A stretch of 64,000 nucleotides of DNA from Lachnospiraceae bacterium. GTDB taxonomy: Bacteria; Bacillota; Clostridia; Lachnospirales; Lachnospiraceae. This document shows, piece by piece, positions 1 through 64,000 of this stretch. The stretch spans positions 62,001 through 126,000 of the forward strand of contig JAFVXW010000046.1 of NCBI GenBank assembly GCA_017500935.1. Direction: 5' to 3'. Position numbers and translations under genes: made by a program. Under the pieces are notes generated by a model. The model made no database searches. It saw only the letters and a program-made list of their open reading frames with translations, and had not been told where the DNA came from. Every line of letters begins with the position of its first letter. Positions within the stretch are counted from its first letter, which is position 1.

Positions 1-1140
1 GATAAAAGGCTTCATAACAGAACCCGGTTCGTAGGTGCTGGTCACACAGTAATTTTTCCACAGATTATTTAAATTCTGCAAAACCGTGTCACTATCCATG
101 GCATCCAGCGCCTCCTGGGTAACAATGGTATCCTCCACTTCCTTCCCTTGCGCATCGATCATGGGTCTTCCCAACAGCGGCTGTGTATTTCTGGTATCAT
201 TGAGATCAAAATTGGGATATTCTGCCATTGCAAGCAGCTCGCCGTTATTGACATCCATAACGATGCAGGCTGCATATTCCGCACCGTTTCCCGGGCGGGC
301 AACATCCTTGTTTTCTTCATTGAACTGTTTTAAATTCTTTTCTACAATGTTCTGGATCGTGGCATCGATGGTGGTATACAGACTGTAGCCGTCCACTGCA
401 GGCTTGGTGGTCCGTTCCACATTGCTGTCATCATTTAAATATCCGTATTCCCTGCCGTTTACTCCGCTTAAAACATCATCATAATACTCTTCCAGTCCAT
501 AAGTACCGTTCAGACCGTCAATTGTGGTAAAACCGATCACATCGCTGGCTAAAGAACCGTTGGGATAGACTCTTTTATAGCTTTCTTCAAACCAGACACC
601 TTTAATGTTTTTCCCAAGCTCTTCATCTGCCGCAAGCGCTTCAAAAGCACTGATCTGGTCATAGGGAAGGCGTTTTGCCAGTACATGATACTGGCTGGTG
701 GGATGTTCCTGCGCATAGCGGCGTACTTCTGCTGTATTAACGCCAAAACATTCTCCAAGTGCTTTGATCGTCGGTTCGATATAGTCCTTTTTGCTGTTTA
801 ACTGTTTGCAGTCCAGCACCACATCGTAAACTTTCTCACTGACTGCCAGCTTGGTTCCTCTTGCATCCAGAATTTCGCCGCGCTTATAGGGAATTGTCAT
901 GCTGGAATACTGCTGCTGCGAAAGAACCTGTTTTTTATACTGTTCTCCGTTATCTTTGGTAATTCCGATCAATCGGACGCTTAATCCGGCAAAAGCCAGC
1001 AATACTATCATAAACAGTACTGCCAGCTTCTTCTGCATTTTCGTTGTAAATCTGTTACGGCTCATATCCCGCTGACGGATACTCTCACCTTCTGACCGTC
1101 TAACGGTTTTGTCCCTGTTGTCATTTCTGCCCAAAACCAC
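1..1140 (-). CDS. Penicillin-binding protein, FtsI/SpoVD class, 3' end outside window
   Basis: Class B PBP (peptidoglycan transpeptidase), here only the N-terminal part because the gene runs off the left edge. Reading the minus strand from a GTG at 1140 gives a short basic cytoplasmic tail, one membrane anchor (KLAVLFMIVLLAFAGLSVRL), then the PBP dimerisation/pedestal region with the motif KRGEILDARG, and the start of the transpeptidase domain. The last visible residues include YEPGSVMKPF, where SVMK is the catalytic SxxK motif. It lies 7 bp after ftsL in the dcw order. The start is uncertain: GTG at 1140 sits very close to AGCAGG, while TTG at 1134 has that SD at 7 nt. Whether it is the vegetative FtsI or sporulation SpoVD cannot be decided, since any C-terminal PASTA domain is off the window. 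Confidence 0.93.
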   Translation of the reverse strand, partial: MVLGRNDNRDKTVRRSEGESIRQRDMSRNRFTTKMQKKLAVLFMIVLLAFAGLSVRLIGITKDNGEQYKKQVLSQQQYSSMTIPYKRGEILDARGTKLAVSEKVYDVVLDCKQLNSKKDYIEPTIKALGECFGVNTAEVRRYAQEHPTSQYHVLAKRLPYDQISAFEALAADEELGKNIKGVWFEESYKRVYPNGSLASDVIGFTTIDGLNGTYGLEEYYDDVLSGVNGREYGYLNDDSNVERTTKPAVDGYSLYTTIDATIQNIVEKNLKQFNEENKDVARPGNGAEYAACIVMDVNNGELLAMAEYPNFDLNDTRNTQPLLGRPMIDAQGKEVEDTIVTQEALDAMDSDTVLQNLNNLWKNYCVTSTYEPGSVMKPFI

Positions 1141-1147
1141 ACCTGCT

Positions 1148-1663
1148 TTACTGATGAATCTCTGTATATTGTCTTACATAGTCACTGCCGTCATGAGGAA
1201 TTTCAACGATCTGTCCTTCGGCAGCATAATTCATTCCCAGTTCAGTGATCGCGATTCTGCGGATCTGCTCTAAATCAACAGAACTTTCAATTCTGCTTAA
1301 ATGTTCGTCGTTGCTCATCTTAAGGCTGTTTAACTGACTTTCCAGCCTGGAGATCTGTTTGACACTGGAAGTGATGGAAGATTCCATTCTGATGTAGCCG
1401 ATCAGAACGACCGCTGTCAGAACAAGCGCTGCAGACAAAAATGCCACATAGGCAAAATTCATGTAATGTGCCTTCTGACGGTTTTTGTAAGCGGCATGGC
1501 TTAACTGCTTTTTAGGCTGTTCCAGCTCTCTTCTGATATCTGCCTGACGGCTGACTTCACGGTAACGCTCTCCGATCTCTAACTGTCTGACGGCACTTCC
1601 GTTTACATATGCACTTCTTGTTGTATGATGATTACTTCTTGCAGTCGTTTTATTGGACGCCAT
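1148..1663 (-). CDS. ftsL: FtsL-like cell division protein
   Basis: Small bitopic septum protein of 171 aa. A basic, poorly conserved cytoplasmic N-terminus (about 1-65) is followed by one membrane segment near residues 69-91 (FAYVAFLSAALVLTAVVLIG). An extracytoplasmic coiled coil follows, with heptads such as ISRLESQLNSLK, then a short tail containing the IAITELGM motif typical of FtsL/DivIC proteins. In the family it bridges the division PBP and FtsW to the FtsB/DivIC partner. Its position between rsmH and the PBP is the standard dcw location and is the main reason for the FtsL name, because sequence conservation in this family is weak. The ATG at 1663 has a GAGGAAG SD. Confidence 0.85.
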   Translation of the reverse strand: MASNKTTARSNHHTTRSAYVNGSAVRQLEIGERYREVSRQADIRRELEQPKKQLSHAAYKNRQKAHYMNFAYVAFLSAALVLTAVVLIGYIRMESSITSSVKQISRLESQLNSLKMSNDEHLSRIESSVDLEQIRRIAITELGMNYAAEGQIVEIPHDGSDYVRQYTEIHQ

Positions 1664-1711
1664 GTATTACTTCCTCTTTTCTCCCGTAAACTGACGTCTC
1701 ATTTCAGACTG

Positions 1712-2656
1712 TCAGTCTGCGGCTTTTTCAAATATGCGCAGCTTCGCGCTCTTGGATCTGGAATTGTATTCCAGCTCTTCCTTTGTGGGAAGGATCGGTT
1801 TTCTGGAGATCACTTTTCCTTTGCTCTTTTGTCCGCATACACAAACCGGAAATTCCACCGGACAGGTGCAGGGATTTTCATTTTTGCGGAATGCTGATTT
1901 TACCATTCTGTCTTCCAGAGAATGGAAGGTAATGATACAAAGTCTGCCGCCCGGCGCTAAAAGGTCAATAAAAGTATCCAGTGCATTTTTTAAAACATCC
2001 AGCTCTGCATTGCATTCAATGCGGATTGCCTGAAAGGTTCTCTTGGAGGGATGTCCGCCCTTTTCTCTCATCTTGGCAGGAATCGCTGCCTTGATGATGT
2101 CGTTTAATTCAAAAGTAGTTTCTATGGGCTTTTTCTCACGTGCTTTGACGATATGCTTGGCAATGTTTTTGGCAAACTGATCTTCGCCGTAATCACGGAT
2201 GATACGGTACAGCTCCATCTCCGGATATTCATTGACAATGGTCTTTGCTGTCAGCGTCTGGCGTCTGTCCATACGCATGTCCAGCTCGGTGTCATATTTA
2301 TAGGAAAAGCCTCTCTCTACAGTATCCAGCTGATAAGAAGAAACACCAAGATCCAGCAGAATGCCGTCCACCTTATCAATGCCAAGTTCCTTTAACACTG
2401 CAGGCATATTCACATAATTGCTGCGGATCAGTCTGGAAACTCCCTTGTCAATGTATTGCGCAAGATGTTCGCCTGCTGCTGTGATCGCTGCGTCATCCTG
2501 ATCGATGCCGATGTGCTGTCCGCCGTCCAGTCTCCTGCAGATCTCACCGGAATGGCCGCCGCCGCCCAGTGTACCGTCCACATAAATGCCGTCCGGTTTG
2601 ATCGCCAGTCCCTCTATTGTCTCATTCAGTAAAACTGATATATGTGCAAATTCCAT
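1712..2656 (-). CDS. rsmH: 16S rRNA (cytosine1402-N4)-methyltransferase RsmH
   Basis: SAM-dependent methyltransferase (formerly MraW) that modifies C1402 in the 30S decoding centre. The 314 aa length is normal for the family. Diagnostic motifs are HISVLLNE at the N-terminus, the glycine-rich SAM loop GTLGGGGHS (residues 28-36), [12 protein letters not shown], and the C-terminal catalytic [10 protein letters not shown] Cys-rich stretch ([12 protein letters not shown]) near residue 270 is also seen in other members. It is the second gene of the mraZ-rsmH-ftsL-pbp unit, 17 bp after mraZ, and should be controlled by the MraZ operator upstream of mraZ. ATG at 2656 follows GGGAGAAG. Confidence 0.97.
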
Positions 2657-2673
2657 GTTCTTCTCCCGACAGT

Positions 2674-3114
2674 TTATAAGATAATTCCCAGATCATCGCT
2701 CATCTCTTCCGCGATGTCATCCATGGCAGCGTCCATCTCAGCCTCCAGCTGACTCCAGCGCTCCTGGTTCCAGATTTCAATTCTGTCACCCACACCGATC
2801 AGGGCCACATCCTTGATCAGCTGTGCATATTCACGAAGCTTGTTGGGCAAAAGGATTCTTCCCTGCTTGTCCACTTCCACTTCCGCTGCACCTGCAAGGA
2901 AATGTCTGACATAATTACGGCTGTCTTTTTTGCTGATGGAATAGGTACGCAGCTTTTCTTCAAAGACTGTCCACTCATTTGGGCCATACACAAACAGGCA
3001 GCCATCCATACCCTTTGTCACCACGAATTTATCGCCGAGTGCTTCGCGGAACTTACTGGGAATGATCAACCTGCCTTTCGTATCCAAAGTATGACTGTAT
3101 TCACCCATTAACAT
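2674..3114 (-). CDS. mraZ: Transcriptional regulator MraZ
   Basis: DNA-binding regulator of the division/cell-wall cluster, 146 aa from ATG at 3114 (AGGTGA SD at 6 nt). A TTG two codons upstream is open but has no better SD. The protein is two tandem AbrB/SpoVT-like half-domains: the first carries [14 protein letters not shown] near residues 12-25, the second [15 protein letters not shown] near 83-97. MraZ forms a multimeric ring that binds short direct repeats in its own promoter and usually represses the cluster. Such repeats are present immediately upstream (3171-3251), so autoregulation is well supported by context. First gene of the dcw unit. Confidence 0.96.
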
Positions 3115-3170
3115 GAACAATCACCTGCCGTCCGAAGTAGTGTTCTTTTGTATTCGAAACGTGTATCAGG

Positions 3171-3251
3171 CTACCACTTTCTACCACTTGGTTACCCTAA
3201 TCTACCACTTTCCCCCACTTCTATTCCATAATATTATACTTTCTACCACTT
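3171..3251 (-). promoter_or_regulatory. MraZ-type operator: five direct boxes around the mraZ promoter
   Basis: On the minus strand there are four copies of AAGTGGTAG and one AAGTGGGGG. In plus coordinates they lie at 3171-3179, 3181-3189, 3202-3210, 3212-3220 and 3243-3251. Two pairs are spaced exactly 10 bp, the pairs are about two helical turns apart, and the fifth box lies upstream within the promoter. A degenerate copy may sit near 3192-3200. Repeated GTGG-type boxes on the same helical face are the known MraZ recognition pattern. That MraZ binds here is inference from pattern and position. Confidence 0.85.
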
Positions 3252-3256
3252 GGCAA
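3228..3256 (-). promoter_or_regulatory. Predicted mraZ/dcw promoter
   Basis: Minus-strand -35 TTGCCA (3251-3256), 17 bp spacer and -10 TATTAT (3228-3233). An overlapping TATAAT lies at 3233-3238. The upstream MraZ box overlaps the -35/spacer and the other four boxes lie just downstream of the -10, a layout suited to repression. Confidence 0.6.
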
Positions 3257-3304
3257 GGCCTTTTCATTGAAAAACATACTTTTTTTGCCTTTTAAAGCAC
3301 AAAA

Positions 3305-3343
3305 AAAGATGCAGAACAACTTTTCCGCATTGTTCTGCATCTT
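3305..3343 (-). terminator. Rho-independent terminator after ychF
   Basis: Inverted repeat AAGATGCAGAACAA / TTGTTCTGCATCTT with a short loop. On the minus strand it is followed by a run of T, 26 bp beyond the ychF stop. The flanking A/T runs would also allow termination in the other direction. Confidence 0.85.
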
Positions 3344-3368
3344 TATTATTTTTATACACTTTTTTTAA

Positions 3369-4466
3369 TTATACATTGAATCTGAACAGGATCACATCGC
3401 CGTCCTGCACAACATATTCCTTACCTTCCATACCTACAAGGCCTTTTTCTCTTGCTGCCGCAAGGGAACCCTGTTCCAGAAGGTCTTTGTAATTTACCAC
3501 TTCTGCCTTGATAAAGCCTCTTTCAAAATCGCTGTGAATCTTGCCTGCTGCCTGAGGTGCTTTGGTTCCCTGTTTGATTGTCCATGCTCTGGTCTCATCT
3601 TCACCTGCGGTCAAAAAGCTCATAAGACCCAGCAGATTGTAGCTTGCTGCGATCAGCTTTTCCAGACCGGATTCGGTCAGTCCAAGATCATCAAGGAACA
3701 TCTGCTTTTCTTCGTCGTCCAGCTCTGCGATCTCTTCTTCGATCTGTGCACAGATTACAAATACTTCGCTGGCAGTTTCCTTCGCATATTCACGTACTTT
3801 CTGAACACCGGCATTGTTGACGCCGTCTTCTGCCAGTTCATCTTCTGCTACATTGGCAGCATAAATAACAGGCTTTGCGGTCAGCATATTAAGTGCCTTA
3901 AAGGCTTCTGCTTCATCATCGTCTTCGGTTTCAAAACCGATAGCCAACTTACCGTCTTCCAGCCATGCTTTCAGGCGTTCCAGCATCACCAGTTCCTTAG
4001 CCTGCGCCTTATCGTTGCGGGCACCCTTTGTCACCTTGGCGATACGGCGTTCCAGAATTTCCAGATCGGAAAAGATCAGTTCCAAATTGATGGTTTCGAT
4101 ATCGCGCAGAGGGTCCACACTGCCGTCAACATGGATAACATTGGCATCTTCAAAGCAGCGTACCACATGTACGATGGCATCCACTTCGCGGATATTACTT
4201 AAGAACTGGTTGCCCAGACCTTCGCCCTTGGATGCGCCTTTTACAAGACCTGCGATATCTACAAATTCAATAACCGCGGGAGTTACCTTCTTGGAATTGT
4301 ACATATCACCCAGAAGTTTCAGTCTTTCATCGGGAACGGGTACAATACCAACGTTGGGGTCGATGGTACAGAAAGGATAGTTGGCGGATTCTGCGCCAGC
4401 CTTGGTCAGAGAGTTAAAAAGAGTACTTTTTCCCACGTTGGGAAGTCCTACGATACCGAGCTTCAT
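3369..4466 (-). CDS. ychF: Redox-responsive ATPase/GTPase YchF (Obg-HflX superfamily)
   Basis: Universally conserved ribosome-associated P-loop NTPase, 365 aa, the usual length. The G domain begins with the Walker A GLPNVGKS (residues 7-14) and has DIAGLVKGASKGEGLGNQF as switch II. In place of the NKxD specificity motif it has an AANVAE stretch, as expected for YchF, which prefers ATP. A coiled-coil insert is followed by a C-terminal TGS-like domain (TAGEDETRAWTIKQGTKAPQ). The gene appears monocistronic, with its own predicted promoter (4571-4599) and terminator (3305-3343). ATG at 4466 follows AAAGGAGA. Confidence 0.97.
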   Translation of the reverse strand: MKLGIVGLPNVGKSTLFNSLTKAGAESANYPFCTIDPNVGIVPVPDERLKLLGDMYNSKKVTPAVIEFVDIAGLVKGASKGEGLGNQFLSNIREVDAIVHVVRCFEDANVIHVDGSVDPLRDIETINLELIFSDLEILERRIAKVTKGARNDKAQAKELVMLERLKAWLEDGKLAIGFETEDDDEAEAFKALNMLTAKPVIYAANVAEDELAEDGVNNAGVQKVREYAKETASEVFVICAQIEEEIAELDDEEKQMFLDDLGLTESGLEKLIAASYNLLGLMSFLTAGEDETRAWTIKQGTKAPQAAGKIHSDFERGFIKAEVVNYKDLLEQGSLAAAREKGLVGMEGKEYVVQDGDVILFRFNV

Positions 4467-4544
4467 GATCTATAATCTCCTTTGATAATGTTTTATTTTC
4501 CTGAATAACACTGCGCAAACAGACGCACCTTACAGCTCTCACGC

Positions 4545-4596
4545 AAAAAAGAGCCTACTACAACTAATTAAGTGTATCACAAGCAGACTCTTTTTT
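4545..4596 (-). terminator. Second terminator-like hairpin between the URO-D-like gene and ychF
   Basis: Minus-strand stem of about 15 bp (two G-U pairs) with arms at 4582-4596 and 4545-4559, a 22 nt loop and a trailing TTTTTT. It follows the stronger GC hairpin at 4630-4664, so the two would act in tandem. The predicted ychF promoter lies inside it. Confidence 0.6.
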
Positions 4597-4599
4597 CAA
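4571..4599 (-). promoter_or_regulatory. Predicted ychF promoter
   Basis: Minus-strand -35 TTGAAA (4594-4599), 17 bp spacer, -10 TACACT (4571-4576). The -10 lies in the loop of the terminator-like hairpin at 4545-4596, so ychF transcripts would start within that element. Confidence 0.5.
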
Positions 4600-4629
4600 T
4601 ATTTACCATGTTTTTTATAAAGAAATCAA

Positions 4630-4664
4630 CAGCAGCCGGACATACACATAATGCCCGGCTGCTG
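4630..4664 (-). terminator. Terminator after the first URO-D-like gene
   Basis: Inverted repeat CAGCAGCCGG (4630-4639) / CCGGCTGCTG (4655-4664), 29 bp after the stop of the upstream gene, followed on the minus strand by a T-rich stretch (TTGATTTCTTTAT). Confidence 0.7.
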
Positions 4665-4692
4665 ATTAAAACTCCGATGTCGCAGAACTTCG

Positions 4693-5712
4693 TTATTTTT
4701 CCCGTAACTGTGTCCACTTTTCATATACACGGTATACATTATCCGGATTTCCTCCCGGACCGAATTCACACTGTGCAATACAGCCGCCGTCTCTCCAAAG
4801 TGTTTTGTATACTTTTTCTACCGCATTGTCAATATCTTGCGTCGTTCCTGTACAGAGCAGATGCTGTCTGTCTATTTCGCCCCAGAATGTGATCTTACCT
4901 GCAAACTGTTCCAGATTCTCAATACCCATACAAAAAATCTGACTATTGAGTACATCCAGCCCTAAATCGATCAGCTTCGGGATAATCCGCAGAATATGAC
5001 CGTCCGAATGCATGAACATCTTTTTTCCGTGGCTGTGAGCAATCTGAATATAATCCCGGTACATGGGTTTGAAAAATTCGTCCCACAGATCAGGATGGAT
5101 GAGCAGATCATTCTGAGATCCCCAGTCATCCATCATGTTCAGAGCGTCCACATCGGTTTTTGCCCATTTTTCAAGGAGACGACAGTAAAAATCATGCATC
5201 CGTTTCATAAACTCAATCATTCCGTCACTGGGATCCATCAGATCCATGTACAGATTTACTGTTCCCCTGATAAACTGCAGCTGTTCAAAAGGTCTGGGAC
5301 AGCATCCTCCGCTCAGAAACAGTTCCTGCTTCTTTTCACATTCTGCGTTGACCTGACCTATATCAAAGGAAAGCCATTCTTCCGGTATATGTATTTTTCC
5401 GGCATCTTTCCACTCATCATCAGATACCAGAGGATTCTTTACTTCACCTATTACCCCTTTATGAATGTTTGTAAACACACATCCCCAATCATCCACATAT
5501 TCTCCAACCTGATACGGATCCCCTTTCACTATAGGAGAAGGTTTGCAAATTGCCGCCGGACCGGAAAGATCCCATGTAAAATCCTGACGCAGCTTTTTAA
5601 TCTGTTCCGGAAAACGGTCTTCCGCCCAGGGCAGCATCCATAAATCTCTCGGAACCCGCTGATCCTTGTTGCGAAATTCTATTGTCTGCAGCACAAGCTC
5701 TTTTGATGTCAT
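4693..5712 (-). CDS. Uroporphyrinogen decarboxylase-like (URO-D superfamily) protein, copy 1
   Basis: 339 aa protein of the URO-D/CMST fold, the superfamily that includes haem-synthesis HemE and corrinoid or methylthiol methyltransferases such as MtaA. It is not a HemE: there is no haem cluster nearby and the sequence is of the divergent type. Recognisable blocks are RVPRDLW, CPRPFEQLQFIRGT, MDDWGSQNDLLIHPDLWDEF, MFMHSDGHI and the C-terminal CEFGPGGNPDNVYRVYEKW. The HxC...C zinc motif of MtaA-type enzymes is not obvious; HSDGH stands in its place. It is strikingly similar to the protein at 56606-57625, about four residues in five by eye. It stands alone, divergent from an AraC regulator that may control it. 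Substrate unknown. Confidence 0.85.
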   Translation of the reverse strand: MTSKELVLQTIEFRNKDQRVPRDLWMLPWAEDRFPEQIKKLRQDFTWDLSGPAAICKPSPIVKGDPYQVGEYVDDWGCVFTNIHKGVIGEVKNPLVSDDEWKDAGKIHIPEEWLSFDIGQVNAECEKKQELFLSGGCCPRPFEQLQFIRGTVNLYMDLMDPSDGMIEFMKRMHDFYCRLLEKWAKTDVDALNMMDDWGSQNDLLIHPDLWDEFFKPMYRDYIQIAHSHGKKMFMHSDGHILRIIPKLIDLGLDVLNSQIFCMGIENLEQFAGKITFWGEIDRQHLLCTGTTQDIDNAVEKVYKTLWRDGGCIAQCEFGPGGNPDNVYRVYEKWTQLREK

Positions 5713-5741
5713 AACAACCTCCTGTATTATGTGTCATTATC

Positions 5742-5769
5742 TTGCCTTCTGAACATCTTATAGTATAAT
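5742..5769 (+). promoter_or_regulatory. Predicted araC-type regulator promoter in the divergent gap
   Basis: Plus-strand -35 TTGCCT (5742-5747), 16 bp spacer, -10 TATAAT (5764-5769), about 70 bp before the regulator's ATG. On the opposite strand TATACT -10-like boxes at 5762-5767 and 5771-5776 lack a good -35, which would suit an activator-dependent promoter for the URO-D-like gene (inference). Confidence 0.5.
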
Positions 5770-5837
5770 GAGTATAAAATCGTTTCGCATTAAAATTTGT
5801 ATTCAGTACATTTTTATACCCACAACAGGAGCATGAT

Positions 5838-6695
5838 ATGAAATCCGTCGCCGATACTTATTGCTGGAACAGCCACCGTAAGCTGTTAACCCCTGCACAG
5901 ACACATATTCCCGCACTTCCCACTTTCGGCATTCAGACCAGAAACAGCGCCGGAATCTCCCTGCTTCCTCATATTCATCCGGACTGTATGGAAATCGTAT
6001 TTCTAAGCAAAGGTTTTCAGTGCTTTGAAGTCGATGGCCAGATGTTTAATCTGTCCGGAAATGACATCTTTGTTACTTATCCGGATGAACCCCACAGCAG
6101 CGGTTCTTATCCGGAATCTATCAATGAATATATCTGGTTTCAGTTAAATCTGCGCACGGATCTCCCTTTTCTGGGAATGGATGAGACACACGCATCAGAT
6201 TTAAGAAAAGCACTGCTGACATTGCCTCGCGTGTTTAAAGGTTCCTCCCAGCTTTATGCGAATCTGGAAGAATGCTTTTTTAATATGGCTTCCGATGATA
6301 TGCTGCGCCGTTCGATAGGACTCCATTCCTTTATCTGTAACCTCTATCGTATGCTCTACCAGGCCAGAAATCTGGAACTTATCCAGGCAGATGAAATCGA
6401 AAATGCGGTCATTTACATCCATGAACACATTTTTGAACCGATCCTGTTGGAAGATGTAGCTGCCAGCTGCAGCCTGTCCCTGTCCCGCTTTAAAACAGGA
6501 TTCAAGGAAAAAATAGGCATCACACCGCGAACATTTATCAACTATTTAAAAATTGAGCAGTCAAAAATTCTTCTAAAAAATCATTCCGTAACAGAAACTG
6601 CCCACAAAATGGGCTTCGATACCCCCAATTATTTTGCCACTGTTTTCCGCCGCTTTACCGGACAGACTCCCAGCCAGTTTATTTCCGGCCAATAA
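5838..6695 (+). CDS. AraC/XylS-family transcriptional regulator with cupin sensor domain
   Basis: 285 aa. The N-terminal half (about 20-120) is a cupin-like AraC ligand-binding domain (HIHPDCMEIVFLSKG, then DEPHSSGSYPE). The C-terminal 95 residues carry two helix-turn-helix motifs: LEDVAASCSLSLSRFKTGF and the hallmark second motif GFDTPNYFATVFRRFTGQTP. This architecture is typical of sugar-responsive activators. It is transcribed away from the URO-D-like gene across a 125 bp gap, making that gene the likely target; the ligand is not predictable. ATG at 5838 follows ACAGGAGCATGAT. Its 3' end overlaps a small minus-strand ORF. Confidence 0.93.
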   Translation: MKSVADTYCWNSHRKLLTPAQTHIPALPTFGIQTRNSAGISLLPHIHPDCMEIVFLSKGFQCFEVDGQMFNLSGNDIFVTYPDEPHSSGSYPESINEYIWFQLNLRTDLPFLGMDETHASDLRKALLTLPRVFKGSSQLYANLEECFFNMASDDMLRRSIGLHSFICNLYRMLYQARNLELIQADEIENAVIYIHEHIFEPILLEDVAASCSLSLSRFKTGFKEKIGITPRTFINYLKIEQSKILLKNHSVTETAHKMGFDTPNYFATVFRRFTGQTPSQFISGQ

Positions 6696-6816
6696 GCCTT
6701 ATTTTCTCACCGGTTTGTGTGTATTCTGCAACTTCATCCGTAAGCATAGGTACTACTGCCTTGGATACTGCCATATGACGATCACTCCTTTCTTTTGTGT
6801 TCATTTGCTTATACAT
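6679..6816 (-). CDS. Small ORF, 45 aa, function unknown
   Basis: ATG at 6816 is preceded by AAGGCGGTGA, and an in-frame internal ATG at 6774 is preceded by AAGGAG, so either a 45 or a 31 aa peptide could be made. It is hydrophilic, with no membrane segment or recognisable domain; the C-terminal part contains LTDEVAEYTQTGEK. It ends inside the convergent AraC gene (17 bp overlap). A perfect 19 bp dyad lies 28 bp upstream of the ATG. It could be a real small protein, a decayed gene remnant or chance; the SD sequences are the only positive evidence. Confidence 0.3.
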   Translation of the reverse strand: MYKQMNTKERSDRHMAVSKAVVPMLTDEVAEYTQTGEKIRLIGRK

Positions 6817-6843
6817 ACTCTCACCGCCTTGAATATTTGTCCT

Positions 6844-6862
6844 TTTTGAAAACCTTTCAAAA
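6844..6862. promoter_or_regulatory. Perfect 19 bp dyad, possible operator
   Basis: TTTTGAAA (6844-6851), 3 bp centre, TTTCAAAA (6855-6862). It lies between the rsgA terminator and the small ORF at 6679-6816. It could be a repressor site for that ORF; no family can be assigned. Confidence 0.35.
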
Positions 6863-6888
6863 TATCTATCCTAATCTGTATATAACAC

Positions 6889-6922
6889 AAAAACACCGGA
6901 CAGCCTGACAAGCCATCCGGTG
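6889..6922 (-). terminator. Terminator after rsgA (end of the murE-rsgA operon)
   Basis: Inverted repeat CACCGGA (6894-6900) / TCCGGTG (6916-6922) with additional pairing inside the loop, followed on the minus strand by TTTTTGTG, 27 bp past the rsgA stop. Confidence 0.85.
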
Positions 6923-6949
6923 CTTCTCATTGCAGCAACTGCTTCACAA

Positions 6950-7831
6950 TTACCACTTTTTCTTACTCTTTAATTCTTCATAAAACAGCTTGTAATTTTC
7001 ATACCGGCTGCTGCTCAATTCGCCTTCTTCCACAGCATCTTTCACTGCGCAGTCGGGTTCGCTGATATGTGCACAGCCCACAAACCGGCACATGCCGCTT
7101 TTGTGTTTCATTTCCGGGTAATACTCTTCCAGTTCTTCCTTTTCCATATCTTCGATCGCTATGGATGAAAAACCGGGGGTATCCAGAATATAGGTATCTT
7201 CTCCGGCACAAAGAAGCTCTGTGTGTCTGGTTGTATGGCGTCCGCGTTCGATCTTTTCGCTGATCTCACCCGTTTCCATCTCCATCTGATCCTGCAAAAG
7301 ATTGATCAGGGAGGATTTGCCTACGCCGCTGGGGCCGGCAACCGTTGTGGTCTTATCCTTCAAAAGCATACGCATCTCTTCAATGCCTATTCCCTGCTTT
7401 GCACTGACAAACAGTACCTGATAACCGCTGCCTTTATATGCCTCTGCAAGCCCTGCCAGCGTTTCATCATCCGCCAGATCGCATTTATTAAAGCAGATGA
7501 TACTGGGAATATCCTGTTTCTCCATGCGCAGAAGAAATCTGTCCAGAAGGTTTAAACTGGGTTTGGGACTTGCCGCCGCAAAGATTACAAGTGCCTGATC
7601 GATATTGGCAACCGCCGGACGGATCAGTGCATTTTTGCGCGGCAGGATCTTTTCGATATTGCCAAGCTTTTCGTTCTCGTCCAATACCGCCATTTCCACC
7701 CAGTCGCCGGGCAGGGGTTTGATATTGTCCTTACGGAATATGCCCTTTGCCCTGCATTCATAGATATGATTTGTCTGGGGAACGTGGATATAGTAAAATC
7801 CGCCGATCCCCCTGATGATCTTTCCTCTCAT
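6950..7831 (-). CDS. rsgA: Ribosome small subunit-dependent GTPase A
   Basis: Circularly permuted GTPase that assists late 30S maturation, 293 aa. An N-terminal OB-fold (about 1-70) is followed by the permuted G domain: ICFNKCDLAD (G4) comes before the Walker A GPSGVGKSSLIN (G1), then DTPGF (G3). The C-terminal zinc-binding segment CRFVGCAHISEPDC has the expected Cys/His spacing. It is the last gene of the long operon and starts 2 bp before the end of the kinase gene. In Bacillus subtilis this position is followed by rpe and thiN; here a terminator follows directly. Confidence 0.97.
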   Translation of the reverse strand: MRGKIIRGIGGFYYIHVPQTNHIYECRAKGIFRKDNIKPLPGDWVEMAVLDENEKLGNIEKILPRKNALIRPAVANIDQALVIFAAASPKPSLNLLDRFLLRMEKQDIPSIICFNKCDLADDETLAGLAEAYKGSGYQVLFVSAKQGIGIEEMRMLLKDKTTTVAGPSGVGKSSLINLLQDQMEMETGEISEKIERGRHTTRHTELLCAGEDTYILDTPGFSSIAIEDMEKEELEEYYPEMKHKSGMCRFVGCAHISEPDCAVKDAVEEGELSSSRYENYKLFYEELKSKKKW

Positions 7832-7833
7832 CT

Positions 7834-9945
7834 TCAGCCTTCTTCCGGTGTAAAAAGTACCTGCCGCTGTACAGTTTTTGTCACTCTGTTTCCGGGAATA
7901 TTGATGATCTCACCGTTTGCACCGGTCACTGTAGTGGCATTTTCTTCTGTCACAAACTGATAGGTGATCAATGCCGCCGGGTCACTGAGTCCATGCAGGT
8001 TCATGGTTGTGATCGGGAATGCATTGACTGTTGTTCTGTAGAACTCTGCACCGGACTGACCGGTAATGATCACAATACATTCGGTTCCTTCTTTATAGGA
8101 AGAATCCAGATCCACAGGACTGGTAATATGATCCGTAAACGCATAGGTTACAGCTTTGGGCCCCACACTGATACCGATATCCACAACGGTTCCCGGATCA
8201 AGAGGCATACCGGCGGTATAACTTGCATAGCATACTTTGCCGATACGGTTGGGATCTGCATCATTCATATCAGACTGCTGTCCAAGAGAAAGTCCTTTTT
8301 CGATCAGAACAGAAACTGCTGCATCGGGTTCCATACCAAGGATATCAGGCATGAGGATCTTATTATCTTCAGGACCGCTGCTGATTACGATCTGTACTGA
8401 CGTATTGAACGCCGCCTTGGAATTTCCTTCCGGATTCTGGGAAACCACTCTTCCCTTTTCCACAGAATCAGAAAAAGCTTCCAGCTTTTCCACGGTAAAT
8501 CCGCCCTGCTGCAGTGCCGCAACTGCCTCCGCTTCTGTCACGCCAAGCACGTAAGGCACAGGAATGCCTTTCTGACCGGCCTGATCGGTACTGACTGTCA
8601 GGATGACTTTGGCACCTTCATTCAAAGGCGTATTACTTTTGATATCCGATGAAATAACCTTGCCGGTTTCCACCGTTTCGGAAACTTCATAAACCACTTC
8701 CGGCCTCAGTCCCAGCTCTTTTAGCTTCACAACAGCTTCATTTTCGCTCATGCCGGTTACATCGATCATGGTAACTTTTTCCGAACGGACTGAAAAATCA
8801 AAAATGCCAACTGTTTTGCCTACTAAAAAGATGACTGCACAACCGATCAAAACCGCACCGATGATGGCAAGAAGTGTGGTGAGTCTTTCCATTCTGGAAT
8901 TATCATCATATTCTGCTTCTTCCGGCTCGTCATAAACCGCTGTCCGTTTCTTTTTGGATGTATTCTGACCGGTCTTTTTGACCTCAGAATTCTTTTTTAA
9001 GCGTATTTCCTGTTCTGCAGGCTCTGTTTTTTTGGCCTGTTTTTTGATCTGCTCCCGTTCCTGCGTGGTAACGGCACGGGTAGCACCGGACTCATCCGGG
9101 CTCTCAATGCGCACGAAATCTTCATCCGGGCTCATCAGCGCTCTTTTCAAGTCATCAATCAGCTCTACCACTGTGTGGTAACGTCTGTCAGGGCTTTTCT
9201 GTGTTGCTTTTAACACAATCTGCTCAACGCTGACCGGTATCTCGGAAACATATTCTCTGGGAGAGGGCATCTCTTCCTGAATATGCTTAATGGCAATGGC
9301 AACTGTGGTTTCTCCGTTAAAAGGAACGCGTCCGGTAAGCATTTCAAACAGGGTGATACCCATGGAATAGATGTCACTCTTTTCATCGCTGTAACCGCCT
9401 CTTGCCTGTTCCGGAGATGTATAGTGTACAGATCCCATCACATTGGATGTGATCGTATTGCTCGTTGCTGCTTTTGCGATACCAAAATCCGTCACCTTTA
9501 CTTTTCCGTCTTTGGAAATGATGATATTCTGCGGTTTGATATCTCTGTGAATAATGCGGTTTTTATGTGCCGCCTCAATACCCATGCACGCCTGGATCGC
9601 AATGCTTACCGCTTCCTTAAAGGAAAGACGCGCTTTTTTCTCAATGTATTTTTTAAGGGTAATTCCCTCTACCAGCTCCATAACGATGTAGTTGACGCCA
9701 TTTTCTTCCCCTACATCATATACATTTACAATATTGGGATGCATCAGGCTTGCTGCCGCCTGTGCCTCCGCCCGGAATTTGGATACAAAATTCGTATTCT
9801 CTGAAAATTCCTGTTTTAAAACTTTTACAGCCACATATCGGTTGAGTTTGTGACATTTGGCTTTATATACATCTGACATTCCTCCGGTACCGATCCGTTC
9901 CAGGATCTCATACCGGTCTCCCATCATCATACCAATTCTTATCAT
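7834..9945 (-). CDS. prkC: Serine/threonine protein kinase with PASTA repeats (PrkC/PknB/Stk1 type)
   Basis: 703 aa transmembrane kinase that senses peptidoglycan fragments and regulates wall synthesis, division or spore germination. The cytoplasmic kinase domain (about 11-270) has GTGGMSDVY, the ATP-binding lysine in VAVKVLK (K41), the catalytic HRDIKPQN (D135) and DFG (D153). After a charged juxtamembrane linker there is one membrane span near 352-374. Three extracellular PASTA repeats follow (roughly 380-445, 446-515, 516-590), then about 110 extra C-terminal residues not explained by PASTA. ATG at 9945 overlaps the phosphatase stop (ATGA), indicating translational coupling of the antagonistic pair. 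Confidence 0.97.
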   Translation of the reverse strand: MIRIGMMMGDRYEILERIGTGGMSDVYKAKCHKLNRYVAVKVLKQEFSENTNFVSKFRAEAQAAASLMHPNIVNVYDVGEENGVNYIVMELVEGITLKKYIEKKARLSFKEAVSIAIQACMGIEAAHKNRIIHRDIKPQNIIISKDGKVKVTDFGIAKAATSNTITSNVMGSVHYTSPEQARGGYSDEKSDIYSMGITLFEMLTGRVPFNGETTVAIAIKHIQEEMPSPREYVSEIPVSVEQIVLKATQKSPDRRYHTVVELIDDLKRALMSPDEDFVRIESPDESGATRAVTTQEREQIKKQAKKTEPAEQEIRLKKNSEVKKTGQNTSKKKRTAVYDEPEEAEYDDNSRMERLTTLLAIIGAVLIGCAVIFLVGKTVGIFDFSVRSEKVTMIDVTGMSENEAVVKLKELGLRPEVVYEVSETVETGKVISSDIKSNTPLNEGAKVILTVSTDQAGQKGIPVPYVLGVTEAEAVAALQQGGFTVEKLEAFSDSVEKGRVVSQNPEGNSKAAFNTSVQIVISSGPEDNKILMPDILGMEPDAAVSVLIEKGLSLGQQSDMNDADPNRIGKVCYASYTAGMPLDPGTVVDIGISVGPKAVTYAFTDHITSPVDLDSSYKEGTECIVIITGQSGAEFYRTTVNAFPITTMNLHGLSDPAALITYQFVTEENATTVTGANGEIINIPGNRVTKTVQRQVLFTPEEG

Positions 9946-10685
9946 CGGCTCACCTCGTCAGAAAACGGTTCCAAAATAATAACCGCGATATTGTCCTTTC
10001 CCCCATTATCATTTGCAGCCGCTACCAGTGCGCACACTCTCTGTTCCACACTTCCCTCTGATTCTGCCATCTGCCGGATCTGTTCATCCTCCAGCATATT
10101 GGTCAATCCGTCGGAACACAAAAGAACCTTATCCTTTTGCTCCAACACAGTCAGAAAACAATCCACCTTCAGGTCGTCTTCCACACCCACGGCTCTGGTG
10201 ATGATGTTCTTATCCGGATGTTTTCTTGCCTGCTCTTTGCTGATACCGCCAAAACGGACCATTTCCTCAACAAGGGAATGATCCTGTGTAATCTGTCTGA
10301 TTTCTCTGTCATTTGTGATATATAAACGGCTGTCCCCAACATTGGCAACAGTCAGTGTGTTCCCCTTACATACTGCCGCCACAACCGTTGTTCCCATGCC
10401 AAAAAGACGTTCATCTTCATTCGCTGTCTTTTTGATCGTATCATTGGCACAGCGTATTGCCCTGACCAGAATATCTGAAATATCTTCTTCTTTTGCTTCC
10501 ATCACTTCCGACAGGATCGTCTCGACCGCCATCCTGGAAGCGTAGCCGCCGCCGTTGTGACCGCCCATGCCATCTGCCACAATAAACAGATTGGGCAGTT
10601 TTCCCACCGGTTCAAGCGTCATATATGCATAATCCTGGTTCAGCGACCGTTTTCTGCCGATATCGGTAATCGCATACGCTTTCAT
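9942..10685 (-). CDS. prpC: PP2C-family protein phosphatase (PrpC/Stp)
   Basis: 247 aa PPM/PP2C metal-dependent phosphatase that reverses phosphorylation by the adjacent PASTA kinase. Family motifs are visible in order: RSLNQDY, VADGMGGHNGG (metal-binding Asp), GTTVVAA, VGDSRLY, CSDGLTNML and GGKDNIAVI. It overlaps both neighbours by 4 bp (ATGA junctions with rlmN and prkC), a strong sign of one operon with coupled translation. The order rsmB-rlmN-prpC-prkC-rsgA is the standard Firmicutes arrangement. Confidence 0.97.
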   Translation of the reverse strand: MKAYAITDIGRKRSLNQDYAYMTLEPVGKLPNLFIVADGMGGHNGGGYASRMAVETILSEVMEAKEEDISDILVRAIRCANDTIKKTANEDERLFGMGTTVVAAVCKGNTLTVANVGDSRLYITNDREIRQITQDHSLVEEMVRFGGISKEQARKHPDKNIITRAVGVEDDLKVDCFLTVLEQKDKVLLCSDGLTNMLEDEQIRQMAESEGSVEQRVCALVAAANDNGGKDNIAVIILEPFSDEVSR

Positions 10686-11731
10686 TCCTGCGTTCCGCCT
10701 TTCCTGCCGTCTATCAGATGTCTGCGTCTTAACTGTCCGCAGGCACCGTCGATATCCCGGCCCATTTCTCTTCTAATTGTACAGGCTATCTGTTTTTTTT
10801 CAAGTTTATTTTTAAATACAAGGATTGCCTGCTGGTCAGACTGTACAAAGTCTCTTTCCTTGATGGGATTGACCGGAATCAGGTTCACATGACAGCACTG
10901 CTTCTTTGCAAGTGCGATCAGCTCCTGTGCATCCTCTGCCGTGTCATTGACACCGCCCACCAGACTGTATTCAAAGGTCAGTCTTCTGCCGGTCTGCTCA
11001 AAATAATACTGACAGGCATCCATCAGCTCGCTGATGCTGTAGCGATTGGCAATGGGCATCAGCTTCTTTCGCTTTTCATCCGTAGTCGCATGCAAAGAAA
11101 GCGCCAGTGTGATCTGCAGCTTTTCATCCGCCAGTTTTCTCATCTGCGGAACAAGACCGCAGGTAGACACTGTCACGTTGCGCTGGCTGATATTCAGACC
11201 GTTTTCATCGGTTAAAAGCCGGATAAACCGAAGCAGATTGTCATAGTTATCCATAGGTTCGCCGGTTCCCATCACCACCACATTGCTGATGCGTTCCCCG
11301 ATATCTGCGCTGATGCGGTAAATCTGATCCAGCATCTCGGAAGGCCAAAGATTTCTCTCCAGGCCGTCCAGCGTGGAAGCACAGAACTTACAGCCCATAC
11401 GGCATCCGACCTGCGAGGAAATACATACGGAATTACCGTGTTTGTAGCGCATCAGAACACTTTCCACCAGATTGCCGTCGGAGAGCGCAAACAGATATTT
11501 TTTGGTGCCGTCAATGGCAGAAGTCTGCACCTGTACAAGTTCCAGGGAAGTATAGGGATATTCTTCCTTTAAACGTGCCCGGAAAGCGGCCGAAAGATTT
11601 GTCATTTCCTCATATCCTGCCGCCAGCTTTACATGCATCCAGTCATAGAGCTGTTTTGCGCGGAACGGCTTTTCTCCCAGCTTAGAAACCTCAGTCTTTA
11701 ATTCATCCAGTGTCAGTGACTTAATGTCCAT
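10682..11731 (-). CDS. rlmN: 23S rRNA/tRNA (adenine-C2)-methyltransferase RlmN
   Basis: Radical-SAM enzyme that methylates C2 of A2503 in 23S rRNA and A37 in some tRNAs, 349 aa. The [4Fe-4S]/SAM motif CxxxCxxC is present as CRMGCKFC (C110, C114, C117). GTGEPMDNYDN is the family's SAM-binding signature, and the C-terminal region RREMGRDIDGACGQL supplies the resolving cysteine that helps mark RlmN/Cfr-class enzymes. It starts inside the 3' end of rsmB (11 bp overlap) with GAGGAGA as SD and overlaps prpC by 4 bp. Confidence 0.97.
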   Translation of the reverse strand: MDIKSLTLDELKTEVSKLGEKPFRAKQLYDWMHVKLAAGYEEMTNLSAAFRARLKEEYPYTSLELVQVQTSAIDGTKKYLFALSDGNLVESVLMRYKHGNSVCISSQVGCRMGCKFCASTLDGLERNLWPSEMLDQIYRISADIGERISNVVVMGTGEPMDNYDNLLRFIRLLTDENGLNISQRNVTVSTCGLVPQMRKLADEKLQITLALSLHATTDEKRKKLMPIANRYSISELMDACQYYFEQTGRRLTFEYSLVGGVNDTAEDAQELIALAKKQCCHVNLIPVNPIKERDFVQSDQQAILVFKNKLEKKQIACTIRREMGRDIDGACGQLRRRHLIDGRKGGTQE

Positions 11732-13115
11732 TCTTTCTCCTCAGTCTTGCCATAAAAAATCCATCTGTATCGTATTCGCCCAAAAACAGCTGGCAAAAGC
11801 CCTTTTTGGTCTGTTCATCATGCAGACATACCGGAAGATACGCATCCAGGCTTTCGGCCTCAAAAGGATACCTTTCCATTATATATGCCGCCATTTTTTC
11901 ATTTTCATCCGGATTTACCGTGCAGGTGGAATACAAAAGAACACCGCCCGGCTTCACATACCGCCATGCTGTATCCAGAATTTCTTTCTGCAGCTGCACA
12001 AGCTTTTCCAGTCCCTCCTGTGTGGTACGGTAACGGATCTCTTTTTTTCTGCCGATCACGCCAAGTCCGGAACAGGGAACATCTGCCAGCACCACGTCTG
12101 CCCAGCCTTCCATTTCCGGCACAAATTCACGCGCATCCTGCACTCTGCATTCTGTCCGGTCAAAACCGGTTCTTTGCAGATTTTCTTCAATTCTGTATAT
12201 CTTAGCCTCGCTGACATCACAGCTGATCAGTTTGCTGTCAGGCCGCCGGTTTTTATCTGTTTCTTCTGCATTTTCATAACAGTTAAGCTTATCTGCCGCA
12301 GACATGCTCTTTCCGCCCGGTGCTGCACAGATATCCAAAACCTTCATGCCGGGTCTGATTCCGGCCGCCTCCACAGCCAGCATACTGCTGACATCCTGCA
12401 CCCAGAAAAGTCCCTCTTCATATCCGGGAAGACTGCCCACACCGTCTGCGCCTTCTGCCACATAAGCATAAGGAAGCACTTTGTGCTGCATGATCCTGAC
12501 TTTGGTATCTGCAATGGCTTTTACCGCATCTGCGATCGCCTTCTCACCCAAAGACTGTTTAAAATGCAAAGTCAGGGGACGCACTTTTACGGATTCTTCC
12601 AGCATACCAAGTGTACGCTTATATCCGTAATCTGCGATCCATTTTTCCACCAGCCACACAGGCACAGAATAACGGACGCTTAAAAATACCGCCGGTTCCT
12701 TTTTTTCATCCGGCCATACAATGCTTTCCCTGTTTTTTGCTACTGAGCGCAGCACACCGTTTACAAACCCGGAAAGGGTGGAAAAACCGCGTTTTTTTGC
12801 CAGCTTCACCGCCTCATTGCAGGCTGCGGAATCCGGCACGCCTTCCATATATAAGATCTGATAGACACCGATGCGCATAAGGCAGCGGATCAGGGGCTTC
12901 ATCTTCTTTACCGGTGTTTTGGAAAAACATCCCAGCACATAATCCAGTGTGATCTGCCGTTCCATCACGCCTTCTGTCAGACGCTTGAAAAAAGCCTTGT
13001 CACGGGGATCTTCATAATCATATTTTTCCAGTACATCCTTTACCAGATTGGTGCTTAAACTCTGGTTTTTTTCCGCTTCCAAAAGCACATCCAGTGCAAG
13101 TTCTCTTGTATTCAT
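11721..13115 (-). CDS. rsmB: 16S rRNA (cytosine967-C5)-methyltransferase RsmB
   Basis: 464 aa enzyme (Sun/Fmu family). The N-terminal third is a NusB-like RNA-binding domain (LALDVLLEAEKNQSLS, then YQILYMEGVPDSAACNEAV). The rest is a Rossmann methyltransferase with the SAM loop DICAAPGGKSM, DVPCSGLG holding one key cysteine, and YSTCTVNPDENE holding the catalytic cysteine, the two-cysteine arrangement of m5C methyltransferases. Part of the operon; starts 11 bp after the metallopeptidase gene. Confidence 0.97.
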   Translation of the reverse strand: MNTRELALDVLLEAEKNQSLSTNLVKDVLEKYDYEDPRDKAFFKRLTEGVMERQITLDYVLGCFSKTPVKKMKPLIRCLMRIGVYQILYMEGVPDSAACNEAVKLAKKRGFSTLSGFVNGVLRSVAKNRESIVWPDEKKEPAVFLSVRYSVPVWLVEKWIADYGYKRTLGMLEESVKVRPLTLHFKQSLGEKAIADAVKAIADTKVRIMQHKVLPYAYVAEGADGVGSLPGYEEGLFWVQDVSSMLAVEAAGIRPGMKVLDICAAPGGKSMSAADKLNCYENAEETDKNRRPDSKLISCDVSEAKIYRIEENLQRTGFDRTECRVQDAREFVPEMEGWADVVLADVPCSGLGVIGRKKEIRYRTTQEGLEKLVQLQKEILDTAWRYVKPGGVLLYSTCTVNPDENEKMAAYIMERYPFEAESLDAYLPVCLHDEQTKKGFCQLFLGEYDTDGFFMARLRRKNGH

Positions 13116-13126
13116 TCCTTATTTCC

Positions 13127-13861
13127 TTAATCATCATTCCTTCTGCGGGTAAGCAGGATCAGACGCAGAAGGTTCAATACGGAAGCAGCAGCCGCAGCCA
13201 CATAGGTCATCGCAGCTGCCCGCAGCACTTTCCGGCTGTGCTGTGTTTCTTCACTTCTTAAAATACCGTAATCAGAAAGCATGGCAAGCGCTCTTTTGCT
13301 GGCATCAAACTCTACCGGCAGTGTCACGATCTGAAATGCCACAGCCAGCAAAAATACCCAGATACCAATCCGCATCAGCAGATCTCCCGTTCCAAAGACA
13401 AGACCAAGCATAAAGATCGGCAGACCAAACTGTGAGCCAAAATTTGCCAGCGGTGCCAGTTTGGACCGGATCACCAGCGGGCTGTAGCTTTCACTGTGCT
13501 GGATCGCATGGCCGCATTCATGGGCTGCTACGCCGATGGCTGCCACACTGGGAGAGCTGTAAGTGGAATCGGACAGACGAAGCACCTTGGTTCTGGGATC
13601 ATAATGATCAGTCAGATTGCCGGAAACATGCTCAATGCGCACATCATACAGACCGTTTCTGTCCAGAATCCTTCTTGCCGCCTGTGCGCCGCTCATACCG
13701 GCGGTGGAACGGATTTTTGCATACTTGTTAAAGGTGGAACTGACCATTGAGCTTGCCAGCAAGGAAAGCAGCGCGCCGATCAGCACCAGCAGATACGTGA
13801 AATCAAACCCGTATCCGTAACCATAAGAGCTGTAACCATAATATGCCAAAACCGTATTCAA
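13127..13861 (-). CDS. Membrane zinc metallopeptidase, YugP family
   Basis: 244 aa integral membrane protein with the zinc-metalloprotease motif HECGHAIQH near residue 112. A hydrophobic N-terminal segment (YLLVLIGALLSLLASSMVSS) and further membrane segments after the motif fit the YugP-like family. The Tyr/Gly-rich start (YYGYSSYGYGYGFDF) is typical of the family. Substrate unknown. The start is a TTG at 13861 that overlaps the fmt stop (TTGA), so translation is probably coupled. This gene is an extra member compared with the B. subtilis version of the operon. Confidence 0.9.
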   Translation of the reverse strand: MNTVLAYYGYSSYGYGYGFDFTYLLVLIGALLSLLASSMVSSTFNKYAKIRSTAGMSGAQAARRILDRNGLYDVRIEHVSGNLTDHYDPRTKVLRLSDSTYSSPSVAAIGVAAHECGHAIQHSESYSPLVIRSKLAPLANFGSQFGLPIFMLGLVFGTGDLLMRIGIWVFLLAVAFQIVTLPVEFDASKRALAMLSDYGILRSEETQHSRKVLRAAAMTYVAAAAASVLNLLRLILLTRRRNDD

Positions 13862-14787
13862 CCTATCACATCACCTTTCTCAATTTTGTTTCCAAGAAGG
13901 AAATCCTTGACCTGCATTCTTTTTTTGCCTTCCAGCTGCACAGAAATAAGTGCCAGCTGACCGCTGCCGCAGTTGACACAGACGGAATCCTTGGTCACGC
14001 AGCTTACAGTTCCGGGAAGCCCGTCAGATTCTGCCTCTGTCACTTTGGCTTCCCAGATTTTTAATGTTTTGCCGTTTAACATGGTATAAGCACTGGGCCA
14101 GGGATTTAATCCACGGATCAGACGTTCAATTTTGACCGCCTCATCATTCCAGTTGATCTGTCCTTGTGCTTTTGTCAGCATTTTTGCATAGCAGCTTAAA
14201 GAATCATCCTGCTTTTTGGGTGTTAATTCCCCTTTTTCCAGCTTTTCCAGCGCTTCCACAATAAGTTCAGAGCCCATCACCGCCAGCTTGTCAAACAAAG
14301 AGCCGCCGGTTTCATCGTCGGCAATGACCATTTCTCTTTTTAAGAGCATATCGCCGGTGTCAATGCCTGCATCCATCTGCATGATGGTAACACCGGTCTT
14401 TTCCTCACCGTCAAGGATCGCCCACTGGATGGGCGCAGAACCGCGATATTTGGGAAGCAGGGATGCATGGATGTTCAGGCAGCCGTAACGGGGGATATCC
14501 AGAATCTCCTGAGATAAAATCTGTCCGAAAGCAGCCACCACATAGACATCTGCTTCATATTCCTTTAACTGTGCAACCGCTTCTGCTGTTTTGATCTTTA
14601 CAGGAGTCAGCACCGGAATGCCGTATTCCATTGCACACTCCTTTACCGGCGTGGAAACCAGCTTGCCGCTGCGTCCCTTTGCTTTATCGGGCTGTGTCAC
14701 AACAGCAGTCACGGTATGTCCGGCTTCGATCAGCGCTTTTAAAGGTCCCACGGAAAAATCCGGGGTTCCCATATATACGATCTTCAT
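13858..14787 (-). CDS. fmt: Methionyl-tRNA formyltransferase
   Basis: Formylates initiator Met-tRNA using 10-formyl-tetrahydrofolate; 309 aa. N-terminal formyltransferase domain begins MKIVYMGTPDF and contains the catalytic region CLNIHASLLPKYRGSAPIQW and GVTIMQMDAGIDTGD. The C-terminal tRNA-binding OB-like domain follows (about 205-309, e.g. LIRGLNPWPSAYT). It sits beside def, whose product removes the same formyl group, the usual fmt-def pairing. AGGAGACTGGTT precedes ATG at 14787. Confidence 0.97.
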   Translation of the reverse strand: MKIVYMGTPDFSVGPLKALIEAGHTVTAVVTQPDKAKGRSGKLVSTPVKECAMEYGIPVLTPVKIKTAEAVAQLKEYEADVYVVAAFGQILSQEILDIPRYGCLNIHASLLPKYRGSAPIQWAILDGEEKTGVTIMQMDAGIDTGDMLLKREMVIADDETGGSLFDKLAVMGSELIVEALEKLEKGELTPKKQDDSLSCYAKMLTKAQGQINWNDEAVKIERLIRGLNPWPSAYTMLNGKTLKIWEAKVTEAESDGLPGTVSCVTKDSVCVNCGSGQLALISVQLEGKKRMQVKDFLLGNKIEKGDVIG

Positions 14788-14799
14788 AACCAGTCTCCT

Positions 14800-15309
14800 T
14801 TAGTTTTCTTCGAGAAATTCTTCAAAATCTTCCATGTCTGCATAGTAATCTTCGGTTGCCATCAGATTACCCTCTACTTTTTCCACATACAGATGTCCGT
14901 CCAGATGATCTAACTCATGGCAGATCGCGCGTGCCATCAGTTCGGTTGCCTCGATTTCAAATTCTTCCATGTTTTCATCAAACGCAACGGCTCTTACATA
15001 GTTGGGACGGGTTACAGTGCCGGTTTTGCCGGGCACGGACAGACAGCCTTCTCCGCCGGTCTGTTCGCCGGAGGTTTCAAGAATGCGGGGATTGATCATG
15101 ATCACCAGATCCTCACCTGTGGTGTCGATGACTACGATACGTTTTAAAATGCCCACCTGGGGAGCTGCAAGACCTACTCCGTTTGCATCGTACATGGTGT
15201 CGATCATATCTTCGATCAGCTCCATTGTGCGGGGAGTCATTTCTTTTACTTCTTTACAGATTTTGCCCAGTACGGGATCGCCCTGTGTTCTGATTTTGCG
15301 GATTGCCAT
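14800..15309 (-). CDS. def: Peptide deformylase
   Basis: 169 aa metalloenzyme removing N-formyl from nascent proteins. All three active-site motifs are present: GVGLAAPQVG, EGCLSVPG (metal-binding Cys) and HELDHLDG (two metal His and catalytic Glu). The protein lacks the insertions of type II deformylases and ends in an acidic tail. It is between priA and fmt, 12 bp before fmt. SD AGAAGGAG. Confidence 0.97.
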   Translation of the reverse strand: MAIRKIRTQGDPVLGKICKEVKEMTPRTMELIEDMIDTMYDANGVGLAAPQVGILKRIVVIDTTGEDLVIMINPRILETSGEQTGGEGCLSVPGKTGTVTRPNYVRAVAFDENMEEFEIEATELMARAICHELDHLDGHLYVEKVEGNLMATEDYYADMEDFEEFLEEN

Positions 15310-15339
15310 TTTGTACTCCTTCTGCCGCCATTTTGCGGC

Positions 15340-17598
15340 TTACCATGTATTTACCGGATCAAAATCAAACTGACACATGCCCTTTGCATCTTTTTGCAGT
15401 GTGCGCTGTTTTTCGATATGATCCTTTATCTTAACCAGTTTCTGATAATCTTTATGCTTGATATAAACACCGTAACGATAGATATCGTTGATTTTGCCGA
15501 CTGCTGCCGGTGCAGGCCCGATCAGTACGGCATCTGCCCAGCTGTTTTTGTCAATGACTGTTTTGGCCCATTCTGCAGCCTGCGCAGCGGCCAGCTGTGC
15601 CTGTGCTTCTATGGGCGCACTCAAAAGCACTGCCAGCAAATGGGATGCCGGCGGATAGGAAAGAAGCTGTCTGTACAGCAGTTCTTCCTCAAAAAAGCCT
15701 TCGTAATCGGCTTTTTTTGCATACTGCACACTGTAATGCTCCGGCTGATAGGTCTGCAGCACCACTTCGCCGGGCTTTGTACCCCTTCCGGCTCTTCCTG
15801 CCGCCTGGGTCAGCAGCTGAAAGGTCCTCTCCCCTGCCCGGTAATCGTTGACAGAAAGGGAAAGATCGGCTGCCAGCACGCCAACCAGCGTCACATCAGG
15901 AAAATCATGTCCTTTTACGATCATCTGTGTTCCCACCAGAATGTCCGCTTCCTTATTGGCAAACGCCGACAGGATTTTTTCATAACTTTCTTTCGTGCGG
16001 GTGGTATCTGCATCCATGCGAAGCACCTTTGCCTGCGGATACAGTCTTTTAAGCTGTTCTTCTATCGCTTCCGTTCCGGCCTTAAAGCCCAGAATATAGC
16101 GTGAGCCGCAGGACGGACACAGCTTTACTGCAGGAATGGTATAGCCGCAGTAATGGCAGACAAGCGTGCCGTTTTTGTGTTCGGAAAGCGACACATCGCA
16201 GTGCGGACACTTGCACACATAACCGCAGGCTCTGCAGGAGACAAATCCCGCATATCCGCGGCGGTTTAAAAAAAGCATGGTCTGCTCGCCGTCTTTGAGC
16301 CTCTGCTCCATTTTTTCCTGCAGCCTGCGTGAAAAAATGCTTCTGTTTCCCTCTTTTAACTCCCTGCGCAGATCCTCCACATAAACTTTTGGAAGCTGTC
16401 CGCCGGTCAGACGTTCCTTTAAGGTAAACAGCAAAAACTCGCCCTGTCTGGCTCTTGCATAACTTTCCAGGGAAGGCGTTGCCGATCCCATCACCACCTG
16501 GGCGCCGTGAAGCTCTGCCAGCTTCAATGCTGTTTCTCTGGCATGGTATCTGGGCATCGTTTCACTTTTGTAACTGTTTTCATGCTCTTCGTCGATCAGG
16601 ATCATGCCAAGCCTTGGAAATGGTGTAAACAGTGCCGATCTGGGGCCGATGATCACATCGATCTCACCGCGTCTTGCCCGTTCACACTGATCCTGCTTTT
16701 CACCGGGGCTTAAGGTGGAATTGATCACTGAAACCCGGTCTCCAAATCTGCCGTAAAAACGCATCAGCGTCTGATAGGTAAGGGCAATCTCCGGAATCAG
16801 CACGATTGCCTGTTTTCCTCTTTTTAGAATACCCTCGATCAGGGCAAGATAAACCTCTGTTTTGCCGCTTCCCGTGATTCCGTGGATCAATGCCGGTGTT
16901 GTCACGCCGCTGTCTTCATTCTGCAGAATCCTTGTGACGATCTCCTGCTGTTTTTTACTCAAAAGCTTTGGAGGTGCCGTGTAATCTCCCAGTTTTACAG
17001 GGTTTCGCAGCACGGTTTTGGAATCCTGTGCAATGATGCCGTTTTCCTGCAGTCCCTTTAAGGTCGCTGCCGGAATGGCAAGCTTTTGCGTCACCAGCTC
17101 TCTTGGTAAAACCGGTGATTGGATCAGCTCTGTCAAAAGTCTTGCTTTGGCTTTCTGGTGCTTTCGTTCGTATTCACTTAAAAGTACCTGTGCCTGCTCT
17201 TTATCGACTAACAGACGTATTTCTTTTTTTTCCTTTGCCGCAGCCTTTGTGCGGGCAGGAAGCACTGTTTTTAGAGCCTGGATCATAGTGGAGCCATACT
17301 GCTGCTTCATCCAGGCAGCCAGTGCGATCATTTTTTCCCGAGGATCCTGCACGCCATCCTGCGTGCCCCCGGTCACAGTCAGACTGTGAATGTATTTCAT
17401 TTTTTCCGGCGGATAGTCCGACTCATCAGTCAGCTCTGTCACATAACCGGTGCGCAGGGTATTTCCTGTTCCAAAGGGGATCTGCACCCGCATTCCGGGC
17501 TGCAGCACATCCTGCAAAGCGTCCGGCACACGGTAACCAAAGGGCCGGTCCACTTTTTCATGGGAAATATCCACGATCACATTTGCGTATTTACTCAA
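15340..17598 (-). CDS. priA: Primosomal replication-restart helicase PriA
   Basis: 752 aa superfamily-2 helicase that recognises stalled forks and reloads the replisome. In order: an N-terminal DNA-binding domain (about 1-190), helicase lobe 1 with Walker A GITGSGKTEVY and the Walker B variant LIDEEHENSY, a zinc region with eight cysteines (from CRACGYVCKCPHC to CPSCGS, about residues 455-500), and lobe 2 (GTQMIVKGHDFPDVTLVG, AAGRAGRG). The start is a TTG at 17598 inside the end of murE (8 bp overlap). Normal length for the family. Confidence 0.97.
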   Translation of the reverse strand: MSKYANVIVDISHEKVDRPFGYRVPDALQDVLQPGMRVQIPFGTGNTLRTGYVTELTDESDYPPEKMKYIHSLTVTGGTQDGVQDPREKMIALAAWMKQQYGSTMIQALKTVLPARTKAAAKEKKEIRLLVDKEQAQVLLSEYERKHQKAKARLLTELIQSPVLPRELVTQKLAIPAATLKGLQENGIIAQDSKTVLRNPVKLGDYTAPPKLLSKKQQEIVTRILQNEDSGVTTPALIHGITGSGKTEVYLALIEGILKRGKQAIVLIPEIALTYQTLMRFYGRFGDRVSVINSTLSPGEKQDQCERARRGEIDVIIGPRSALFTPFPRLGMILIDEEHENSYKSETMPRYHARETALKLAELHGAQVVMGSATPSLESYARARQGEFLLFTLKERLTGGQLPKVYVEDLRRELKEGNRSIFSRRLQEKMEQRLKDGEQTMLFLNRRGYAGFVSCRACGYVCKCPHCDVSLSEHKNGTLVCHYCGYTIPAVKLCPSCGSRYILGFKAGTEAIEEQLKRLYPQAKVLRMDADTTRTKESYEKILSAFANKEADILVGTQMIVKGHDFPDVTLVGVLAADLSLSVNDYRAGERTFQLLTQAAGRAGRGTKPGEVVLQTYQPEHYSVQYAKKADYEGFFEEELLYRQLLSYPPASHLLAVLLSAPIEAQAQLAAAQAAEWAKTVIDKNSWADAVLIGPAPAAVGKINDIYRYGVYIKHKDYQKLVKIKDHIEKQRTLQKDAKGMCQFDFDPVNTW

Positions 17599-19075
17599 AA
17601 GAAACGCCTCTCTCCTGCAGAATGTCCGCGATCAGCTCGCGTTCATCCATGTGGTATTTGACACCTTTGATCTCCTGATAATCCTCGTGGCCTTTTCCGG
17701 CAAGCACAATGATGTCACCGGGCTGTCCGTTGTCAATGGCATAGGCAATGGCTTCTTTTCTGTCTTCGATCCGGATGTAGTGTCCGTCGGTTTTGCTGAT
17801 ACCGGTCACAATATCATCCATGATCGCTGCCGGTTCTTCAAAACGGGGATTGTCTGAGGTAATAATGGTAAAATCAGCCATTCTGCCGGAAACCTCTCCC
17901 ATCTCAAAGCGTCTGTCTCTGGAACGGTTGCCGCCGCAGCCAAACAGGCACACCAGACGGCCGTGCGGATATTCCTTTAAGGTAGACAGCAAAGATTCCA
18001 GTGCCATTGCATTGTGAGCATAATCGATCATCAAAGTAAAGTCATTGGAAACCTTCACCATTTCGATACGCCCCTTTACCCTGGCAGCCAGCAGCGCTTT
18101 GTTGATATCTTCTGTGCCGGCACCGAAATGTCTGCAGATGGCGATGGCTGTCATCGCGTTGTATACGGAAAATCTGCCGGGCAGTGCCACATGGGCTTTA
18201 AAATCAAGCAGTCCGCTGACATCAAATTTCATACCGAGCTGTCCTTTTTCATTGGTAAATACAGGATTTTGGGCACACAGATCATTGCCGTCTTTCAATC
18301 CGTAGGTTTCCAGTGTACAGCTGTGTCCGTCCGTCACCTGCTGCCAGTGTGCGTCATCCCCGTTTACAATACCCACTTTGCACTGTTTGAACAAAAGTCC
18401 CTTGCAGGCCATGTATTCTTCAAAACTGCCGTGCTCATTAGGGCCGATATGGTCGGGTTCCAGATTGGTAAAAATGCCAAAATCGAACACAAATCCCTGG
18501 GTTCTGTGCTGCATCAGCGCCTGGGAGGAAACCTCCATCACCACGGTATCCAGTCCAGCATCCACCATTTTGGCAAAGGTTTCCTGCAGAATATAAGATT
18601 CAGGTGTGGTGTTGACTGCCGGAATCACAGTGTCTGCGATGATTGTCTCGATCGTTCCCACAAGTCCCACTTTTTTGCCGACATTTTCCAGAATGGATTT
18701 TACCAGATAAGCGGTGGTTGTCTTTCCTTTGGTGCCGGTAATGCCGATGGTGGTCAGCTTCTGTGCCGGATGGCCAAACCACGCGGCAGAAATATGCGCC
18801 ATCGCATAACGGGTGTTTTCCACAAGGATCACCGTCACATCGGCCTCCTCAGGCAGTTCCACATCTTTGGAAACCACCAGAACCTTTGCACCTTTTTGGA
18901 CCACATCAGCAGCGTACTTGTGTCCGTCAAACACAGCACCGGTGATGCAGATAAACAATCCGCCTTCCATGCTTTCCTTGCGGGAATCGTATTCCACAGA
19001 AGCCACCTGGCAATCCAGGCTGCCTCTGATACAGGTATAGTCTAATTTTTCCAGTAACGTTTGTAATGCTTTCAA
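17591..19075 (-). CDS. murE: UDP-MurNAc-L-Ala-D-Glu:meso-diaminopimelate ligase
   Basis: Adds the third stem-peptide residue during cytoplasmic peptidoglycan synthesis; 494 aa. Mur-ligase architecture: N-terminal UDP-binding domain, ATP-binding domain with GITGTKGKTTTAY, and a C-terminal domain with TSDNPR, the motif that selects meso-DAP over lysine. A DAP-type wall is therefore expected. The start codon is TTG at 19075, 7 nt after GGAGG. It heads the long operon behind a good promoter (19122-19150). The window's dcw cluster is separate, so murE has been placed at the head of the priA group. Confidence 0.95.
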   Translation of the reverse strand: MKALQTLLEKLDYTCIRGSLDCQVASVEYDSRKESMEGGLFICITGAVFDGHKYAADVVQKGAKVLVVSKDVELPEEADVTVILVENTRYAMAHISAAWFGHPAQKLTTIGITGTKGKTTTAYLVKSILENVGKKVGLVGTIETIIADTVIPAVNTTPESYILQETFAKMVDAGLDTVVMEVSSQALMQHRTQGFVFDFGIFTNLEPDHIGPNEHGSFEEYMACKGLLFKQCKVGIVNGDDAHWQQVTDGHSCTLETYGLKDGNDLCAQNPVFTNEKGQLGMKFDVSGLLDFKAHVALPGRFSVYNAMTAIAICRHFGAGTEDINKALLAARVKGRIEMVKVSNDFTLMIDYAHNAMALESLLSTLKEYPHGRLVCLFGCGGNRSRDRRFEMGEVSGRMADFTIITSDNPRFEEPAAIMDDIVTGISKTDGHYIRIEDRKEAIAYAIDNGQPGDIIVLAGKGHEDYQEIKGVKYHMDERELIADILQERGVSFE

Positions 19076-19121
19076 CGTTTTGCCTCCTTCCTGCCTTCAA
19101 AAGGGCAGAGACTTACAGAAT

Positions 19122-19150
19122 ATTTTATCATAAATCAGCCTGCTTTTCAA
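19122..19150 (-). promoter_or_regulatory. Predicted promoter of the murE-rsgA operon
   Basis: Minus-strand -35 TTGAAA (19145-19150), 17 bp spacer, -10 TAAAAT (19122-19127), about 50 bp before the murE TTG. No other strong promoter is seen inside the overlapping gene string. Confidence 0.7.
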
Positions 19151-19158
19151 CATACAAC

Positions 19159-19190
19159 AAAACGCCGACTCCTTCCGGCATCGGCGTTTT
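19159..19190 (-). terminator. Terminator after smpB
   Basis: AACGCCGA (19161-19168) / TCGGCGTT (19181-19188), loop GC-rich, followed on the minus strand by T residues; 8 bp after the smpB stop and just upstream of the murE promoter. Confidence 0.85.
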
Positions 19191-19195
19191 CGTCA

Positions 19196-19663
19196 TCAAT
19201 ACAGATTTTTCACCTTAAAATCACGCTCTGTTTCGCGGCGCATATCCTTTTTGGCGATATCGTCACGCTTATCATAGAGCTTTTTACCCTTACAAAGACC
19301 AATCTCCATCTTGGCACGTCCGTCCTTAAAATACACCTGCAGCGGCATCAGAGTATAGCCCTTTTCCTTGCATTTGCCAAAGAGCTTGTTGATCTCTGCC
19401 TTGTGCATCAGAAGCTTTCTGGTACGAAGCGGGTCTTTATTGAAAATGTTGCCTTTTTCATAAGGGCTCACATGCATGCCCACCACAAATATCTCACCCT
19501 TTTCCACCTGCACAAAGGCTTCCTTGATGCTGCATTTTCCCATACGGAGGCTCTTAACCTCTGTGCCGTGCAGCACAAGACCGGCTTCATAGGTTTCCTC
19601 CACGAAATAGTCGTGGAACACTTTTTTATTGTTCGCTATCAGTTTGTGTGTCTCTTTCGCCAT
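19196..19663 (-). CDS. smpB: SsrA-binding protein SmpB
   Basis: 155 aa partner of tmRNA in trans-translation. An OB-fold body ([36 protein letters not shown]) is followed by a basic C-terminal tail ([20 protein letters not shown]). The correct start is ATG at 19663 with GGAGGAA 7 nt upstream; reading further upstream gives a non-conserved extension inside rnr. The resulting overlap with rnr (38 bp) fits the common rnr-smpB pair. The tmRNA gene itself is not in this window. Confidence 0.97.
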
Positions 19664-21845
19664 ATTCCCATTCCTCCGGCAGTACAAAATCGATGGTCTT
19701 TGCAAAACGGTCCGCAAAATCCACCTTCACGGTCACCTTCTGCCCCAGTTTATAGCTTCTGGAAGTCATCTGTCCCACCAGTTCATATTTATTCTCGTCA
19801 AAATAAAAATAGTCACCCTTTAAGTTGTTGACATGCACAAGTCCTTCCACCGTATTGGGCAGCTCCACAAAAAATCCCCAGTTTGTCACACCGGAAATAA
19901 CCCCTTCAAAGATCTCGCCCACATGCTGTTCCATATACTGGACTTTTTTGAGCTTGTCCGTCTCACGTTCTGCATCATCCGCACGCCGCTCCATCAAAGA
20001 GGAATGCTTGGCAACTTCCGGCAAAATGGCACGATAATGCTCCATTCTGTCGCCGTTCATGCGGCCTCTTAAAAACTCTTTGATAATGCGATGGATCTGC
20101 AGATCGGGATAACGGCGGATCGGAGATGTAAAATGACAGTAATAAGGGGCTGCCAGTCCGAAATGTCCGCTGCATTCTGTGGTATAGGCAGCTCTTTTCA
20201 TGCTGCGAAGCGTCAGACGCGCGATCATATTTTCTTCGGGTGTGCCGTCCACCTGCTCCAAAAGCTTCTGCAGCTGCTTGGGGTGTATCTCATATCCGGC
20301 CTTGGCGCTGCTTCTGTTGGCTCTGGTACTGCTCATATTGGAGCTTCCTCTTCCCATTTTCAGATGATATCCGAAATTGTGCAAAAACAGTCCCAGCTTT
20401 TCCATCTTTTCAGGATCGGGATCATCGTGCGTACGGTATACAAAGGGCAGTTCCAGCCAGTAAAAATGCTGTGCCACCGTCTCATTGGCCGCCAGCATAA
20501 AATCTTCGATCAGCTTGGTGGCCGTATTGCGTTCATAAGGCGCTATGGACAAAGGATTACCTTCCCGGTCCAAAGTGATCTTACTTTCCGGGAAATCAAA
20601 ATCCACCGCACCGCGTTCCTTGCGCTTTGCGCGCAAAAGTGCTGACAGTTCTCCCATCAGTTCAAACATCGGCACCAGATCTTCATATTCCTGACACAAA
20701 GCCTCATCATGGTCTTCCAAGATCGCTCTGACTGCCGTGTAGCTCATGCGTCTGTCCACTCTGATCACAGACTCTGCTATCTCATAATTAACCACATTTC
20801 CGTTTTTGTCAATATCCATCAGACAGGAAAGTGCCAGCCTGTCCACCCCTGCATTCAAAGAGCAGATTCCGTTGGAAAGCGTATGGGGCAGCATCGGGAT
20901 GACTCTGTCTGTCAGATACACACTGGTACCGCGCTGCTTCGCTTCCCAGTCCAGGGCAGAATTTTCCTGTACATAATTGGTCACATCCGCAATGTGCACG
21001 CCCAGATGATACAGCTCTTTGTCAAAGCTTACACTCACCGCATCATCCAGATCCTTGGCATCCTCACCGTCAATGGTCACCATCACCACATCACGCAGGT
21101 CTTTTCGTCCCGCACAGTCAGCTTCCGTCACATCGTGCACGACACGTTCTGCCTGATTGAGCACTTTTTCCGAAAATCCTTCCGGCAGATCAAAACTTCT
21201 TATTATAGAAAGAATATCCACACCGGGGTCATTGATGTGCCCCAGGATTTCCACAACCTTACCTTCCAGATTGCGGTTTTCCCGTCCGTAATCCGTGATC
21301 TCCACCACGACCTTGGAACCTTCCACCGCCCCCTTACTGCGCTCTTTGGGCACAAAAATATCGCAGGGGATCTTAGGGTTGTCCGGCACCACAAAGCCAA
21401 AATTCTTCGCCGGATCAAAGGTTCCCACAATCTGTGTCATGCCGCGGGCAACAATCTCTACAATCTCAGCTTCCTCGCGCTGGCCGTGCCTGCCGCTTAA
21501 CACTGCGATCTTAACGGTATCGCCGTGAAACGCATCATGCACCCTGTTCTCCGGGATAAAAAAATCCTCCTCCATCCCATCCACCGTCACAAAGCCAAAG
21601 CCTTTTGCATGTGCCGTAAAAGTACCTGTCAGCGTCTTTTCTTCAGGCTTTACATAACGGCCGCGCTTGGTCAGGGAAACCTTTCCTTCTGCCAAAAGCG
21701 CATTGAGCACACGCTTTAATTCCTCGCGGTCCTCAGGCTTGACCTGCATCAAGATCGCCAGTTCTTTTTCCTTCATGGGAACATAGCGCGGGTCATTGAT
21801 CAGCTGCTCTATTTTTTTCTTTCTCTGAAAAAATAAATCTTCCAT
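19626..21845 (-). CDS. rnr: Ribonuclease R
   Basis: 3'-5' exoribonuclease able to degrade structured RNA and linked to trans-translation quality control; 739 aa from ATG at 21845 (TAGGAGA SD). Upstream in-frame codons reach 22052 but read through the structured GC-rich gap and are not conserved, so they are excluded. Domains: N-terminal winged helix ([17 protein letters not shown]), two cold-shock domains ([18 protein letters not shown]), RNB catalytic domain with the metal-binding Asp cluster [14 protein letters not shown], and a C-terminal S1 domain ([19 protein letters not shown]). An inverted repeat sits just upstream (21866-21897). Confidence 0.97.
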
Positions 21846-21865
21846 AAATCTCCTATTTGGTTTCC

Positions 21866-21897
21866 TTGCCTGCCTTTTAAAGCTGCTTGGCAGGCAA
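21866..21897 (-). other. Leader hairpin immediately upstream of rnr
   Basis: Inverted repeat TTGCCTGCC (21866-21874) / GGCAGGCAA (21889-21897) with a 14 nt loop, ending 20 bp before the rnr ATG. There is no T run after it on the minus strand, so it is not a terminator for the rnr direction. It could stabilise or regulate rnr mRNA. Confidence 0.55.
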
Positions 21898-21959
21898 TTT
21901 CTTACTTTTTCTGTTTTTGCATGCTTCCAGCTTAATAAATTTGAATTTTCAGCACTCAA

Positions 21960-22160
21960 ATCCGGAAAGCTCTTTATTTTGCATGCATGATCACATTCAT
22001 AGCCGCTGTCCGCCTGCAGCGCGCGCGAGTGCGCTTGTCCGCCGCGCACCACTCGCGGGCAAATCCCGCTCGTTCACGGGCTTCGCCCTATGCTTCTGCA
22101 AGCAGGAACGCTATGCTGTATATGAATATCCGCATCGCGTTCCTGCTTGCAGAAGCGCAC
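21960..22160. other. GC-rich, highly structured intergenic element
   Basis: The 379 bp gap 21846-22224 holds no supported gene. Its core contains a perfect 20 bp inverted repeat (arms 22092-22111 and 22137-22156) extended inside by ATGC/GCAT. Smaller stems are GGGC-TTC-GCCC (22078-22088), GCGGG-CAAAT-CCCGC (22055-22069) and CGCGAGTG/CACTCGCG (22024-22031 / 22050-22057). Base composition is much richer in G+C than the flanks (for example 22015-22060). It may be a dispersed intergenic repeat, a MITE-like remnant or a structured RNA. No tmRNA, RNase P or SRP hallmark was recognised. Confidence 0.6.
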
Positions 22161-22178
22161 GGCTCATTGCTTTCGTGC

Positions 22179-22208
22179 AAAAAAAACACTCCGCTATTTA
22201 ACGGAGTG
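22179..22208 (-). terminator. Terminator after secG
   Basis: CACTCCG (22187-22193) / CGGAGTG (22202-22208) followed on the minus strand by eight T residues (22179-22186), 17 bp after the secG stop. Confidence 0.9.
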
Positions 22209-22224
22209 CTTTCGTAAATTCTTC

Positions 22225-22470
22225 TTATCCCCAGATTCTGGTAAAGTTCAGAACCACTGCGATCACAAGAAACGCGATTGCAAGATACTTGGTGATCTTC
22301 ACCAGCATACCTTCCATAGAACGTCCCTTATTTTTGCCCCAATAGGTCTCTGCAGCACCTGCGATGGAACCAAGTCCGGCAGATTTACCTTCCTGCAGTA
22401 ATACTAAAGCCGTTAAAGCGATACAAACCAAAATAAAAATGATAGTCAGGATAATTCTTACAACTTCCAT
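22225..22470 (-). CDS. secG: Preprotein translocase subunit SecG
   Basis: 81 aa small membrane subunit of the SecYEG channel. Two hydrophobic segments are separated by the conserved family loop: the first near 5-25 (LTIIFILVCIALTALVLLQ), then EGKSAGLGSIAG, and the second near 56-76 (LAIAFLVIAVVLNF). The order secG then rnr then smpB on the same strand is common in Firmicutes, although here a terminator separates secG from rnr. ATG at 22470 follows AGGAGGTG. Confidence 0.95.
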   Translation of the reverse strand: MEVVRIILTIIFILVCIALTALVLLQEGKSAGLGSIAGAAETYWGKNKGRSMEGMLVKITKYLAIAFLVIAVVLNFTRIWG

Positions 22471-22515
22471 TTCAACACCTCCTAGCGTTAAACAAAAGTT
22501 ATTTTATCACAGACT

Positions 22516-24189
22516 TTACGCCATTTCAAGCATCTTTTCCAGTTTTTGTACCAACTCTTCAAAATATCCGTCTTCAAAGGGATTTTTCAAACCGGCTTTT
22601 TTGATCAGCTCTGTGAAAAAGCCGCCCTGTCTGCAAAATTCCAGATAACTTTCCCACGCCTCTTTATAATTTTCATCCATCCATGCCTTATACTGGAACG
22701 CGCAGGTCTGCGCCAGCACATAGTCGATGTAATAAAAAGGCATATCGTAAATATGGGCCTGCTTCTGCCAGAAACCGCCCTTTGAGAAAAACGGATCATT
22801 TTCGTAATCCAGATGCGGCTTGTAAACCTTTTCCAGATCAGTCCAGACCTGTCTTCTTTCCTGCGGCGTCAGCTGCGGATTTTCATAGATGATATGCTGG
22901 AATTCATCCACCATCGTTCCGTAAGGGATAAAGCAGATGGCATCCTCAAGCTGCATAGAAAGAAAATCATCACTTCTGTCGCCAAAGAAATGCTTCATCC
23001 AGGGATCTGTGAAAAATTCCATGGACATGGAGTGCACTTCTGCTGTTTCCATGGTCACTTCTGCATGTTCCATGATGGGATCTTTGCCGGACAGATATCC
23101 CTGAAATGCATGCCCGCACTCATGCGTGATCACATCCACATCACCCGCCGTACCGTTAAAATTGGCAAAAATAAAGGGAGAACCATAATTAAAAAGATAG
23201 GTCATGTAACCGCCCTGCCGTTTGTTCTTTCTGCCAAAGACATCAAAGAGTTCATTTTCCATCATAAAATCCATAAACTCTCTGGTTTCCTGCGAAAGCT
23301 CACTGTAAAGCATCTGACCGGTCTTTAAGATTTCTTCGGGGGTTCCTGTGGGTGCAGGATTGCCGTTTACAAAATACATATCATTGTCAATGTAAGAAAG
23401 CTTTTCAAGCCCCAGACGCTGTCTTCTTCTTTCATGCACCTTTTCAGCCAGCGGAACCCACACTTCTTTGACCTGCCTGCGGAAGTTGGCCACATCCTTA
23501 CTGCTGTAGCTGTTGCGGTTCATTCTGTAATAGCCAAGAGGAATATAGTTTTCATGTCCCATTTCCTTTGCCTGCTGTGTGCGGTTTGCCACCAGCTTGT
23601 CAAAAAGCTCATCCAGCTTCTCTGCTTTGGAACAAAACCATGCACTGTAGGCTTTCCAGGCCTCTTTTCTTACCTCGCGGTCACAGCTTGTCAAAAACGG
23701 CCGCATCTGGGACAGATTTCTTTCCTCCCCGTCAAATGCAATCTTTGCAGAAGCGATGAGCTTTGCATATTCTGTGGTCAGCACATTCTGCTCCTGCATC
23801 AGACCGATGATCTTTTCATCCATGCTTTTGATGGCATTTTCCATGGAAACAAAGGCTGCTTTGCCTATCTTTTCTTCCATGTATGCACGGTGCGGGGAAT
23901 GATACAGGGCCATACGGTAATGATTCAGCAGGTTTTCAAACTCAGGACCTACTTCATCATAATAGTCTTTTTCCGCATTGTAAAATTCGTCTGCCGTATT
24001 GCAGTCATGACGAATCGCCGCCAGCGTCATGGTATCTGCTGCTTTTTTAAAAAGCTCATAATATTCCTGATGGACCGCCCAGAGTGCCTCGCCGTTTTCT
24101 GCATTCTTTGCTCTTTCCGTGATCTCTTTCAGACCGGAACACACTGCTTCAAAATCCAGTCTTTCATAGGGTATATTCTGAAATTTCAT
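22516..24189 (-). CDS. M3-family oligoendopeptidase (PepF-like)
   Basis: 557 aa cytoplasmic zinc peptidase of the thimet/PepF family that degrades oligopeptides. The catalytic HExxH is present as ITHECGHAFQGYL around residues 352-356; the third zinc ligand is probably in EVHSMSMEFF about 25 residues later. No signal peptide. The N-terminal half is the expected mostly helical domain. It starts 30 bp after the upstream six-hairpin protein and ends 45 bp before secG, so the three probably form one transcription unit. SD AAAGGAGA. Confidence 0.93.
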   Translation of the reverse strand: MKFQNIPYERLDFEAVCSGLKEITERAKNAENGEALWAVHQEYYELFKKAADTMTLAAIRHDCNTADEFYNAEKDYYDEVGPEFENLLNHYRMALYHSPHRAYMEEKIGKAAFVSMENAIKSMDEKIIGLMQEQNVLTTEYAKLIASAKIAFDGEERNLSQMRPFLTSCDREVRKEAWKAYSAWFCSKAEKLDELFDKLVANRTQQAKEMGHENYIPLGYYRMNRNSYSSKDVANFRRQVKEVWVPLAEKVHERRRQRLGLEKLSYIDNDMYFVNGNPAPTGTPEEILKTGQMLYSELSQETREFMDFMMENELFDVFGRKNKRQGGYMTYLFNYGSPFIFANFNGTAGDVDVITHECGHAFQGYLSGKDPIMEHAEVTMETAEVHSMSMEFFTDPWMKHFFGDRSDDFLSMQLEDAICFIPYGTMVDEFQHIIYENPQLTPQERRQVWTDLEKVYKPHLDYENDPFFSKGGFWQKQAHIYDMPFYYIDYVLAQTCAFQYKAWMDENYKEAWESYLEFCRQGGFFTELIKKAGLKNPFEDGYFEELVQKLEKMLEMA

Positions 24190-24219
24190 TCTATTGGTCT
24201 CCTTTGTGTTTTGCTGCTT

Positions 24220-25803
24220 TTAAAGCTCCGTTTCCTGATAAGCAGCCAGTTTTTCCAAAGCCCGGCAGCTTCCAAACATACAGTTGAACCAGAAATTTCT
24301 CTCTGCATCTTCCGTATGCATCCAATGAGTGGGAATCTTGCCGTCCTCATGCTGCATGCGCGTCAGCTGATCTGCCAGTGCTCTGGCCTTTGCCAGCCAG
24401 AGGCTTCCGCATCCGGCCTTATACAGATCCAAAAAGCCTTCCGCGATCGTACTTGCAGAATCGTCAATGGGCACATACCAGCCGTATTGCTCCAGCGCAC
24501 AGGGGGTATGCCACAGGGAAGTGTCATAGCGGGGCTGATTTTCCGGTGCCGCATGCGTCCAGGGATAGGGACGCTTCCAGATGACAAACTGGTCCTCCGC
24601 AAAGCGCATCAGCTCTTTTGCCTGCTCCATACATTCTGCGTCATCCGCATGAAACTGTGCAAAATATCTTGCCAGCAAAACTGCCCCGAAATGTGTCAGA
24701 TTTACGTAATCGGCAGACACGGGGGTATCCTCAAACTGCCCCTCCCAGTTATAGGTTGCAAGCTGTGTCTTCATCACATATCCGATCGCACGGTCTGCCG
24801 CACATTTCCAGCGTTCTTCACCGGTGCGCTGATAAAGCTCCATCAAAAACGGCACAACGCCGTCAAGCGGTGAAACATAATTATCCGTAAGCGGTTCTCC
24901 GGTTTTGCAGGAACGCACCAGATACCAGCTGCCGTTTTCCTCCGCGGTATCCAGATAATACTGACCGATCTTGACTGCTTCCTCAAAATAAACCTGATTT
25001 CCCGTTGCTTTTTCCAGCTGCAGATAAATTCTGCCCACACGCACCGGATAGATCATCATCATGGTATCGACACGTTCCTCGGCCGCATTCCAGTTGGGTG
25101 TTCTGATCTCGTATGCATCCGGGTCCGGGCAAAAATCCAGATAATAGGTCGGCGGCAGATTGGCCAGTGCTGCATCGCCGCGCGGCGTGATATCCATAAG
25201 ATATTTCGCGGCATTCTCTGACACCTTCAGCGCTTTTTGAGCCTCCTGCGGGCAAAGCCGTGCATAGGAAAGCATTGCTTCCACAAGCGCACTGATCATC
25301 TTACTCGGATAAATATTCAGATCATAGGCAGGATCAGGAGTCCCATACTGCAGCCAATGCCGGATAAATCCCTGCGACATCGCATACTGATAAGCTTTTA
25401 CCGCACATTCGGAATAAGAACATACTGCCGGCGGTGTTTCCTCCGGAAAGCTTGCCAGTTTAAAAAAGGTTCTGGCTCCCACCAGCGCATATTCACTTCC
25501 GTCCGGCCTTAATGCTGTCACTGTCAGCTGCACAACACCTTCCGGCAGATCTCTCCAGATCGGTGTGAGCAGTTCACAGCAATCTTTTGCTTCAAAAACA
25601 TGTTTATCACCGTTTTCATCCACGGCCGTATAACGATAACGCGTACAGTCTCTGACCGCCGTAAAATGAAAAGCTGGAACATACATAAACATTGTGGATT
25701 CTGCATTCCAAAAAGGCACTTTTCGCCTGATACCGTGCCGCACCGTTGTCTTTTCGCTGCAGCATTCTTCAAATGCCTGTTTTGCCAGTTCTTTTCTTGT
25801 CAT
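24220..25803 (-). CDS. Putative six-hairpin glycosidase-like protein, substrate unknown
   Basis: 527 aa, no signal peptide or membrane segment. Residues about 5-115 form a beta-rich N-terminal region. The rest consists of repeated aromatic/Ala-rich helices (KAYQYAMSQGFIRHWLQYG, KIGQYYLDTAEENGSWYLV, ARALADQLTRMQHEDGKIP) typical of the alpha/alpha toroid of six-hairpin glycosidases such as GH88/GH105/GH127 or epimerases. I cannot assign a specific family or catalytic residues. It has its own promoter at 25841-25869 and is followed by the PepF-like gene. ATG at 25803 has a strong GGAGGGG SD. Confidence 0.7.
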   Translation of the reverse strand: MTRKELAKQAFEECCSEKTTVRHGIRRKVPFWNAESTMFMYVPAFHFTAVRDCTRYRYTAVDENGDKHVFEAKDCCELLTPIWRDLPEGVVQLTVTALRPDGSEYALVGARTFFKLASFPEETPPAVCSYSECAVKAYQYAMSQGFIRHWLQYGTPDPAYDLNIYPSKMISALVEAMLSYARLCPQEAQKALKVSENAAKYLMDITPRGDAALANLPPTYYLDFCPDPDAYEIRTPNWNAAEERVDTMMMIYPVRVGRIYLQLEKATGNQVYFEEAVKIGQYYLDTAEENGSWYLVRSCKTGEPLTDNYVSPLDGVVPFLMELYQRTGEERWKCAADRAIGYVMKTQLATYNWEGQFEDTPVSADYVNLTHFGAVLLARYFAQFHADDAECMEQAKELMRFAEDQFVIWKRPYPWTHAAPENQPRYDTSLWHTPCALEQYGWYVPIDDSASTIAEGFLDLYKAGCGSLWLAKARALADQLTRMQHEDGKIPTHWMHTEDAERNFWFNCMFGSCRALEKLAAYQETEL

Positions 25804-25840
25804 AATCCCCTCCTCTGCCAGGCAGCTGTGATCTTAACCT

Positions 25841-25869
25841 ATTTTAGCAGAGTTTGGCGGAAAACTCAA
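25841..25869 (-). promoter_or_regulatory. Predicted promoter of the six-hairpin protein/pepF/secG unit
   Basis: Minus-strand -35 TTGAGT (25864-25869) overlapping the eno stop codon, 17 bp spacer, -10 TAAAAT (25841-25846). No terminator is seen between eno and this promoter. Confidence 0.65.
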
Positions 25870-27164
25870 TCTTGTGTATGACCGTAAAGCTCCTCTTCGA
25901 TACGCAGAAGCTGATTGTATTTTGCCACTCTGTCCATACGGCAGGGTGCGCCTGTTTTGATCTGTCCTGCATTGACTGCCACCGCGATATCCGCAATAAT
26001 GGACTCGTCTGTTTCTCCGGAACGATGGGAAATGACCGTTGCAAAACCGCTTTCCTTTGCCAGACGGATCGCTGCAAAGCTTTCCGTCAGCGTACCGATC
26101 TGATTTACCTTGACTAAAATCGCATTTCCGGCATGCAGTTTGATGCCCGCATCCAGCCTTTTTACATTGGTCACAAACAGATCGTCACCGACTAACTGTA
26201 ATCTGCTGCCCAGACGCTTTGTCAGGCGCTGCCAGCCGTCCCAGTCCTCCTCGTCCAGACCGTCCTCCAGAGAATACAGCGGAAACTGCTCTGCCAGCTG
26301 TGCAAAATATTCGATCATTTCATCGGTTGTACGGTATACATCCTCCCCTTTCATCTTGCTTTCACCCGGGAAATAATACCGTTTTGTATCTTTGTCGTAC
26401 AACTCACTTGCCGCGGCATCGATGGCAATCTTAAAATCCACGCCGGGTCTGTAACCGCTTTTTTCCACTGCTTCCACGATCAGGGAAAGGACACTCTGCG
26501 CATCAGGAAGATCCGGTGCAAAACCGCCTTCATCACCAACCGCCGTAGACAGCCCCCTTTCCCTGCAGATGCCTTTTAAGTTATGATAAACTTCCGCACA
26601 CTGACGCAGCCCCTCTGCAAAGCTTTCCGCTTCCATGGGGGCGATCATAAATTCCTGCAGATCCACAGTGTTGTCCGCATGTTTGCCGCCGTTTAAAATA
26701 TTCATCATGGGAATAGGCATTTCCACGGTGTGAACACCGCCCAGATACTGATATAAAGGCAGGTGCAGCGCTGCCGCAGCCGCCTTTGCCACAGCCATGG
26801 AAACTGCCAGGCATGCATTTGCCCCCAGATTTTCCTTATTCTGCGTACCGTCACACTGTAAGATCAGATCATCGATCCGGCGCTGACAGAGCGCATCCTG
26901 TCCCACAAGCACATCTGCCAGCTTTTTATTGACGTTATGAACTGCCTTGCGCACGCCCAGCCCAAAATAGCGCACTTCTCCGTCACGAAGCTCCACCGCT
27001 TCAAACTGTCCTGTAGATGCTCCGGAAGGCACACTGGCACGGCCGCATACCATTTCTCCCGTCAGATCGTGCTTAACCGTCACTTCTGCCTCCAGAGTAG
27101 GATTTCCTCTGGAATCCAGAATTTCCCGCGCATGAACTTTGAGTATCTTTAAGCTTGTCTTCAT
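25866..27164 (-). CDS. eno: Enolase
   Basis: Converts 2-phosphoglycerate to phosphoenolpyruvate; 432 aa from ATG at 27164 (GAGGA SD at 6 nt; an ATG two codons earlier is too close to the SD). N-terminal capping domain with [14 protein letters not shown] and VPSGASTG, then the TIM-barrel with DEGGFAP, the metal ligands [11 protein letters not shown] and VGDDLFVTN, and the C-terminal signature [10 protein letters not shown] and [24 protein letters not shown]. All key residues appear intact. It lies about 5 kb from gpmI and is not in the gap-pgk-tpiA group, though all are on the same strand. Confidence 0.96.
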
Positions 27165-27235
27165 AAACATTCCTCGCTTTCCGGCTGTTTTGTCAAACCA
27201 GACACCGCCGCACTGTAAAAACTATTTTACGAGTT

Positions 27236-27271
27236 AAAAAAGCGGAAGCATTGTCACACTCCCACTTTTTT
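27236..27271 (-). terminator. Terminator after the ABC permease gene
   Basis: Minus-strand stem AAAAAGTGGGAG / CTTCCGCTTTTTT with two G-U pairs and a 10 nt loop, ending in a T run; between the permease stop (27303) and eno. Confidence 0.65.
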
Positions 27272-27302
27272 CCTCTTTCAGTATATGTATCTTACCATAT
27301 TT

Positions 27303-29549
27303 TCATTCTGTTTTGGCAGCATTTTTTAACCGTTCGATCAAAAAATCCGGCACTTTTTCTTTCAGCAGATTCATATGCGGCAGATCCAGTCTTTTTTGTT
27401 TGCCGGATGCCGACAGATGAACCTGAATATCCACTGCCTCCAAAAAATCATCATAGCGGTGAATCGTGGAATCTGTCACCTCCACCAGATCCTGAGGATA
27501 CAATGCCTCCAGCATGGCCGCAATCTCATCCGGTTCCGAAACGGTTACGATAATACTCTGTTCTGCCACTGTCGTTACTTTTTCATCAACCAGCTGCAGG
27601 GCATTGTCCTCTTTCTTCTCATAATAATAGTAATCCACAGAAATACTCTCAATATCCTCCGCCGAAAGTGCATGTTTTTCCCAGACAGGAATCCCGTTTT
27701 GTGCGATCAGATCAATTGTCTTTTCAAAACTTTCATACACCGGATATTCCCAATAACACAGGTTGCTGCCGGATTTTAAAGGATTCGGGATGGAAAAGCT
27801 TAAAACACCTTTGGGAAGCTGTGTGGAGATCAGTGTATAATCATAATCCCGCATTTCTTCCGCAAATGCCTGATACAAAACATCCTTGTCCATCGTATAC
27901 AGATACTCGGAAATACCGTTATTGTATATGATCTTCATCTGATTCAAGGCATCTGCAAAACTCTCACCCAAAAGCTGACACCGCATCTTCTGATAAGCCT
28001 CATCCCGCATCACTGTATTGATCTGCTCTGTCATCTGCATGGCATCGCTGTAAAATTTCCGGTATACTTCGCGTCCGTTATGCAGCTTGTAACGGACGAT
28101 CCAGGTATGAAAATCCGTACCTTCTTCATAGTATCTTCCGTAGTCTTCCCCCTGTGTCTTTATATTTTCCACATAATCCTGCGCCATATCCGCCACCGCC
28201 TGTATGGTATCAGGATCACCGGAATTCATCTCCTGCAAAAGAAGATTAGACAGATCCATTCTGGAACCGTCAAAGGGTTCCCGGTAATAACGGCTCACGC
28301 CGCTGTAATCATGCTGAATCGTAACAGCCACCGCTTTTATCCGGTCTGTTTCCGGAACATAATGATCATATCCTGTCAGATCATAACAAAATACCGCCAG
28401 TACCGCTGCTGACAAAACACCTGAAAGTGCCAGTGAAAATACCTTTTTAAAAATTGCGCGCAGATCACGCTCATAGATCAGCTGTATCACCGCATGTCCA
28501 AACACAAGACCGGCAAGGGCACCTGCCCACAAAAACAGCATAGAATCGCCTGCCCAGATGCTGACAAGCATGCCTAATGCAATGGAAAAAGGTACCGTAA
28601 GTGCAAAACGGATCCACCCTTTGGCCCCTTTAAAAGCAATGGCATAACCATAACTTTCTGTTTTTCTTCTGCGATACAGAATATAGGCGCAAAGCCCCCA
28701 GACACCTGCCATCGCAGCCATGATCAGAATCTGAATTCCTACTCCTGCATAAACGGACAGATTTTCTCCATAGGGACTGCCGTAAAGATTACCGTTACTG
28801 TAGCCTGTATTGCTGATAAACTCTGCCGCATTGGCCAGCGGAGTCAGATAAGGCCGCTGCATCATCCTTTCACTTTCCGCACTGCAGAAAGTCATAAAAT
28901 AATTGGATTTGAGCTGATTGACCAGCAGACGCATCAGCGGTTCATAGGAAAAAAATACCGTACAGCCAAGCAGCGCTGTCAGTACGTTTCCTGTCAGCAC
29001 CACTGCCAGCAGGGCCACCTGATAAATTGCTGTAAACATCAGCATATTCACGACCCACGCAAGAATAAGCTGCAGTATGCTTCCAAAGGTTACCACGCCA
29101 AATCCGGCTCCCACCAGAATACAGCATATTTCTGCCAGCAGATACGCCGTTCCAAACACGATGATTCCGTTTCCCATGATCATCAGATAACGCTTTCCGT
29201 TGGATACGGGAACGCTCATATAAAGATCCGTCTTTTTTCTGCTGTAGAGCCAGGAAAATCCCTGTACTGCAAACAGCACCGCAAAAATGCAGCTCAAAAC
29301 CAGAACTTCTTCCGAAAATCCGCACATATGTAAAAACAGATTCTTCTGGTTTTGCTCCCAGATCATAATATCTGCTGCAGACATACCGTTTGCGATTTCT
29401 TCCTGAATGCTGCTGTAGTTTCTGGTCAGATTGATCGCAGCTGTCACCGGCAGAAATAAAAAGGCCATCACAAAACACAAAAGAAAGGTCCAGCTTCTGC
29501 GCTTACAGTTTTCCAGCCATTTAGCCAAGTACAATTTTTTTGATGTCAT
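27303..29549 (-). CDS. ABC transporter permease (ABC-2-like) of the GntR-linked cassette
   Basis: 748 aa membrane protein. It starts at ATG 29549 with GGAGG 9 nt upstream and overlaps the ATPase gene by 29 bp; longer readings upstream are not supported. The N-terminal half (about 20-370) holds many hydrophobic segments (FLLCFVMAFLFLPV, AVLFAVQGFSWLY, GNVLTALLGCTVFF). After one more membrane segment near residue 385 a large C-terminal soluble domain follows (about 400-748), rich in charged residues. Such ABC-2-like permeases partnered with YtrB-type ATPases are implicated in envelope stress or antibiotic response. Substrate unknown. Confidence 0.8.
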   Translation of the reverse strand: MTSKKLYLAKWLENCKRRSWTFLLCFVMAFLFLPVTAAINLTRNYSSIQEEIANGMSAADIMIWEQNQKNLFLHMCGFSEEVLVLSCIFAVLFAVQGFSWLYSRKKTDLYMSVPVSNGKRYLMIMGNGIIVFGTAYLLAEICCILVGAGFGVVTFGSILQLILAWVVNMLMFTAIYQVALLAVVLTGNVLTALLGCTVFFSYEPLMRLLVNQLKSNYFMTFCSAESERMMQRPYLTPLANAAEFISNTGYSNGNLYGSPYGENLSVYAGVGIQILIMAAMAGVWGLCAYILYRRRKTESYGYAIAFKGAKGWIRFALTVPFSIALGMLVSIWAGDSMLFLWAGALAGLVFGHAVIQLIYERDLRAIFKKVFSLALSGVLSAAVLAVFCYDLTGYDHYVPETDRIKAVAVTIQHDYSGVSRYYREPFDGSRMDLSNLLLQEMNSGDPDTIQAVADMAQDYVENIKTQGEDYGRYYEEGTDFHTWIVRYKLHNGREVYRKFYSDAMQMTEQINTVMRDEAYQKMRCQLLGESFADALNQMKIIYNNGISEYLYTMDKDVLYQAFAEEMRDYDYTLISTQLPKGVLSFSIPNPLKSGSNLCYWEYPVYESFEKTIDLIAQNGIPVWEKHALSAEDIESISVDYYYYEKKEDNALQLVDEKVTTVAEQSIIVTVSEPDEIAAMLEALYPQDLVEVTDSTIHRYDDFLEAVDIQVHLSASGKQKRLDLPHMNLLKEKVPDFLIERLKNAAKTE

Positions 29550-30426
29550 AGCCGTGTACCTCCGTTTCGCTGATAAAAATTTCCTCCAAAGATAAAGGCA
29601 GCACTTCATAAAACAGACAGTCTGCCGCCGCAAACACCGCGATCGTCTCTTCTCTGGTTCCTCTTACCGTCAGTGTCATAAGAGAACCTCTTCTGTCACA
29701 TCTGACCACATCCAGACTTGCCAAAACATTTGCCTCCTGGGCTTTATCCGAAATGACACACTGCACCTTCTGGATATTTAACTTCATCTCTTCCAGATCT
29801 TTTGATAAAAGGACGCCGCCCTGATGCAGAAGTCCCACATGGTCACAGATATCCTCCAGCTCCCGCAGGTTATGGGAGGCAATGATAGGCGTAAAGGCAC
29901 GCTCCTCCATCTCCTGTGCAAAAATACTCTTCACGCTCTGGCGCATCACCGGATCAAGACCGTCAAAGGTTTCATCGCACAAAAGATATCTGGTGTTGGA
30001 GCAAATACCGGCAATGATCGCCAGCTGCTTTTTCATGCCTTTTGAAAATGTGGAGATCCGCCGTCTGCTCTCCAGTCCAAAACGGCTTAAATACAGGTAA
30101 TACCGCTCCCTGTCAAACTCTCTGTAAACACTGCTGTAATACTTCTGCATGTCCTTTGGCGTGGCATTTAAAAAGAAATAGGGCTCATCTGCGATAAAAA
30201 ACAGCCTTGCCTTGGCATGCATGTTGTCATAAACCGGCAGATTATCCACCAGCACAATACCGTCATCGGGCTTTAAGACACCGGCCATCATACGCAGCAC
30301 GGTACTTTTTCCCGCACCGTTGGTGCCGATCAGTCCAAATACACTGTTTTCCTTTATCGTCATGCTGATCCCTCTGGCCGCATTGATGCCATCAAAGGAT
30401 TTCGTCAGGTTTTTTGCTTCAATCAT
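29521..30426 (-). CDS. ABC transporter ATP-binding protein (YtrB-like)
   Basis: 301 aa from ATG at 30426 (GGGGAGGA SD; the upstream in-frame extension overlaps the GntR gene and is dropped). Walker A GTNGAGKSTV, the signature-region variant TFSKGMKKQLAI, Walker B LLCDETFDGLDP and the switch His in IASHNLRELEDICDHVG are all present, so it should be an active ATPase. A C-terminal extension after about residue 215 is typical of ABC-2 exporters. It overlaps the GntR stop by 8 bp and the permease start by 29 bp. Confidence 0.95.
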   Translation of the reverse strand: MIEAKNLTKSFDGINAARGISMTIKENSVFGLIGTNGAGKSTVLRMMAGVLKPDDGIVLVDNLPVYDNMHAKARLFFIADEPYFFLNATPKDMQKYYSSVYREFDRERYYLYLSRFGLESRRRISTFSKGMKKQLAIIAGICSNTRYLLCDETFDGLDPVMRQSVKSIFAQEMEERAFTPIIASHNLRELEDICDHVGLLHQGGVLLSKDLEEMKLNIQKVQCVISDKAQEANVLASLDVVRCDRRGSLMTLTVRGTREETIAVFAAADCLFYEVLPLSLEEIFISETEVHGYDIKKIVLG

Positions 30427-30787
30427 GTGTGTTTTCCTCCCCTGCCAGCCTGTCAATCAGTTCTTTTTTGGTAATGCCAAACTCTGCCGCCTCTTTTGCC
30501 AATATATCCAGTCGTGCCAGTATCTCCTCCCGGCGTACCCTGCGCAGACTGTCATCATAAGCCACAAAATTTCCTCTTCCTTTGACCGTATAGATAAATC
30601 CGGTCCGTTCCAGCTCGCTGTACGCCCTCTGTATGGTATTGGGGTTGATGGACAGCTCCACCGCCAGATTTCTGACAGAAGGCATTTTGGTATTGGGTTC
30701 CAATACCCCCTTTAAGATCAATGTCTGAAACTTATCCACGATCTGCTCATACAGGGGTCTTGTATCCCGATAATCCAGTATGATCAT
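30419..30787 (-). CDS. GntR-family repressor, YtrA subfamily
   Basis: 122 aa. N-terminal winged helix-turn-helix (YEQIVDKFQTLILKGVLEP, MPSVRNLAVELSINPNTIQRAY, ERTGFIYTVKGRGNFVA) plus only a short helical dimerisation tail of about 45 residues, which defines the YtrA subfamily. These regulators repress the ABC operon they head, often responding to cell-envelope stress. Here it is the first gene of regulator-ATPase-permease, with a candidate operator at 30856-30880. ATG at 30787 follows AAAGGAG. Confidence 0.94.
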   Translation of the reverse strand: MIILDYRDTRPLYEQIVDKFQTLILKGVLEPNTKMPSVRNLAVELSINPNTIQRAYSELERTGFIYTVKGRGNFVAYDDSLRRVRREEILARLDILAKEAAEFGITKKELIDRLAGEENTHD

Positions 30788-30855
30788 GGCGCTCCTTTCT
30801 CACAAAACAGGTATCGTGCGGCAGCGGGCTGCCGTACGGACGCCGCAATGTATTA

Positions 30856-30880
30856 AGTGTACTAATCATATTCATACACT
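30856..30880. promoter_or_regulatory. Candidate GntR/YtrA operator
   Basis: Palindromic half-sites AGTGTA (30856-30861) and TACACT (30875-30880) separated by 13 bp, about 70 bp upstream of the GntR start. The minus-strand TACACT formed by the left half could serve as -10. Binding is inferred from symmetry and location. Confidence 0.5.
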
Positions 30881-30886
30881 CATATT

Positions 30887-30918
30887 AAAAAAGAAGCCGG
30901 CTGCTGTCAACCGGCTTC
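30887..30918 (-). terminator. Terminator after gpmI
   Basis: GAAGCCGG (30893-30900) / CCGGCTTC (30911-30918), 10 nt loop, followed by TTTTTT on the minus strand (30887-30892); 31 bp after the gpmI stop. Confidence 0.9.
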
Positions 30919-30949
30919 CAAAAAGCTTAAGAATTTTTTCTGTTTTTTA

Positions 30950-32494
30950 TTATTTTTCGATCAGCAGAGATTTGCCGGTCATTTCAACAGGCTGTTCTTT
31001 GCCCATGATCTGGATCAGGGTGGGAACGATATCTGCCAGGCATCCGCCTTCTCTTAAAGTGTAGTTCTCATCGTAGTTAACCAGAATGAAAGGAACGGGA
31101 TTGGTGGTATGAGCGGTGAAAGGTGCGCCGGTCTCATAGTCCATCAGCTGTTCTGCGTTGCCGTGGTCAGCACAGATAAACATAACGCCGCCAACTTCCT
31201 TCAGCGCTTCCACAGCCTTGCCTACACATTCATCAACTGCTTCCACAGCCTTCACTGCAGCTTCTTCCACACCGGTATGACCAACCATATCAGGGTTTGC
31301 AAAGTTGATGATGATCACATCGTAATTTTCAGACTTGATCGCTTCGGTGAGCTTATCGCATACTTCGTATGCGCTCATTTCAGGCTTTAAATCGTAGGTA
31401 GCAACATCCTTAGGGGAGTTAACCAGGATTCTGTCTTCGCCTTCATTGGGAGCTTCCACGCCGCCGTTGAAGAAGAAGGTTACATGTGCATACTTTTCGG
31501 TTTCAGCGATACGGGCCTGCTTTAAGCCGTTAGCAGCCAGCCATTCGCCAAAGGTATTGGTAACTGCGATCTTGTGGAATGCAACTTCCTTGTTGGGAAT
31601 GGTAGGATCGTAATCGGAGAAGCAAACATATACCAGATCCAGTCTCTTTTCTCTGTCAAAGCCTGCAAAATCATTGTCGCAGAATGCGCGGGTGATTTCT
31701 CTTGCACGGTCAGGACGGAAGTTGAAGAATACTACGGAATCGCCATCCTTAATGGTAGCAACGGGAGCGCCGTTTTCTACTACAACGGTGGGTTTTACAA
31801 ATTCGTCAGTTTCTTCTCTGTCATAGGATTCCTGAATGCCTGCAGGACCGCTGACTGCGGTAAGACCTTCGCCCTTGGTCAGTGCTGCGTATGCCTTCTC
31901 TACTCTGTCGTAGTTGTTGTCTCTGTCCATTGCATAGTAACGGCCCATCACGGATGCAACCTTACCGGAGCCGATTTCCTGCATCTTAGCTTCCAGCTCT
32001 TCCACATAACCCTTACCGGATGCAGGGGGAGTGTCACGGCCGTCTAAGAAGCAGTGTACGTATACCTTGTCCAGATTGTTTCTCTTAGCCAGTTCCAGAA
32101 TACCGTAAATATGGGTATTGTGGCTGTGTACGCCGCCGTCGGAAACCAGACCGAACATATGCAGTGCGGAATCGTTCTTTTTGCAGTTCTCAACTGCCTT
32201 TAAAAGGGCAGGATTTTCAAAGAAAGTGCCGTCCTGGATTTCCTTGGTGATTCTGGTCAGCTCCTGATATACAATGCGGCCTGCGCCCATATTTAAGTGA
32301 CCAACTTCAGAGTTGCCCATCTGTCCTTCGGGAAGACCAACTGCCATACCGCTTGCATTGCCCTTTACAAAAGGATATTTGTTCATCAGATCGCACATAA
32401 CGGGTGTCTTTGCCTCATAAACCGCATTGTGCTCTGTTTTTTCATTCAGACCATAACCGTCTAAGATCATCAAAACAACAGGTTTTTTGCTCAT
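30950..32494 (-). CDS. gpmI: 2,3-bisphosphoglycerate-independent phosphoglycerate mutase
   Basis: 514 aa Mn-dependent enzyme interconverting 3- and 2-phosphoglycerate. Alkaline-phosphatase-like core with VLMILDGYGL (metal Asp) and the catalytic serine in GQMGNSEVGHLNMGAGR, an inserted phosphotransferase domain (CFLDGRDTPP), and C-terminal metal ligands in NFANPDMVGHTG and CADHGNAEQL. Apparently monocistronic with its own promoter (32599-32627) and terminator. AAGGAG precedes ATG at 32494. Confidence 0.98.
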   Translation of the reverse strand: MSKKPVVLMILDGYGLNEKTEHNAVYEAKTPVMCDLMNKYPFVKGNASGMAVGLPEGQMGNSEVGHLNMGAGRIVYQELTRITKEIQDGTFFENPALLKAVENCKKNDSALHMFGLVSDGGVHSHNTHIYGILELAKRNNLDKVYVHCFLDGRDTPPASGKGYVEELEAKMQEIGSGKVASVMGRYYAMDRDNNYDRVEKAYAALTKGEGLTAVSGPAGIQESYDREETDEFVKPTVVVENGAPVATIKDGDSVVFFNFRPDRAREITRAFCDNDFAGFDREKRLDLVYVCFSDYDPTIPNKEVAFHKIAVTNTFGEWLAANGLKQARIAETEKYAHVTFFFNGGVEAPNEGEDRILVNSPKDVATYDLKPEMSAYEVCDKLTEAIKSENYDVIIINFANPDMVGHTGVEEAAVKAVEAVDECVGKAVEALKEVGGVMFICADHGNAEQLMDYETGAPFTAHTTNPVPFILVNYDENYTLREGGCLADIVPTLIQIMGKEQPVEMTGKSLLIEK

Positions 32495-32598
32495 GTTTTT
32501 TCTCCTTCATGAATTCATTTTGTATAATCGGAAAATTCCTGTTCTGCAGGCATTCTCCGCAGTTTCCATCTGTATACGGCTTTCACCGTCCACGAAAA

Positions 32599-32627
32599 AT
32601 TATACACGTTTTTAAATTGCCGCGCAA
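32599..32627 (-). promoter_or_regulatory. Predicted gpmI promoter
   Basis: Minus-strand -35 TTGCGC (32622-32627), 17 bp spacer, -10 TATAAT (32599-32604). This leaves a leader of about 95 nt before gpmI. Confidence 0.6.
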
Positions 32628-32695
32628 CATAGATTTTGCTCATTTTCCCGCAAAAATGCCCATATATTGTATTTTTGAAGATACATATGTCTGTC

Positions 32696-32723
32696 TTGCT
32701 TTTTTGACAGAAAATGGTACAAT
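32696..32723 (+). promoter_or_regulatory. Predicted promoter of the CDF transporter gene
   Basis: Plus-strand -35 TTGCTT (32696-32701), 16 bp spacer, -10 TACAAT (32718-32723), 33 bp before the ATG, divergent from gpmI. Confidence 0.55.
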
Positions 32724-32756
32724 CATAGGAAAACTTTGTCACAGGAGGGTATCTTT

Positions 32757-33923
32757 ATGATCTCTTTTTTTGCAAAACGCTTCATTAAAAATTATGAGGA
32801 CACGCAGTCTCCTGCCGTGCGCCAGGCATACGGCAAGCTCTGCGGCATCGCCGGTATCATTCTGAATCTGTTTTTGTTTGCGGGCAAATTTCTTGCCGGA
32901 CTGATCGGCAATTCCATTGCCATCACCGCAGATGCCTTCAACAACCTGTCAGATGCCGGCTCTTCTGTCATCACACTGATCGGCTTTCAGCTAAGCGGAA
33001 AGGACCCTGATCCCAACCATCCCTTCGGTCACGGACGTCTTGAATACTTTTCGGGTCTTGGCGTTTCCGCGATCATCCTGTTAATGGCCTTTGAGCTGTT
33101 AAAAACTTCTTTTGACAAAATCCTGCATCCATCAGAGCTGACCTTCGATCCGCTGGTATTATGTATTCTGATCGCTTCCATCGCAGTCAAATTTTATATG
33201 TATCTGTACAATAAAGACTTCGGTACCCGTATCAGCAGCGGCGCCATGCAGGCAACCGCCTCCGACTGTATCAGCGACTGCGCCGCAACCGCAGTGGTAC
33301 TGATCGCCACTTTGGTACAGCATTTTGCAGGTATTTCCATCGACGGCTGGTGCGGTCTGGCAGTCGGCCTTATGATCGGCCGCGCAGGTATCAGCGCTGC
33401 CATGGAAACCATAAATCCCCTGCTTGGCCAGCCGCCGGAAGCAGAATTTGTAGAACGCATCGAAACCATCGTCCTTTCCGATCCGCAGGTTCTTGGCATC
33501 CATGATCTTGTTGTGCACAATTACGGACCCGGACGGACCATGATTTCCTTACATGCAGAGGTTTCCGCTTCCGGCGACATTCTTGCACTGCATGACATGA
33601 TCGACAATGTGGAACGTACTTTGCAGAAAGAACTCAAATGTGATGCCGTGATCCATATGGATCCTATTGTCTGTGATGATGACCAGACTCAGGCACTCCG
33701 GGAACAGATCACAGCTATTGTACACCGTATGTCTCCTCAGGCAACCCTGCATGATTTCCGTATGGTAAAAGGACCCACACACACCAATGTGATCTTTGAT
33801 GTCTGTGTACCTTTCGGATTCCATTTACGCGATGATCAGATCATAAGTCATCTGGGCGAACAGATCCACAAACTGGATCCCAGTTATTTTTCCGTTATTA
33901 CTGTTGACAAAAGCTATATATAA
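32757..33923 (+). CDS. Cation diffusion facilitator (CDF) family transporter
   Basis: 388 aa from ATG at 32757 (ACAGGAGGG SD); seven upstream in-frame codons are excluded. The N-terminal half has the CDF transmembrane bundle with the metal-binding ADAFNNLSDAG (helix II) and SDCISDCAAT (helix V), both carrying the paired Asp residues of the transport site. HPFGHGRLEYFSGL is the conserved cytoplasmic signature. The C-terminal cytoplasmic dimerisation domain follows (about 215-300) plus roughly 90 further residues that look like a second ferredoxin-like unit. Likely exports Zn2+, Mn2+ or Fe2+; specificity not decided. Own terminator follows. Confidence 0.94.
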   Translation: MISFFAKRFIKNYEDTQSPAVRQAYGKLCGIAGIILNLFLFAGKFLAGLIGNSIAITADAFNNLSDAGSSVITLIGFQLSGKDPDPNHPFGHGRLEYFSGLGVSAIILLMAFELLKTSFDKILHPSELTFDPLVLCILIASIAVKFYMYLYNKDFGTRISSGAMQATASDCISDCAATAVVLIATLVQHFAGISIDGWCGLAVGLMIGRAGISAAMETINPLLGQPPEAEFVERIETIVLSDPQVLGIHDLVVHNYGPGRTMISLHAEVSASGDILALHDMIDNVERTLQKELKCDAVIHMDPIVCDDDQTQALREQITAIVHRMSPQATLHDFRMVKGPTHTNVIFDVCVPFGFHLRDDQIISHLGEQIHKLDPSYFSVITVDKSYI

Positions 33924-33951
33924 GCATAAAAAAACTTCACAGCAAACACAC

Positions 33952-33983
33952 AAAAAAGAATCGCAGACTGCGATTCTTTTTTT
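33952..33983. terminator. Bidirectional terminator between CDF gene and FtsX-like gene
   Basis: Perfect inverted repeat AAAAAAGAATCGCAG / CTGCGATTCTTTTTT with almost no loop, between two convergent genes. The A and T runs on both sides allow use from either direction. Confidence 0.92.
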
Positions 33984-33987
33984 GTGT

Positions 33988-36900
33988 TTACTCTACGCTC
34001 TTTAAAGATTCCACCATATCGATCTTTTTCAGTTTAAAGTGCATAACGCCGTTAACGATCAGGGAGAACAGCACCGTAAAGCCTGCCGCGATCAGATAGC
34101 TGGGCGGATCAATGTTTCTTCCGAACATACACATATCAACTTCTACCGTTACGATGATGAACCGATGCATGATCTTTCCCATCAAAAATCCTGCCACGAC
34201 GCCGATCAGCGTCAGCAATATATTTTCACGGTATACATAGGCACTGACCTCATGGTCAAAAAAGCCCAGCACTTTTAAGGTGGCCATTTCCCTCTTGCGT
34301 TCATTGATGTTGATGTTGTTCAGATTATAAAGCACCACAAACGCCAAAAGTCCTGCCGAAATGATCAGCACCAAAATGACTGCATCCAGTGCTGTCAGCA
34401 TATGTTCCAGCTGTCCCATGACCGTTCTGGTATAGCTGACTGATAAAACACCTTCGTATTCCAAAAGTCGTTCTCCGACCTCTTCTATTCTGTCTTCCGT
34501 CATTTTGGGCATCTGTACCATAAATTCATCATAAACAGGTTCTTTGCCAAAGACTTCCTCATAGCAATCCGGCGTCATATACAGAAAATGAGACATATAA
34601 TTTTCACAGATCTGTGTTACCGGAATCTGATACAGCCGACCGTCCTCATCCTCCACAGGCAGATACTCATTACGCCCGACATGTAAAAGATTCATGATCT
34701 TTTCAGCCGCGATCACGCCCTCATCCTGCAAAAGCCATGTTTCATGGGTATTTCTGTCACGGAATGTCATAAACTCTGAAAACCCTTCCACATCCTCCGG
34801 CACGATCACATACAGCGTATGCTCTTTTTTGCCGTCCAGAACCGTCAGCGTCTGCATCAGCACAGACGCATAATTCTCCACATCATCACTTTCATCCATG
34901 GCAGTACGGAGTACGTCTTTTTCTTCATCAGAAAACTCATCTTCACCGATCAACATAACATCATAGTGCTGCAGCTGCTCATACTGCAGTGTGGCAATTC
35001 CCATAATAGAATCGGAAATACCGTATCCGGTGATGATCAGACCCATGCAGCCGCTGATACCAAATACCGTCATAAACACGCGTTTTTTATAGCGCATCAT
35101 ATTGCGGATCGTAGATTTCCAGCTAAAACTGAGTCTGTTCCAGATAAAGGGAAGATATTCCAGAAGTACCCTTTTTCCTTCCTTGGGCGCAGGCGGACGC
35201 ATCAGCACCGCAGGTGTTGCATCCAGAGATCTGCTGCATGCTGCCCAGGTCGCGCCAACCGTACTTAAAAGTGCCAGCCCTGTTGCTGCAAGTCCGTGAG
35301 AAATCTGGTACGGAAGCATCATTTCATTCATATGAACATACATGATACCATAGGCATCAATAATAACATAGGGAATGATCTTTTCTCCGATGAGAATACC
35401 CAGAACACTGCCGCCAATCGTTGCATACACGGCATATTTAATGTACTTGGATGCAATAGCCGCCTTGCTGTATCCCAGTGCCTGCAAAGTACCGATCTGG
35501 GTACGTTCCTCTTCCACCATACGCGTCATAGTGGTCAGACAGATCAAAGCTGCGATCAGAAAGAACAGCGCCGGAAATACTTTTGCAATATTGGCAATAC
35601 GCTGTGCATTATCGCTGTAACCTGCATGCTCCGGCAGACTGTTTCGGTCTTCTACCGTCCATTCGGCCATTTCAATCTCTTCGATCTCTTTCTGTGCATC
35701 CGCAATTTTTTGTTCGGCATCCGCAATTTCTTCTTCTGCTTCTCTCTTGCCGTCTTCGTATTCTGTTTTACCGTCTGCAAGCTCCTGCTTACCGTCTGCA
35801 AGTTCTTTTTGCGCATCAGCAATCTCAGCTTCTGCATCTGCAATTTCCTTCCATCCGTCAGCAATCTTTTTTTCACCGTCTGCGATCTGCTGTCTGGCAT
35901 CTTCCAATTCGGCCTTGCCATCCTCTATTTCCAGACGTGCTTCTTCCAGTGCTGCCTGCGCATCTTCAAGCTCCTTACGGGCATCCTGTACCTTTTTGGC
36001 ATTTTCATCAAAAGCTGCCTGTCCTTCTTCCAGCTGCCTTCTGGCATCTTCCAAAACAGGCTTTTGTGCATCCAGCTGGCGCTGTCCTTCTTCCAGCTGT
36101 GCCTCCATGGCATTCAGTTGGGCCTGCGCCGCATCAAGCTGCATTTTTCCGTCTGCCATCTCTTCCTTTGCTGCATTGAGCTGTGTACGCCCGTCTGAAA
36201 GCTCGGCATATGTTTCTTTTAAAAATTCATAATTACTTTCCAGTCCGCTCAAAACCCAAATGGCATGCAGCTGCTGCCACTGTGGATTGTCCGGCGTTTC
36301 AGGCATCATTTCATACAGATTTTTGATTTCCTGAAGCTTGGCCAGAACCGTATCTGCATCAGCTGATTCTCCAAGTCCTATCTGACTTCCGATTCCTGCC
36401 ATCTGCTGGGAAAAAGCATTTTCTCCTGCGAGCAGTTCCTGTTCCTTTGCTGCAAGAAGCGCTTCAGCGGCATAATATTCATCCCATTTCTCCGCCATCT
36501 GTCTTTTTCCGTCCTCGATCCCGACTCTGCCCTCATCAATTTCTATCTGGGCATGCCGTATCTGACTTTCGCCCTCGTCATATTCCAGCCAGCCGACTCC
36601 AAGATCTGCGCCAGCTTTGGATATTGCATCCTCTGCTTCCAGAATCTGCTTTATCGCATCCGGATATTCCTCATTGAATTTGGCTTCATTTTCCTCAAAT
36701 TCGGCGATACCGTCAGCAAGTTCCTTTTCTCCGTCGGCAAGTTCTGCCTTTGCATCCGCAATTTCTGCCTCTTTTTCCATCAGAAGCTCTTTGTTGTCTG
36801 AAATCTCGATCCATGCATCCGCGATCTCAGCCTCCGCATCTGCAATTTCTTTTTCCGCATCCAAAATTTCCTGCCAGGCTTCTGCCAGTTCTTCATCCGC

Positions 36901-37794
36901 TTCTTTTTTTCCGTCCGCAAGTTCCTGTCTGGCATCGTCCAGCTTGGCATTTGCCTCATCCATGACCTCATCATAACGAACCTGACAGCGCTCCAGCGCA
37001 ATACCTTCCACTGCATCGATCATACGTGCAACCAGATCATCATAGGCATCGTCAAACGCATTGAGTGTCTCGCTGCCCTCCACCTGCAGATATGCCTGTG
37101 TATAAATATCATAATCAAAATCCTGAGGAAGAATATAAACATTACCGGCAATCTCACCGTTTCCCACGTTGGTATTGCCGCGTACAAAGGAAATATAGAG
37201 TGGACTGCTGCCGATACCAACCAGTGTATACTGATGTTTTTTCAGAACATGCCCGTTTTCCTCTTCTTTTGATGCATCAGCCTGTTCCTCAGCCTGCACA
37301 TTCCAGTCTTCTTCCTCTACAAGCTCTATGACATCTCCTATTTCGATTCCGTTATCCCGGGCAAATTCCACATCCAGAAAGATTTCCCCGCTTTCCTGCG
37401 GAAGTCTTCCTTCCAGAGCTGTCAGCCTGTTTAGGGTAGGCAAAATGGCTTCTGCACGCAATACCTTTGCACTGTCGCTTCCAGCCCAGTATACATCCGC
37501 CATATATCCGGGTTCTACCTTACGGATTCCATCCAGCTCTGACAAAACCTCCACATCCGATTCGGTCAGTCCCATGGAGCCCATCACTCTGATATCCATC
37601 AGCTGATTATGATCAAAATATGCATCACCGGAATCCAGCATATCAGGAGCTGTTGCCCATGTACCTGTATAAAACGCCACGCCAAGCGTTACAATGGCCA
37701 GAATAGAGAGAAAACGGTTTTTGCTTTTCTTTATTTCCATCAGGAAATCTTTTTGAAGCGCCCGTCTGCGCATCCTCTTTTTGATTCCTACCAT
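33988..37794 (-). CDS. FtsX/MacB-type ABC permease with very long coiled-coil insert
   Basis: 1268 aa. A first membrane segment near 29-48 (FLSILAIVTLGVAFYTGTW) leads to an extracytoplasmic domain with MacB-like features (about 50-260). About 445 residues (265-710) then form an almost continuous coiled coil of ADGK/EIADAEAE-type heptads. The first FtsX core follows (FPALFFLIAALICLTTMTRM onward, about 725-850), then a second extracytoplasmic domain and three final membrane spans in a second FtsX domain. It overlaps the ATPase gene by 7 bp (ATGGTAG). The complex probably moves lipid, peptide or mechanical signals across the envelope rather than importing nutrients; the substrate is unknown. Confidence 0.9.
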   Translation of the reverse strand: MVGIKKRMRRRALQKDFLMEIKKSKNRFLSILAIVTLGVAFYTGTWATAPDMLDSGDAYFDHNQLMDIRVMGSMGLTESDVEVLSELDGIRKVEPGYMADVYWAGSDSAKVLRAEAILPTLNRLTALEGRLPQESGEIFLDVEFARDNGIEIGDVIELVEEEDWNVQAEEQADASKEEENGHVLKKHQYTLVGIGSSPLYISFVRGNTNVGNGEIAGNVYILPQDFDYDIYTQAYLQVEGSETLNAFDDAYDDLVARMIDAVEGIALERCQVRYDEVMDEANAKLDDARQELADGKKEADEELAEAWQEILDAEKEIADAEAEIADAWIEISDNKELLMEKEAEIADAKAELADGEKELADGIAEFEENEAKFNEEYPDAIKQILEAEDAISKAGADLGVGWLEYDEGESQIRHAQIEIDEGRVGIEDGKRQMAEKWDEYYAAEALLAAKEQELLAGENAFSQQMAGIGSQIGLGESADADTVLAKLQEIKNLYEMMPETPDNPQWQQLHAIWVLSGLESNYEFLKETYAELSDGRTQLNAAKEEMADGKMQLDAAQAQLNAMEAQLEEGQRQLDAQKPVLEDARRQLEEGQAAFDENAKKVQDARKELEDAQAALEEARLEIEDGKAELEDARQQIADGEKKIADGWKEIADAEAEIADAQKELADGKQELADGKTEYEDGKREAEEEIADAEQKIADAQKEIEEIEMAEWTVEDRNSLPEHAGYSDNAQRIANIAKVFPALFFLIAALICLTTMTRMVEEERTQIGTLQALGYSKAAIASKYIKYAVYATIGGSVLGILIGEKIIPYVIIDAYGIMYVHMNEMMLPYQISHGLAATGLALLSTVGATWAACSRSLDATPAVLMRPPAPKEGKRVLLEYLPFIWNRLSFSWKSTIRNMMRYKKRVFMTVFGISGCMGLIITGYGISDSIMGIATLQYEQLQHYDVMLIGEDEFSDEEKDVLRTAMDESDDVENYASVLMQTLTVLDGKKEHTLYVIVPEDVEGFSEFMTFRDRNTHETWLLQDEGVIAAEKIMNLLHVGRNEYLPVEDEDGRLYQIPVTQICENYMSHFLYMTPDCYEEVFGKEPVYDEFMVQMPKMTEDRIEEVGERLLEYEGVLSVSYTRTVMGQLEHMLTALDAVILVLIISAGLLAFVVLYNLNNININERKREMATLKVLGFFDHEVSAYVYRENILLTLIGVVAGFLMGKIMHRFIIVTVEVDMCMFGRNIDPPSYLIAAGFTVLFSLIVNGVMHFKLKKIDMVESLKSVE

Positions 37795-38504
37795 TCGATT
37801 TCCTCCACAGGAGTAGGATTTTCATTGATCCGCATATCTGCTACTTTTCCGTTCTTAATACGGATCACTCTGTCTGCCATCGGCGCCACTGCCAGATTAT
37901 GCGTGATCACAATGACCGTCATTCCTTTCTCCCTGCAGGTATCCTGCAAAAGCTTTAAAATTGCTTTACCGGTCTGATAATCCAGTGCGCCGGTCGGTTC
38001 ATCACATAATAAAAGCTTGGGATTTTTAGCCAAAGCTCTCGCGATGGAAACACGCTGCTGTTCACCGCCTGAAAGCTGTGCCGGAAAATTCTTAAGTCTC
38101 TCTCCCAGTCCCACATCTTCAAGCACAGTCCTTGCATCAAGAGGTTCTTTGCAAATCTGTAATGCCAGTTCTACATTTTCCTGTGCTGTCAGATTAGGGA
38201 TCAGATTATAAAACTGGAATACAAAACCGATATCTTCTCTTCGGTAACCGATCAGCTGTTTGGGCGTATATGCCGCAATGTCACTTCCATCCACATATAC
38301 ATGTCCTTTTGTGGCAGTATCCATACCGCCCAGAATATTGAGTACCGTGGTCTTACCGGCACCGCTGGGACCTACAATGACCACAAACTCTCCCTGTGCA
38401 ATGGAAAAATCAATCTCATCCACCGCGCAGATTTCCACTTCACCCATCTGGTATATCTTGGAAACTTTATCAAATTTTACATAATCCTTCTTTTTATTAT
38501 TCAT
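37788..38504 (-). CDS. ABC transporter ATP-binding protein, LolD/MacB type
   Basis: 238 aa. Walker [14 protein letters not shown]-loop, signature [15 protein letters not shown], Walker [13 protein letters not shown] and switch His (VITHN) are intact. The sequence around the Q-loop ([19 protein letters not shown]) is typical of ATPases pairing with FtsX-like permeases. It is transcribed first and overlaps the permease gene by 7 bp, so stoichiometric coupling is likely. The MNNKKK start at 38504 has GAGGAAAT about 10 nt upstream. Confidence 0.97.
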
Positions 38505-38550
38505 ATGTCAAATTTCCTCACTTCCGGATAAACTCCAACGGATCACTTTT

Positions 38551-38578
38551 ATTCTAAGATTCCATATTTTAAAAACAA
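38551..38578 (-). promoter_or_regulatory. Predicted promoter of the LolD/FtsX-type operon
   Basis: Minus-strand -35 TTGTTT (38573-38578), 16 bp spacer, -10 TAGAAT (38551-38556), about 45 bp before the ATPase start. Confidence 0.5.
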
Positions 38579-38600
38579 CCCATATTCTCTTAAAAAAATA

Positions 38601-38631
38601 TAAAAAGGAGAACACAAGCCGTTTCTCCTTT
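38601..38631 (-). terminator. Terminator after thiN
   Basis: AAAGGAGAA (38604-38612) / TTCTCCTTT (38623-38631), 10 nt loop, followed by T-rich sequence on the minus strand, 9 bp after the thiN stop. Confidence 0.8.
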
Positions 38632-38639
38632 CCTTTCTG

Positions 38640-39284
38640 TTATGCCCAGGCCAGGATCAAAAGCAGTGTTCCTTTTCTGACTTCAATCCGGGCTGCTTCT
38701 CCGATAAATTCATTGCTGATCCCAACTGGAAAGCTGTTGGTAAGTTCTGCATTTTCCAGTTCGTATTTCATACCGCGGATTGTGACGCCCTCTGCCCTGT
38801 CTCCCATACAGAATACAGACAGATATCCTTCATTTTCTTTCCGGAAACTTACGCATTCATCCTTTGCAAGTAAAATCATGCCGGTTCCGTCGCAAAGATA
38901 CCCTGTACATCCGTTTTCTTTTAAAAATTTCAGGCACTGAATATTGGCAATGGTATGTTCCAGTCTTCCGCCCTGTCCTGCGTAAATCCGAAAATCCCGG
39001 TATCCGCGCTGCATCCCCTCATGAATGGCTGCCAGCATATCCGTTTCGTCCTTTTCCTGCGGTAAAAGCACAAATTTTTCAGGCTCCTGCTGATAAAGTG
39101 CCGCTATTTTTTCTGCGTCCTGTTCTCCTACGGAATCCAAGTCCCCGATGATCAGATCCGGCTTTACTTCCAGCAATTCACAATAGGAAAAGCCGCCGTC
39201 TGCCGCGATCACAAAATCTTCTTCCTGCACAGGAATCTGAGAAACATTCAGATCGCCCGCACCGATGATGATACAACGCTTCAT
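38640..39284 (-). CDS. thiN: Thiamine pyrophosphokinase
   Basis: 214 aa enzyme transferring pyrophosphate from ATP to thiamine. Motifs: AADGG near residue 28, PDLIIGDLDSV, KDETDMLAAI and the R-LEHT-AN block (GGRLEHTIANIQCL), which together mark the TPK catalytic domain; the C-terminal beta-sandwich thiamine-binding domain follows (about 135-214). In B. subtilis thiN sits at the end of the prkC-rsgA-rpe operon; here it is about 31 kb away, behind a split chromate transporter, with a 15 bp gap suggesting cotranscription. Confidence 0.95.
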   Translation of the reverse strand: MKRCIIIGAGDLNVSQIPVQEEDFVIAADGGFSYCELLEVKPDLIIGDLDSVGEQDAEKIAALYQQEPEKFVLLPQEKDETDMLAAIHEGMQRGYRDFRIYAGQGGRLEHTIANIQCLKFLKENGCTGYLCDGTGMILLAKDECVSFRKENEGYLSVFCMGDRAEGVTIRGMKYELENAELTNSFPVGISNEFIGEAARIEVRKGTLLLILAWA

Positions 39285-39299
39285 ATTTCCTCCGGTTTC

Positions 39300-39857
39300 T
39301 TAAAAACGAAGCAGCATACCCACTGCCGCTGCCGCTAAAAGCCACCATACCGGATGACCTTTTTTGAGCTTTGGAATCTGCATCAGACCAAACGCTGCGA
39401 CACCCAGAATAATAGGTCCCCATTCAGGAATATAAGAACTTCCTTCCACCGTAAACAAGGATGCTTTCCACACCTGAAGCACTGCCACTGCGATCAGAGC
39501 CGTCACCGCGGGACGCAGTCCCCAGAACACAGCCTTCACATATTTATTTTTACTGAAATTGGCCAGAAATTTGGCAACTAAAATAATAACAATAATACTG
39601 GGTACGATCAGACCAATGGTGGACACCAGACCGCCAAAAATTCCAAGCGTGGTAAATCCCGCATAGGTTGCCATATTTACGCCAAGAGGACCGGGGGTGG
39701 ATTCGCTGATCGCGATCATATCCGTCAGTTCCTTCATGGTAAACCAGTCAAATTTCTCTGTCAGGTCCATCAGATAGGGCAAGGTAGCCGGGCCGCCGCC
39801 AACCGAAAAAAGACCGATCTTAAAAAATTCCCAGAACATGATTAATACAGTCATCAT
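39300..39857 (-). CDS. Chromate transporter family protein, half-size subunit B
   Basis: 185 aa single-CHR-domain membrane protein with five to six hydrophobic segments. The CHR signature is visible as FFKIGLFSVGGGPATLPYL near the N-terminus and the conserved STPGPLGVNMATYAGF. Its ATG overlaps the last base of the stop of the upstream half-size gene. Paired short CHR proteins function together as a heteromeric transporter, with opposite predicted topologies. Actual substrate may be chromate, sulfate-like or another oxyanion. Confidence 0.93.
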   Translation of the reverse strand: MMTVLIMFWEFFKIGLFSVGGGPATLPYLMDLTEKFDWFTMKELTDMIAISESTPGPLGVNMATYAGFTTLGIFGGLVSTIGLIVPSIIVIILVAKFLANFSKNKYVKAVFWGLRPAVTALIAVAVLQVWKASLFTVEGSSYIPEWGPIILGVAAFGLMQIPKLKKGHPVWWLLAAAAVGMLLRF

Positions 39858-40396
39858 TACAGCTTACCTCCCATCTTCTGAATCAGCACACCGCAGATAC
39901 CGGCAATGATCACGATAATAACCGTAGGCATACCTGTCAGAAGCGCCAATAGAAAAGCACCGATACAGATCACATAGCAGGCAGGGCTGACAAGACTCTT
40001 TTTCGCCAGAGAGATCACCGTATTGAGCATCAGGGCGCAAACCACACCGCGCACCCCCATCAGCGCATGCTGCAGCCAGACATTATCCATAAAGCTGCGC
40101 ATAAACAGCGCGATCGACGTAATAATGACCAAAGAAGGACTTACCATGCCAAGTGTGGAAATAATACCGCCCATCACGCCCTTTTTCAGATATCCCACAT
40201 AAGTAGCAGTGTTTACGGCAATAATGCCGGGAGTGCACTGTCCGATCGCATAACAGTCCAGAAGCTGTTCCTCTGAAACCCAATCCTTTTTTTCAACAAG
40301 CTCATACTTAAGCATAGGCAGCATGGTCAGACCGCCTCCAAAGGTCAGGCCTCCGATCTTGAAAAAAGCCCAGTACAATGACAACAATTCCTTCAT
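39857..40396 (-). CDS. Chromate transporter family protein, half-size subunit A
   Basis: 179 aa from ATG at 40396 (AAAGGAG SD). Nine upstream in-frame codons are excluded. CHR domain signatures: FFKIGGLTFGGGLTMLPML and CTPGIIAVNTATYVGY, followed by hydrophobic segments. Partner of the adjacent 185 aa CHR protein. The pair lies between a TPR membrane protein (42 bp upstream) and thiN, all apparently on one transcript from 41783-41812. Confidence 0.93.
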   Translation of the reverse strand: MKELLSLYWAFFKIGGLTFGGGLTMLPMLKYELVEKKDWVSEEQLLDCYAIGQCTPGIIAVNTATYVGYLKKGVMGGIISTLGMVSPSLVIITSIALFMRSFMDNVWLQHALMGVRGVVCALMLNTVISLAKKSLVSPACYVICIGAFLLALLTGMPTVIIVIIAGICGVLIQKMGGKL

Positions 40397-40438
40397 ATGT
40401 AACGCTCCTTTATAAATAATCACATTTCCATTTTTATC

Positions 40439-41740
40439 TTATTCTTTTTTTCTGGATTCGTTCTTACCGCCCCAGTCATAGATCATATTAGCCTCCATGC
40501 CGGTGGCTGTAAAGATTTTTTCTGCAAAACGGTAATTCATTCTGGATACAACATTGGTATTATCGGTCGCAATTCCGCTTACCATGGTATTCCAGTATAC
40601 GATTTCATACTCTGTATGAGGATAGTAGTTTGCAGGATCGTAAGCCGGAACATACTCAATACAGCTTCTCTGTACGCCAAGATCCTTCATGGTGACTGCC
40701 AGAATACGGATGGTGCCGGTAGGTTTTGCAACAGAGTCATCTTCCACAAATTCAAATTGCCAGCCATTTTCCGTTTTTTCAAAACACAAAGCTTCTTTGG
40801 TCACCGATACATAGGAATTGGATTTCCAGTATTCCATAGTTCCTTCGATAAAGGCATCCCTGATCTGCAGAAACTCTTCTGTCACAATAAAGTCTTTTGC
40901 CGCCTTATAATTTGCCGCCTCAAAATCTGCAAACATCGGTGCAAAAAATTCACTGATCTGCGCCTGTTTTTCAAGACATTCAAGCAGTCCCTGTGCCTGT
41001 GTCAGTCCCAGCTCTGCTGCTTTTTTCAAAAGCGTCTCAAACAGTTCTCTGTTTGACATGCTGACATACAGGATATCCTCCGGAATCAGATAAGCTTCCA
41101 GGACCGGCAAAAAGGATGTGCTGTCAGTCTGTGCCAGTGCAAATATGCGGCTAAGCACCAGCTCATACTCTGCTGCACCTTCTGTCTTGCCCTCTGCATT
41201 TTCCAAAAGCAGCCGGCTGTCTTCTTCTGTCTTTAATACCCTGGGAGCCAGTGTCAGCAACAGTTTCTGCGCATCCTCATCCGCCGGGGTTTCTTCCAGA
41301 ATGTCCAGACATCTGCCTACCGTCGCATAATCTGCAGTTCCCGCATTGATCGCTTCCACCACGTCATTTAATACCGTCGCTCTGTAATTTTGCAAAAGCA
41401 CTTCTGAACCGGTCACTTCGTAGCCTTCATGCAGAATTGCTTCCGCCTGTTCCTGCATATCCTGAGCAAGATAATCATCTGCCAGACCTCTGTATGCAAG
41501 CTCATTTGTTTCATCTATTTCCAGAACTGCCTCATATGCCTGCTGAGCCTGTTCGTATTCATTGGCTTCCAGATGCGCAGATGCCGCATCCAGATATCTT
41601 CCCAGCTTTGTATTGGGCAGGTTCCACCAGACCGCTGTCGCAGCACCTGCAATGACTACCAATGCCGCCATGCCAACGATCATATTTCTTTGCTGTTTAC
41701 GTTTTCTGATCGATTTTCTCCGTTTTCTTTTTACTGCCAT
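40439..41740 (-). CDS. Membrane-anchored TPR protein, function unknown
   Basis: 433 aa. A very basic N-terminus (KRKRRKSIRKRKQQR) precedes one membrane segment (residues about 20-39, MIVGMAALVVIAGAATAVWW), so the bulk should be outside the membrane. TPR-like repeats follow (YLDAASAHLEANEYEQAQQAYEAVLEI, LAYRGLADDYLAQDMQEQAEAIL). The C-terminal third has a different, beta-rich look (AICFEKTENGWQFEFVED-like region, about 300-425). I recognise no specific family. It has its own promoter and is the first gene ahead of the CHR pair and thiN. Confidence 0.75.
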   Translation of the reverse strand: MAVKRKRRKSIRKRKQQRNMIVGMAALVVIAGAATAVWWNLPNTKLGRYLDAASAHLEANEYEQAQQAYEAVLEIDETNELAYRGLADDYLAQDMQEQAEAILHEGYEVTGSEVLLQNYRATVLNDVVEAINAGTADYATVGRCLDILEETPADEDAQKLLLTLAPRVLKTEEDSRLLLENAEGKTEGAAEYELVLSRIFALAQTDSTSFLPVLEAYLIPEDILYVSMSNRELFETLLKKAAELGLTQAQGLLECLEKQAQISEFFAPMFADFEAANYKAAKDFIVTEEFLQIRDAFIEGTMEYWKSNSYVSVTKEALCFEKTENGWQFEFVEDDSVAKPTGTIRILAVTMKDLGVQRSCIEYVPAYDPANYYPHTEYEIVYWNTMVSGIATDNTNVVSRMNYRFAEKIFTATGMEANMIYDWGGKNESRKKE

Positions 41741-41782
41741 CTATTTTTTCTCCATACTGTTCATACAAAAAGTCCAACCGCT

Positions 41783-41812
41783 ATTGTAACAACTTTTTAT
41801 TTAATTTGTAAA
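41783..41812 (-). promoter_or_regulatory. Predicted promoter of the TPR-CHR-CHR-thiN unit
   Basis: Minus-strand -35 TTTACA (41807-41812), 18 bp spacer, -10 TACAAT (41783-41788), about 45 bp before the TPR gene start. Confidence 0.6.
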
Positions 41813-41833
41813 GAGATTTCACAATTTATTAAC

Positions 41834-41867
41834 AAAAAAATTCCCCGGCCATAACGCCAGGGAATTT
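41834..41867 (-). terminator. Terminator after tpiA
   Basis: AAATTCCC (41838-41845) / GGGAATTT (41860-41867) with further GC pairing inside, followed by TTTTTTT on the minus strand; 28 bp after the tpiA stop. Confidence 0.88.
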
Positions 41868-41895
41868 CTCAAACACTATTCACAAAATCTGAATC

Positions 41896-42645
41896 TTATT
41901 TGTAGTTAACGATCTTGCCAAAGTCAGCCTTCAGGGAAGCGCCGCCTACCAGACCGCCGTCGATGTTGGGCTGTGCAAACAGCTCAGCAGCGTTGGATGC
42001 GCTTACAGAACCGCCGTACTGGATACGAACTGCTTCTGCGGTATCGGTGTCATACATCTCAGCGATGCATTCACGGATGCCCTTACATACTTCTTCAGCC
42101 TGTTCGGTGGTAGCAGTCTTGCCGGTACCGATAGCCCAGATAGGCTCATAAGCGATAACCATGCCTTTAACCTGATCAGCGGTAACACCAACCAGATCGG
42201 ACTTGATCTGCAGTCTGATCCAGTCCATGGTAACGCCCATTTCTCTCTGCTCAAGGCTTTCACCGCAGCAAAGGATCGGAACAAGGCCAGCTTCCAGAGC
42301 CTTCTTTACTTTCTTGTTAAGCAGGCAGTCACATTCCTTGAAGTAGTCACGTCTTTCGGAATGACCGATGATAACATACTTAACGCCTGCATCTACCAGC
42401 ATCTCAGCAGAGATTTCGCCGGTGTAAGCACCCTTAGCTTCAAAGTACATGTTTTCAGCGCCTACTGCTACGTTGGTGCCTTTTACAGCTTCTACTACAG
42501 GGATGATGTCGATTGCGGGTACGCAGTAAACAACATCAACTTCGTCGGATACAACGAGATCTTTTAAGGTTGCACACAGTTCAACAGCCTGGCTGGGAGT
42601 CATGTTCATCTTCCAGTTACCAGCTACGATTTTTCTTCTTGCCAT
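41896..42645 (-). CDS. tpiA: Triose-phosphate isomerase
   Basis: 249 aa TIM-barrel enzyme interconverting DHAP and glyceraldehyde-3-phosphate. ATG at 42645 is chosen (AGGAGGATGATTCCC upstream, and the family start [14 protein letters not shown]); twelve upstream in-frame codons are excluded. Active-site motifs GNWKMN (Lys), IGHSERR (His) and [14 protein letters not shown] (Glu) are intact, as is the phosphate loop YGGSVSASN. Third gene of the gap-pgk-tpiA group. Confidence 0.98.
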
Positions 42646-42671
42646 GGGAATCATCCTCCTTTTATTATGCA

Positions 42672-42692
42672 GCGGCAGCACAATGCTGCCGC
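42672..42692 (-). other. Intercistronic hairpin between pgk and tpiA
   Basis: Perfect inverted repeat GCGGCAGCA (42672-42680) / TGCTGCCGC (42684-42692) with a 3 nt loop, not followed by a T run on the minus strand. Its place between two cotranscribed glycolytic genes suggests an mRNA-stability or processing element rather than a terminator (inference). Confidence 0.55.
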
Positions 42693-42708
42693 CGTTTTCA
42701 CAAATTAA

Positions 42709-43935
42709 TTATTCAGCGTCGTCAGCTGCTGCTACGCCGGGAAGTTCCTTACCTTCAAGGAATTCAAGGGAAGCGCCGCCGCCGGTGGAGATGTGGCTCA
42801 TCTTGTCAGCAAAACCAAGCTGGTTAACTGCTGCAGCAGAGTCACCGCCGCCGATGATGGTGATAGCATCGGTCTCAGCCAGTGCCTTAGCAACTGCGAT
42901 GGTACCAACTGCCAGGGTAGGATTCTCAAATACGCCCATAGGTCCGTTCCAAACAACAGTCTTAGCGGACTTAGCAGCTTCTGCAAACAGTTCGTTGGTC
43001 TTAGGACCATTGTCCAGACCCATTACGCCTGCAGGGATCTTGTCAGCATCAACATATTCAACTTCGATGGGAGCATCGATAGGGTTGGGGAACGCTGCTG
43101 CTACAGCTGCGTCTACAGGAAGCAGAAGCTTCTTGCCAAGGCTTTCAGCTTTTGCGATCATTTCTTTGCAGTAATCAAGCTTGGTGTCGTCTACCAGAGA
43201 GTTACCAACTTCATAGCCCTGAGCCTTTAAGAAGGTGAATGCCATACCGCCGCCGATGATCAGGGTATCGCACTTTTCAAGCAGGTTGGAGATAACGTTT
43301 AACTTATCAGCTACCTTAGCGCCGCCAAGGATTGCTACGAAAGGTCTAACGGGATTTTCAACTGCATTGCCAAGGAAGTTGATTTCCTTCTGCATCAGGT
43401 AACCAACTGCGTTCTCGCCGCCCTTTGCGGAGATGAACTTGGTAACGCCTTCAACAGATGCATGTGCTCTGTGAGAAGAACCGAATGCGTCACATACATA
43501 TACATCAGCCAGGTCAGCCAGTTCTTTGGAGAACTCTTCGCCGTTCTTGGTTTCTTCTTTGCCGCGGAAACGGGTGTTCTGAAGCAGAACAACATCGCCT
43601 TCGTTCATTGCTGCAACTGCTGCGGTAGCTTCTTCGCCGGTTACATTGTAATCAGAAACGAACTTAACTTCTTTACCAAGCTTTTCAGCCAGTCTTACTG
43701 CTACGGGAGCAAGGGACTCGCCTTCGTTGGGGCCGTTTTTAACTTTGCCAAGGTGAGAGCAAAGGATAACCTTGCCGCCATCAGCGATCAGCTTCTGGAT
43801 GGTGGGAAGTGCTGCTACGATACGGGTTTCGTCAGTGATAACGCCATTTTTTAACGGAACGTTGAAGTCACATCTTACAAGAACTCTCTTGCCGTTTACG
43901 TTGATATTATCAACGGATTTCTTATTTAAGCCCAT
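42709..43935 (-). CDS. pgk: Phosphoglycerate kinase
   Basis: 408 aa, the usual length. ATG at 43935 preceded by AAGGAGG; 29 upstream in-frame codons are non-conserved and excluded. Motifs: [16 protein letters not shown] (N-terminal substrate domain), LCSHLGK, the substrate-binding [12 protein letters not shown], and the nucleotide-binding [13 protein letters not shown] and GGGDSAAAV. Second gene of the group, with a terminator-like hairpin between gap and pgk. Confidence 0.98.
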
Positions 43936-44025
43936 GGTCTTGGACCTCCTTATATAAATTAAATAAAAAAATGTGCGTATAAACGTGTTTTTAATACGAC
44001 AGGGAACGAAGTTTTCTATCATATT

Positions 44026-44058
44026 AAAAACGGGTCCGGCCCTGAGGACCGGACCCGT
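44026..44058 (-). terminator. Terminator-like hairpin between gap and pgk
   Basis: ACGGGTCCGG (44030-44039) / CCGGACCCGT (44049-44058), 9 nt loop, followed by TTTTTAATAT on the minus strand. It may be leaky so as to set gap expression above pgk-tpiA, or pgk may have its own weak promoter in the 90 bp that follow. Confidence 0.8.
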
Positions 44059-44124
44059 AATATGAGCCTATGTCGTCTCATGCTGCCATGGCTAATGCCA
44101 CAGCCTGTCCATTACCAGACAAAA

Positions 44125-45144
44125 TTAAGCGTTCAGCAGTTTGCCGAAGTGCTTGATGGTACGAACCATCTGGCTGGTGTAGGAGTTTTCGTTGTCGTAC
44201 CAGGAAACAACCTGTACTTCTGCCAGATCTTCGCTGATAGGCAGAACCATGGTCTGGGTAGCATCGAACAGAGAACCGAATTCCATACCGATGATATCGC
44301 TGGAAACGATTTCGTCTTCGGTGTAACCGAAGGATTCGTTGGAAGCTGCCTTCATAGCTGCGTTGATAGCTGCCTTGGTAGGAGCGCCCTTAACAACAGC
44401 GGTAAGGATAGTGGTGGAACCGGTAGGGGTAGGAACACGCTGTGCGGAACCGATCAGCTTGCCGTTCAGTTCAGGGATAACAAGACCGATAGCTTTTGCA
44501 GCGCCGGTGCTGTTGGGAACGATATTGATAGCAGCTGCACGGGATCTTCTCAGATCGCCTTTTCTCTGAGGGCCGTCCAGAGTCATCTGGTCGCCGGTGT
44601 AAGCGTGGATGGTGCACATGATACCGGACTGGATAGCGAAAGCATCGTTAAGAGCCTTAGCCATGGGAGCCAGACAGTTGGTGGTGCAGGAAGCTGCGGA
44701 GATGATGGTATCTTCGTTGGTAAGAGCTTCGTGGTTTACGTTGTAAACGATGGTAGGCAGATCGTTGCCAGCGGGAGCAGAGATGATAACGTGCTTAGCG
44801 CCTGCATCGATGTGAGCCTGTGCCTTAGCCTTGGAGGTGTAGAAACCGGTACATTCCAGAACTACGTCTACATCCAGTTCGCCCCAGGGAAGTTCTGCAG
44901 CGTTAGCCTTAGCATAGATCTTGATTTCTTTTCCATCAACAGTGATAGAATCTTCACCAGCGGTAACCTTGTCAGCCAGTTTGTATCTACCCTGAGTGGA
45001 GTCATATTTCAGTAAGTGAGCCAGCATAGAGGGGGAGGTTAAGTCGTTGATTGCAACGATTTCAAAACCTTCTGCACCAAACATCTGTCTGAATGCAAGA
45101 CGACCAATACGGCCAAAACCATTAATTGCTACTTTTACTGCCAT
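44125..45144 (-). CDS. gap: Glyceraldehyde-3-phosphate dehydrogenase, type I
   Basis: 339 aa NAD-dependent enzyme. Rossmann motif [14 protein letters not shown] at the N-terminus, the catalytic cysteine in [12 protein letters not shown] (about residue 156), and the C-terminal [13 protein letters not shown]. First gene of the lower-glycolysis group and behind the best-matching promoter of the area. AGGAGG SD before ATG at 45144. Confidence 0.98.
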
Positions 45145-45235
45145 TTTAGTTTCCTCCTAAAAATGATTTTATCTTTCTTGTCAGGGAGGCACTAAAAAAG
45201 GGCATACTCCATGACAAAATTTTATCAACATAGTT

Positions 45236-45264
45236 ATTCTACATAATTATTCCTAAAATATCAA
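45236..45264 (-). promoter_or_regulatory. Predicted gap promoter
   Basis: Minus-strand -35 TTGATA (45259-45264), 17 bp spacer, -10 TAGAAT (45236-45241), giving a leader of about 85 nt. Confidence 0.7.
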
Positions 45265-45282
45265 GACATAAATTCAAAATTG

Positions 45283-45312
45283 TTGAAAATGCGAAGAATC
45301 TTTTGCTATACT
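45283..45312 (+). promoter_or_regulatory. Predicted promoter of the PHP phosphatase gene
   Basis: Plus-strand -35 TTGAAA (45283-45288), 18 bp spacer, -10 TATACT (45307-45312); a TATAAT follows directly at 45312-45317. Divergent from the gap promoter. Confidence 0.55.
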
Positions 45313-45317
45313 ATAAT

Positions 45318-45344
45318 CGGTCTGTGCGCAATGAACACAGACCG
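45318..45344 (+). promoter_or_regulatory. Perfect leader hairpin at the PHP phosphatase transcript start
   Basis: CGGTCTGTG (45318-45326) / CACAGACCG (45336-45344), 9 nt loop, located right after the -10 box and 38 bp before the ATG. No T run follows, so it is not a terminator. It could be an operator dyad or a 5' stability hairpin. Confidence 0.5.
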
Positions 45345-45382
45345 TCCAAACATAACGATGCTTTCTGAAAGGAGAACACAGA

Positions 45383-46201
45383 ATGCCTATCACATCCGAC
45401 TTTCATCTGCACTCTTCTTTTTCCGGGGATTCCAATACCCCTATGGAAGAAATGATAAAAAGTGCTGTTTCAAAAGGGTTTCGCTCTATCTGTTTTACGG
45501 AACATATGGATATGGACTATCCGGTAACCGAAGAATCCCCCGAAGGAATCTTTACTGTCAACACGGATTCCTATCTGTATGAACTTGCAAAATTAAAAGA
45601 GGTCTACGAAAATCAGATCAAAGTGCTTTTTGGCATTGAGCTTGGTGTCCAGCCCCATCTTATGCGCGAGCTTGCACGTTACGCCAAATCCTACGAATTT
45701 GACTTCATCATAGCATCCACGCATACCGTAAAAAGGCTGGATCCTTATTACCCTTCTTATTTTGAAAACAGAACCGATGAAGAAGCATACAGACAATACT
45801 TTGAAGAAGAACTGCTCTGCATGAGATCCTTTTCCAATTTCGATGTCTACGGTCACATTGATTATGTCATCCGCTACGGAAAGACCATCGATACCGAATA
45901 TTCCTATGACAAATACGCCGATCTTTTTGAAAAAATGATCGACCGCCTGCTGGATATGGAAAAAGGTATTGAGATCAACACCGGCGGCCTCCGCAAAGGT
46001 CTGCGCGAAGCCAATCCCTGCAGTGACTTTCTGCGCCGCTACCGTCAAAAAGGCGGCGAGATCATCACTGTCGGTTCCGATGCACACAATCCGGCCGATC
46101 TGGGCGCCGATTTTGACCGGGCAGCTGCCATCTTAACAGACTGCGGTTTTAAATACTACACCACCTTTGACAAACGTGTCCCCGCTTTCCACAAAATCTG
46201 A
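45383..46201 (+). CDS. PHP-domain phosphoesterase, histidinol-phosphatase (HisJ/HisK) family
   Basis: 272 aa. PHP metal-binding motifs in order: DFHLHSSFSGD, CFTEHMD, ASTHTV, YGHIDYVIRYG and GSDAHNP, which together form the trinuclear metal site. The length and motif set match the HisJ-type histidinol-phosphatases, but no histidine biosynthesis gene is nearby, so a different phosphate ester is possible. ATG at 45383 follows AAAGGAGAAC. It ends 1 bp from the stop of a convergent gene. Confidence 0.88.
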   Translation: MPITSDFHLHSSFSGDSNTPMEEMIKSAVSKGFRSICFTEHMDMDYPVTEESPEGIFTVNTDSYLYELAKLKEVYENQIKVLFGIELGVQPHLMRELARYAKSYEFDFIIASTHTVKRLDPYYPSYFENRTDEEAYRQYFEEELLCMRSFSNFDVYGHIDYVIRYGKTIDTEYSYDKYADLFEKMIDRLLDMEKGIEINTGGLRKGLREANPCSDFLRRYRQKGGEIITVGSDAHNPADLGADFDRAAAILTDCGFKYYTTFDKRVPAFHKI

Positions 46202-46202
46202 T

Positions 46203-47036
46203 CTATCTTGCGGCCGCCTGCCGGTACTCATCCTGCAGGCGGCTGATATTTTCCTGCATAAACCGGTCATATTCATCCGCTCTGCCATCTTCCTTCTTTG
46301 CTGCCGCTTCCGAAAATCTGTTGTATACTTCCGACTGCATCCATTCTGTGCTGCACTGTTCCAGCTGCCGTTCAAGCCCCATGGACGCCTGATACAGATC
46401 AGGTTTCTGCGACAGAAAATCCACATATTCCTGTGCCGGCAAAAGCATTCTCATGGCAGCCAGATACTGTCTGGCACTTTCCTGATTCTGACTGATCCGG
46501 TAAGCCTGTCCAAAAGACTGTGCCGCCTTTTCAAACCAGAACATTCCTGCCTGCGCAACCCCTGTATTATGCCATACCGCTGCCAGCAGAAAACTGTCTG
46601 CCCCCATCGGTTTTTTAAGCAGTTCGTCATATTCTTCCAGGGCTCTGACAAAACTGCCGTTTTCCAGAAAATAATCGCCTCTGCTTTTGCGGCGTCTGTG
46701 TTCGTCCGTATCCGCATTGGCACGAAGCACTTTGAGCAGATTCTCCACTTCCTGCTTTTCATAATAACAGGTGTAGCCAAACAGCTCCTGCACAAAATTT
46801 TCCATTGTATTTTCTTTTTTCTGTGTCAGTTCCAGTCTGGAGGCCAGCTGTGTCAATCCGCACTGCTGTCCGATCCATTCTGTCAGACCTTCTGAAAACA
46901 GGGAAGGCTCCAGAGCCCATATATTTTCCTTCAGAAAATAGCACAGTTCTTCTATATTCCAGATATGCACCCTTGCACGTTCAAAATAATAGGGTACTTC
47001 CGCATTTTGTCCAAGACACAGATAAACTCTTCCCAT
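46203..47036 (-). CDS. TPR-like protein of a three-gene operon, function unknown
   Basis: 277 aa from ATG at 47036 (AGAAAGGAA SD); the in-frame extension into the upstream gene is excluded. The N-terminal 90 residues are a globular region beginning GRVYLCLGQNAEVPYYF with several aromatics. After a charged linker, TPR-like helices follow (RGDYFLENGSFVRALEEYDEL, WHNTGVAQAGMFWFEKAAQSF, AYRISQNQESARQYLAAMRML). No signal peptide or membrane segment. It follows the Hsp70-like gene by 16 bp. A role as an adaptor for that protein is inference only. Confidence 0.75.
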   Translation of the reverse strand: MGRVYLCLGQNAEVPYYFERARVHIWNIEELCYFLKENIWALEPSLFSEGLTEWIGQQCGLTQLASRLELTQKKENTMENFVQELFGYTCYYEKQEVENLLKVLRANADTDEHRRRKSRGDYFLENGSFVRALEEYDELLKKPMGADSFLLAAVWHNTGVAQAGMFWFEKAAQSFGQAYRISQNQESARQYLAAMRMLLPAQEYVDFLSQKPDLYQASMGLERQLEQCSTEWMQSEVYNRFSEAAAKKEDGRADEYDRFMQENISRLQDEYRQAAAR

Positions 47037-47052
47037 AATGTTCCTTTCTGAT

Positions 47053-48369
47053 TTACAGCACAAACTCTTCTTCCCACAGTCTGTGGGTGGCAGGATAAAA
47101 CTCTCCAAATCCCAGATCCTCCATGGAAAGCTTTACTGTTTCCACGCTGGTCATCTCAATTTCCAGACGGATTCTGGTGGTACGCGCCGGCCTTTTGGGA
47201 AGTCCGGTCAGTGTCACCGACACCTCTTTGATCTTCCTGCCGTCAACAGGTGTGATGCGCAGTGAAAAGCTATCCTCATCTTCCAGCAAAAAATCACACT
47301 TCTTTTTGGCATCATACCAGTTGGTACCGGCATTCAAAAGTGCCAGATAGGCATCGCTGCCCCTTCTGACCACAAAAATGCCCACATTGGCCTTGATCAT
47401 ATCCTGTCCCAAAAACACATAGCCATCGGCCGCAGATCCCGGGACAAGACGCTCTTTTGCCGCGTAACAGGCTCCTTTGCTGTACAGGTTATTTCCCAGA
47501 AATACGCGTCTTTTGCTGCACATAAGCGCCAGCGCCTTCTGATACCACGCCCCATCAAAGCCTGTTCCGATCAGATAAATGGTGGAAACGCTACGCGCAG
47601 CCAGAACCGGTGCAACAGCCTCACAGAATTTCTGATCCAGAAGCATACCGCTTCTTTTTTCTTCCAAAGGCTCCAGGCCGCTCTGTATTTTCTGAATCTC
47701 TTCAAAATGCTGTTCATCGATGATAACCGCCGCCGGACGCGTTTTTTTATTGATTCCGAAACAGTATGTACGCAGTCCGTTTTCATCCAGTTCACACAGC
47801 AGTACATCCTGTGTCCAAAGCTGTGGCGGCTGATTGATATTATAATAGTAAAAGCACTCCGCTCTTCCTGTCACATAACAATTCTGTACCGGCAGTTCCA
47901 GCAAAGCTGCAGCTCTCATCAGCGCATCCACCACCGGTCTGGATACCGTTTCAACAGAAAACACAAATCCGGCAATCTGCTGTATCGGTAGAATCGGTGT
48001 CAGAAATGACAGACTCCGTTTTATAAACAAAGATAAAAGCACCACAGGATCAAAGGATTCTTCTCCTATCAAAACCGCTTCTTCTTTACAGGCGCGCTCC
48101 AAAAGATCTGTCACCAGCACTGCCTGTCCGTCCTGTCCAGCTGTCTGCGCATCTCTGCCAAACAGCCAGATATCCCTGGAAGAAACCCTTCCCAAAACTG
48201 CAGGGATTAGATAATCTTCCTCACCGGCCACCTGACTGACAGTCTCTGGCTTTGTACTTCCAGGCAGCCAATAACTGATCTGGGCATAGCTATTCCCAAG
48301 ATCATATCCGACTACAGCCTTAGCCTGCTCTGTTTTACCTGCTCCCTCTTTCTTTTTATCAAAAAACAT
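47053..48369 (-). CDS. Hsp70/actin-fold protein of unknown function (probably DUF5716 family)
   Basis: 438 aa from ATG at 48369 (AGGAAGG SD). Residues 19-32 (VVGYDLGNSYAQIS) match the phosphate-1 loop of the Hsp70/actin ATPase fold. A degenerate phosphate-2 region appears as LLCELDENGLRTYCFGI (around 190-206), and IYLIGTGFDGAWYQKAL resembles the adenosine motif, followed by CYAAKERL. The C-terminal about 100 residues (from KANVGIFVVRRG) are beta-rich and replace the classic substrate-binding domain. No membrane segment. The catalytic Asp/Gly pattern of phosphate-2 is weakened, so it may bind rather than hydrolyse ATP. The DUF5716 label is from memory. Confidence 0.75.
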   Translation of the reverse strand: MFFDKKKEGAGKTEQAKAVVGYDLGNSYAQISYWLPGSTKPETVSQVAGEEDYLIPAVLGRVSSRDIWLFGRDAQTAGQDGQAVLVTDLLERACKEEAVLIGEESFDPVVLLSLFIKRSLSFLTPILPIQQIAGFVFSVETVSRPVVDALMRAAALLELPVQNCYVTGRAECFYYYNINQPPQLWTQDVLLCELDENGLRTYCFGINKKTRPAAVIIDEQHFEEIQKIQSGLEPLEEKRSGMLLDQKFCEAVAPVLAARSVSTIYLIGTGFDGAWYQKALALMCSKRRVFLGNNLYSKGACYAAKERLVPGSAADGYVFLGQDMIKANVGIFVVRRGSDAYLALLNAGTNWYDAKKKCDFLLEDEDSFSLRITPVDGRKIKEVSVTLTGLPKRPARTTRIRLEIEMTSVETVKLSMEDLGFGEFYPATHRLWEEEFVL

Positions 48370-48385
48370 GCAACTTCCTTCCTGC

Positions 48386-51300
48386 TTATGATCCGTTAAG
48401 CGGTCCAAACAATCTGGACACATAAAACTGCATTTTCATATATTCCTGCTGCAAAGGCAGACTGTCCGCCTCTTTTTTCTCAAGCTGTTTTTCACAGACG
48501 GCACTGAGCATGGCGTAACGGCTTTGCTTTTCGTCCTGCTGCGAAACGGCAGGCTTTAAAAAACCGCTTTCCAGAATCTGATCGTCCTGCTGCCTAAGTG
48601 TGATATAATACTGCAGCGTTTCTCCGGGAAACAAAAGAAACTCTGCAGCATGGATACCGTCACAGATCCAGCGCATTTTAACGCTTCGGTATGCTTCCTG
48701 GGCAGCTTCGTCTCTGATCGTACGCCAGTGGATCCAGACTTCCTTCTGCATCACCCTGCGGCAGACCACAAAACTTTTGTCCGACAGATACACTGCCTGC
48801 GGCAGAATATCTCCATAATGCTTCAACACCGGCAGATATTTTCCGTTCCGGTACATTTTTTCAGCAATCTGCAGCAGATTCCTGTCGGTATCTGTATTTC
48901 GGGATTCCCGGTTGCGGGCATAATATTCCAGATATGCGATTTCACACATTTCAGAAATCCGCTCCTTCTGCCGCATCTGCTGTCCGATCATCTGGATAAC
49001 CGAAATATGGATCGGCTCATCCATCATCACATAACGGCAGGCACAGCGATGCAAAAAAGCACCTGTTACCCTGCTGCTGCCGCCTTCACGCACATACTGC
49101 CGCAAAAGATCGGTCCGTTCAGAAACATCCGCCCCTGTAAAGAGCATCTGCAGGATCATGCGCTCGCATAACCCAAAGGTATCCAGTTCAAAACCTTCTG
49201 CCGCATGATAAATGGCATCCAGCTCCGTAATGCTTCCCTGATAACATTCCGCCAGCTGCTGCAAAATACCGGCATCATATTTGCCGCAAAGCACCGCCCT
49301 GGCACAAAGAGAGGTCAGATAACTGTCATCGGGTCTGGTCTGTTCTCCCAGCATTCTGCCGCACAAACGCATTAACAATCCTGCATCCATCCGTCGGATA
49401 TCTGTACCTGCAAGCCATGCATAGCCTTTTTCATAGAAACCACGCTGTATCAGCATCTCTGCAATTTTTCCCTGTTCTGAGGGCTCTGCCTGCTCTTGTG
49501 TGATCTTTTCCAGAAAATCATCCAGCTGCGGCGTGTTATCTTTTCCGGTAAAATAGGAAAACAGTCCGCTGTGTATCTTCCGGCAATAATGCTTCTCCAG
49601 CTGCGTACAGCAAGTAAGTGCCAGATAGTTCGAAACATTGTCTTCTCTTATTTCTGTATCTTCGCCGTCTAAAACCGCCATATGATACCCGAACCATTCT
49701 CCCGCAAAAGGGGCAGTCCTTTCAAATATTTCCCTGTCAGAAAACAGCCGGTCCACTTTGGTGTCCTCTGTATCCGCAATGAAATAACCCTCCTGTGTCT
49801 GCCACAAAAGAAGATCCTCTTTGCTGTACAAGTCCACTTCCGTACATTCCCCATTTACGGCATAGCGGTCGATTCTGTCAAGCTTTGCCCGGACAACCGC
49901 CAGCTTTGTACAATCTGTTTTTTTGTATACTTCTGCCCTGGTAAGCAGCTGTGCCAATGCCTGCGCATTGTCAGCTGTCAGAAGCGCTCCCTGTACCATT
50001 CCGGTATACAAATACGCCAAAGGTCTGCTGATCTTTCCTTTTTGCAGCTGTGCTGTCACAAACCGTTCGATCAGGGGCCTGTACGCCGCATACAGATCAG
50101 CATCTTCCCTGCAGTGCTTTTGCACATACGCATACAGATATGCGGCCTGCTCCGGTTCCAGATCACTCTGATATGCAAAATACATCAGGATAATACGTGG
50201 AATTTCCACCTGTCTGCCCAGATCCAGACTCATCATGTAATATTCGTACAGCCGTGTGATCCTAAGGCTCTCCTCTACTCCTTTTGCATACCATTCAAAA
50301 TATTTTCTGCCGCTTTTTGCCCCCTTGATCAGCAGGGTACAGATTGCCTGCAGAATCTCTGTATCCGGCTTCATCTCATAACAGCGGCATAAAATCTGAT
50401 ATAAATGCCGGTCATAATACTTTTCCCGTCCTGCCATATACAGAATCTGTCCGATCAGATTCTGTGTCAGCATCCGTTTTTTTGCGCCATAGTACAGAAT
50501 ACGGATCACATGGTCTTCAAGCTTTGGCAAAAGGGCCGGATTGGCATTCAAAAGCTGCAGCGTTTCCAGATATAAAACAGGGCTGACACATCCCTGCTTA
50601 AAACAGCTCTCCAAAAACATCCATCTGGAAGAGGCATTGCGGTTTATATCCCCGGATAAATATAAGAGCAGCCAGGCAATTCTCCACTCTCCGGGATTTT
50701 GGGCAAACATCTCCTTCACCCGGCGTTCCACCGCTGCAGTATAAGTTTCTTTTTGTACATAAAGGGTATCCAGATACAGATAGTAACACAAAACTGCCGG
50801 TGTCATCTCATCCATAAAAGGCTCTGCATGCTCAAGGATCCATCCTGCCTCTTCAAATTTTTCCTGTGTAATAAACAGATGAGCCTTAAACAGCTTTGCT
50901 TCCACACTTTTATCCGTCAGATAATACAGCTTGTCAGCGCATTCCGCAGCCTGCTGCTGCCAGCTTTCCATATCAATGCGTCTGGTACGCAGCTGCTCAT
51001 ACAAAGAGATCAGCTGCAGATTGTACTGTTTCGCCTCTCTTCTGTTGTATTCTTTGCTGCGGTTCTGCAGATTTTGACTCTCTGCAATTACCTCCACACA
51101 AAAACTGCCTTCCGGCCATTCAAACTCCACTTTTCCAAAATTGCGTCCGGCATGCAGCATCTGTTCATCGATCATCACAGAAAGGGTACACTGATTGCCC
51201 AAAAAAGAATCTTCTGTCAGCTTCTTTGTATCTGCCGACAGAAACGCGCCCTCTGTCCGCACTGTCAGTCCCACAGCACCCCAGCCGCTTTTTGTGATCA

Positions 51301-51940
51301 CCAACTCTTCTCTGACACTCCTGCGCAGATCCTTCACCTGAATCTGTGACTGCGCACAACTATAGACAACCGGCTGTTTTTTGCCGGCTGCGGTCAGAAA
51401 CTGATCCACATGATAGGCATTGCCGCGTTCTGCACTGAATCCTCTGTATAAAATGCGGATTTTTTCCTCTTCCTGTTCCAGAATCTTATCAAAATCCGGG
51501 TGATAAAATAACTGTACCGCTTCCTGCCAGTATGCACGGGCCAGATTCACAAAATGCTGCAGACTGCTTATCTCACCGATCTTAGACTGTAAAACCCGAT
51601 CTGCCGCCGTGATCCGGTAAGGCAGCCGGTATTCACCGCAGTCAGAAATGATCTGAAAATACCCTTCCCGGCTTTCGCCCGGCTCCATTTTGCAGGCATC
51701 AAAAGTATAGATCATTGTTTCCCGGTTTCCGCAAAACCACGGTACCGGTATTTTGATCCGCACATCATCGGCCAGCACATAGCCTTCTGCTTCCATGTTC
51801 TCCGGACAAATGATCTCAAAACTGCCCTCTGCTGCCTGCCCTGTCAAAGGAGACAGTTCTATCTCTTTACAGGAAAAAGAAAGCTCTGTTTTATTCATCT
51901 TCCAGCGCTCTTCCAAAACCCGTTCCCGTATTTTTTTCAT
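48386..51940 (-). CDS. Large helical-repeat protein of unknown function (probably DUF5717 family)
   Basis: 1184 aa from ATG at 51940, 8 nt after a strong AGGAGG; a second in-frame ATG lies 14 codons on. An N-terminal beta-rich part (about 20-290) contains LSPLTGQAAEGSFEI and VDQFLTAAGKKQPVVYSC. It is followed by about 700 residues of TPR/solenoid-like helices (AKLFKAHLFITQEKFEEAGWIL, RISEMCEIAYLEYYARN) and a short C-terminal beta region. No signal peptide or membrane span. First gene of the operon with the Hsp70-like protein and the 277 aa TPR protein, separated by only 16 bp each. Function unknown; family label from memory. Confidence 0.75.
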   Translation of the reverse strand: MKKIRERVLEERWKMNKTELSFSCKEIELSPLTGQAAEGSFEIICPENMEAEGYVLADDVRIKIPVPWFCGNRETMIYTFDACKMEPGESREGYFQIISDCGEYRLPYRITAADRVLQSKIGEISSLQHFVNLARAYWQEAVQLFYHPDFDKILEQEEEKIRILYRGFSAERGNAYHVDQFLTAAGKKQPVVYSCAQSQIQVKDLRRSVREELVITKSGWGAVGLTVRTEGAFLSADTKKLTEDSFLGNQCTLSVMIDEQMLHAGRNFGKVEFEWPEGSFCVEVIAESQNLQNRSKEYNRREAKQYNLQLISLYEQLRTRRIDMESWQQQAAECADKLYYLTDKSVEAKLFKAHLFITQEKFEEAGWILEHAEPFMDEMTPAVLCYYLYLDTLYVQKETYTAAVERRVKEMFAQNPGEWRIAWLLLYLSGDINRNASSRWMFLESCFKQGCVSPVLYLETLQLLNANPALLPKLEDHVIRILYYGAKKRMLTQNLIGQILYMAGREKYYDRHLYQILCRCYEMKPDTEILQAICTLLIKGAKSGRKYFEWYAKGVEESLRITRLYEYYMMSLDLGRQVEIPRIILMYFAYQSDLEPEQAAYLYAYVQKHCREDADLYAAYRPLIERFVTAQLQKGKISRPLAYLYTGMVQGALLTADNAQALAQLLTRAEVYKKTDCTKLAVVRAKLDRIDRYAVNGECTEVDLYSKEDLLLWQTQEGYFIADTEDTKVDRLFSDREIFERTAPFAGEWFGYHMAVLDGEDTEIREDNVSNYLALTCCTQLEKHYCRKIHSGLFSYFTGKDNTPQLDDFLEKITQEQAEPSEQGKIAEMLIQRGFYEKGYAWLAGTDIRRMDAGLLMRLCGRMLGEQTRPDDSYLTSLCARAVLCGKYDAGILQQLAECYQGSITELDAIYHAAEGFELDTFGLCERMILQMLFTGADVSERTDLLRQYVREGGSSRVTGAFLHRCACRYVMMDEPIHISVIQMIGQQMRQKERISEMCEIAYLEYYARNRESRNTDTDRNLLQIAEKMYRNGKYLPVLKHYGDILPQAVYLSDKSFVVCRRVMQKEVWIHWRTIRDEAAQEAYRSVKMRWICDGIHAAEFLLFPGETLQYYITLRQQDDQILESGFLKPAVSQQDEKQSRYAMLSAVCEKQLEKKEADSLPLQQEYMKMQFYVSRLFGPLNGS

Positions 51941-51988
51941 GACAACCGCCTCCTGATCCAAGTTCGCACATAAGTTCTCTTTTCATCC

Positions 51989-52017
51989 ATTCTACTCTAA
52001 AAATCAGATCGGCACAA
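51989..52017 (-). promoter_or_regulatory. Predicted promoter of the three-gene Hsp70-like operon
   Basis: Minus-strand -35 TTGTGC (52012-52017), 17 bp spacer, -10 TAGAAT (51989-51994), about 45 bp before the ATG. It shares the 105 bp gap with the divergent SpoIID-like gene, whose plus-strand -10-like TATGAT is at 52037-52042. Confidence 0.65.
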
Positions 52018-52066
52018 CTGCTTTTTTCCGGCATATTATGATAGAAAAATACACCGAGGTAAAACC

Positions 52067-53332
52067 ATGCCCACTGCCTTTCATGCTTCCCGGCAAGCTG
52101 ACAGCAGCACCGGCCGTCTGCAGATCAATGTTACTTCCCTGACCGGATTTTTCCCTGTCCAAAACGCATCGGTCACGATAGCCGACAGCCGGACACCGGA
52201 AAATATCATCGAGCAGGTACTCACTGATGAATCCGGCCAGACACAGCCAATCGAACTTCCGGCTCCCGCTTTTGCCTACTCTCAGACTCCGCAGCAGCCC
52301 AAACCTTATACCGACTACAATATTGAAATTCAGGCAGAAGGTTATGAACCGGTGCGGATCATCGGTTCAGAACTGCTTCCCGGAGAACTCAGCCTCCAGC
52401 CGGTTTCCATGCGTCCCCTGACCCAGACTTCTGCACTGGAAGAAGATATTGATATCCCTGCTCATACCCTGTATGGAGAATATCCGCCCAAAATACCAGA
52501 ATCCGAGATAAAAGTTGACGCCGAAACCGGCGAGATCGTACTGGGACGTGTGGTAATTCCGGAATATGTGGTGGTTCATGACGGTGTCCCCTCTGATTCC
52601 AGCGCACCCAATTATTATGTCCGCTACAAAGACTACATCAAAAATGTGGCTTCTTCGGAAATCTACGCAACCTGGCCTGAAAGCACGATCTATGCCAATA
52701 TTCTGGCGATCCAGTCGTTTACACTTAACCGTGTTTACACGGAGTGGTACAGAAATCAGGGTTATTCTTTTACCATCACCTCTTCCACTGCCTACGACCA
52801 GAAATTCATCTACGGCAGAAATATTTACTCCAACATCGACCGCCTGGTGGACTCCATTTTTGCCAATTACCTTTCCCGCCCCGGTATCCGCCAGCCCATT
52901 TTTACCAGCTACTGCGACGGCAACCGTGTACAGTGTCAGGGGCTCTCCCAATGGGGTTCCAAAACACTGGGCGATCAGGGATATTCTGCCATTGAGATCA
53001 TCCGCTATTATTACGGAAATGACATGTATATCAACACCGCTCCCGCCATCAGCGGCATCCCTGCTTCCTGGCCGGGTTACGATCTTTCCATCGGCGCAAG
53101 CGGTCCCAAGGTCCGCCAGATTCAGGAGCAGTTAAACCGGATTGCCAGAAACTTTCCCGCGATCCCCCAGGTAACCGCCGACGGTATTTACGGCAGCCAG
53201 ACCGCAGATGCTGTCCGTGTGTTCCAGCGTATTTTTGACCTTCCCCAGTCCGGGATCATCGATTATCCCACATGGTATGAAATTTCCAATATTTATGTCG
53301 GTGTCAGCAGGATTGCGGAGCCGGGAACGTAA
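52067..53332 (+). CDS. SpoIID/LytB-like protein with C-terminal peptidoglycan-binding domain
   Basis: 421 aa. The N-terminal region (about 15-115) looks like a carboxypeptidase-regulatory/Ig-like fold (LQINVTSLTGFFPVQNASVTI, YNIEIQAEGYEPVRI). The middle (about 180-325) resembles SpoIID/LytB: ILAIQSFTLNRVYTEWY, then CQGLSQWGSKTLGDQGYSAIEI and IRYYYG. The end (about 340-415) is a PG_binding_1 domain (GPKVRQIQEQLNRIARNFP, DGIYGSQTADAVRVFQR). No signal peptide or membrane segment is visible, which is odd for a wall-binding protein. It may act in the mother cell or spore, or reach the surface another way. GAGGT SD before ATG. Confidence 0.85.
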   Translation: MPTAFHASRQADSSTGRLQINVTSLTGFFPVQNASVTIADSRTPENIIEQVLTDESGQTQPIELPAPAFAYSQTPQQPKPYTDYNIEIQAEGYEPVRIIGSELLPGELSLQPVSMRPLTQTSALEEDIDIPAHTLYGEYPPKIPESEIKVDAETGEIVLGRVVIPEYVVVHDGVPSDSSAPNYYVRYKDYIKNVASSEIYATWPESTIYANILAIQSFTLNRVYTEWYRNQGYSFTITSSTAYDQKFIYGRNIYSNIDRLVDSIFANYLSRPGIRQPIFTSYCDGNRVQCQGLSQWGSKTLGDQGYSAIEIIRYYYGNDMYINTAPAISGIPASWPGYDLSIGASGPKVRQIQEQLNRIARNFPAIPQVTADGIYGSQTADAVRVFQRIFDLPQSGIIDYPTWYEISNIYVGVSRIAEPGT

Positions 53333-53363
53333 GGAATAAGAAAAGTCATAAGTATTACAGACT

Positions 53364-53412
53364 AAAAAATCCTGATTCAAATCTAATGACGGATTTGAAC
53401 CAGGATTTTTTT
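53364..53412. terminator. Bidirectional terminator between SpoIID-like gene and htpG
   Basis: Long inverted repeat: AAAAAATCCTG plus ATTCAAATC (53364-53383) pairing with GATTTGAA plus CCAGGATTTTTTT (53392-53412), small bulges, between two convergent genes. Confidence 0.9.
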
Positions 53413-53433
53413 CATTATATTTGGGTTTTAATT

Positions 53434-55368
53434 TTATTTCGCCAAAAGCATCATAATCTCATTGGAGCGTGCAACAAACTTCATCATTGCTTCCGCAGAA
53501 AGAGGGGTATTCTGAATCTTAGCCAGATCATAGAGCTGTTCGCAGATCATCGCGGTATTTTCGCCGTCCTGATTTTCTGTGATATAGGAAACCAGAGGAT
53601 GATTTGCGTTGAGCACCAGAGTTTCGCCTTCGCCGCCAAACATTCCCATATCCATGCCGCTTACCGCATACATCTTCATCATATCCTGCATACGTCTGCT
53701 TTCTTCGGATACAGTAAGGACAGAGGAAACTTTCTTGTTTTTGAGTTTTTCGATCTTGACTTTGATCTTGTCGTTTTTCAGTGCTTTTCGTACAAGAGCT
53801 TCGATTTTTTCGCTCTGTGCTGCCATTTCTTCCTGCGCCTTTTTACTGGTCTTCGCCTTGAAAACATCGGTCAGATCCGCATCGATGCGCGCAAAGTGAA
53901 TACCTTCGTTCTTTGCTTCCAGCTGGGAGATAAAGGGCTGATCGATACGCTCAGGCAGGATCACCGCATCCAGCTTGGCAGCCTTGAACATGCTGATATA
54001 CTGGCTCTGCTGCTGTTCATCTGTTACATAGTAGATGGTCTTTTCCTTCTTTTCATCAGCACCATCCTGTGCATCATCCACAACTTCTGCTTCCACTGCT
54101 TCACCGTTTTCATCCACCGCAGCCGCCTCGTCAGGATCGATCTTATTGACTTCCAGACATTCAGGCAAAGTCATATATTTGCCGTCCAGGTTCTTAAAAA
54201 GGATATAGTCTGTCATCTTCTGGCAGAACTTTTCATCCTTTAAGCAGCCGAATTTGATAAAGGGAGCAATGTCATCCCAGTATTTTTCGTATTCATCCTT
54301 CTGGGTCTTGCACAGGCCTGCCAGCTTATCTGCAACCTTCTTAGTGATATAGTCGGAAATTTTCTTCACGAAACCGTCATTCTGCAGCGCACTTCTGGAT
54401 ACGTTCAGCGGCAGATCAGGACAGTCGATCACGCCCTTTAACAGCAGTAAAAATTCCGGGATAACTTCCTTGATATTGTCTGCGATAAACACCTGATTGT
54501 TGTAAAGCTTGATCACACCTTCAATGGATTCATATTCCATGTTGATCTTGGGGAAGTACAGGATACCCTTTAAATTGAAAGGATAATCCATGTTCAGATG
54601 AATCCAGAAGAGAGGCTCCTTGTAATCCATAAATACCTTGCGGTAAAAGTCCACATACTCTTCCTTTGTGCATTCGCTGGGATTTTTTGTCCAAAGAGGT
54701 TTTGTATCATTGATCAGGGAAGGCGCTTCTTCTGTGTTGGCTCTGGACAGGTAAATCTCATAAGGCATAAATCCGCAGTATTTGCCCAGAACTTCCTTCG
54801 CTTTGTATTCATTGCAGAACTGCAGACAGTCTTCATTTAAAAACAGGGTGATCTTAGTTCCGACCTGATCCCAGTCACCTTCATCCATATCGTACTCAGT
54901 ACCGCCGTCACATTCCCAGTGTACCGGCTTTGCACCTTCCTGCCAGGAAAGGGTATCAATATGCACTTCATCCGCAACCATGAATGCAGAGTAAAAACCA
55001 AGGCCAAAATGTCCGATGATCTGATCATCATTGGTCTTATCTTTGTATTTCGCGATAAAATCGGTTGCGCCGGAAAATGCGATCTGGGTGATATATTCTT
55101 CCACTTCGGAAGCAGTCATACCGATACCGTTATCAATAAAGGTAAGGGTCTTATTGTCGGGATCCGCGATCACCTGAATGCAGGGCTTATAATCATCGGG
55201 AAGGGTATATTCTCCCATCATATCCAGCTTTTTTAATTTGGTGACAGCGTCACAGCCATTGCTTACCAGTTCTCTGTAAAAAATATCGTGATCGGAATAC
55301 AACCACTTTTTGATAATAGGAAAAATGTTGTCGCTGTTGATTGACAGGTTACCATGTTTTGCAGCCAT
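53434..55368 (-). CDS. htpG: Molecular chaperone HtpG (Hsp90)
   Basis: 644 aa from ATG at 55368 (AAAGGAT SD). GHKL ATP-binding domain at the N-terminus with RELVSNGCDA, FIDNGIGMT and GHFGLGFYSAFMV; the middle domain contains LPLNVSRSALQND, and the C-terminal dimerisation domain ends the protein. An acidic linker lies near residues 430-455 (EVVDDAQDGADEKKEK). It carries a perfect CIRCE and a strong promoter upstream, so it belongs to the HrcA regulon here, unlike in B. subtilis where htpG lacks CIRCE. Confidence 0.97.
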   Translation of the reverse strand: MAAKHGNLSINSDNIFPIIKKWLYSDHDIFYRELVSNGCDAVTKLKKLDMMGEYTLPDDYKPCIQVIADPDNKTLTFIDNGIGMTASEVEEYITQIAFSGATDFIAKYKDKTNDDQIIGHFGLGFYSAFMVADEVHIDTLSWQEGAKPVHWECDGGTEYDMDEGDWDQVGTKITLFLNEDCLQFCNEYKAKEVLGKYCGFMPYEIYLSRANTEEAPSLINDTKPLWTKNPSECTKEEYVDFYRKVFMDYKEPLFWIHLNMDYPFNLKGILYFPKINMEYESIEGVIKLYNNQVFIADNIKEVIPEFLLLLKGVIDCPDLPLNVSRSALQNDGFVKKISDYITKKVADKLAGLCKTQKDEYEKYWDDIAPFIKFGCLKDEKFCQKMTDYILFKNLDGKYMTLPECLEVNKIDPDEAAAVDENGEAVEAEVVDDAQDGADEKKEKTIYYVTDEQQQSQYISMFKAAKLDAVILPERIDQPFISQLEAKNEGIHFARIDADLTDVFKAKTSKKAQEEMAAQSEKIEALVRKALKNDKIKVKIEKLKNKKVSSVLTVSEESRRMQDMMKMYAVSGMDMGMFGGEGETLVLNANHPLVSYITENQDGENTAMICEQLYDLAKIQNTPLSAEAMMKFVARSNEIMMLLAK

Positions 55369-55394
55369 AAAAATCACAATCCTTTCTTATTTTA

Positions 55395-55411
55395 TGCCTG
55401 CTATCGGCAGG
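55395..55411. other. Small hairpin in the htpG leader
   Basis: GCCTGC (55395-55400) / GCAGGC (55406-55411) with a 5 nt loop, in the 5' untranslated region of htpG. A T run follows it only on the plus strand, where no gene reads in. Confidence 0.4.
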
Positions 55412-55429
55412 CTTTTTTCTCTATGACAA

Positions 55430-55458
55430 AGTTTAGTCCTGCTCTTTCAAAAAGTCAA
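55430..55458 (-). promoter_or_regulatory. Predicted htpG promoter
   Basis: Minus-strand -35 TTGACT (55453-55458), 17 bp spacer, -10 TAAACT (55430-55435), a good vegetative sigma match. The CIRCE lies 8 bp upstream of the -35 rather than across the start site. Confidence 0.75.
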
Positions 55459-55466
55459 CAACAAAA

Positions 55467-55493
55467 TTAGCACTCATTTATCACGAGTGCTAA
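55467..55493. promoter_or_regulatory. CIRCE element (HrcA operator) of htpG
   Basis: TTAGCACTC (55467-55475), 9 bp spacer, GAGTGCTAA (55485-55493): an exact match to the CIRCE consensus, which HrcA binds to repress class I heat-shock genes. No hrcA, groE or dnaK gene is in the window. Confidence 0.97.
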
Positions 55494-55598
55494 TAATCTT
55501 TGAAAATCCCTTATTTTATGCGGTTTTCCCAATTTCTGAATTTTTTGTAAACTCTCATGCTGCCTGACAGCAGCGCCTCTGCTGCGGAAAGCTGATCC

Positions 55599-56597
55599 TT
55601 ATTCCACTGTAAAAAAGCGGTCATAAACAGCAAAAAAAGTGCTGGTGGTCACTGCTTCATCCTGAATCATCACAACCTGATTCCAGACTTCCTCATTCAG
55701 CTGTCTGGGAAGAGTATCCACGAAAGCAGTATACTCACTTGCAAATGCCTCGCTCTTTAATTCCTGCAGGATTCTCTCTTTATTGGCCTTTGTCTGCGCT
55801 TCGTCAAAGGTGTTGATGCATTTTAAAATATAAAAGCCATCCTCAGCCCTGATGATGCCGCTCACTTCTTCTTTTCCCAGCTCAAAAGCTGCCTTTTCCA
55901 CCGCGGCATCCCTTTCTCCTTTTCCAAAAGAAAACGTCACCTCGGTATCTTCACTTACCCGCTCTGCGATCGCCATAAAGTCAGCGCCTTCCTGCTGTAT
56001 TTCCTCCATGGCTGTCCGTGCCTCGTCCTGCGTTTTAAGTCTCATCGCCAGCACCGTGATGGTACGCGCTTCGTCATCGCTGATCTCCGGATTGACACTG
56101 CCGATGATCTGTGCATATACCTTCTGCGCCAGCGCATACTCCCTGTACATACTTTCAAGCAGCTGCTTATCTGCACCCAAAACAGAAATTTCCGTTTCTG
56201 TCAGGGAATCATAATATTCCCGGGCAGCAGCTGTCACCCTGTCTTCTTCCATTTCTGTCAAAACGATTCCCTTGCTTTCTGCCAGAAGAACCATCGCCTT
56301 GATCTGTGCCAGCTCCGCCAGCACCTGCTCTTTTGCCTGTTCTTCCATAGAACTTCCACTCTTTGCGGTTTCCCAGATTTCTTCTCCGTAAATGGACTCA
56401 TACTGATTCTGCATATTGGTCAGATAAACCATTACTTCAGGCATAAGACAGTTTTTGGTATCGATCCGGAATACTTCATTTTTCTTAAATCCGGTTGTCA
56501 GTATAATCTGTTTCTTTTCCCGGCATCCGGAAAAAAGAAACAGCACTGACAGCAGCAGAACTGCTGTCAGCGCACATTTCATTATTTTTCTTATCAT
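55599..56597 (-). CDS. PrsA/SurA-like peptidyl-prolyl isomerase lipoprotein
   Basis: 332 aa from ATG at 56597 (AAAGGAAAT). Lipoprotein signal peptide with lipobox LFSGC (Cys near residue 24) after a hydrophobic stretch. A SurA_N-like helical region (LAQIKAMVLLAESKGI and following) precedes a parvulin rotamase domain around 180-260 (DEARTAMEEIQQEGADFMAIA, SFGKGERDAAVEKAAFELGKEEVSG, DGFYILKC). Such proteins assist folding of exported proteins at the membrane surface. It is the last gene after GH38 and the URO-D-like gene; only a weak hairpin without a T run follows (55563-55590). Confidence 0.9.
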   Translation of the reverse strand: MIRKIMKCALTAVLLLSVLFLFSGCREKKQIILTTGFKKNEVFRIDTKNCLMPEVMVYLTNMQNQYESIYGEEIWETAKSGSSMEEQAKEQVLAELAQIKAMVLLAESKGIVLTEMEEDRVTAAAREYYDSLTETEISVLGADKQLLESMYREYALAQKVYAQIIGSVNPEISDDEARTITVLAMRLKTQDEARTAMEEIQQEGADFMAIAERVSEDTEVTFSFGKGERDAAVEKAAFELGKEEVSGIIRAEDGFYILKCINTFDEAQTKANKERILQELKSEAFASEYTAFVDTLPRQLNEEVWNQVVMIQDEAVTTSTFFAVYDRFFTVE

Positions 56598-56605
56598 ATT
56601 TCCTT

Positions 56606-57625
56606 TTATTTTCTTAACTGCATCCATTTTTCATAGACACGGTATACATTGTCCGGATTGCCGCCGGGACCAAATTCGCACTGTGCGATGCAGCCGCCGT
56701 CTCTCCAGAGTGTACGGTAAACCTTTTCAACCGCTTCATCCACCTGCGCAAGTGTTGTATCAGAGCTAAGCAGATGCTGTCTGTCAATCTCACCCCAGAA
56801 GGTGATCTTTCCGGCAAACTGCTCCAGATTTTCAACACCCATGCAAAAGATCTGGCTGTTTAACGCATCCAGTCCCATGTCGATCAGCTTGGGGATAATA
56901 CGGATGATATGGCCGTCGGAATGCATAAACATTTTCTTGCCGTGGGAATGTGCGATCTGGATATAGTCATTGTACATGGGCTTGAAATATTCATCCCACA
57001 GGTCAGGATGGATCAGCAGGTCATTCTGGGACCCCCAGTCATCCATCATCATCATGGCATCCACATCTGTTTTTGCCCATTTTTCCATCAGACGGCAGTA
57101 AAAATCATGCATACGCTTCATAAACTCGATCATGCCTTCGGAAGGGTCCATCAGGTCCATGTAAAGATTTACAGTGCCGCGGATAAACTGCATCTGTTCA
57201 AAAGGTCTGGGACAGCAGCCGGCTTTTAAGAACTTATCCTGATTCCTGTCACAAAAATCATTGACCTGTGCAATATCAAAGGAAAGCCATTCTTCCGGGA
57301 AATGCACTCTGGAAACATCCTCCCAGTCCTCGTCTTCCACCAGCGGATGCTTTACCTCGCCGATAACGCCCTTATGGATATTGGTAAACACACAGCCCCA
57401 GTCATCCACATACTCGCCAACTTCATAAGCATCGCCTTTGGAGATGGTGGGAGTCTTTAATACTGCGGGAACATCCATCAGGTCCCATGTAAAATCATTT
57501 TTAAGTTTGCTCATCATCTGGGGGAAATGATCATCAGCCCAGGGAAGTGTCCAGAGATCTCTGGGAACTCTCTGATCCTTATTGCGAAACTCAAGTGTCT
57601 GTAACATAAGCTCCTTTGAAGTCAT
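56606..57625 (-). CDS. Uroporphyrinogen decarboxylase-like (URO-D superfamily) protein, copy 2
   Basis: 339 aa paralogue of the protein at 4693-5712, colinear end to end and about four residues in five identical by eye, with all the same blocks (RVPRDLW, CPRPFEQMQFIRGT, HSDGHI, GPGGNPDNVYRVYEKW). It sits 24 bp after the GH38 alpha-mannosidase and 8 bp before the PrsA-like gene, so it is in a glycan-degradation operon. That makes a haem role unlikely and suggests processing or demethylation of a compound released from glycans, but the reaction is unknown. ATG at 57625 after CAGGAGGAATCAC. Confidence 0.85.
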   Translation of the reverse strand: MTSKELMLQTLEFRNKDQRVPRDLWTLPWADDHFPQMMSKLKNDFTWDLMDVPAVLKTPTISKGDAYEVGEYVDDWGCVFTNIHKGVIGEVKHPLVEDEDWEDVSRVHFPEEWLSFDIAQVNDFCDRNQDKFLKAGCCPRPFEQMQFIRGTVNLYMDLMDPSEGMIEFMKRMHDFYCRLMEKWAKTDVDAMMMMDDWGSQNDLLIHPDLWDEYFKPMYNDYIQIAHSHGKKMFMHSDGHIIRIIPKLIDMGLDALNSQIFCMGVENLEQFAGKITFWGEIDRQHLLSSDTTLAQVDEAVEKVYRTLWRDGGCIAQCEFGPGGNPDNVYRVYEKWMQLRK

Positions 57626-57649
57626 AGTGATTCCTCCTGTATATGTGTA

Positions 57650-60367
57650 TTATCGGCGTAAACCAATTGTTACGATCTCATAGGCTTTGACAGGGATCTC
57701 ATAACCATTTTCTCCCGGTGTCAGCACGCACACTTCCTCTTCCAGTACATTGGAAACATATAAAGTTTCAAAATCAGGACGTTTCGGAATGCAAAGCACA
57801 GACTCTTGGCCGCTGCAGTTATAGAAGCGTGCCATGATATCCGTACCGTTATCCTTGCATTTGATGCCGGAGAACGCGATCCTGTCGCCCTTCCATTCCA
57901 TAAACTGACCGCAGGCAGGCAGTTTTGCCTTATGAATTCCGGTCTGTACAACAGTTACGGGTATCTGGAACTGATGAGCATCGCGGTAGCCTTCTGCCTC
58001 GATCAAGTCTCCAGCAAAGAAAGTCAGCTGATATTCTGTCTCCAGAACACGAAGCTGCTGGGAAAGCTCTGTTTTGAACACACCCCAGTCACCCAGTTCG
58101 CCAACCGCGCGAACCAAAGTCAGCGCAATGGCATTCTTTTCTTCGGGCAGGATTTCATATTCGTACAGACCGATATTGGCTGCAAGCATACCGCCCTTTT
58201 CATCATTCATGCCGGCAAAGCTCTGCTGATGCTCACATTTGCAGGGATTTTCCCAGCATGCATTGTGGGCATTGGGACGTTTTACCGCTTCAAACACGGA
58301 TTCTGCATAATGCTGTGTGCAGCTGAGGCCGGTGGGCATGATCACACGGATTCTGTGATCTTTGGCTGTATTTTCAAATACTGTCCGGCAGGCAATGCTG
58401 TTGGAATCCTTTTCCAGGGTCACAAAGGTATGCAGCACAATCTCTGCAGTCTCTTTGCTTCTGCCGCAGGTGCGCTGATAGAAACTCACCATGCTCTCCT
58501 GCTCATAGGCAAGGGTTTCATCGGCGGATACAGGAACCGTCATGGTATTGACGATCTCATATACTGCCCTGTAAGGCATATCTTCGATCAGGTGTACGTC
58601 AGCTTTTTTGCCTTTTGTAAGGATGGGCGCATTCTGGGGCGGGCAGAAATAGATATATTCATTGCCGGCATCCAGGGTATCTTCAAAATAGCACAGTCCC
58701 TCATAGAGTCTGTCCAGCTTTTTGTCAAATACATTCAAAGTACCGTCTTCATTGATACTTACCTTCAGTCTGGCATTCTCCATCATATTTTCGCCGCATA
58801 CAAGGCTTTCTTTGCCGTCTGCACCCGGTGTGCCTTCTGCCAGCGCATAGGTTTTGTATCCGCAGGCAGGCAGATTTTCTGCCAAAAAGCTCACTTCCAC
58901 CTGTCTTGCCATGTAGGGCTGACGGAACTTGTCATCGGGCAGATCATAGCCAAACTGTACGCCCATGTCTTTGATCTGTGCAGGGATTTCATTGCCCTGT
59001 TCATCGATCAGCTTATAAGACGGCAGCTCCCATGCCTTCATTGTTTCATAATTCTGGTGCAGTTTTCCGCCGTAGCAGCGTTTTGCATCCAGAAGCTTTT
59101 TCACGGATTTGTTCTGCTTCCATCCTGAAGTGTTAAACACCACAAAAGGAACTGTATTTTCACCGTATTTTTCAAAAATGGAAGTATCCACGGTATCTGC
59201 CAGATATACAGAGGCATCCTCGATCACAGTCTTTGCCACTTCTGTACTTCTGTCAAAACGGATCTCCATCTCCTTGTTGACCTGATCCACACTGCAGCCG
59301 CAGATGCTGTCGTGAGGATGATTCTGCATCAGGATCTTCCACGCATACTGCAGTCTTTCATGAGGATATGCCTTGCCTTCCATGGAAGCAAAGGCAGCCA
59401 GAGGCTCTGCCATTTTTTCCAGAGCCACTTCATTTTTACGGTTTAAGATCTTTAAGTAAACATGCGCAGAGCAGGTATTGACAAGGGTAAACCATCCATC
59501 GGTTTCCTGGCTGGTCAGTTCGCCTGTCACCGTAGAAAGCTGCTCTTCCACGGCACCTTTCACACTCTGAATATATTCCGCAAAGCTGGAATGCTTAAAC
59601 TCAATATCCGGATAGAGCTTTCTTGCAGTATCAAGCGCCTGGCTTAAATCCATCTGCACAGGCTGATGGTCACAGCCGTTCATCATCAGAAGTTCGCCTG
59701 TCGCAGCAAAACGGGATGCATCGGCAAGACAGTTATCCCAAAATACCTTTGCCTGTTCTTCGTCCACGGGAATCTCTGCTGCATTGTTGTACCAGTTTGC
59801 AAACAAAATACCCAGCAGTGAACTGTGATCAGGAGATTCCCAGATCATTTCGGAAAAAACGGACTCATAGGTTCCGCCGGTTACTTCATTGTCAAAACCG
59901 ATGGGCTTTACGCCGCGGCCAAACACAACCGCATCCATTCCCGCCTGGCTCATGATCTGCGGCATCTGACCGGCATTACCGAACGCATCGGGGAAATATG
60001 CCACATTCATCAGGCTGCCCCATGCCTTCGCATCCCTGACACCTGTCTGCAGATTGCGCACATTTGCTTCTGCGCTGGTCAGAAATTCATCCTGCAGAAT
60101 ATAAAAAGGTCCTACCGAAAATTTACCTTCCTGAATACACTGTTTTAACTGTCCTCTCTTTTCCGGACAGATTTCCAGATAATCGTCCAAAACGATGGTC
60201 TGGCCGTCCAGATGAAAACTTTTATACGCAGGATCTTTTTCAAAAAGCTCCATACAATTGTCAAACAGATCCACCAGTTTCATTTTATGCCGTTCCAGAG
60301 GCATATACCACTCTCTGTCCCAATGAGAATGAGAAATGACATGTACGGTTTTCTTCTGATTCGCCAT
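57650..60367 (-). CDS. Alpha-mannosidase, glycoside hydrolase family 38
   Basis: 905 aa retaining, zinc-dependent alpha-mannosidase. The N-terminal catalytic domain starts with HSHWDREWY (residues 13-21, zinc His and Asp). The probable nucleophile Asp is in AYFPDAFGNAGQMPQI (about residue 127), and a further zinc ligand is in QNHPHDSICGCSVDQV (around 345). The helical middle domain and long beta-sandwich C-terminal domain are complete. There is no signal peptide, so it acts on imported manno-oligosaccharides. First gene of the operon with copy 2 of the URO-D-like protein and the PrsA-like lipoprotein. No sugar transporter is adjacent. Confidence 0.95.
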   Translation of the reverse strand: MANQKKTVHVISHSHWDREWYMPLERHKMKLVDLFDNCMELFEKDPAYKSFHLDGQTIVLDDYLEICPEKRGQLKQCIQEGKFSVGPFYILQDEFLTSAEANVRNLQTGVRDAKAWGSLMNVAYFPDAFGNAGQMPQIMSQAGMDAVVFGRGVKPIGFDNEVTGGTYESVFSEMIWESPDHSSLLGILFANWYNNAAEIPVDEEQAKVFWDNCLADASRFAATGELLMMNGCDHQPVQMDLSQALDTARKLYPDIEFKHSSFAEYIQSVKGAVEEQLSTVTGELTSQETDGWFTLVNTCSAHVYLKILNRKNEVALEKMAEPLAAFASMEGKAYPHERLQYAWKILMQNHPHDSICGCSVDQVNKEMEIRFDRSTEVAKTVIEDASVYLADTVDTSIFEKYGENTVPFVVFNTSGWKQNKSVKKLLDAKRCYGGKLHQNYETMKAWELPSYKLIDEQGNEIPAQIKDMGVQFGYDLPDDKFRQPYMARQVEVSFLAENLPACGYKTYALAEGTPGADGKESLVCGENMMENARLKVSINEDGTLNVFDKKLDRLYEGLCYFEDTLDAGNEYIYFCPPQNAPILTKGKKADVHLIEDMPYRAVYEIVNTMTVPVSADETLAYEQESMVSFYQRTCGRSKETAEIVLHTFVTLEKDSNSIACRTVFENTAKDHRIRVIMPTGLSCTQHYAESVFEAVKRPNAHNACWENPCKCEHQQSFAGMNDEKGGMLAANIGLYEYEILPEEKNAIALTLVRAVGELGDWGVFKTELSQQLRVLETEYQLTFFAGDLIEAEGYRDAHQFQIPVTVVQTGIHKAKLPACGQFMEWKGDRIAFSGIKCKDNGTDIMARFYNCSGQESVLCIPKRPDFETLYVSNVLEEEVCVLTPGENGYEIPVKAYEIVTIGLRR

Positions 60368-60414
60368 AATAAACTCCTTTTACAAAAAAAGTGTCTGCTC
60401 ATTTCTGTACAAAT

Positions 60415-60442
60415 ATCATACCATTTCACGCCGGAAAGTCAA
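60415..60442 (-). promoter_or_regulatory. Predicted GH38 operon promoter
   Basis: Minus-strand -35 TTGACT (60437-60442), 16 bp spacer, -10 TATGAT (60415-60420), about 50 bp before the GH38 start and 13 bp past the sbcC stop. No terminator is seen between sbcC and this promoter. Confidence 0.6.
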
Positions 60443-60455
60443 CAACTCCTGCCGA

Positions 60456-63092
60456 TTATGACACCTCTGTCCGGATGCTGCTTCCGTCTGTCTCTTTTTT
60501 CACGATGATCTGTGCCGGAATCCGTTCCTTTAGTGCATCCACATGGGAAATGATACCGATCAGCCGTTTTTGTGAACAAAGCTGCATCAGGGCTGCGCAC
60601 GCCTGATCCAGAGACTGCGCATCCAGTGCGCCAAACCCTTCATCCACAAACAGCGTATCCACTTTGATGCCGCCGTTTGCCGCACATACCACATCGCTTA
60701 ACCCCAAAGCCAGCGCCAGAGATGCCTTAAAGGTTTCTCCGCCGGACAAAGTCTTTACACTGCGCCTTTTGCCGGTATAATAATCCATTACTTCCATATC
60801 CAGGCTGTCTTTTTTTCTGCCGTCTGCCACCTGCTGCGTGCGGAACAGCTCGTAACGTCCTGCACTCATGCTTTTGAGCCGCAGATTTGCAGCCTGTAAA
60901 ATTTCGTCAAAATATCCCGCCAGCACATATTGTTCAAATACAAGCCTGCGCGCATTGTTTCCGGCCGCAAGATTTTCCAGATCCTTGACAATGCCGTACA
61001 CCGCCAGCGCCTCTCCTGCCTTTTTTAAATTCTCAGTCAGGGAGTTTGCCGTGCGCTGTGCATTGTCAGCAAGCATGCGTGTCTTTGTAAGCTGCTCGGA
61101 AAGCTCCTTATCCTGTTCCTGCTTCTGTAAAAGAAGCTGCCGCATTTCGCTGGTATCTTCCCGCTGTCTGCCTTTTAGTTCTTCTTCCAGATGGCTGATG
61201 ATTTCGGTGCACAGACGTATTTCTTCCTGATACGCTTCCACTCTGCGCAGCGTATCTTCCACAGACAGCTCTTCTTTGAGCAGCGTCTGCCATTCTTCAT
61301 CTGATAAAAATCCCAGTTTTTCTCTGATCTGCTCCTTTTCCTGCATCTGCAGCCGGGCACGCTCTGTCAGTAATGTAAGCTGTTTTTGGGCTTGCTGACA
61401 GTTTTGGTGCATTTCCCGGATTGCCGCTTCGTTTTCATGAAACGCTCTGATCTTTCTGCGAAAACTTTCGACATCGGGACAGATTTCCAGATATCTGTCA
61501 ATTTCTCCCAAACCTTCTCTTAACAGAGCACAGCGTTTTGTTTCCTGCTGCCAGCAATTGTGTGTTTCTTCCCATTCCTGCTTCTGTTTTTCTGCCAGTT
61601 TATACGCCGCGCTGGCACTGCCATGACATTTCATCAGCTCTTTACGGGCTGCTTCTGTCAGCTTTTGGGCTGCTTTGATCCGTTTTTCCAGCTCCCCGCT
61701 TTGTTCTTTGTCTGCTGTATCATATCCGGCCGCCACATTTGGATGTTCTATGGAGCCGCAGACCGGACAGGGTTTTCCCTCCTCAACCAAAAGGGCCACC
61801 ATACCGATCATGGAATACTGCTGCCTTTGCACCAGTGTCTCATATTCTTTCTGTTCCTTAAGCATCTGTGCTTCGGCCTGCAGGAAGCGTTTCTGTTCTT
61901 CCTCCAGACTCTTTTGCGCCTGGGAAAGCGCCTGTTTTTTCTGCTTGCTTTGTTCAGACAGCTTTTGGGCCGCTTCCTGCGCCGCAAACCAGTTTTCCAG
62001 CTCCTGTTCCTTTTTGGCAGCTGCTTTCCATTCTTCCTGCTGACAGATAAGCTGCTCCATCCGGGCTGTCAGCTCCTGCAGATACTGTTTCTGCCGTACT
62101 GTATCCTGTCCGTTCTGCAGATACTTCTGATAAGCCTCTTCCACCTTCTGTGCCGCCTGCATACGAAGGCATCTGTTTTCCAGCTCCTTCATCTTTTCTT
62201 TCTGTTCCAGAAGAACTCTGTAATGTTCCTTTTTATCCGAAAGCACCTGCAGCCGTTCATTGATCTGCTCTGCCAGTGCTGTTTTGGCCGTTTCCTGCTG
62301 AATCTGTTTCTCCAGAAGTTCTTTTTGTTCCTTAAGCTGCTCTGCTTTTTCAAAAGCCTCCTGCTTAAGCTCTTGCATAAGCCCTGCAATCTCCCTGAAA
62401 GGATATGGCTGAGTTTTAGTCAGTTCCACAAAACGTGTATCCTCCGAAACAAACTGACGGACATTTTCTTCCATGCGCTGCTGATAGCCTGCAGCTGTCT
62501 TTTCCTGCTGTGAAGCTCTCTCTTTTAATTTTTTCAAAAAAAGATCATAGACCGACGTACCGAATATTTCCCTGAAAATCCGGATTTTTTCTTCGCTGCC
62601 CGCATGAAGAAGCTGGGCAAATTCACCCTGGGCGATCATGGAAATCTGCTTAAACTGGCGCAGATCCAGCTTAAGAATCTCCCTGATCTTTTCGTTGACT
62701 TCCCGGTTTCCCTCCAGGATCCAGCCATCTTCTGCAGAAAGGACCGCATTTTCTTTTTCTGTCACCAGTTTTGCGCCTTTTCTTCTTCCCGGTCTCTGAT
62801 ATTCCGGATTTCTCCTGATTCTGTAGACTTTGCCGTCATGCTCCATTTCCAGTTCCACATAGGTAGGCGTGGAAACAGACGCAAAATCACTCCGCACCGA
62901 GTTTTTCTGCCGCATATGTCCGCTCAGATCTCCATACAGGGCATATGTGACGGCATCAAAAATCGTGGTCTTTCCGGCTCCGGTCTGACCGGTGATCAGA
63001 AAAATCCCTCTTTTGGAAAGCTGTGCAAAATCAATTTCTTCTCTGTCCCGATACGGCCCCCAGCCGCTGATAGTCAGTTTGATCGGTCGCAT
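60456..63092 (-). CDS. sbcC: Exonuclease subunit SbcC (Rad50-like ATPase)
   Basis: 878 aa SMC-like partner of the SbcD nuclease, which opens hairpins and processes DNA ends. Walker A TGQTGAGKTTIFDAVTYALYG-type motif near the N-terminus; long coiled-coil arms on both sides of the zinc hook CPVCG (about residue 445); and at the C-terminus the ABC signature TLSGGETFKASLALALGLS and Walker B DTLFVDEGFGALD. It is shorter than the E. coli protein (1048 aa), the difference being in the arms. It starts 17 bp after sbcD with AGGAGG. Confidence 0.95.
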   Translation of the reverse strand: MRPIKLTISGWGPYRDREEIDFAQLSKRGIFLITGQTGAGKTTIFDAVTYALYGDLSGHMRQKNSVRSDFASVSTPTYVELEMEHDGKVYRIRRNPEYQRPGRRKGAKLVTEKENAVLSAEDGWILEGNREVNEKIREILKLDLRQFKQISMIAQGEFAQLLHAGSEEKIRIFREIFGTSVYDLFLKKLKERASQQEKTAAGYQQRMEENVRQFVSEDTRFVELTKTQPYPFREIAGLMQELKQEAFEKAEQLKEQKELLEKQIQQETAKTALAEQINERLQVLSDKKEHYRVLLEQKEKMKELENRCLRMQAAQKVEEAYQKYLQNGQDTVRQKQYLQELTARMEQLICQQEEWKAAAKKEQELENWFAAQEAAQKLSEQSKQKKQALSQAQKSLEEEQKRFLQAEAQMLKEQKEYETLVQRQQYSMIGMVALLVEEGKPCPVCGSIEHPNVAAGYDTADKEQSGELEKRIKAAQKLTEAARKELMKCHGSASAAYKLAEKQKQEWEETHNCWQQETKRCALLREGLGEIDRYLEICPDVESFRRKIRAFHENEAAIREMHQNCQQAQKQLTLLTERARLQMQEKEQIREKLGFLSDEEWQTLLKEELSVEDTLRRVEAYQEEIRLCTEIISHLEEELKGRQREDTSEMRQLLLQKQEQDKELSEQLTKTRMLADNAQRTANSLTENLKKAGEALAVYGIVKDLENLAAGNNARRLVFEQYVLAGYFDEILQAANLRLKSMSAGRYELFRTQQVADGRKKDSLDMEVMDYYTGKRRSVKTLSGGETFKASLALALGLSDVVCAANGGIKVDTLFVDEGFGALDAQSLDQACAALMQLCSQKRLIGIISHVDALKERIPAQIIVKKETDGSSIRTEVS

Positions 63093-63109
63093 CCTTTGGT
63101 TCCTCCTGC

Positions 63110-64000
63110 CTAAAGCTCCTTTACGATCTGTTCCACATACCTGCGCCTTTTATCGTCCATCCTCTCCCCTGTGACCAGTTCATAAAAGGAAGCAAACAAT
63201 TCATCTATTTGGGGCTGCCTGTGCACGGTAAATGCTGTCTTTGCGTCCAGACTTTCTCTTTTTTCATGTCTGGCAAACACAATCTGCATCACATTCGGAT
63301 ACACACTGCGCAGCGTCTGAATGGGATTTAACAATTCCTCCTCATCCGTCAGGATCATGCGCAGATAATCCTCTCTTGCCGGATCATGTTCCTTTCTCAT
63401 CTGTTCCCCCATAAAAAGCAGCTCCTGCATACTTGCGCGCATGGTGCGCATGGCATGCAGCGGCTTTAATGCCACACGGCTGACTTTTGTCTCGCCGTTT
63501 TCCAGAAGTTCTACCAGATTCATTCCCTTATCTGCACTGTTTTCTGAAAAAGAATAGGCAAGCGGCGTTCCCGCATACCAGACCGGCCTGCTTCCGATCT
63601 GCTGCGGTTTGTGAATATGTCCCAGAGCCACATAGGAAAAGCCGTCAAATACAGAGGCATCCACATTGTCGATCCCTCCCACATGAACCGTACTTTCGCT
63701 TTCTGAAAGCTCAGGCTCCGATCCGGCATTGGTCACAAAGCAGTGTGTGACCAGAACACTGTGCGCACAAGGCTCCTGTTCGGCCATTTTTTTGCGCAGA
63801 GATTCCATGCATTTTTTCATGGCACTGTCTGAGTCAGCTGCGCCCATCCGGGCCGGTCTGAAAAAAGGCAGCAGCACAAACTGCGTATCCTTAACCGTCA
63901 CAAAGCTTGCGTCTTCTTTTGCTTCTCCGGCAATATAAACCTGATTCTGCGCCAAAAGCTCCTGCGCAAAAGAAAGTCTTGTTCCGGAATCATGATTTCC
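63110..64000 (-). CDS. sbcD: Exonuclease subunit SbcD (Mre11-like nuclease), 5' part outside window
   Basis: Metallophosphoesterase nuclease of the SbcCD complex. At least 297 codons are visible and the gene runs off the right edge. The first visible residues include GNHDSGTRLSFAQ, the conserved GNHDS motif, then LVTHCFV and GHIHKPQQ, which complete the C-terminal half of the metal site. The capping domain and C-terminal SbcC-binding region follow. A start codon inside the window near 63955 is not the true start because the open frame continues through the conserved GNHDS motif to 64000. sbcD-sbcC order is standard. Confidence 0.95.
   Translation of the reverse strand, partial: GNHDSGTRLSFAQELLAQNQVYIAGEAKEDASFVTVKDTQFVLLPFFRPARMGAADSDSAMKKCMESLRKKMAEQEPCAHSVLVTHCFVTNAGSEPELSESESTVHVGGIDNVDASVFDGFSYVALGHIHKPQQIGSRPVWYAGTPLAYSFSENSADKGMNLVELLENGETKVSRVALKPLHAMRTMRASMQELLFMGEQMRKEHDPAREDYLRMILTDEEELLNPIQTLRSVYPNVMQIVFARHEKRESLDAKTAFTVHRQPQIDELFASFYELVTGERMDDKRRRYVEQIVKEL

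Follow-up and report, generated by a model that had tools for sequence, protein, structure and literature searches.

Lachnospiraceae carry, almost universally, a small operon built around a relative of Hsp70 whose catalytic motifs are gone. Where did this protein come from, and how might it act without them? We address these questions for a 64,000-nucleotide stretch of DNA from a Lachnospiraceae bacterium, referred to below as the window. Its operon consists of three genes on the minus strand with two 16-bp spacers; the ORF coordinates agree with an earlier note on this DNA. The first gene (48386..51940) encodes a DUF5717 protein of 1184 amino acids that matches PF18984 over residues 1-867 (E=7.6e-251) and PF18983 over residues 872-1178 (E=3.5e-69), at 835.1 and 233.7 bits against a cut-off of 25. 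The second (47053..48369) encodes a DUF5716 protein of 438 amino acids, a predicted lidless and catalytically degenerate descendant of Hsp70 (PF18980, DUF5716_C; E=3.5e-101; 338.5 bits against a cut-off of 34.7). The family names given in the earlier note are correct. The third gene (46203..47036) encodes a TPR-like protein of 277 amino acids with a weak TPR_2 match (E=0.0011; 19.3 bits against the Pfam TPR cut-off of 27). No NCBIfam model exceeds its cut-off in any of the three proteins. In none of them does a 19-residue stretch exceed a hydropathy of 1.72, so that no membrane helix is suggested.

Purine-rich stretches resembling ribosome-binding sites precede all three starts: AGGAGG (51949..51954, minus strand, first gene), AGGAAGG and AGAAAGGAA. 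The single good promoter described in the earlier note was not confirmed. The candidate immediately upstream, TTTACC-17-CATAAT (52063-52035, score 9/12), is no better than chance: 19 promoter-like sites occur in 43000-54500, against 15.3 (sd 3.8) in shuffled sequence.

How widespread is this set of genes? In a survey of 200 Lachnospiraceae genera, DUF5716 was found in 195 and DUF5717_N in 196. The TPR protein was also found in 195, with a weak match (E=2.2e-4) in one case. Two genomes of this survey (G418 and G426) have two DUF5716 matches and the other matching genomes one each. A sample of 291 genomes from the class Clostridia contained PF18980 in 10; these are all 10 Lachnospiraceae of the sample, and the 281 other genomes, three of them from the same order, gave no match. 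Across the phylum, DUF5717_N was present in four of 299 genomes, each of them from Lachnospiraceae. The order DUF5717-DUF5716-TPR is found in 37 of the 39 Lachnospiraceae loci read; of the two exceptions, L173 begins at a contig end and L190 is a fusion of DUF5716 and TPR. The genus surveys and these loci bear out the earlier proposal that the three genes are conserved as neighbours, which a survey might have overturned and did not. One genome outside the family (G637, family f85) has a Lachnospiraceae-like DUF5716 match (3.9e-94, in a 434-aa frame) on a contig that carries DUF5717-DUF5716-TPR; its assembly is 86% complete and 5% contaminated, in about 300 contigs, and either contamination or transfer would account for the operon there.

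Spacing within the operon is close. Measured to the first ATG, DUF5717 and DUF5716 are separated by no more than 100 bp in 34 of 38 Lachnospiraceae loci (median 21) and DUF5716 and TPR in all 38 (median 11), with overlap of the latter pair in 15 of 38. If any start codon is accepted, the medians are 17 and -4. The natural fusion in L190 is an ORF of 709 amino acids with DUF5716 at 1-421 and TPR at 434-709, which argues for contact between the two proteins. Neither DUF family has a described function, as the earlier note had supposed: their Pfam descriptions carry none, and the open-access literature searched yielded nothing on them beyond an aside about human MAX in a motif search.

In an order-wide survey for DUF5716, all 22 Lachnospiraceae matched, as did 67 of 174 other genomes, and 82 of these 89 matches lie above the Pfam cut-off. 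The matches outside Lachnospiraceae are mostly proteins of ~500 amino acids, often accompanied by another match close by in a protein of ~550. We examined 20 stretches from 19 DUF5716-matching genomes of these sister families. They reveal an operon of eight genes, in the order DUF5717 N-part (~390 amino acids), DUF5717 C-part (~900), Hsp70a (~559), a protein ending in a GrpE domain (gene 4, ~550-645), a DUF5716-type Hsp70 (gene 5, 457-545), Hsp70b (~545), an Hsp70 with a VWA domain (Hsp70c, ~692) and a TPR protein (gene 8, ~387). By our reading, all eight roles stand in order in 13 of the 20 stretches, some with small ORFs interspersed; the remaining seven are at contig ends, are split over contigs, lack a role or contain intervening genes. 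The locus L069 is of the eight-gene type, with split ORFs and a GrpE gene of 279 amino acids. In L071 the two parts of DUF5717 form one ORF.

In L071 the Pfam HSP70 model matches Hsp70a (5e-76), Hsp70b (7e-63) and Hsp70c (4.5e-96), and Hsp70c also contains the VWA domain (1.9e-10). Gene 4 has a C-terminal GrpE domain (PF01025, E=3e-13; match to 4ani, E=9.8e-7) and gene 8 matches TPR_2 (5e-26). Gene 5 bridges the two families, matching both DUF5716_C (1.5e-26) and HSP70 (1.4e-17), and Hsp70b also matches DUF5716_C (7.5e-10). NCBIfam agrees with Pfam on the Hsp70 and GrpE calls of the eight-gene operon. No J-domain was found in any of the three window proteins, in the operon proteins of L071 or in the two scanned from L070.

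A scan for Hsp70b in one genome per species (84,980 species) returned 87 relatives, of which 80 were kept; they come from Defluviitalea phaphyphila, Petrocella sp. FN5 and MAGs labelled Defluviitaleaceae, Vallitaleaceae, Epulonipiscium, Eubacteriaceae and others. With genes on the opposite strand left out, the full order is present in 31 of the 80 loci and violated in none; the others are incomplete, in many cases because of a contig end. Among all the loci read, some genomes are represented more than once (by L094 and L070, for example). A full-length gene 4 with the GrpE fusion was seen in none of 245 Clostridia genomes, two of which are from the order outside Lachnospiraceae and have no match at all. 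Nearly all the gene-4 matches listed cover the GrpE domain alone; two reach other parts weakly (G069 over 395-595, 5.5e-6; G202 over 228-369, 1.5e-4). A DnaK-sized Hsp70 is also present in each of the seven eight-gene genomes checked. In two genomes of the same order without a DUF5716 match (G508 and G262), such a protein is found and otherwise only short MreB-like matches.

Is DUF5716 itself an Hsp70? Aligned by hhalign, the Lachnospiraceae family matches gene 5 with P=100 (E=1.5e-57, 421 columns) and Hsp70b with P=99.7 (E=4.5e-26). Its profile reaches one DnaK with P=94 over the first ~180 residues only, and DnaK among PDB sequences with E=3e-4, again in the N-terminal part only. Gene 5 matches solved DnaK structures over residues 22-502 (4.4e-23). 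Through these bridge sequences, DUF5716 qualifies as a homologue of Hsp70 over the nucleotide-binding domain and the substrate-binding beta-domain (SBD-beta), and the earlier identification of a divergent Hsp70 is supported by the profile alignments to gene 5, Hsp70b and DnaK. The same note saw no classic substrate-binding domain. This is half right: the alpha lid is absent, but residues ~317-432 (47074..47421, minus strand) align with the Hsp70 beta-domain, after which the window protein terminates. The beta-domain is retained in gene 5 and in DUF5716, and the lid is missing from Hsp70a, Hsp70b, gene 5 and DUF5716.

The phosphate-1 loop GYDLGN (residues 21-26, 48292..48309, minus strand) is present as the earlier note described it, and its Asp occurs in 34 of 37 Lachnospiraceae family members. 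The phosphate-2 motif, which the note called weakened, is lost altogether: the site reads LCELDENGLRTY (residues 191-202, 47764..47799, minus strand). The adenosine motif survives as a remnant, LIGTGFD (residues 266-272, 47554..47574, minus strand), in which G268 is invariant and G270 nearly so among 40 sequences. Across the 37 family members TTN, E171, GGGT and the adenosine GG are found in none, and the catalytic Lys (K70) in seven. Gene 5 (n=73) also lacks TTN and GGGT throughout, with Lys in one protein, E171 in seven and the adenosine GG in 63. In Hsp70a every motif is present in 56 of 56 proteins except Lys (52 of 56), and in Hsp70-VWA the motifs are intact in 77 of 77. Hsp70b keeps the Asp residues, E171, GGGT and the adenosine GG in 95 of 95 and TTN in 85, with Lys in none. 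These counts include near-duplicates and leave out proteins outside the length window. By alignment, then, the catalytic motifs of DUF5716 are gone, and they are already degenerate in the eight-gene form. The retained phosphate-1 Asp and adenosine-site glycines could still permit nucleotide binding.

A second change concerns the stretch between the phosphate-2 and adenosine motifs (47575..47763, minus strand). The distance between these motifs is 56-75 residues in all 37 Lachnospiraceae DUF5716 proteins (380-470 amino acids), against 129-158 in 69 of 69 gene-5 proteins (440-600 amino acids; four near-duplicates dropped) and 140 in DnaK. Lachnospiraceae DUF5716 is thus ~70 residues shorter there than the gene-5 proteins measured. 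Three divergent, shorter gene-5 proteins (L159, L160 and L168) have 112-127 residues in this stretch although their loci retain the GrpE gene, which counts against the explanation that we favour below. We take the shortened stretch to be DnaK subdomain IIB and, presumably, part of the face that binds GrpE.

How are the two operons related? In a tree of 53 proteins, all 20 Lachnospiraceae DUF5716 sequences fall into one clade (100/99), whose sister is gene 5 of the eight-gene-type locus L069 (100/100). When the tree is rooted with Hsp70b, the Lachnospiraceae form is nested within gene 5, with long branches flagged. Flanking genes were compared between 39 Lachnospiraceae and 100 other loci, duplicates included. 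An upstream aminotransferase-like gene on the opposite strand flanks both operon types (14 Lachnospiraceae and 20 other loci), as do a valS-like gene (10 and 9) and g9, a coiled-coil protein described below (15 and 12); the first two were named by eye. None of the three stands beside the window operon. The HSP70 matches in the window genome are one DnaK and two short MreB-like proteins; this search found no Hsp70a, Hsp70b or Hsp70c there. HSP70 matches occur in 49 of 50 Lachnospiraceae genomes. Several of these genomes encode additional Hsp70s, most of which, among the matches listed, lie in frames of 560-650 amino acids. Tree, synteny and profiles, all read from sequence, establish that the DUF5716 operon shares ancestry with the eight-gene operon. 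We infer that the change ran from eight genes to three, a polarity that depends on a long-branched tree and on rooting by a paralogue. The window operon is best read as the eight-gene machine stripped of its ATP-driven parts.

The partner proteins also have counterparts in the eight-gene operon. DUF5717 has two modules, each a separate gene in the sister families: module 1 (residues ~1-300, 51041..51940, minus strand) corresponds to the ~390-aa gene and module 2 (residues ~301-1184, 48389..51040, minus strand) to the ~900-aa gene. By BLAST, residues 1-274 of the window protein match 15738-16928 of L069 (E=1.7e-16) and residues 308-1113 match 13051-15708 (E=3.7e-54); in L070, DUF5717_N lies on 17429-18595 and PF18984/PF18983 on 14740-17442. 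Module 2 probably consists of helical repeats and a C-terminal domain, as judged from a profile match to GmaR (E=0.0013), which is weak evidence for a solenoid. The TPR-like protein has a conserved N-terminal domain (~1-112) and a TPR region (~113-190). Its family aligns to gene 8 with P=99.9 (E=9.1e-33, 177 columns), in line with the TPR-type partner that the earlier note proposed. Many relatives encode g9 directly downstream, a coiled-coil protein of ~390 amino acids with a hydrophobic middle. At a threshold of E<=0.001 it was found in 93 of 200 Lachnospiraceae genera, with 90 of the matches below 1e-17, and not in the other 107 or in the window genome. Among 63 genomes compared, g9 and the TPR gene are no more than 600 bp apart in 62, and in the remaining one g9 is on another contig.

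What kind of machine would this be? The explanation we favour, to which we give an even chance, is a non-hydrolysing scaffold complex resembling yeast Ssz1, formed by an Hsp70 held by two partners and descended from the eight-gene operon. The three operon products would assemble into a stable complex in the cytosol. At its centre would be the lidless DUF5716 protein, which by alignment has lost the residues for ATP hydrolysis but retains the beta-domain and the glycines that define the fold. It would be held by DUF5717 and the TPR protein, as the constant gene order, the close spacing and the one fusion suggest. This core would descend from gene 5, whose operon also encodes a GrpE-domain protein and three Hsp70s in a better state of preservation. 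Lachnospiraceae would have lost the ATP-driven parts and, within DUF5716, the stretch at which Hsp70s are bound by exchange factors; most likely, then, no ATPase cycle drives the complex. The beta-domain may bind either part of a client or a strand contributed by a partner, weakly, reversibly and independently of nucleotide, by analogy with Ssz1, and the two partners would present or position it. In many relatives the complex may be placed next to the membrane through the downstream coiled-coil protein.

A broader proposal, to which we give slightly less than even weight, is that four different Hsp70s in one operon with their own GrpE-domain protein constitute a dedicated chaperone machine of this bacterial order, so far unnamed. 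Two of the four have intact ATPase motifs, one is without the catalytic lysine alone and one is a pseudo-ATPase. Of this machine Lachnospiraceae would have kept the pseudo-Hsp70 and two scaffolds, as a core complex that is nearly universal in the family, acts independently of nucleotide and parallels Ssz1 in bacteria. In such a machine the GrpE-domain protein would be the exchange factor, the two-module DUF5717 the scaffold and the TPR protein the adaptor, and the coiled-coil protein would tie it to the membrane in some members.

Might DUF5716 instead serve an active Hsp70, either one of Hsp70a, b and c or DnaK, as an exchange factor or a partner in substrate handover? Divergent Hsp70s act as exchange factors in eukaryotes, as Hsp110 does. 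In the sister families gene 5 adjoins Hsp70s with intact motifs, and a DnaK-sized full Hsp70 is present in the window genome and in nine of nine genomes of the order checked. We nevertheless consider this role unlikely. A GrpE-domain protein is already encoded in the eight-gene operon, Hsp110 keeps ATP binding, and in the window genome dnaK and the operon lie on different contigs (C12 and C29).

The ATP-gated chaperone proposed in the earlier note would require DUF5716 to bind and hydrolyse ATP by an altered chemistry and to drive a client cycle with its two partners. The phosphate-1 Asp, the invariant adenosine-site glycine and the beta-domain are what one would expect of it. Set against the loss of TTN, the catalytic Glu and GGGT from all 37 family members, of K70 from all but seven, and of ~70 residues where subdomain IIB lies, the proposal appears quite improbable.

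We also doubt, strongly, that the protein is a cytoskeletal or envelope scaffold of the FtsA or PilM kind, built together with DUF5717 at the membrane and anchored there by g9. It does belong to the actin/Hsp70 superfamily, and g9 with its hydrophobic middle does follow the operon in many relatives, but the profile similarity is to Hsp70, complete with an SBD-beta that actins lack, and the window genome has no g9.

Anti-phage defence or carriage as mobile cargo is hardly credible: Hsp70-like and VWA parts do occur in CoCoNuT restriction systems according to the part of the source consulted (PMC11090510), PADLOC models do match Hsp70b and Hsp70-VWA (PDC-M61B, 8.7e-11 and 4.4e-7) and the eight-gene TPR protein (PDC-M71B, 4.3e-6), and the DUF5716 protein does have five tblastn matches in a phage collection, but those PADLOC matches span generic Hsp70 and TPR stretches, the window proteins give a single PADLOC match (E=0.007), and the operon is near-universal in Lachnospiraceae, with chromosomal flanks common to both operon types. 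The two best of the five phage matches lie on unannotated faecal contigs that carry the three-gene operon and bacterial-looking genes, and we do not read these two as phage genes. A plasmid collection contained no match by DNA or to the window DUF5717 protein.

If the Ssz1-like reading is true, a core operon of Lachnospiraceae gains an origin and a testable mechanism, and DUF5716 and DUF5717 cease to be orphan families. The four-Hsp70 operon with its own exchange factor would then offer a natural gradation between active and dead Hsp70s, one that would show what ATP hydrolysis, the lid and subdomain IIB each contribute. Two DUF families without a function were already known; we did not find the eight-gene operon, or the derivation of DUF5716 from it, in the open-access literature searched, nor the combination of Hsp70, GrpE, von Willebrand factor and Clostridia.

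How does the operon compare with known systems? The set is distinct from DnaK/DnaJ/GrpE, as the earlier note maintained. DUF5716 is homologous to DnaK and HscA over the nucleotide-binding domain and SBD-beta, and differs from them in lacking the catalytic residues, the lid and the IIB stretch. The StkA locus of Myxococcus xanthus, in the portion of the report we draw on, likewise has an Hsp70-like gene in a specialised cluster that is not heat-shock induced, but its neighbours are small SCP2-like and PhaE-like proteins (PMC4319316). Expansions of DnaK paralogues also place several Hsp70s in one genome (PMC11019930); the main text of that paper, as far as consulted, has no word starting with Clostridi or Bacillota and has Firmicutes three times. 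The eight-gene form, unlike those expansions, has four different paralogues in one operon with a GrpE-domain protein. The nearest working model, by analogy, is Ssz1 of the yeast ribosome-associated complex, which in the parts of the source consulted lacks a lid and does not hydrolyse ATP (PMC7083937). Both proteins have the Hsp70 nucleotide-binding domain and SBD-beta without the alpha lid, and Ssz1 is a stable, non-hydrolysing subunit beside another chaperone (PMC7083937), a state that we predict for DUF5716 from its sequence. Ssz1, which binds ATP, acts at the ribosome with a J-domain protein as its partner, whereas the partners of DUF5716 would be DUF5717 and the TPR protein, and ~70 residues near IIB are gone from DUF5716.

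Divergent from the three-gene operon and adjoining it in the window lies a gene (52067-53332) whose product has a peptidoglycan-binding-like C-terminus, followed by an HtpG (Hsp90)-like gene (53434-55377); both assignments come from translations read by eye. Many relatives carry near the operon a further gene, g9, that the window's genome lacks. This gene (11177-12373 in locus L049, and present in 26 further loci) encodes a coiled-coil protein of about 390 amino acids with a hydrophobic middle. It adjoins the TPR gene, directly downstream, in 23 of the 25 loci that have both. The five g9 proteins scanned matched no Pfam family above the cut-off.

A three-gene operon of the family type occurs in a genome assigned to a different family of the same order (G637, contig C40, locus L197), reflecting either contamination or transfer. 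DUF5716 and DUF5717 are both absent from two family genomes, G318 and G380 (93 and 98% complete, respectively), through either true loss or assembly gaps. Two records from human faeces labelled 'Bacteriophage sp.' (L192, MT835486.1; L193, MT835719.1) also hold the three genes. The neighbouring genes look bacterial, with valS-like pieces in L192, and these are probably bacterial contigs deposited under a phage name.

In one subclade (L056, L057, L060, L061 and L068) DUF5717 is shorter, at about 1095-1108 amino acids, and apparently lacks part of the region around residues 750-850. Gene 5, the DUF5716 homologue of the eight-gene operon, encodes shortened, very divergent proteins of 412-433 amino acids in three otherwise eight-gene-like loci (L159, L160 and L168); these possibly represent a second route of decay. 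Another protein of that operon fuses Hsp70 to a VWA domain (L071, 6494-8572) with a DTTGSM metal site, identified by eye; a motif count found the full set of Hsp70 motifs intact in 77 of 77 homologues.
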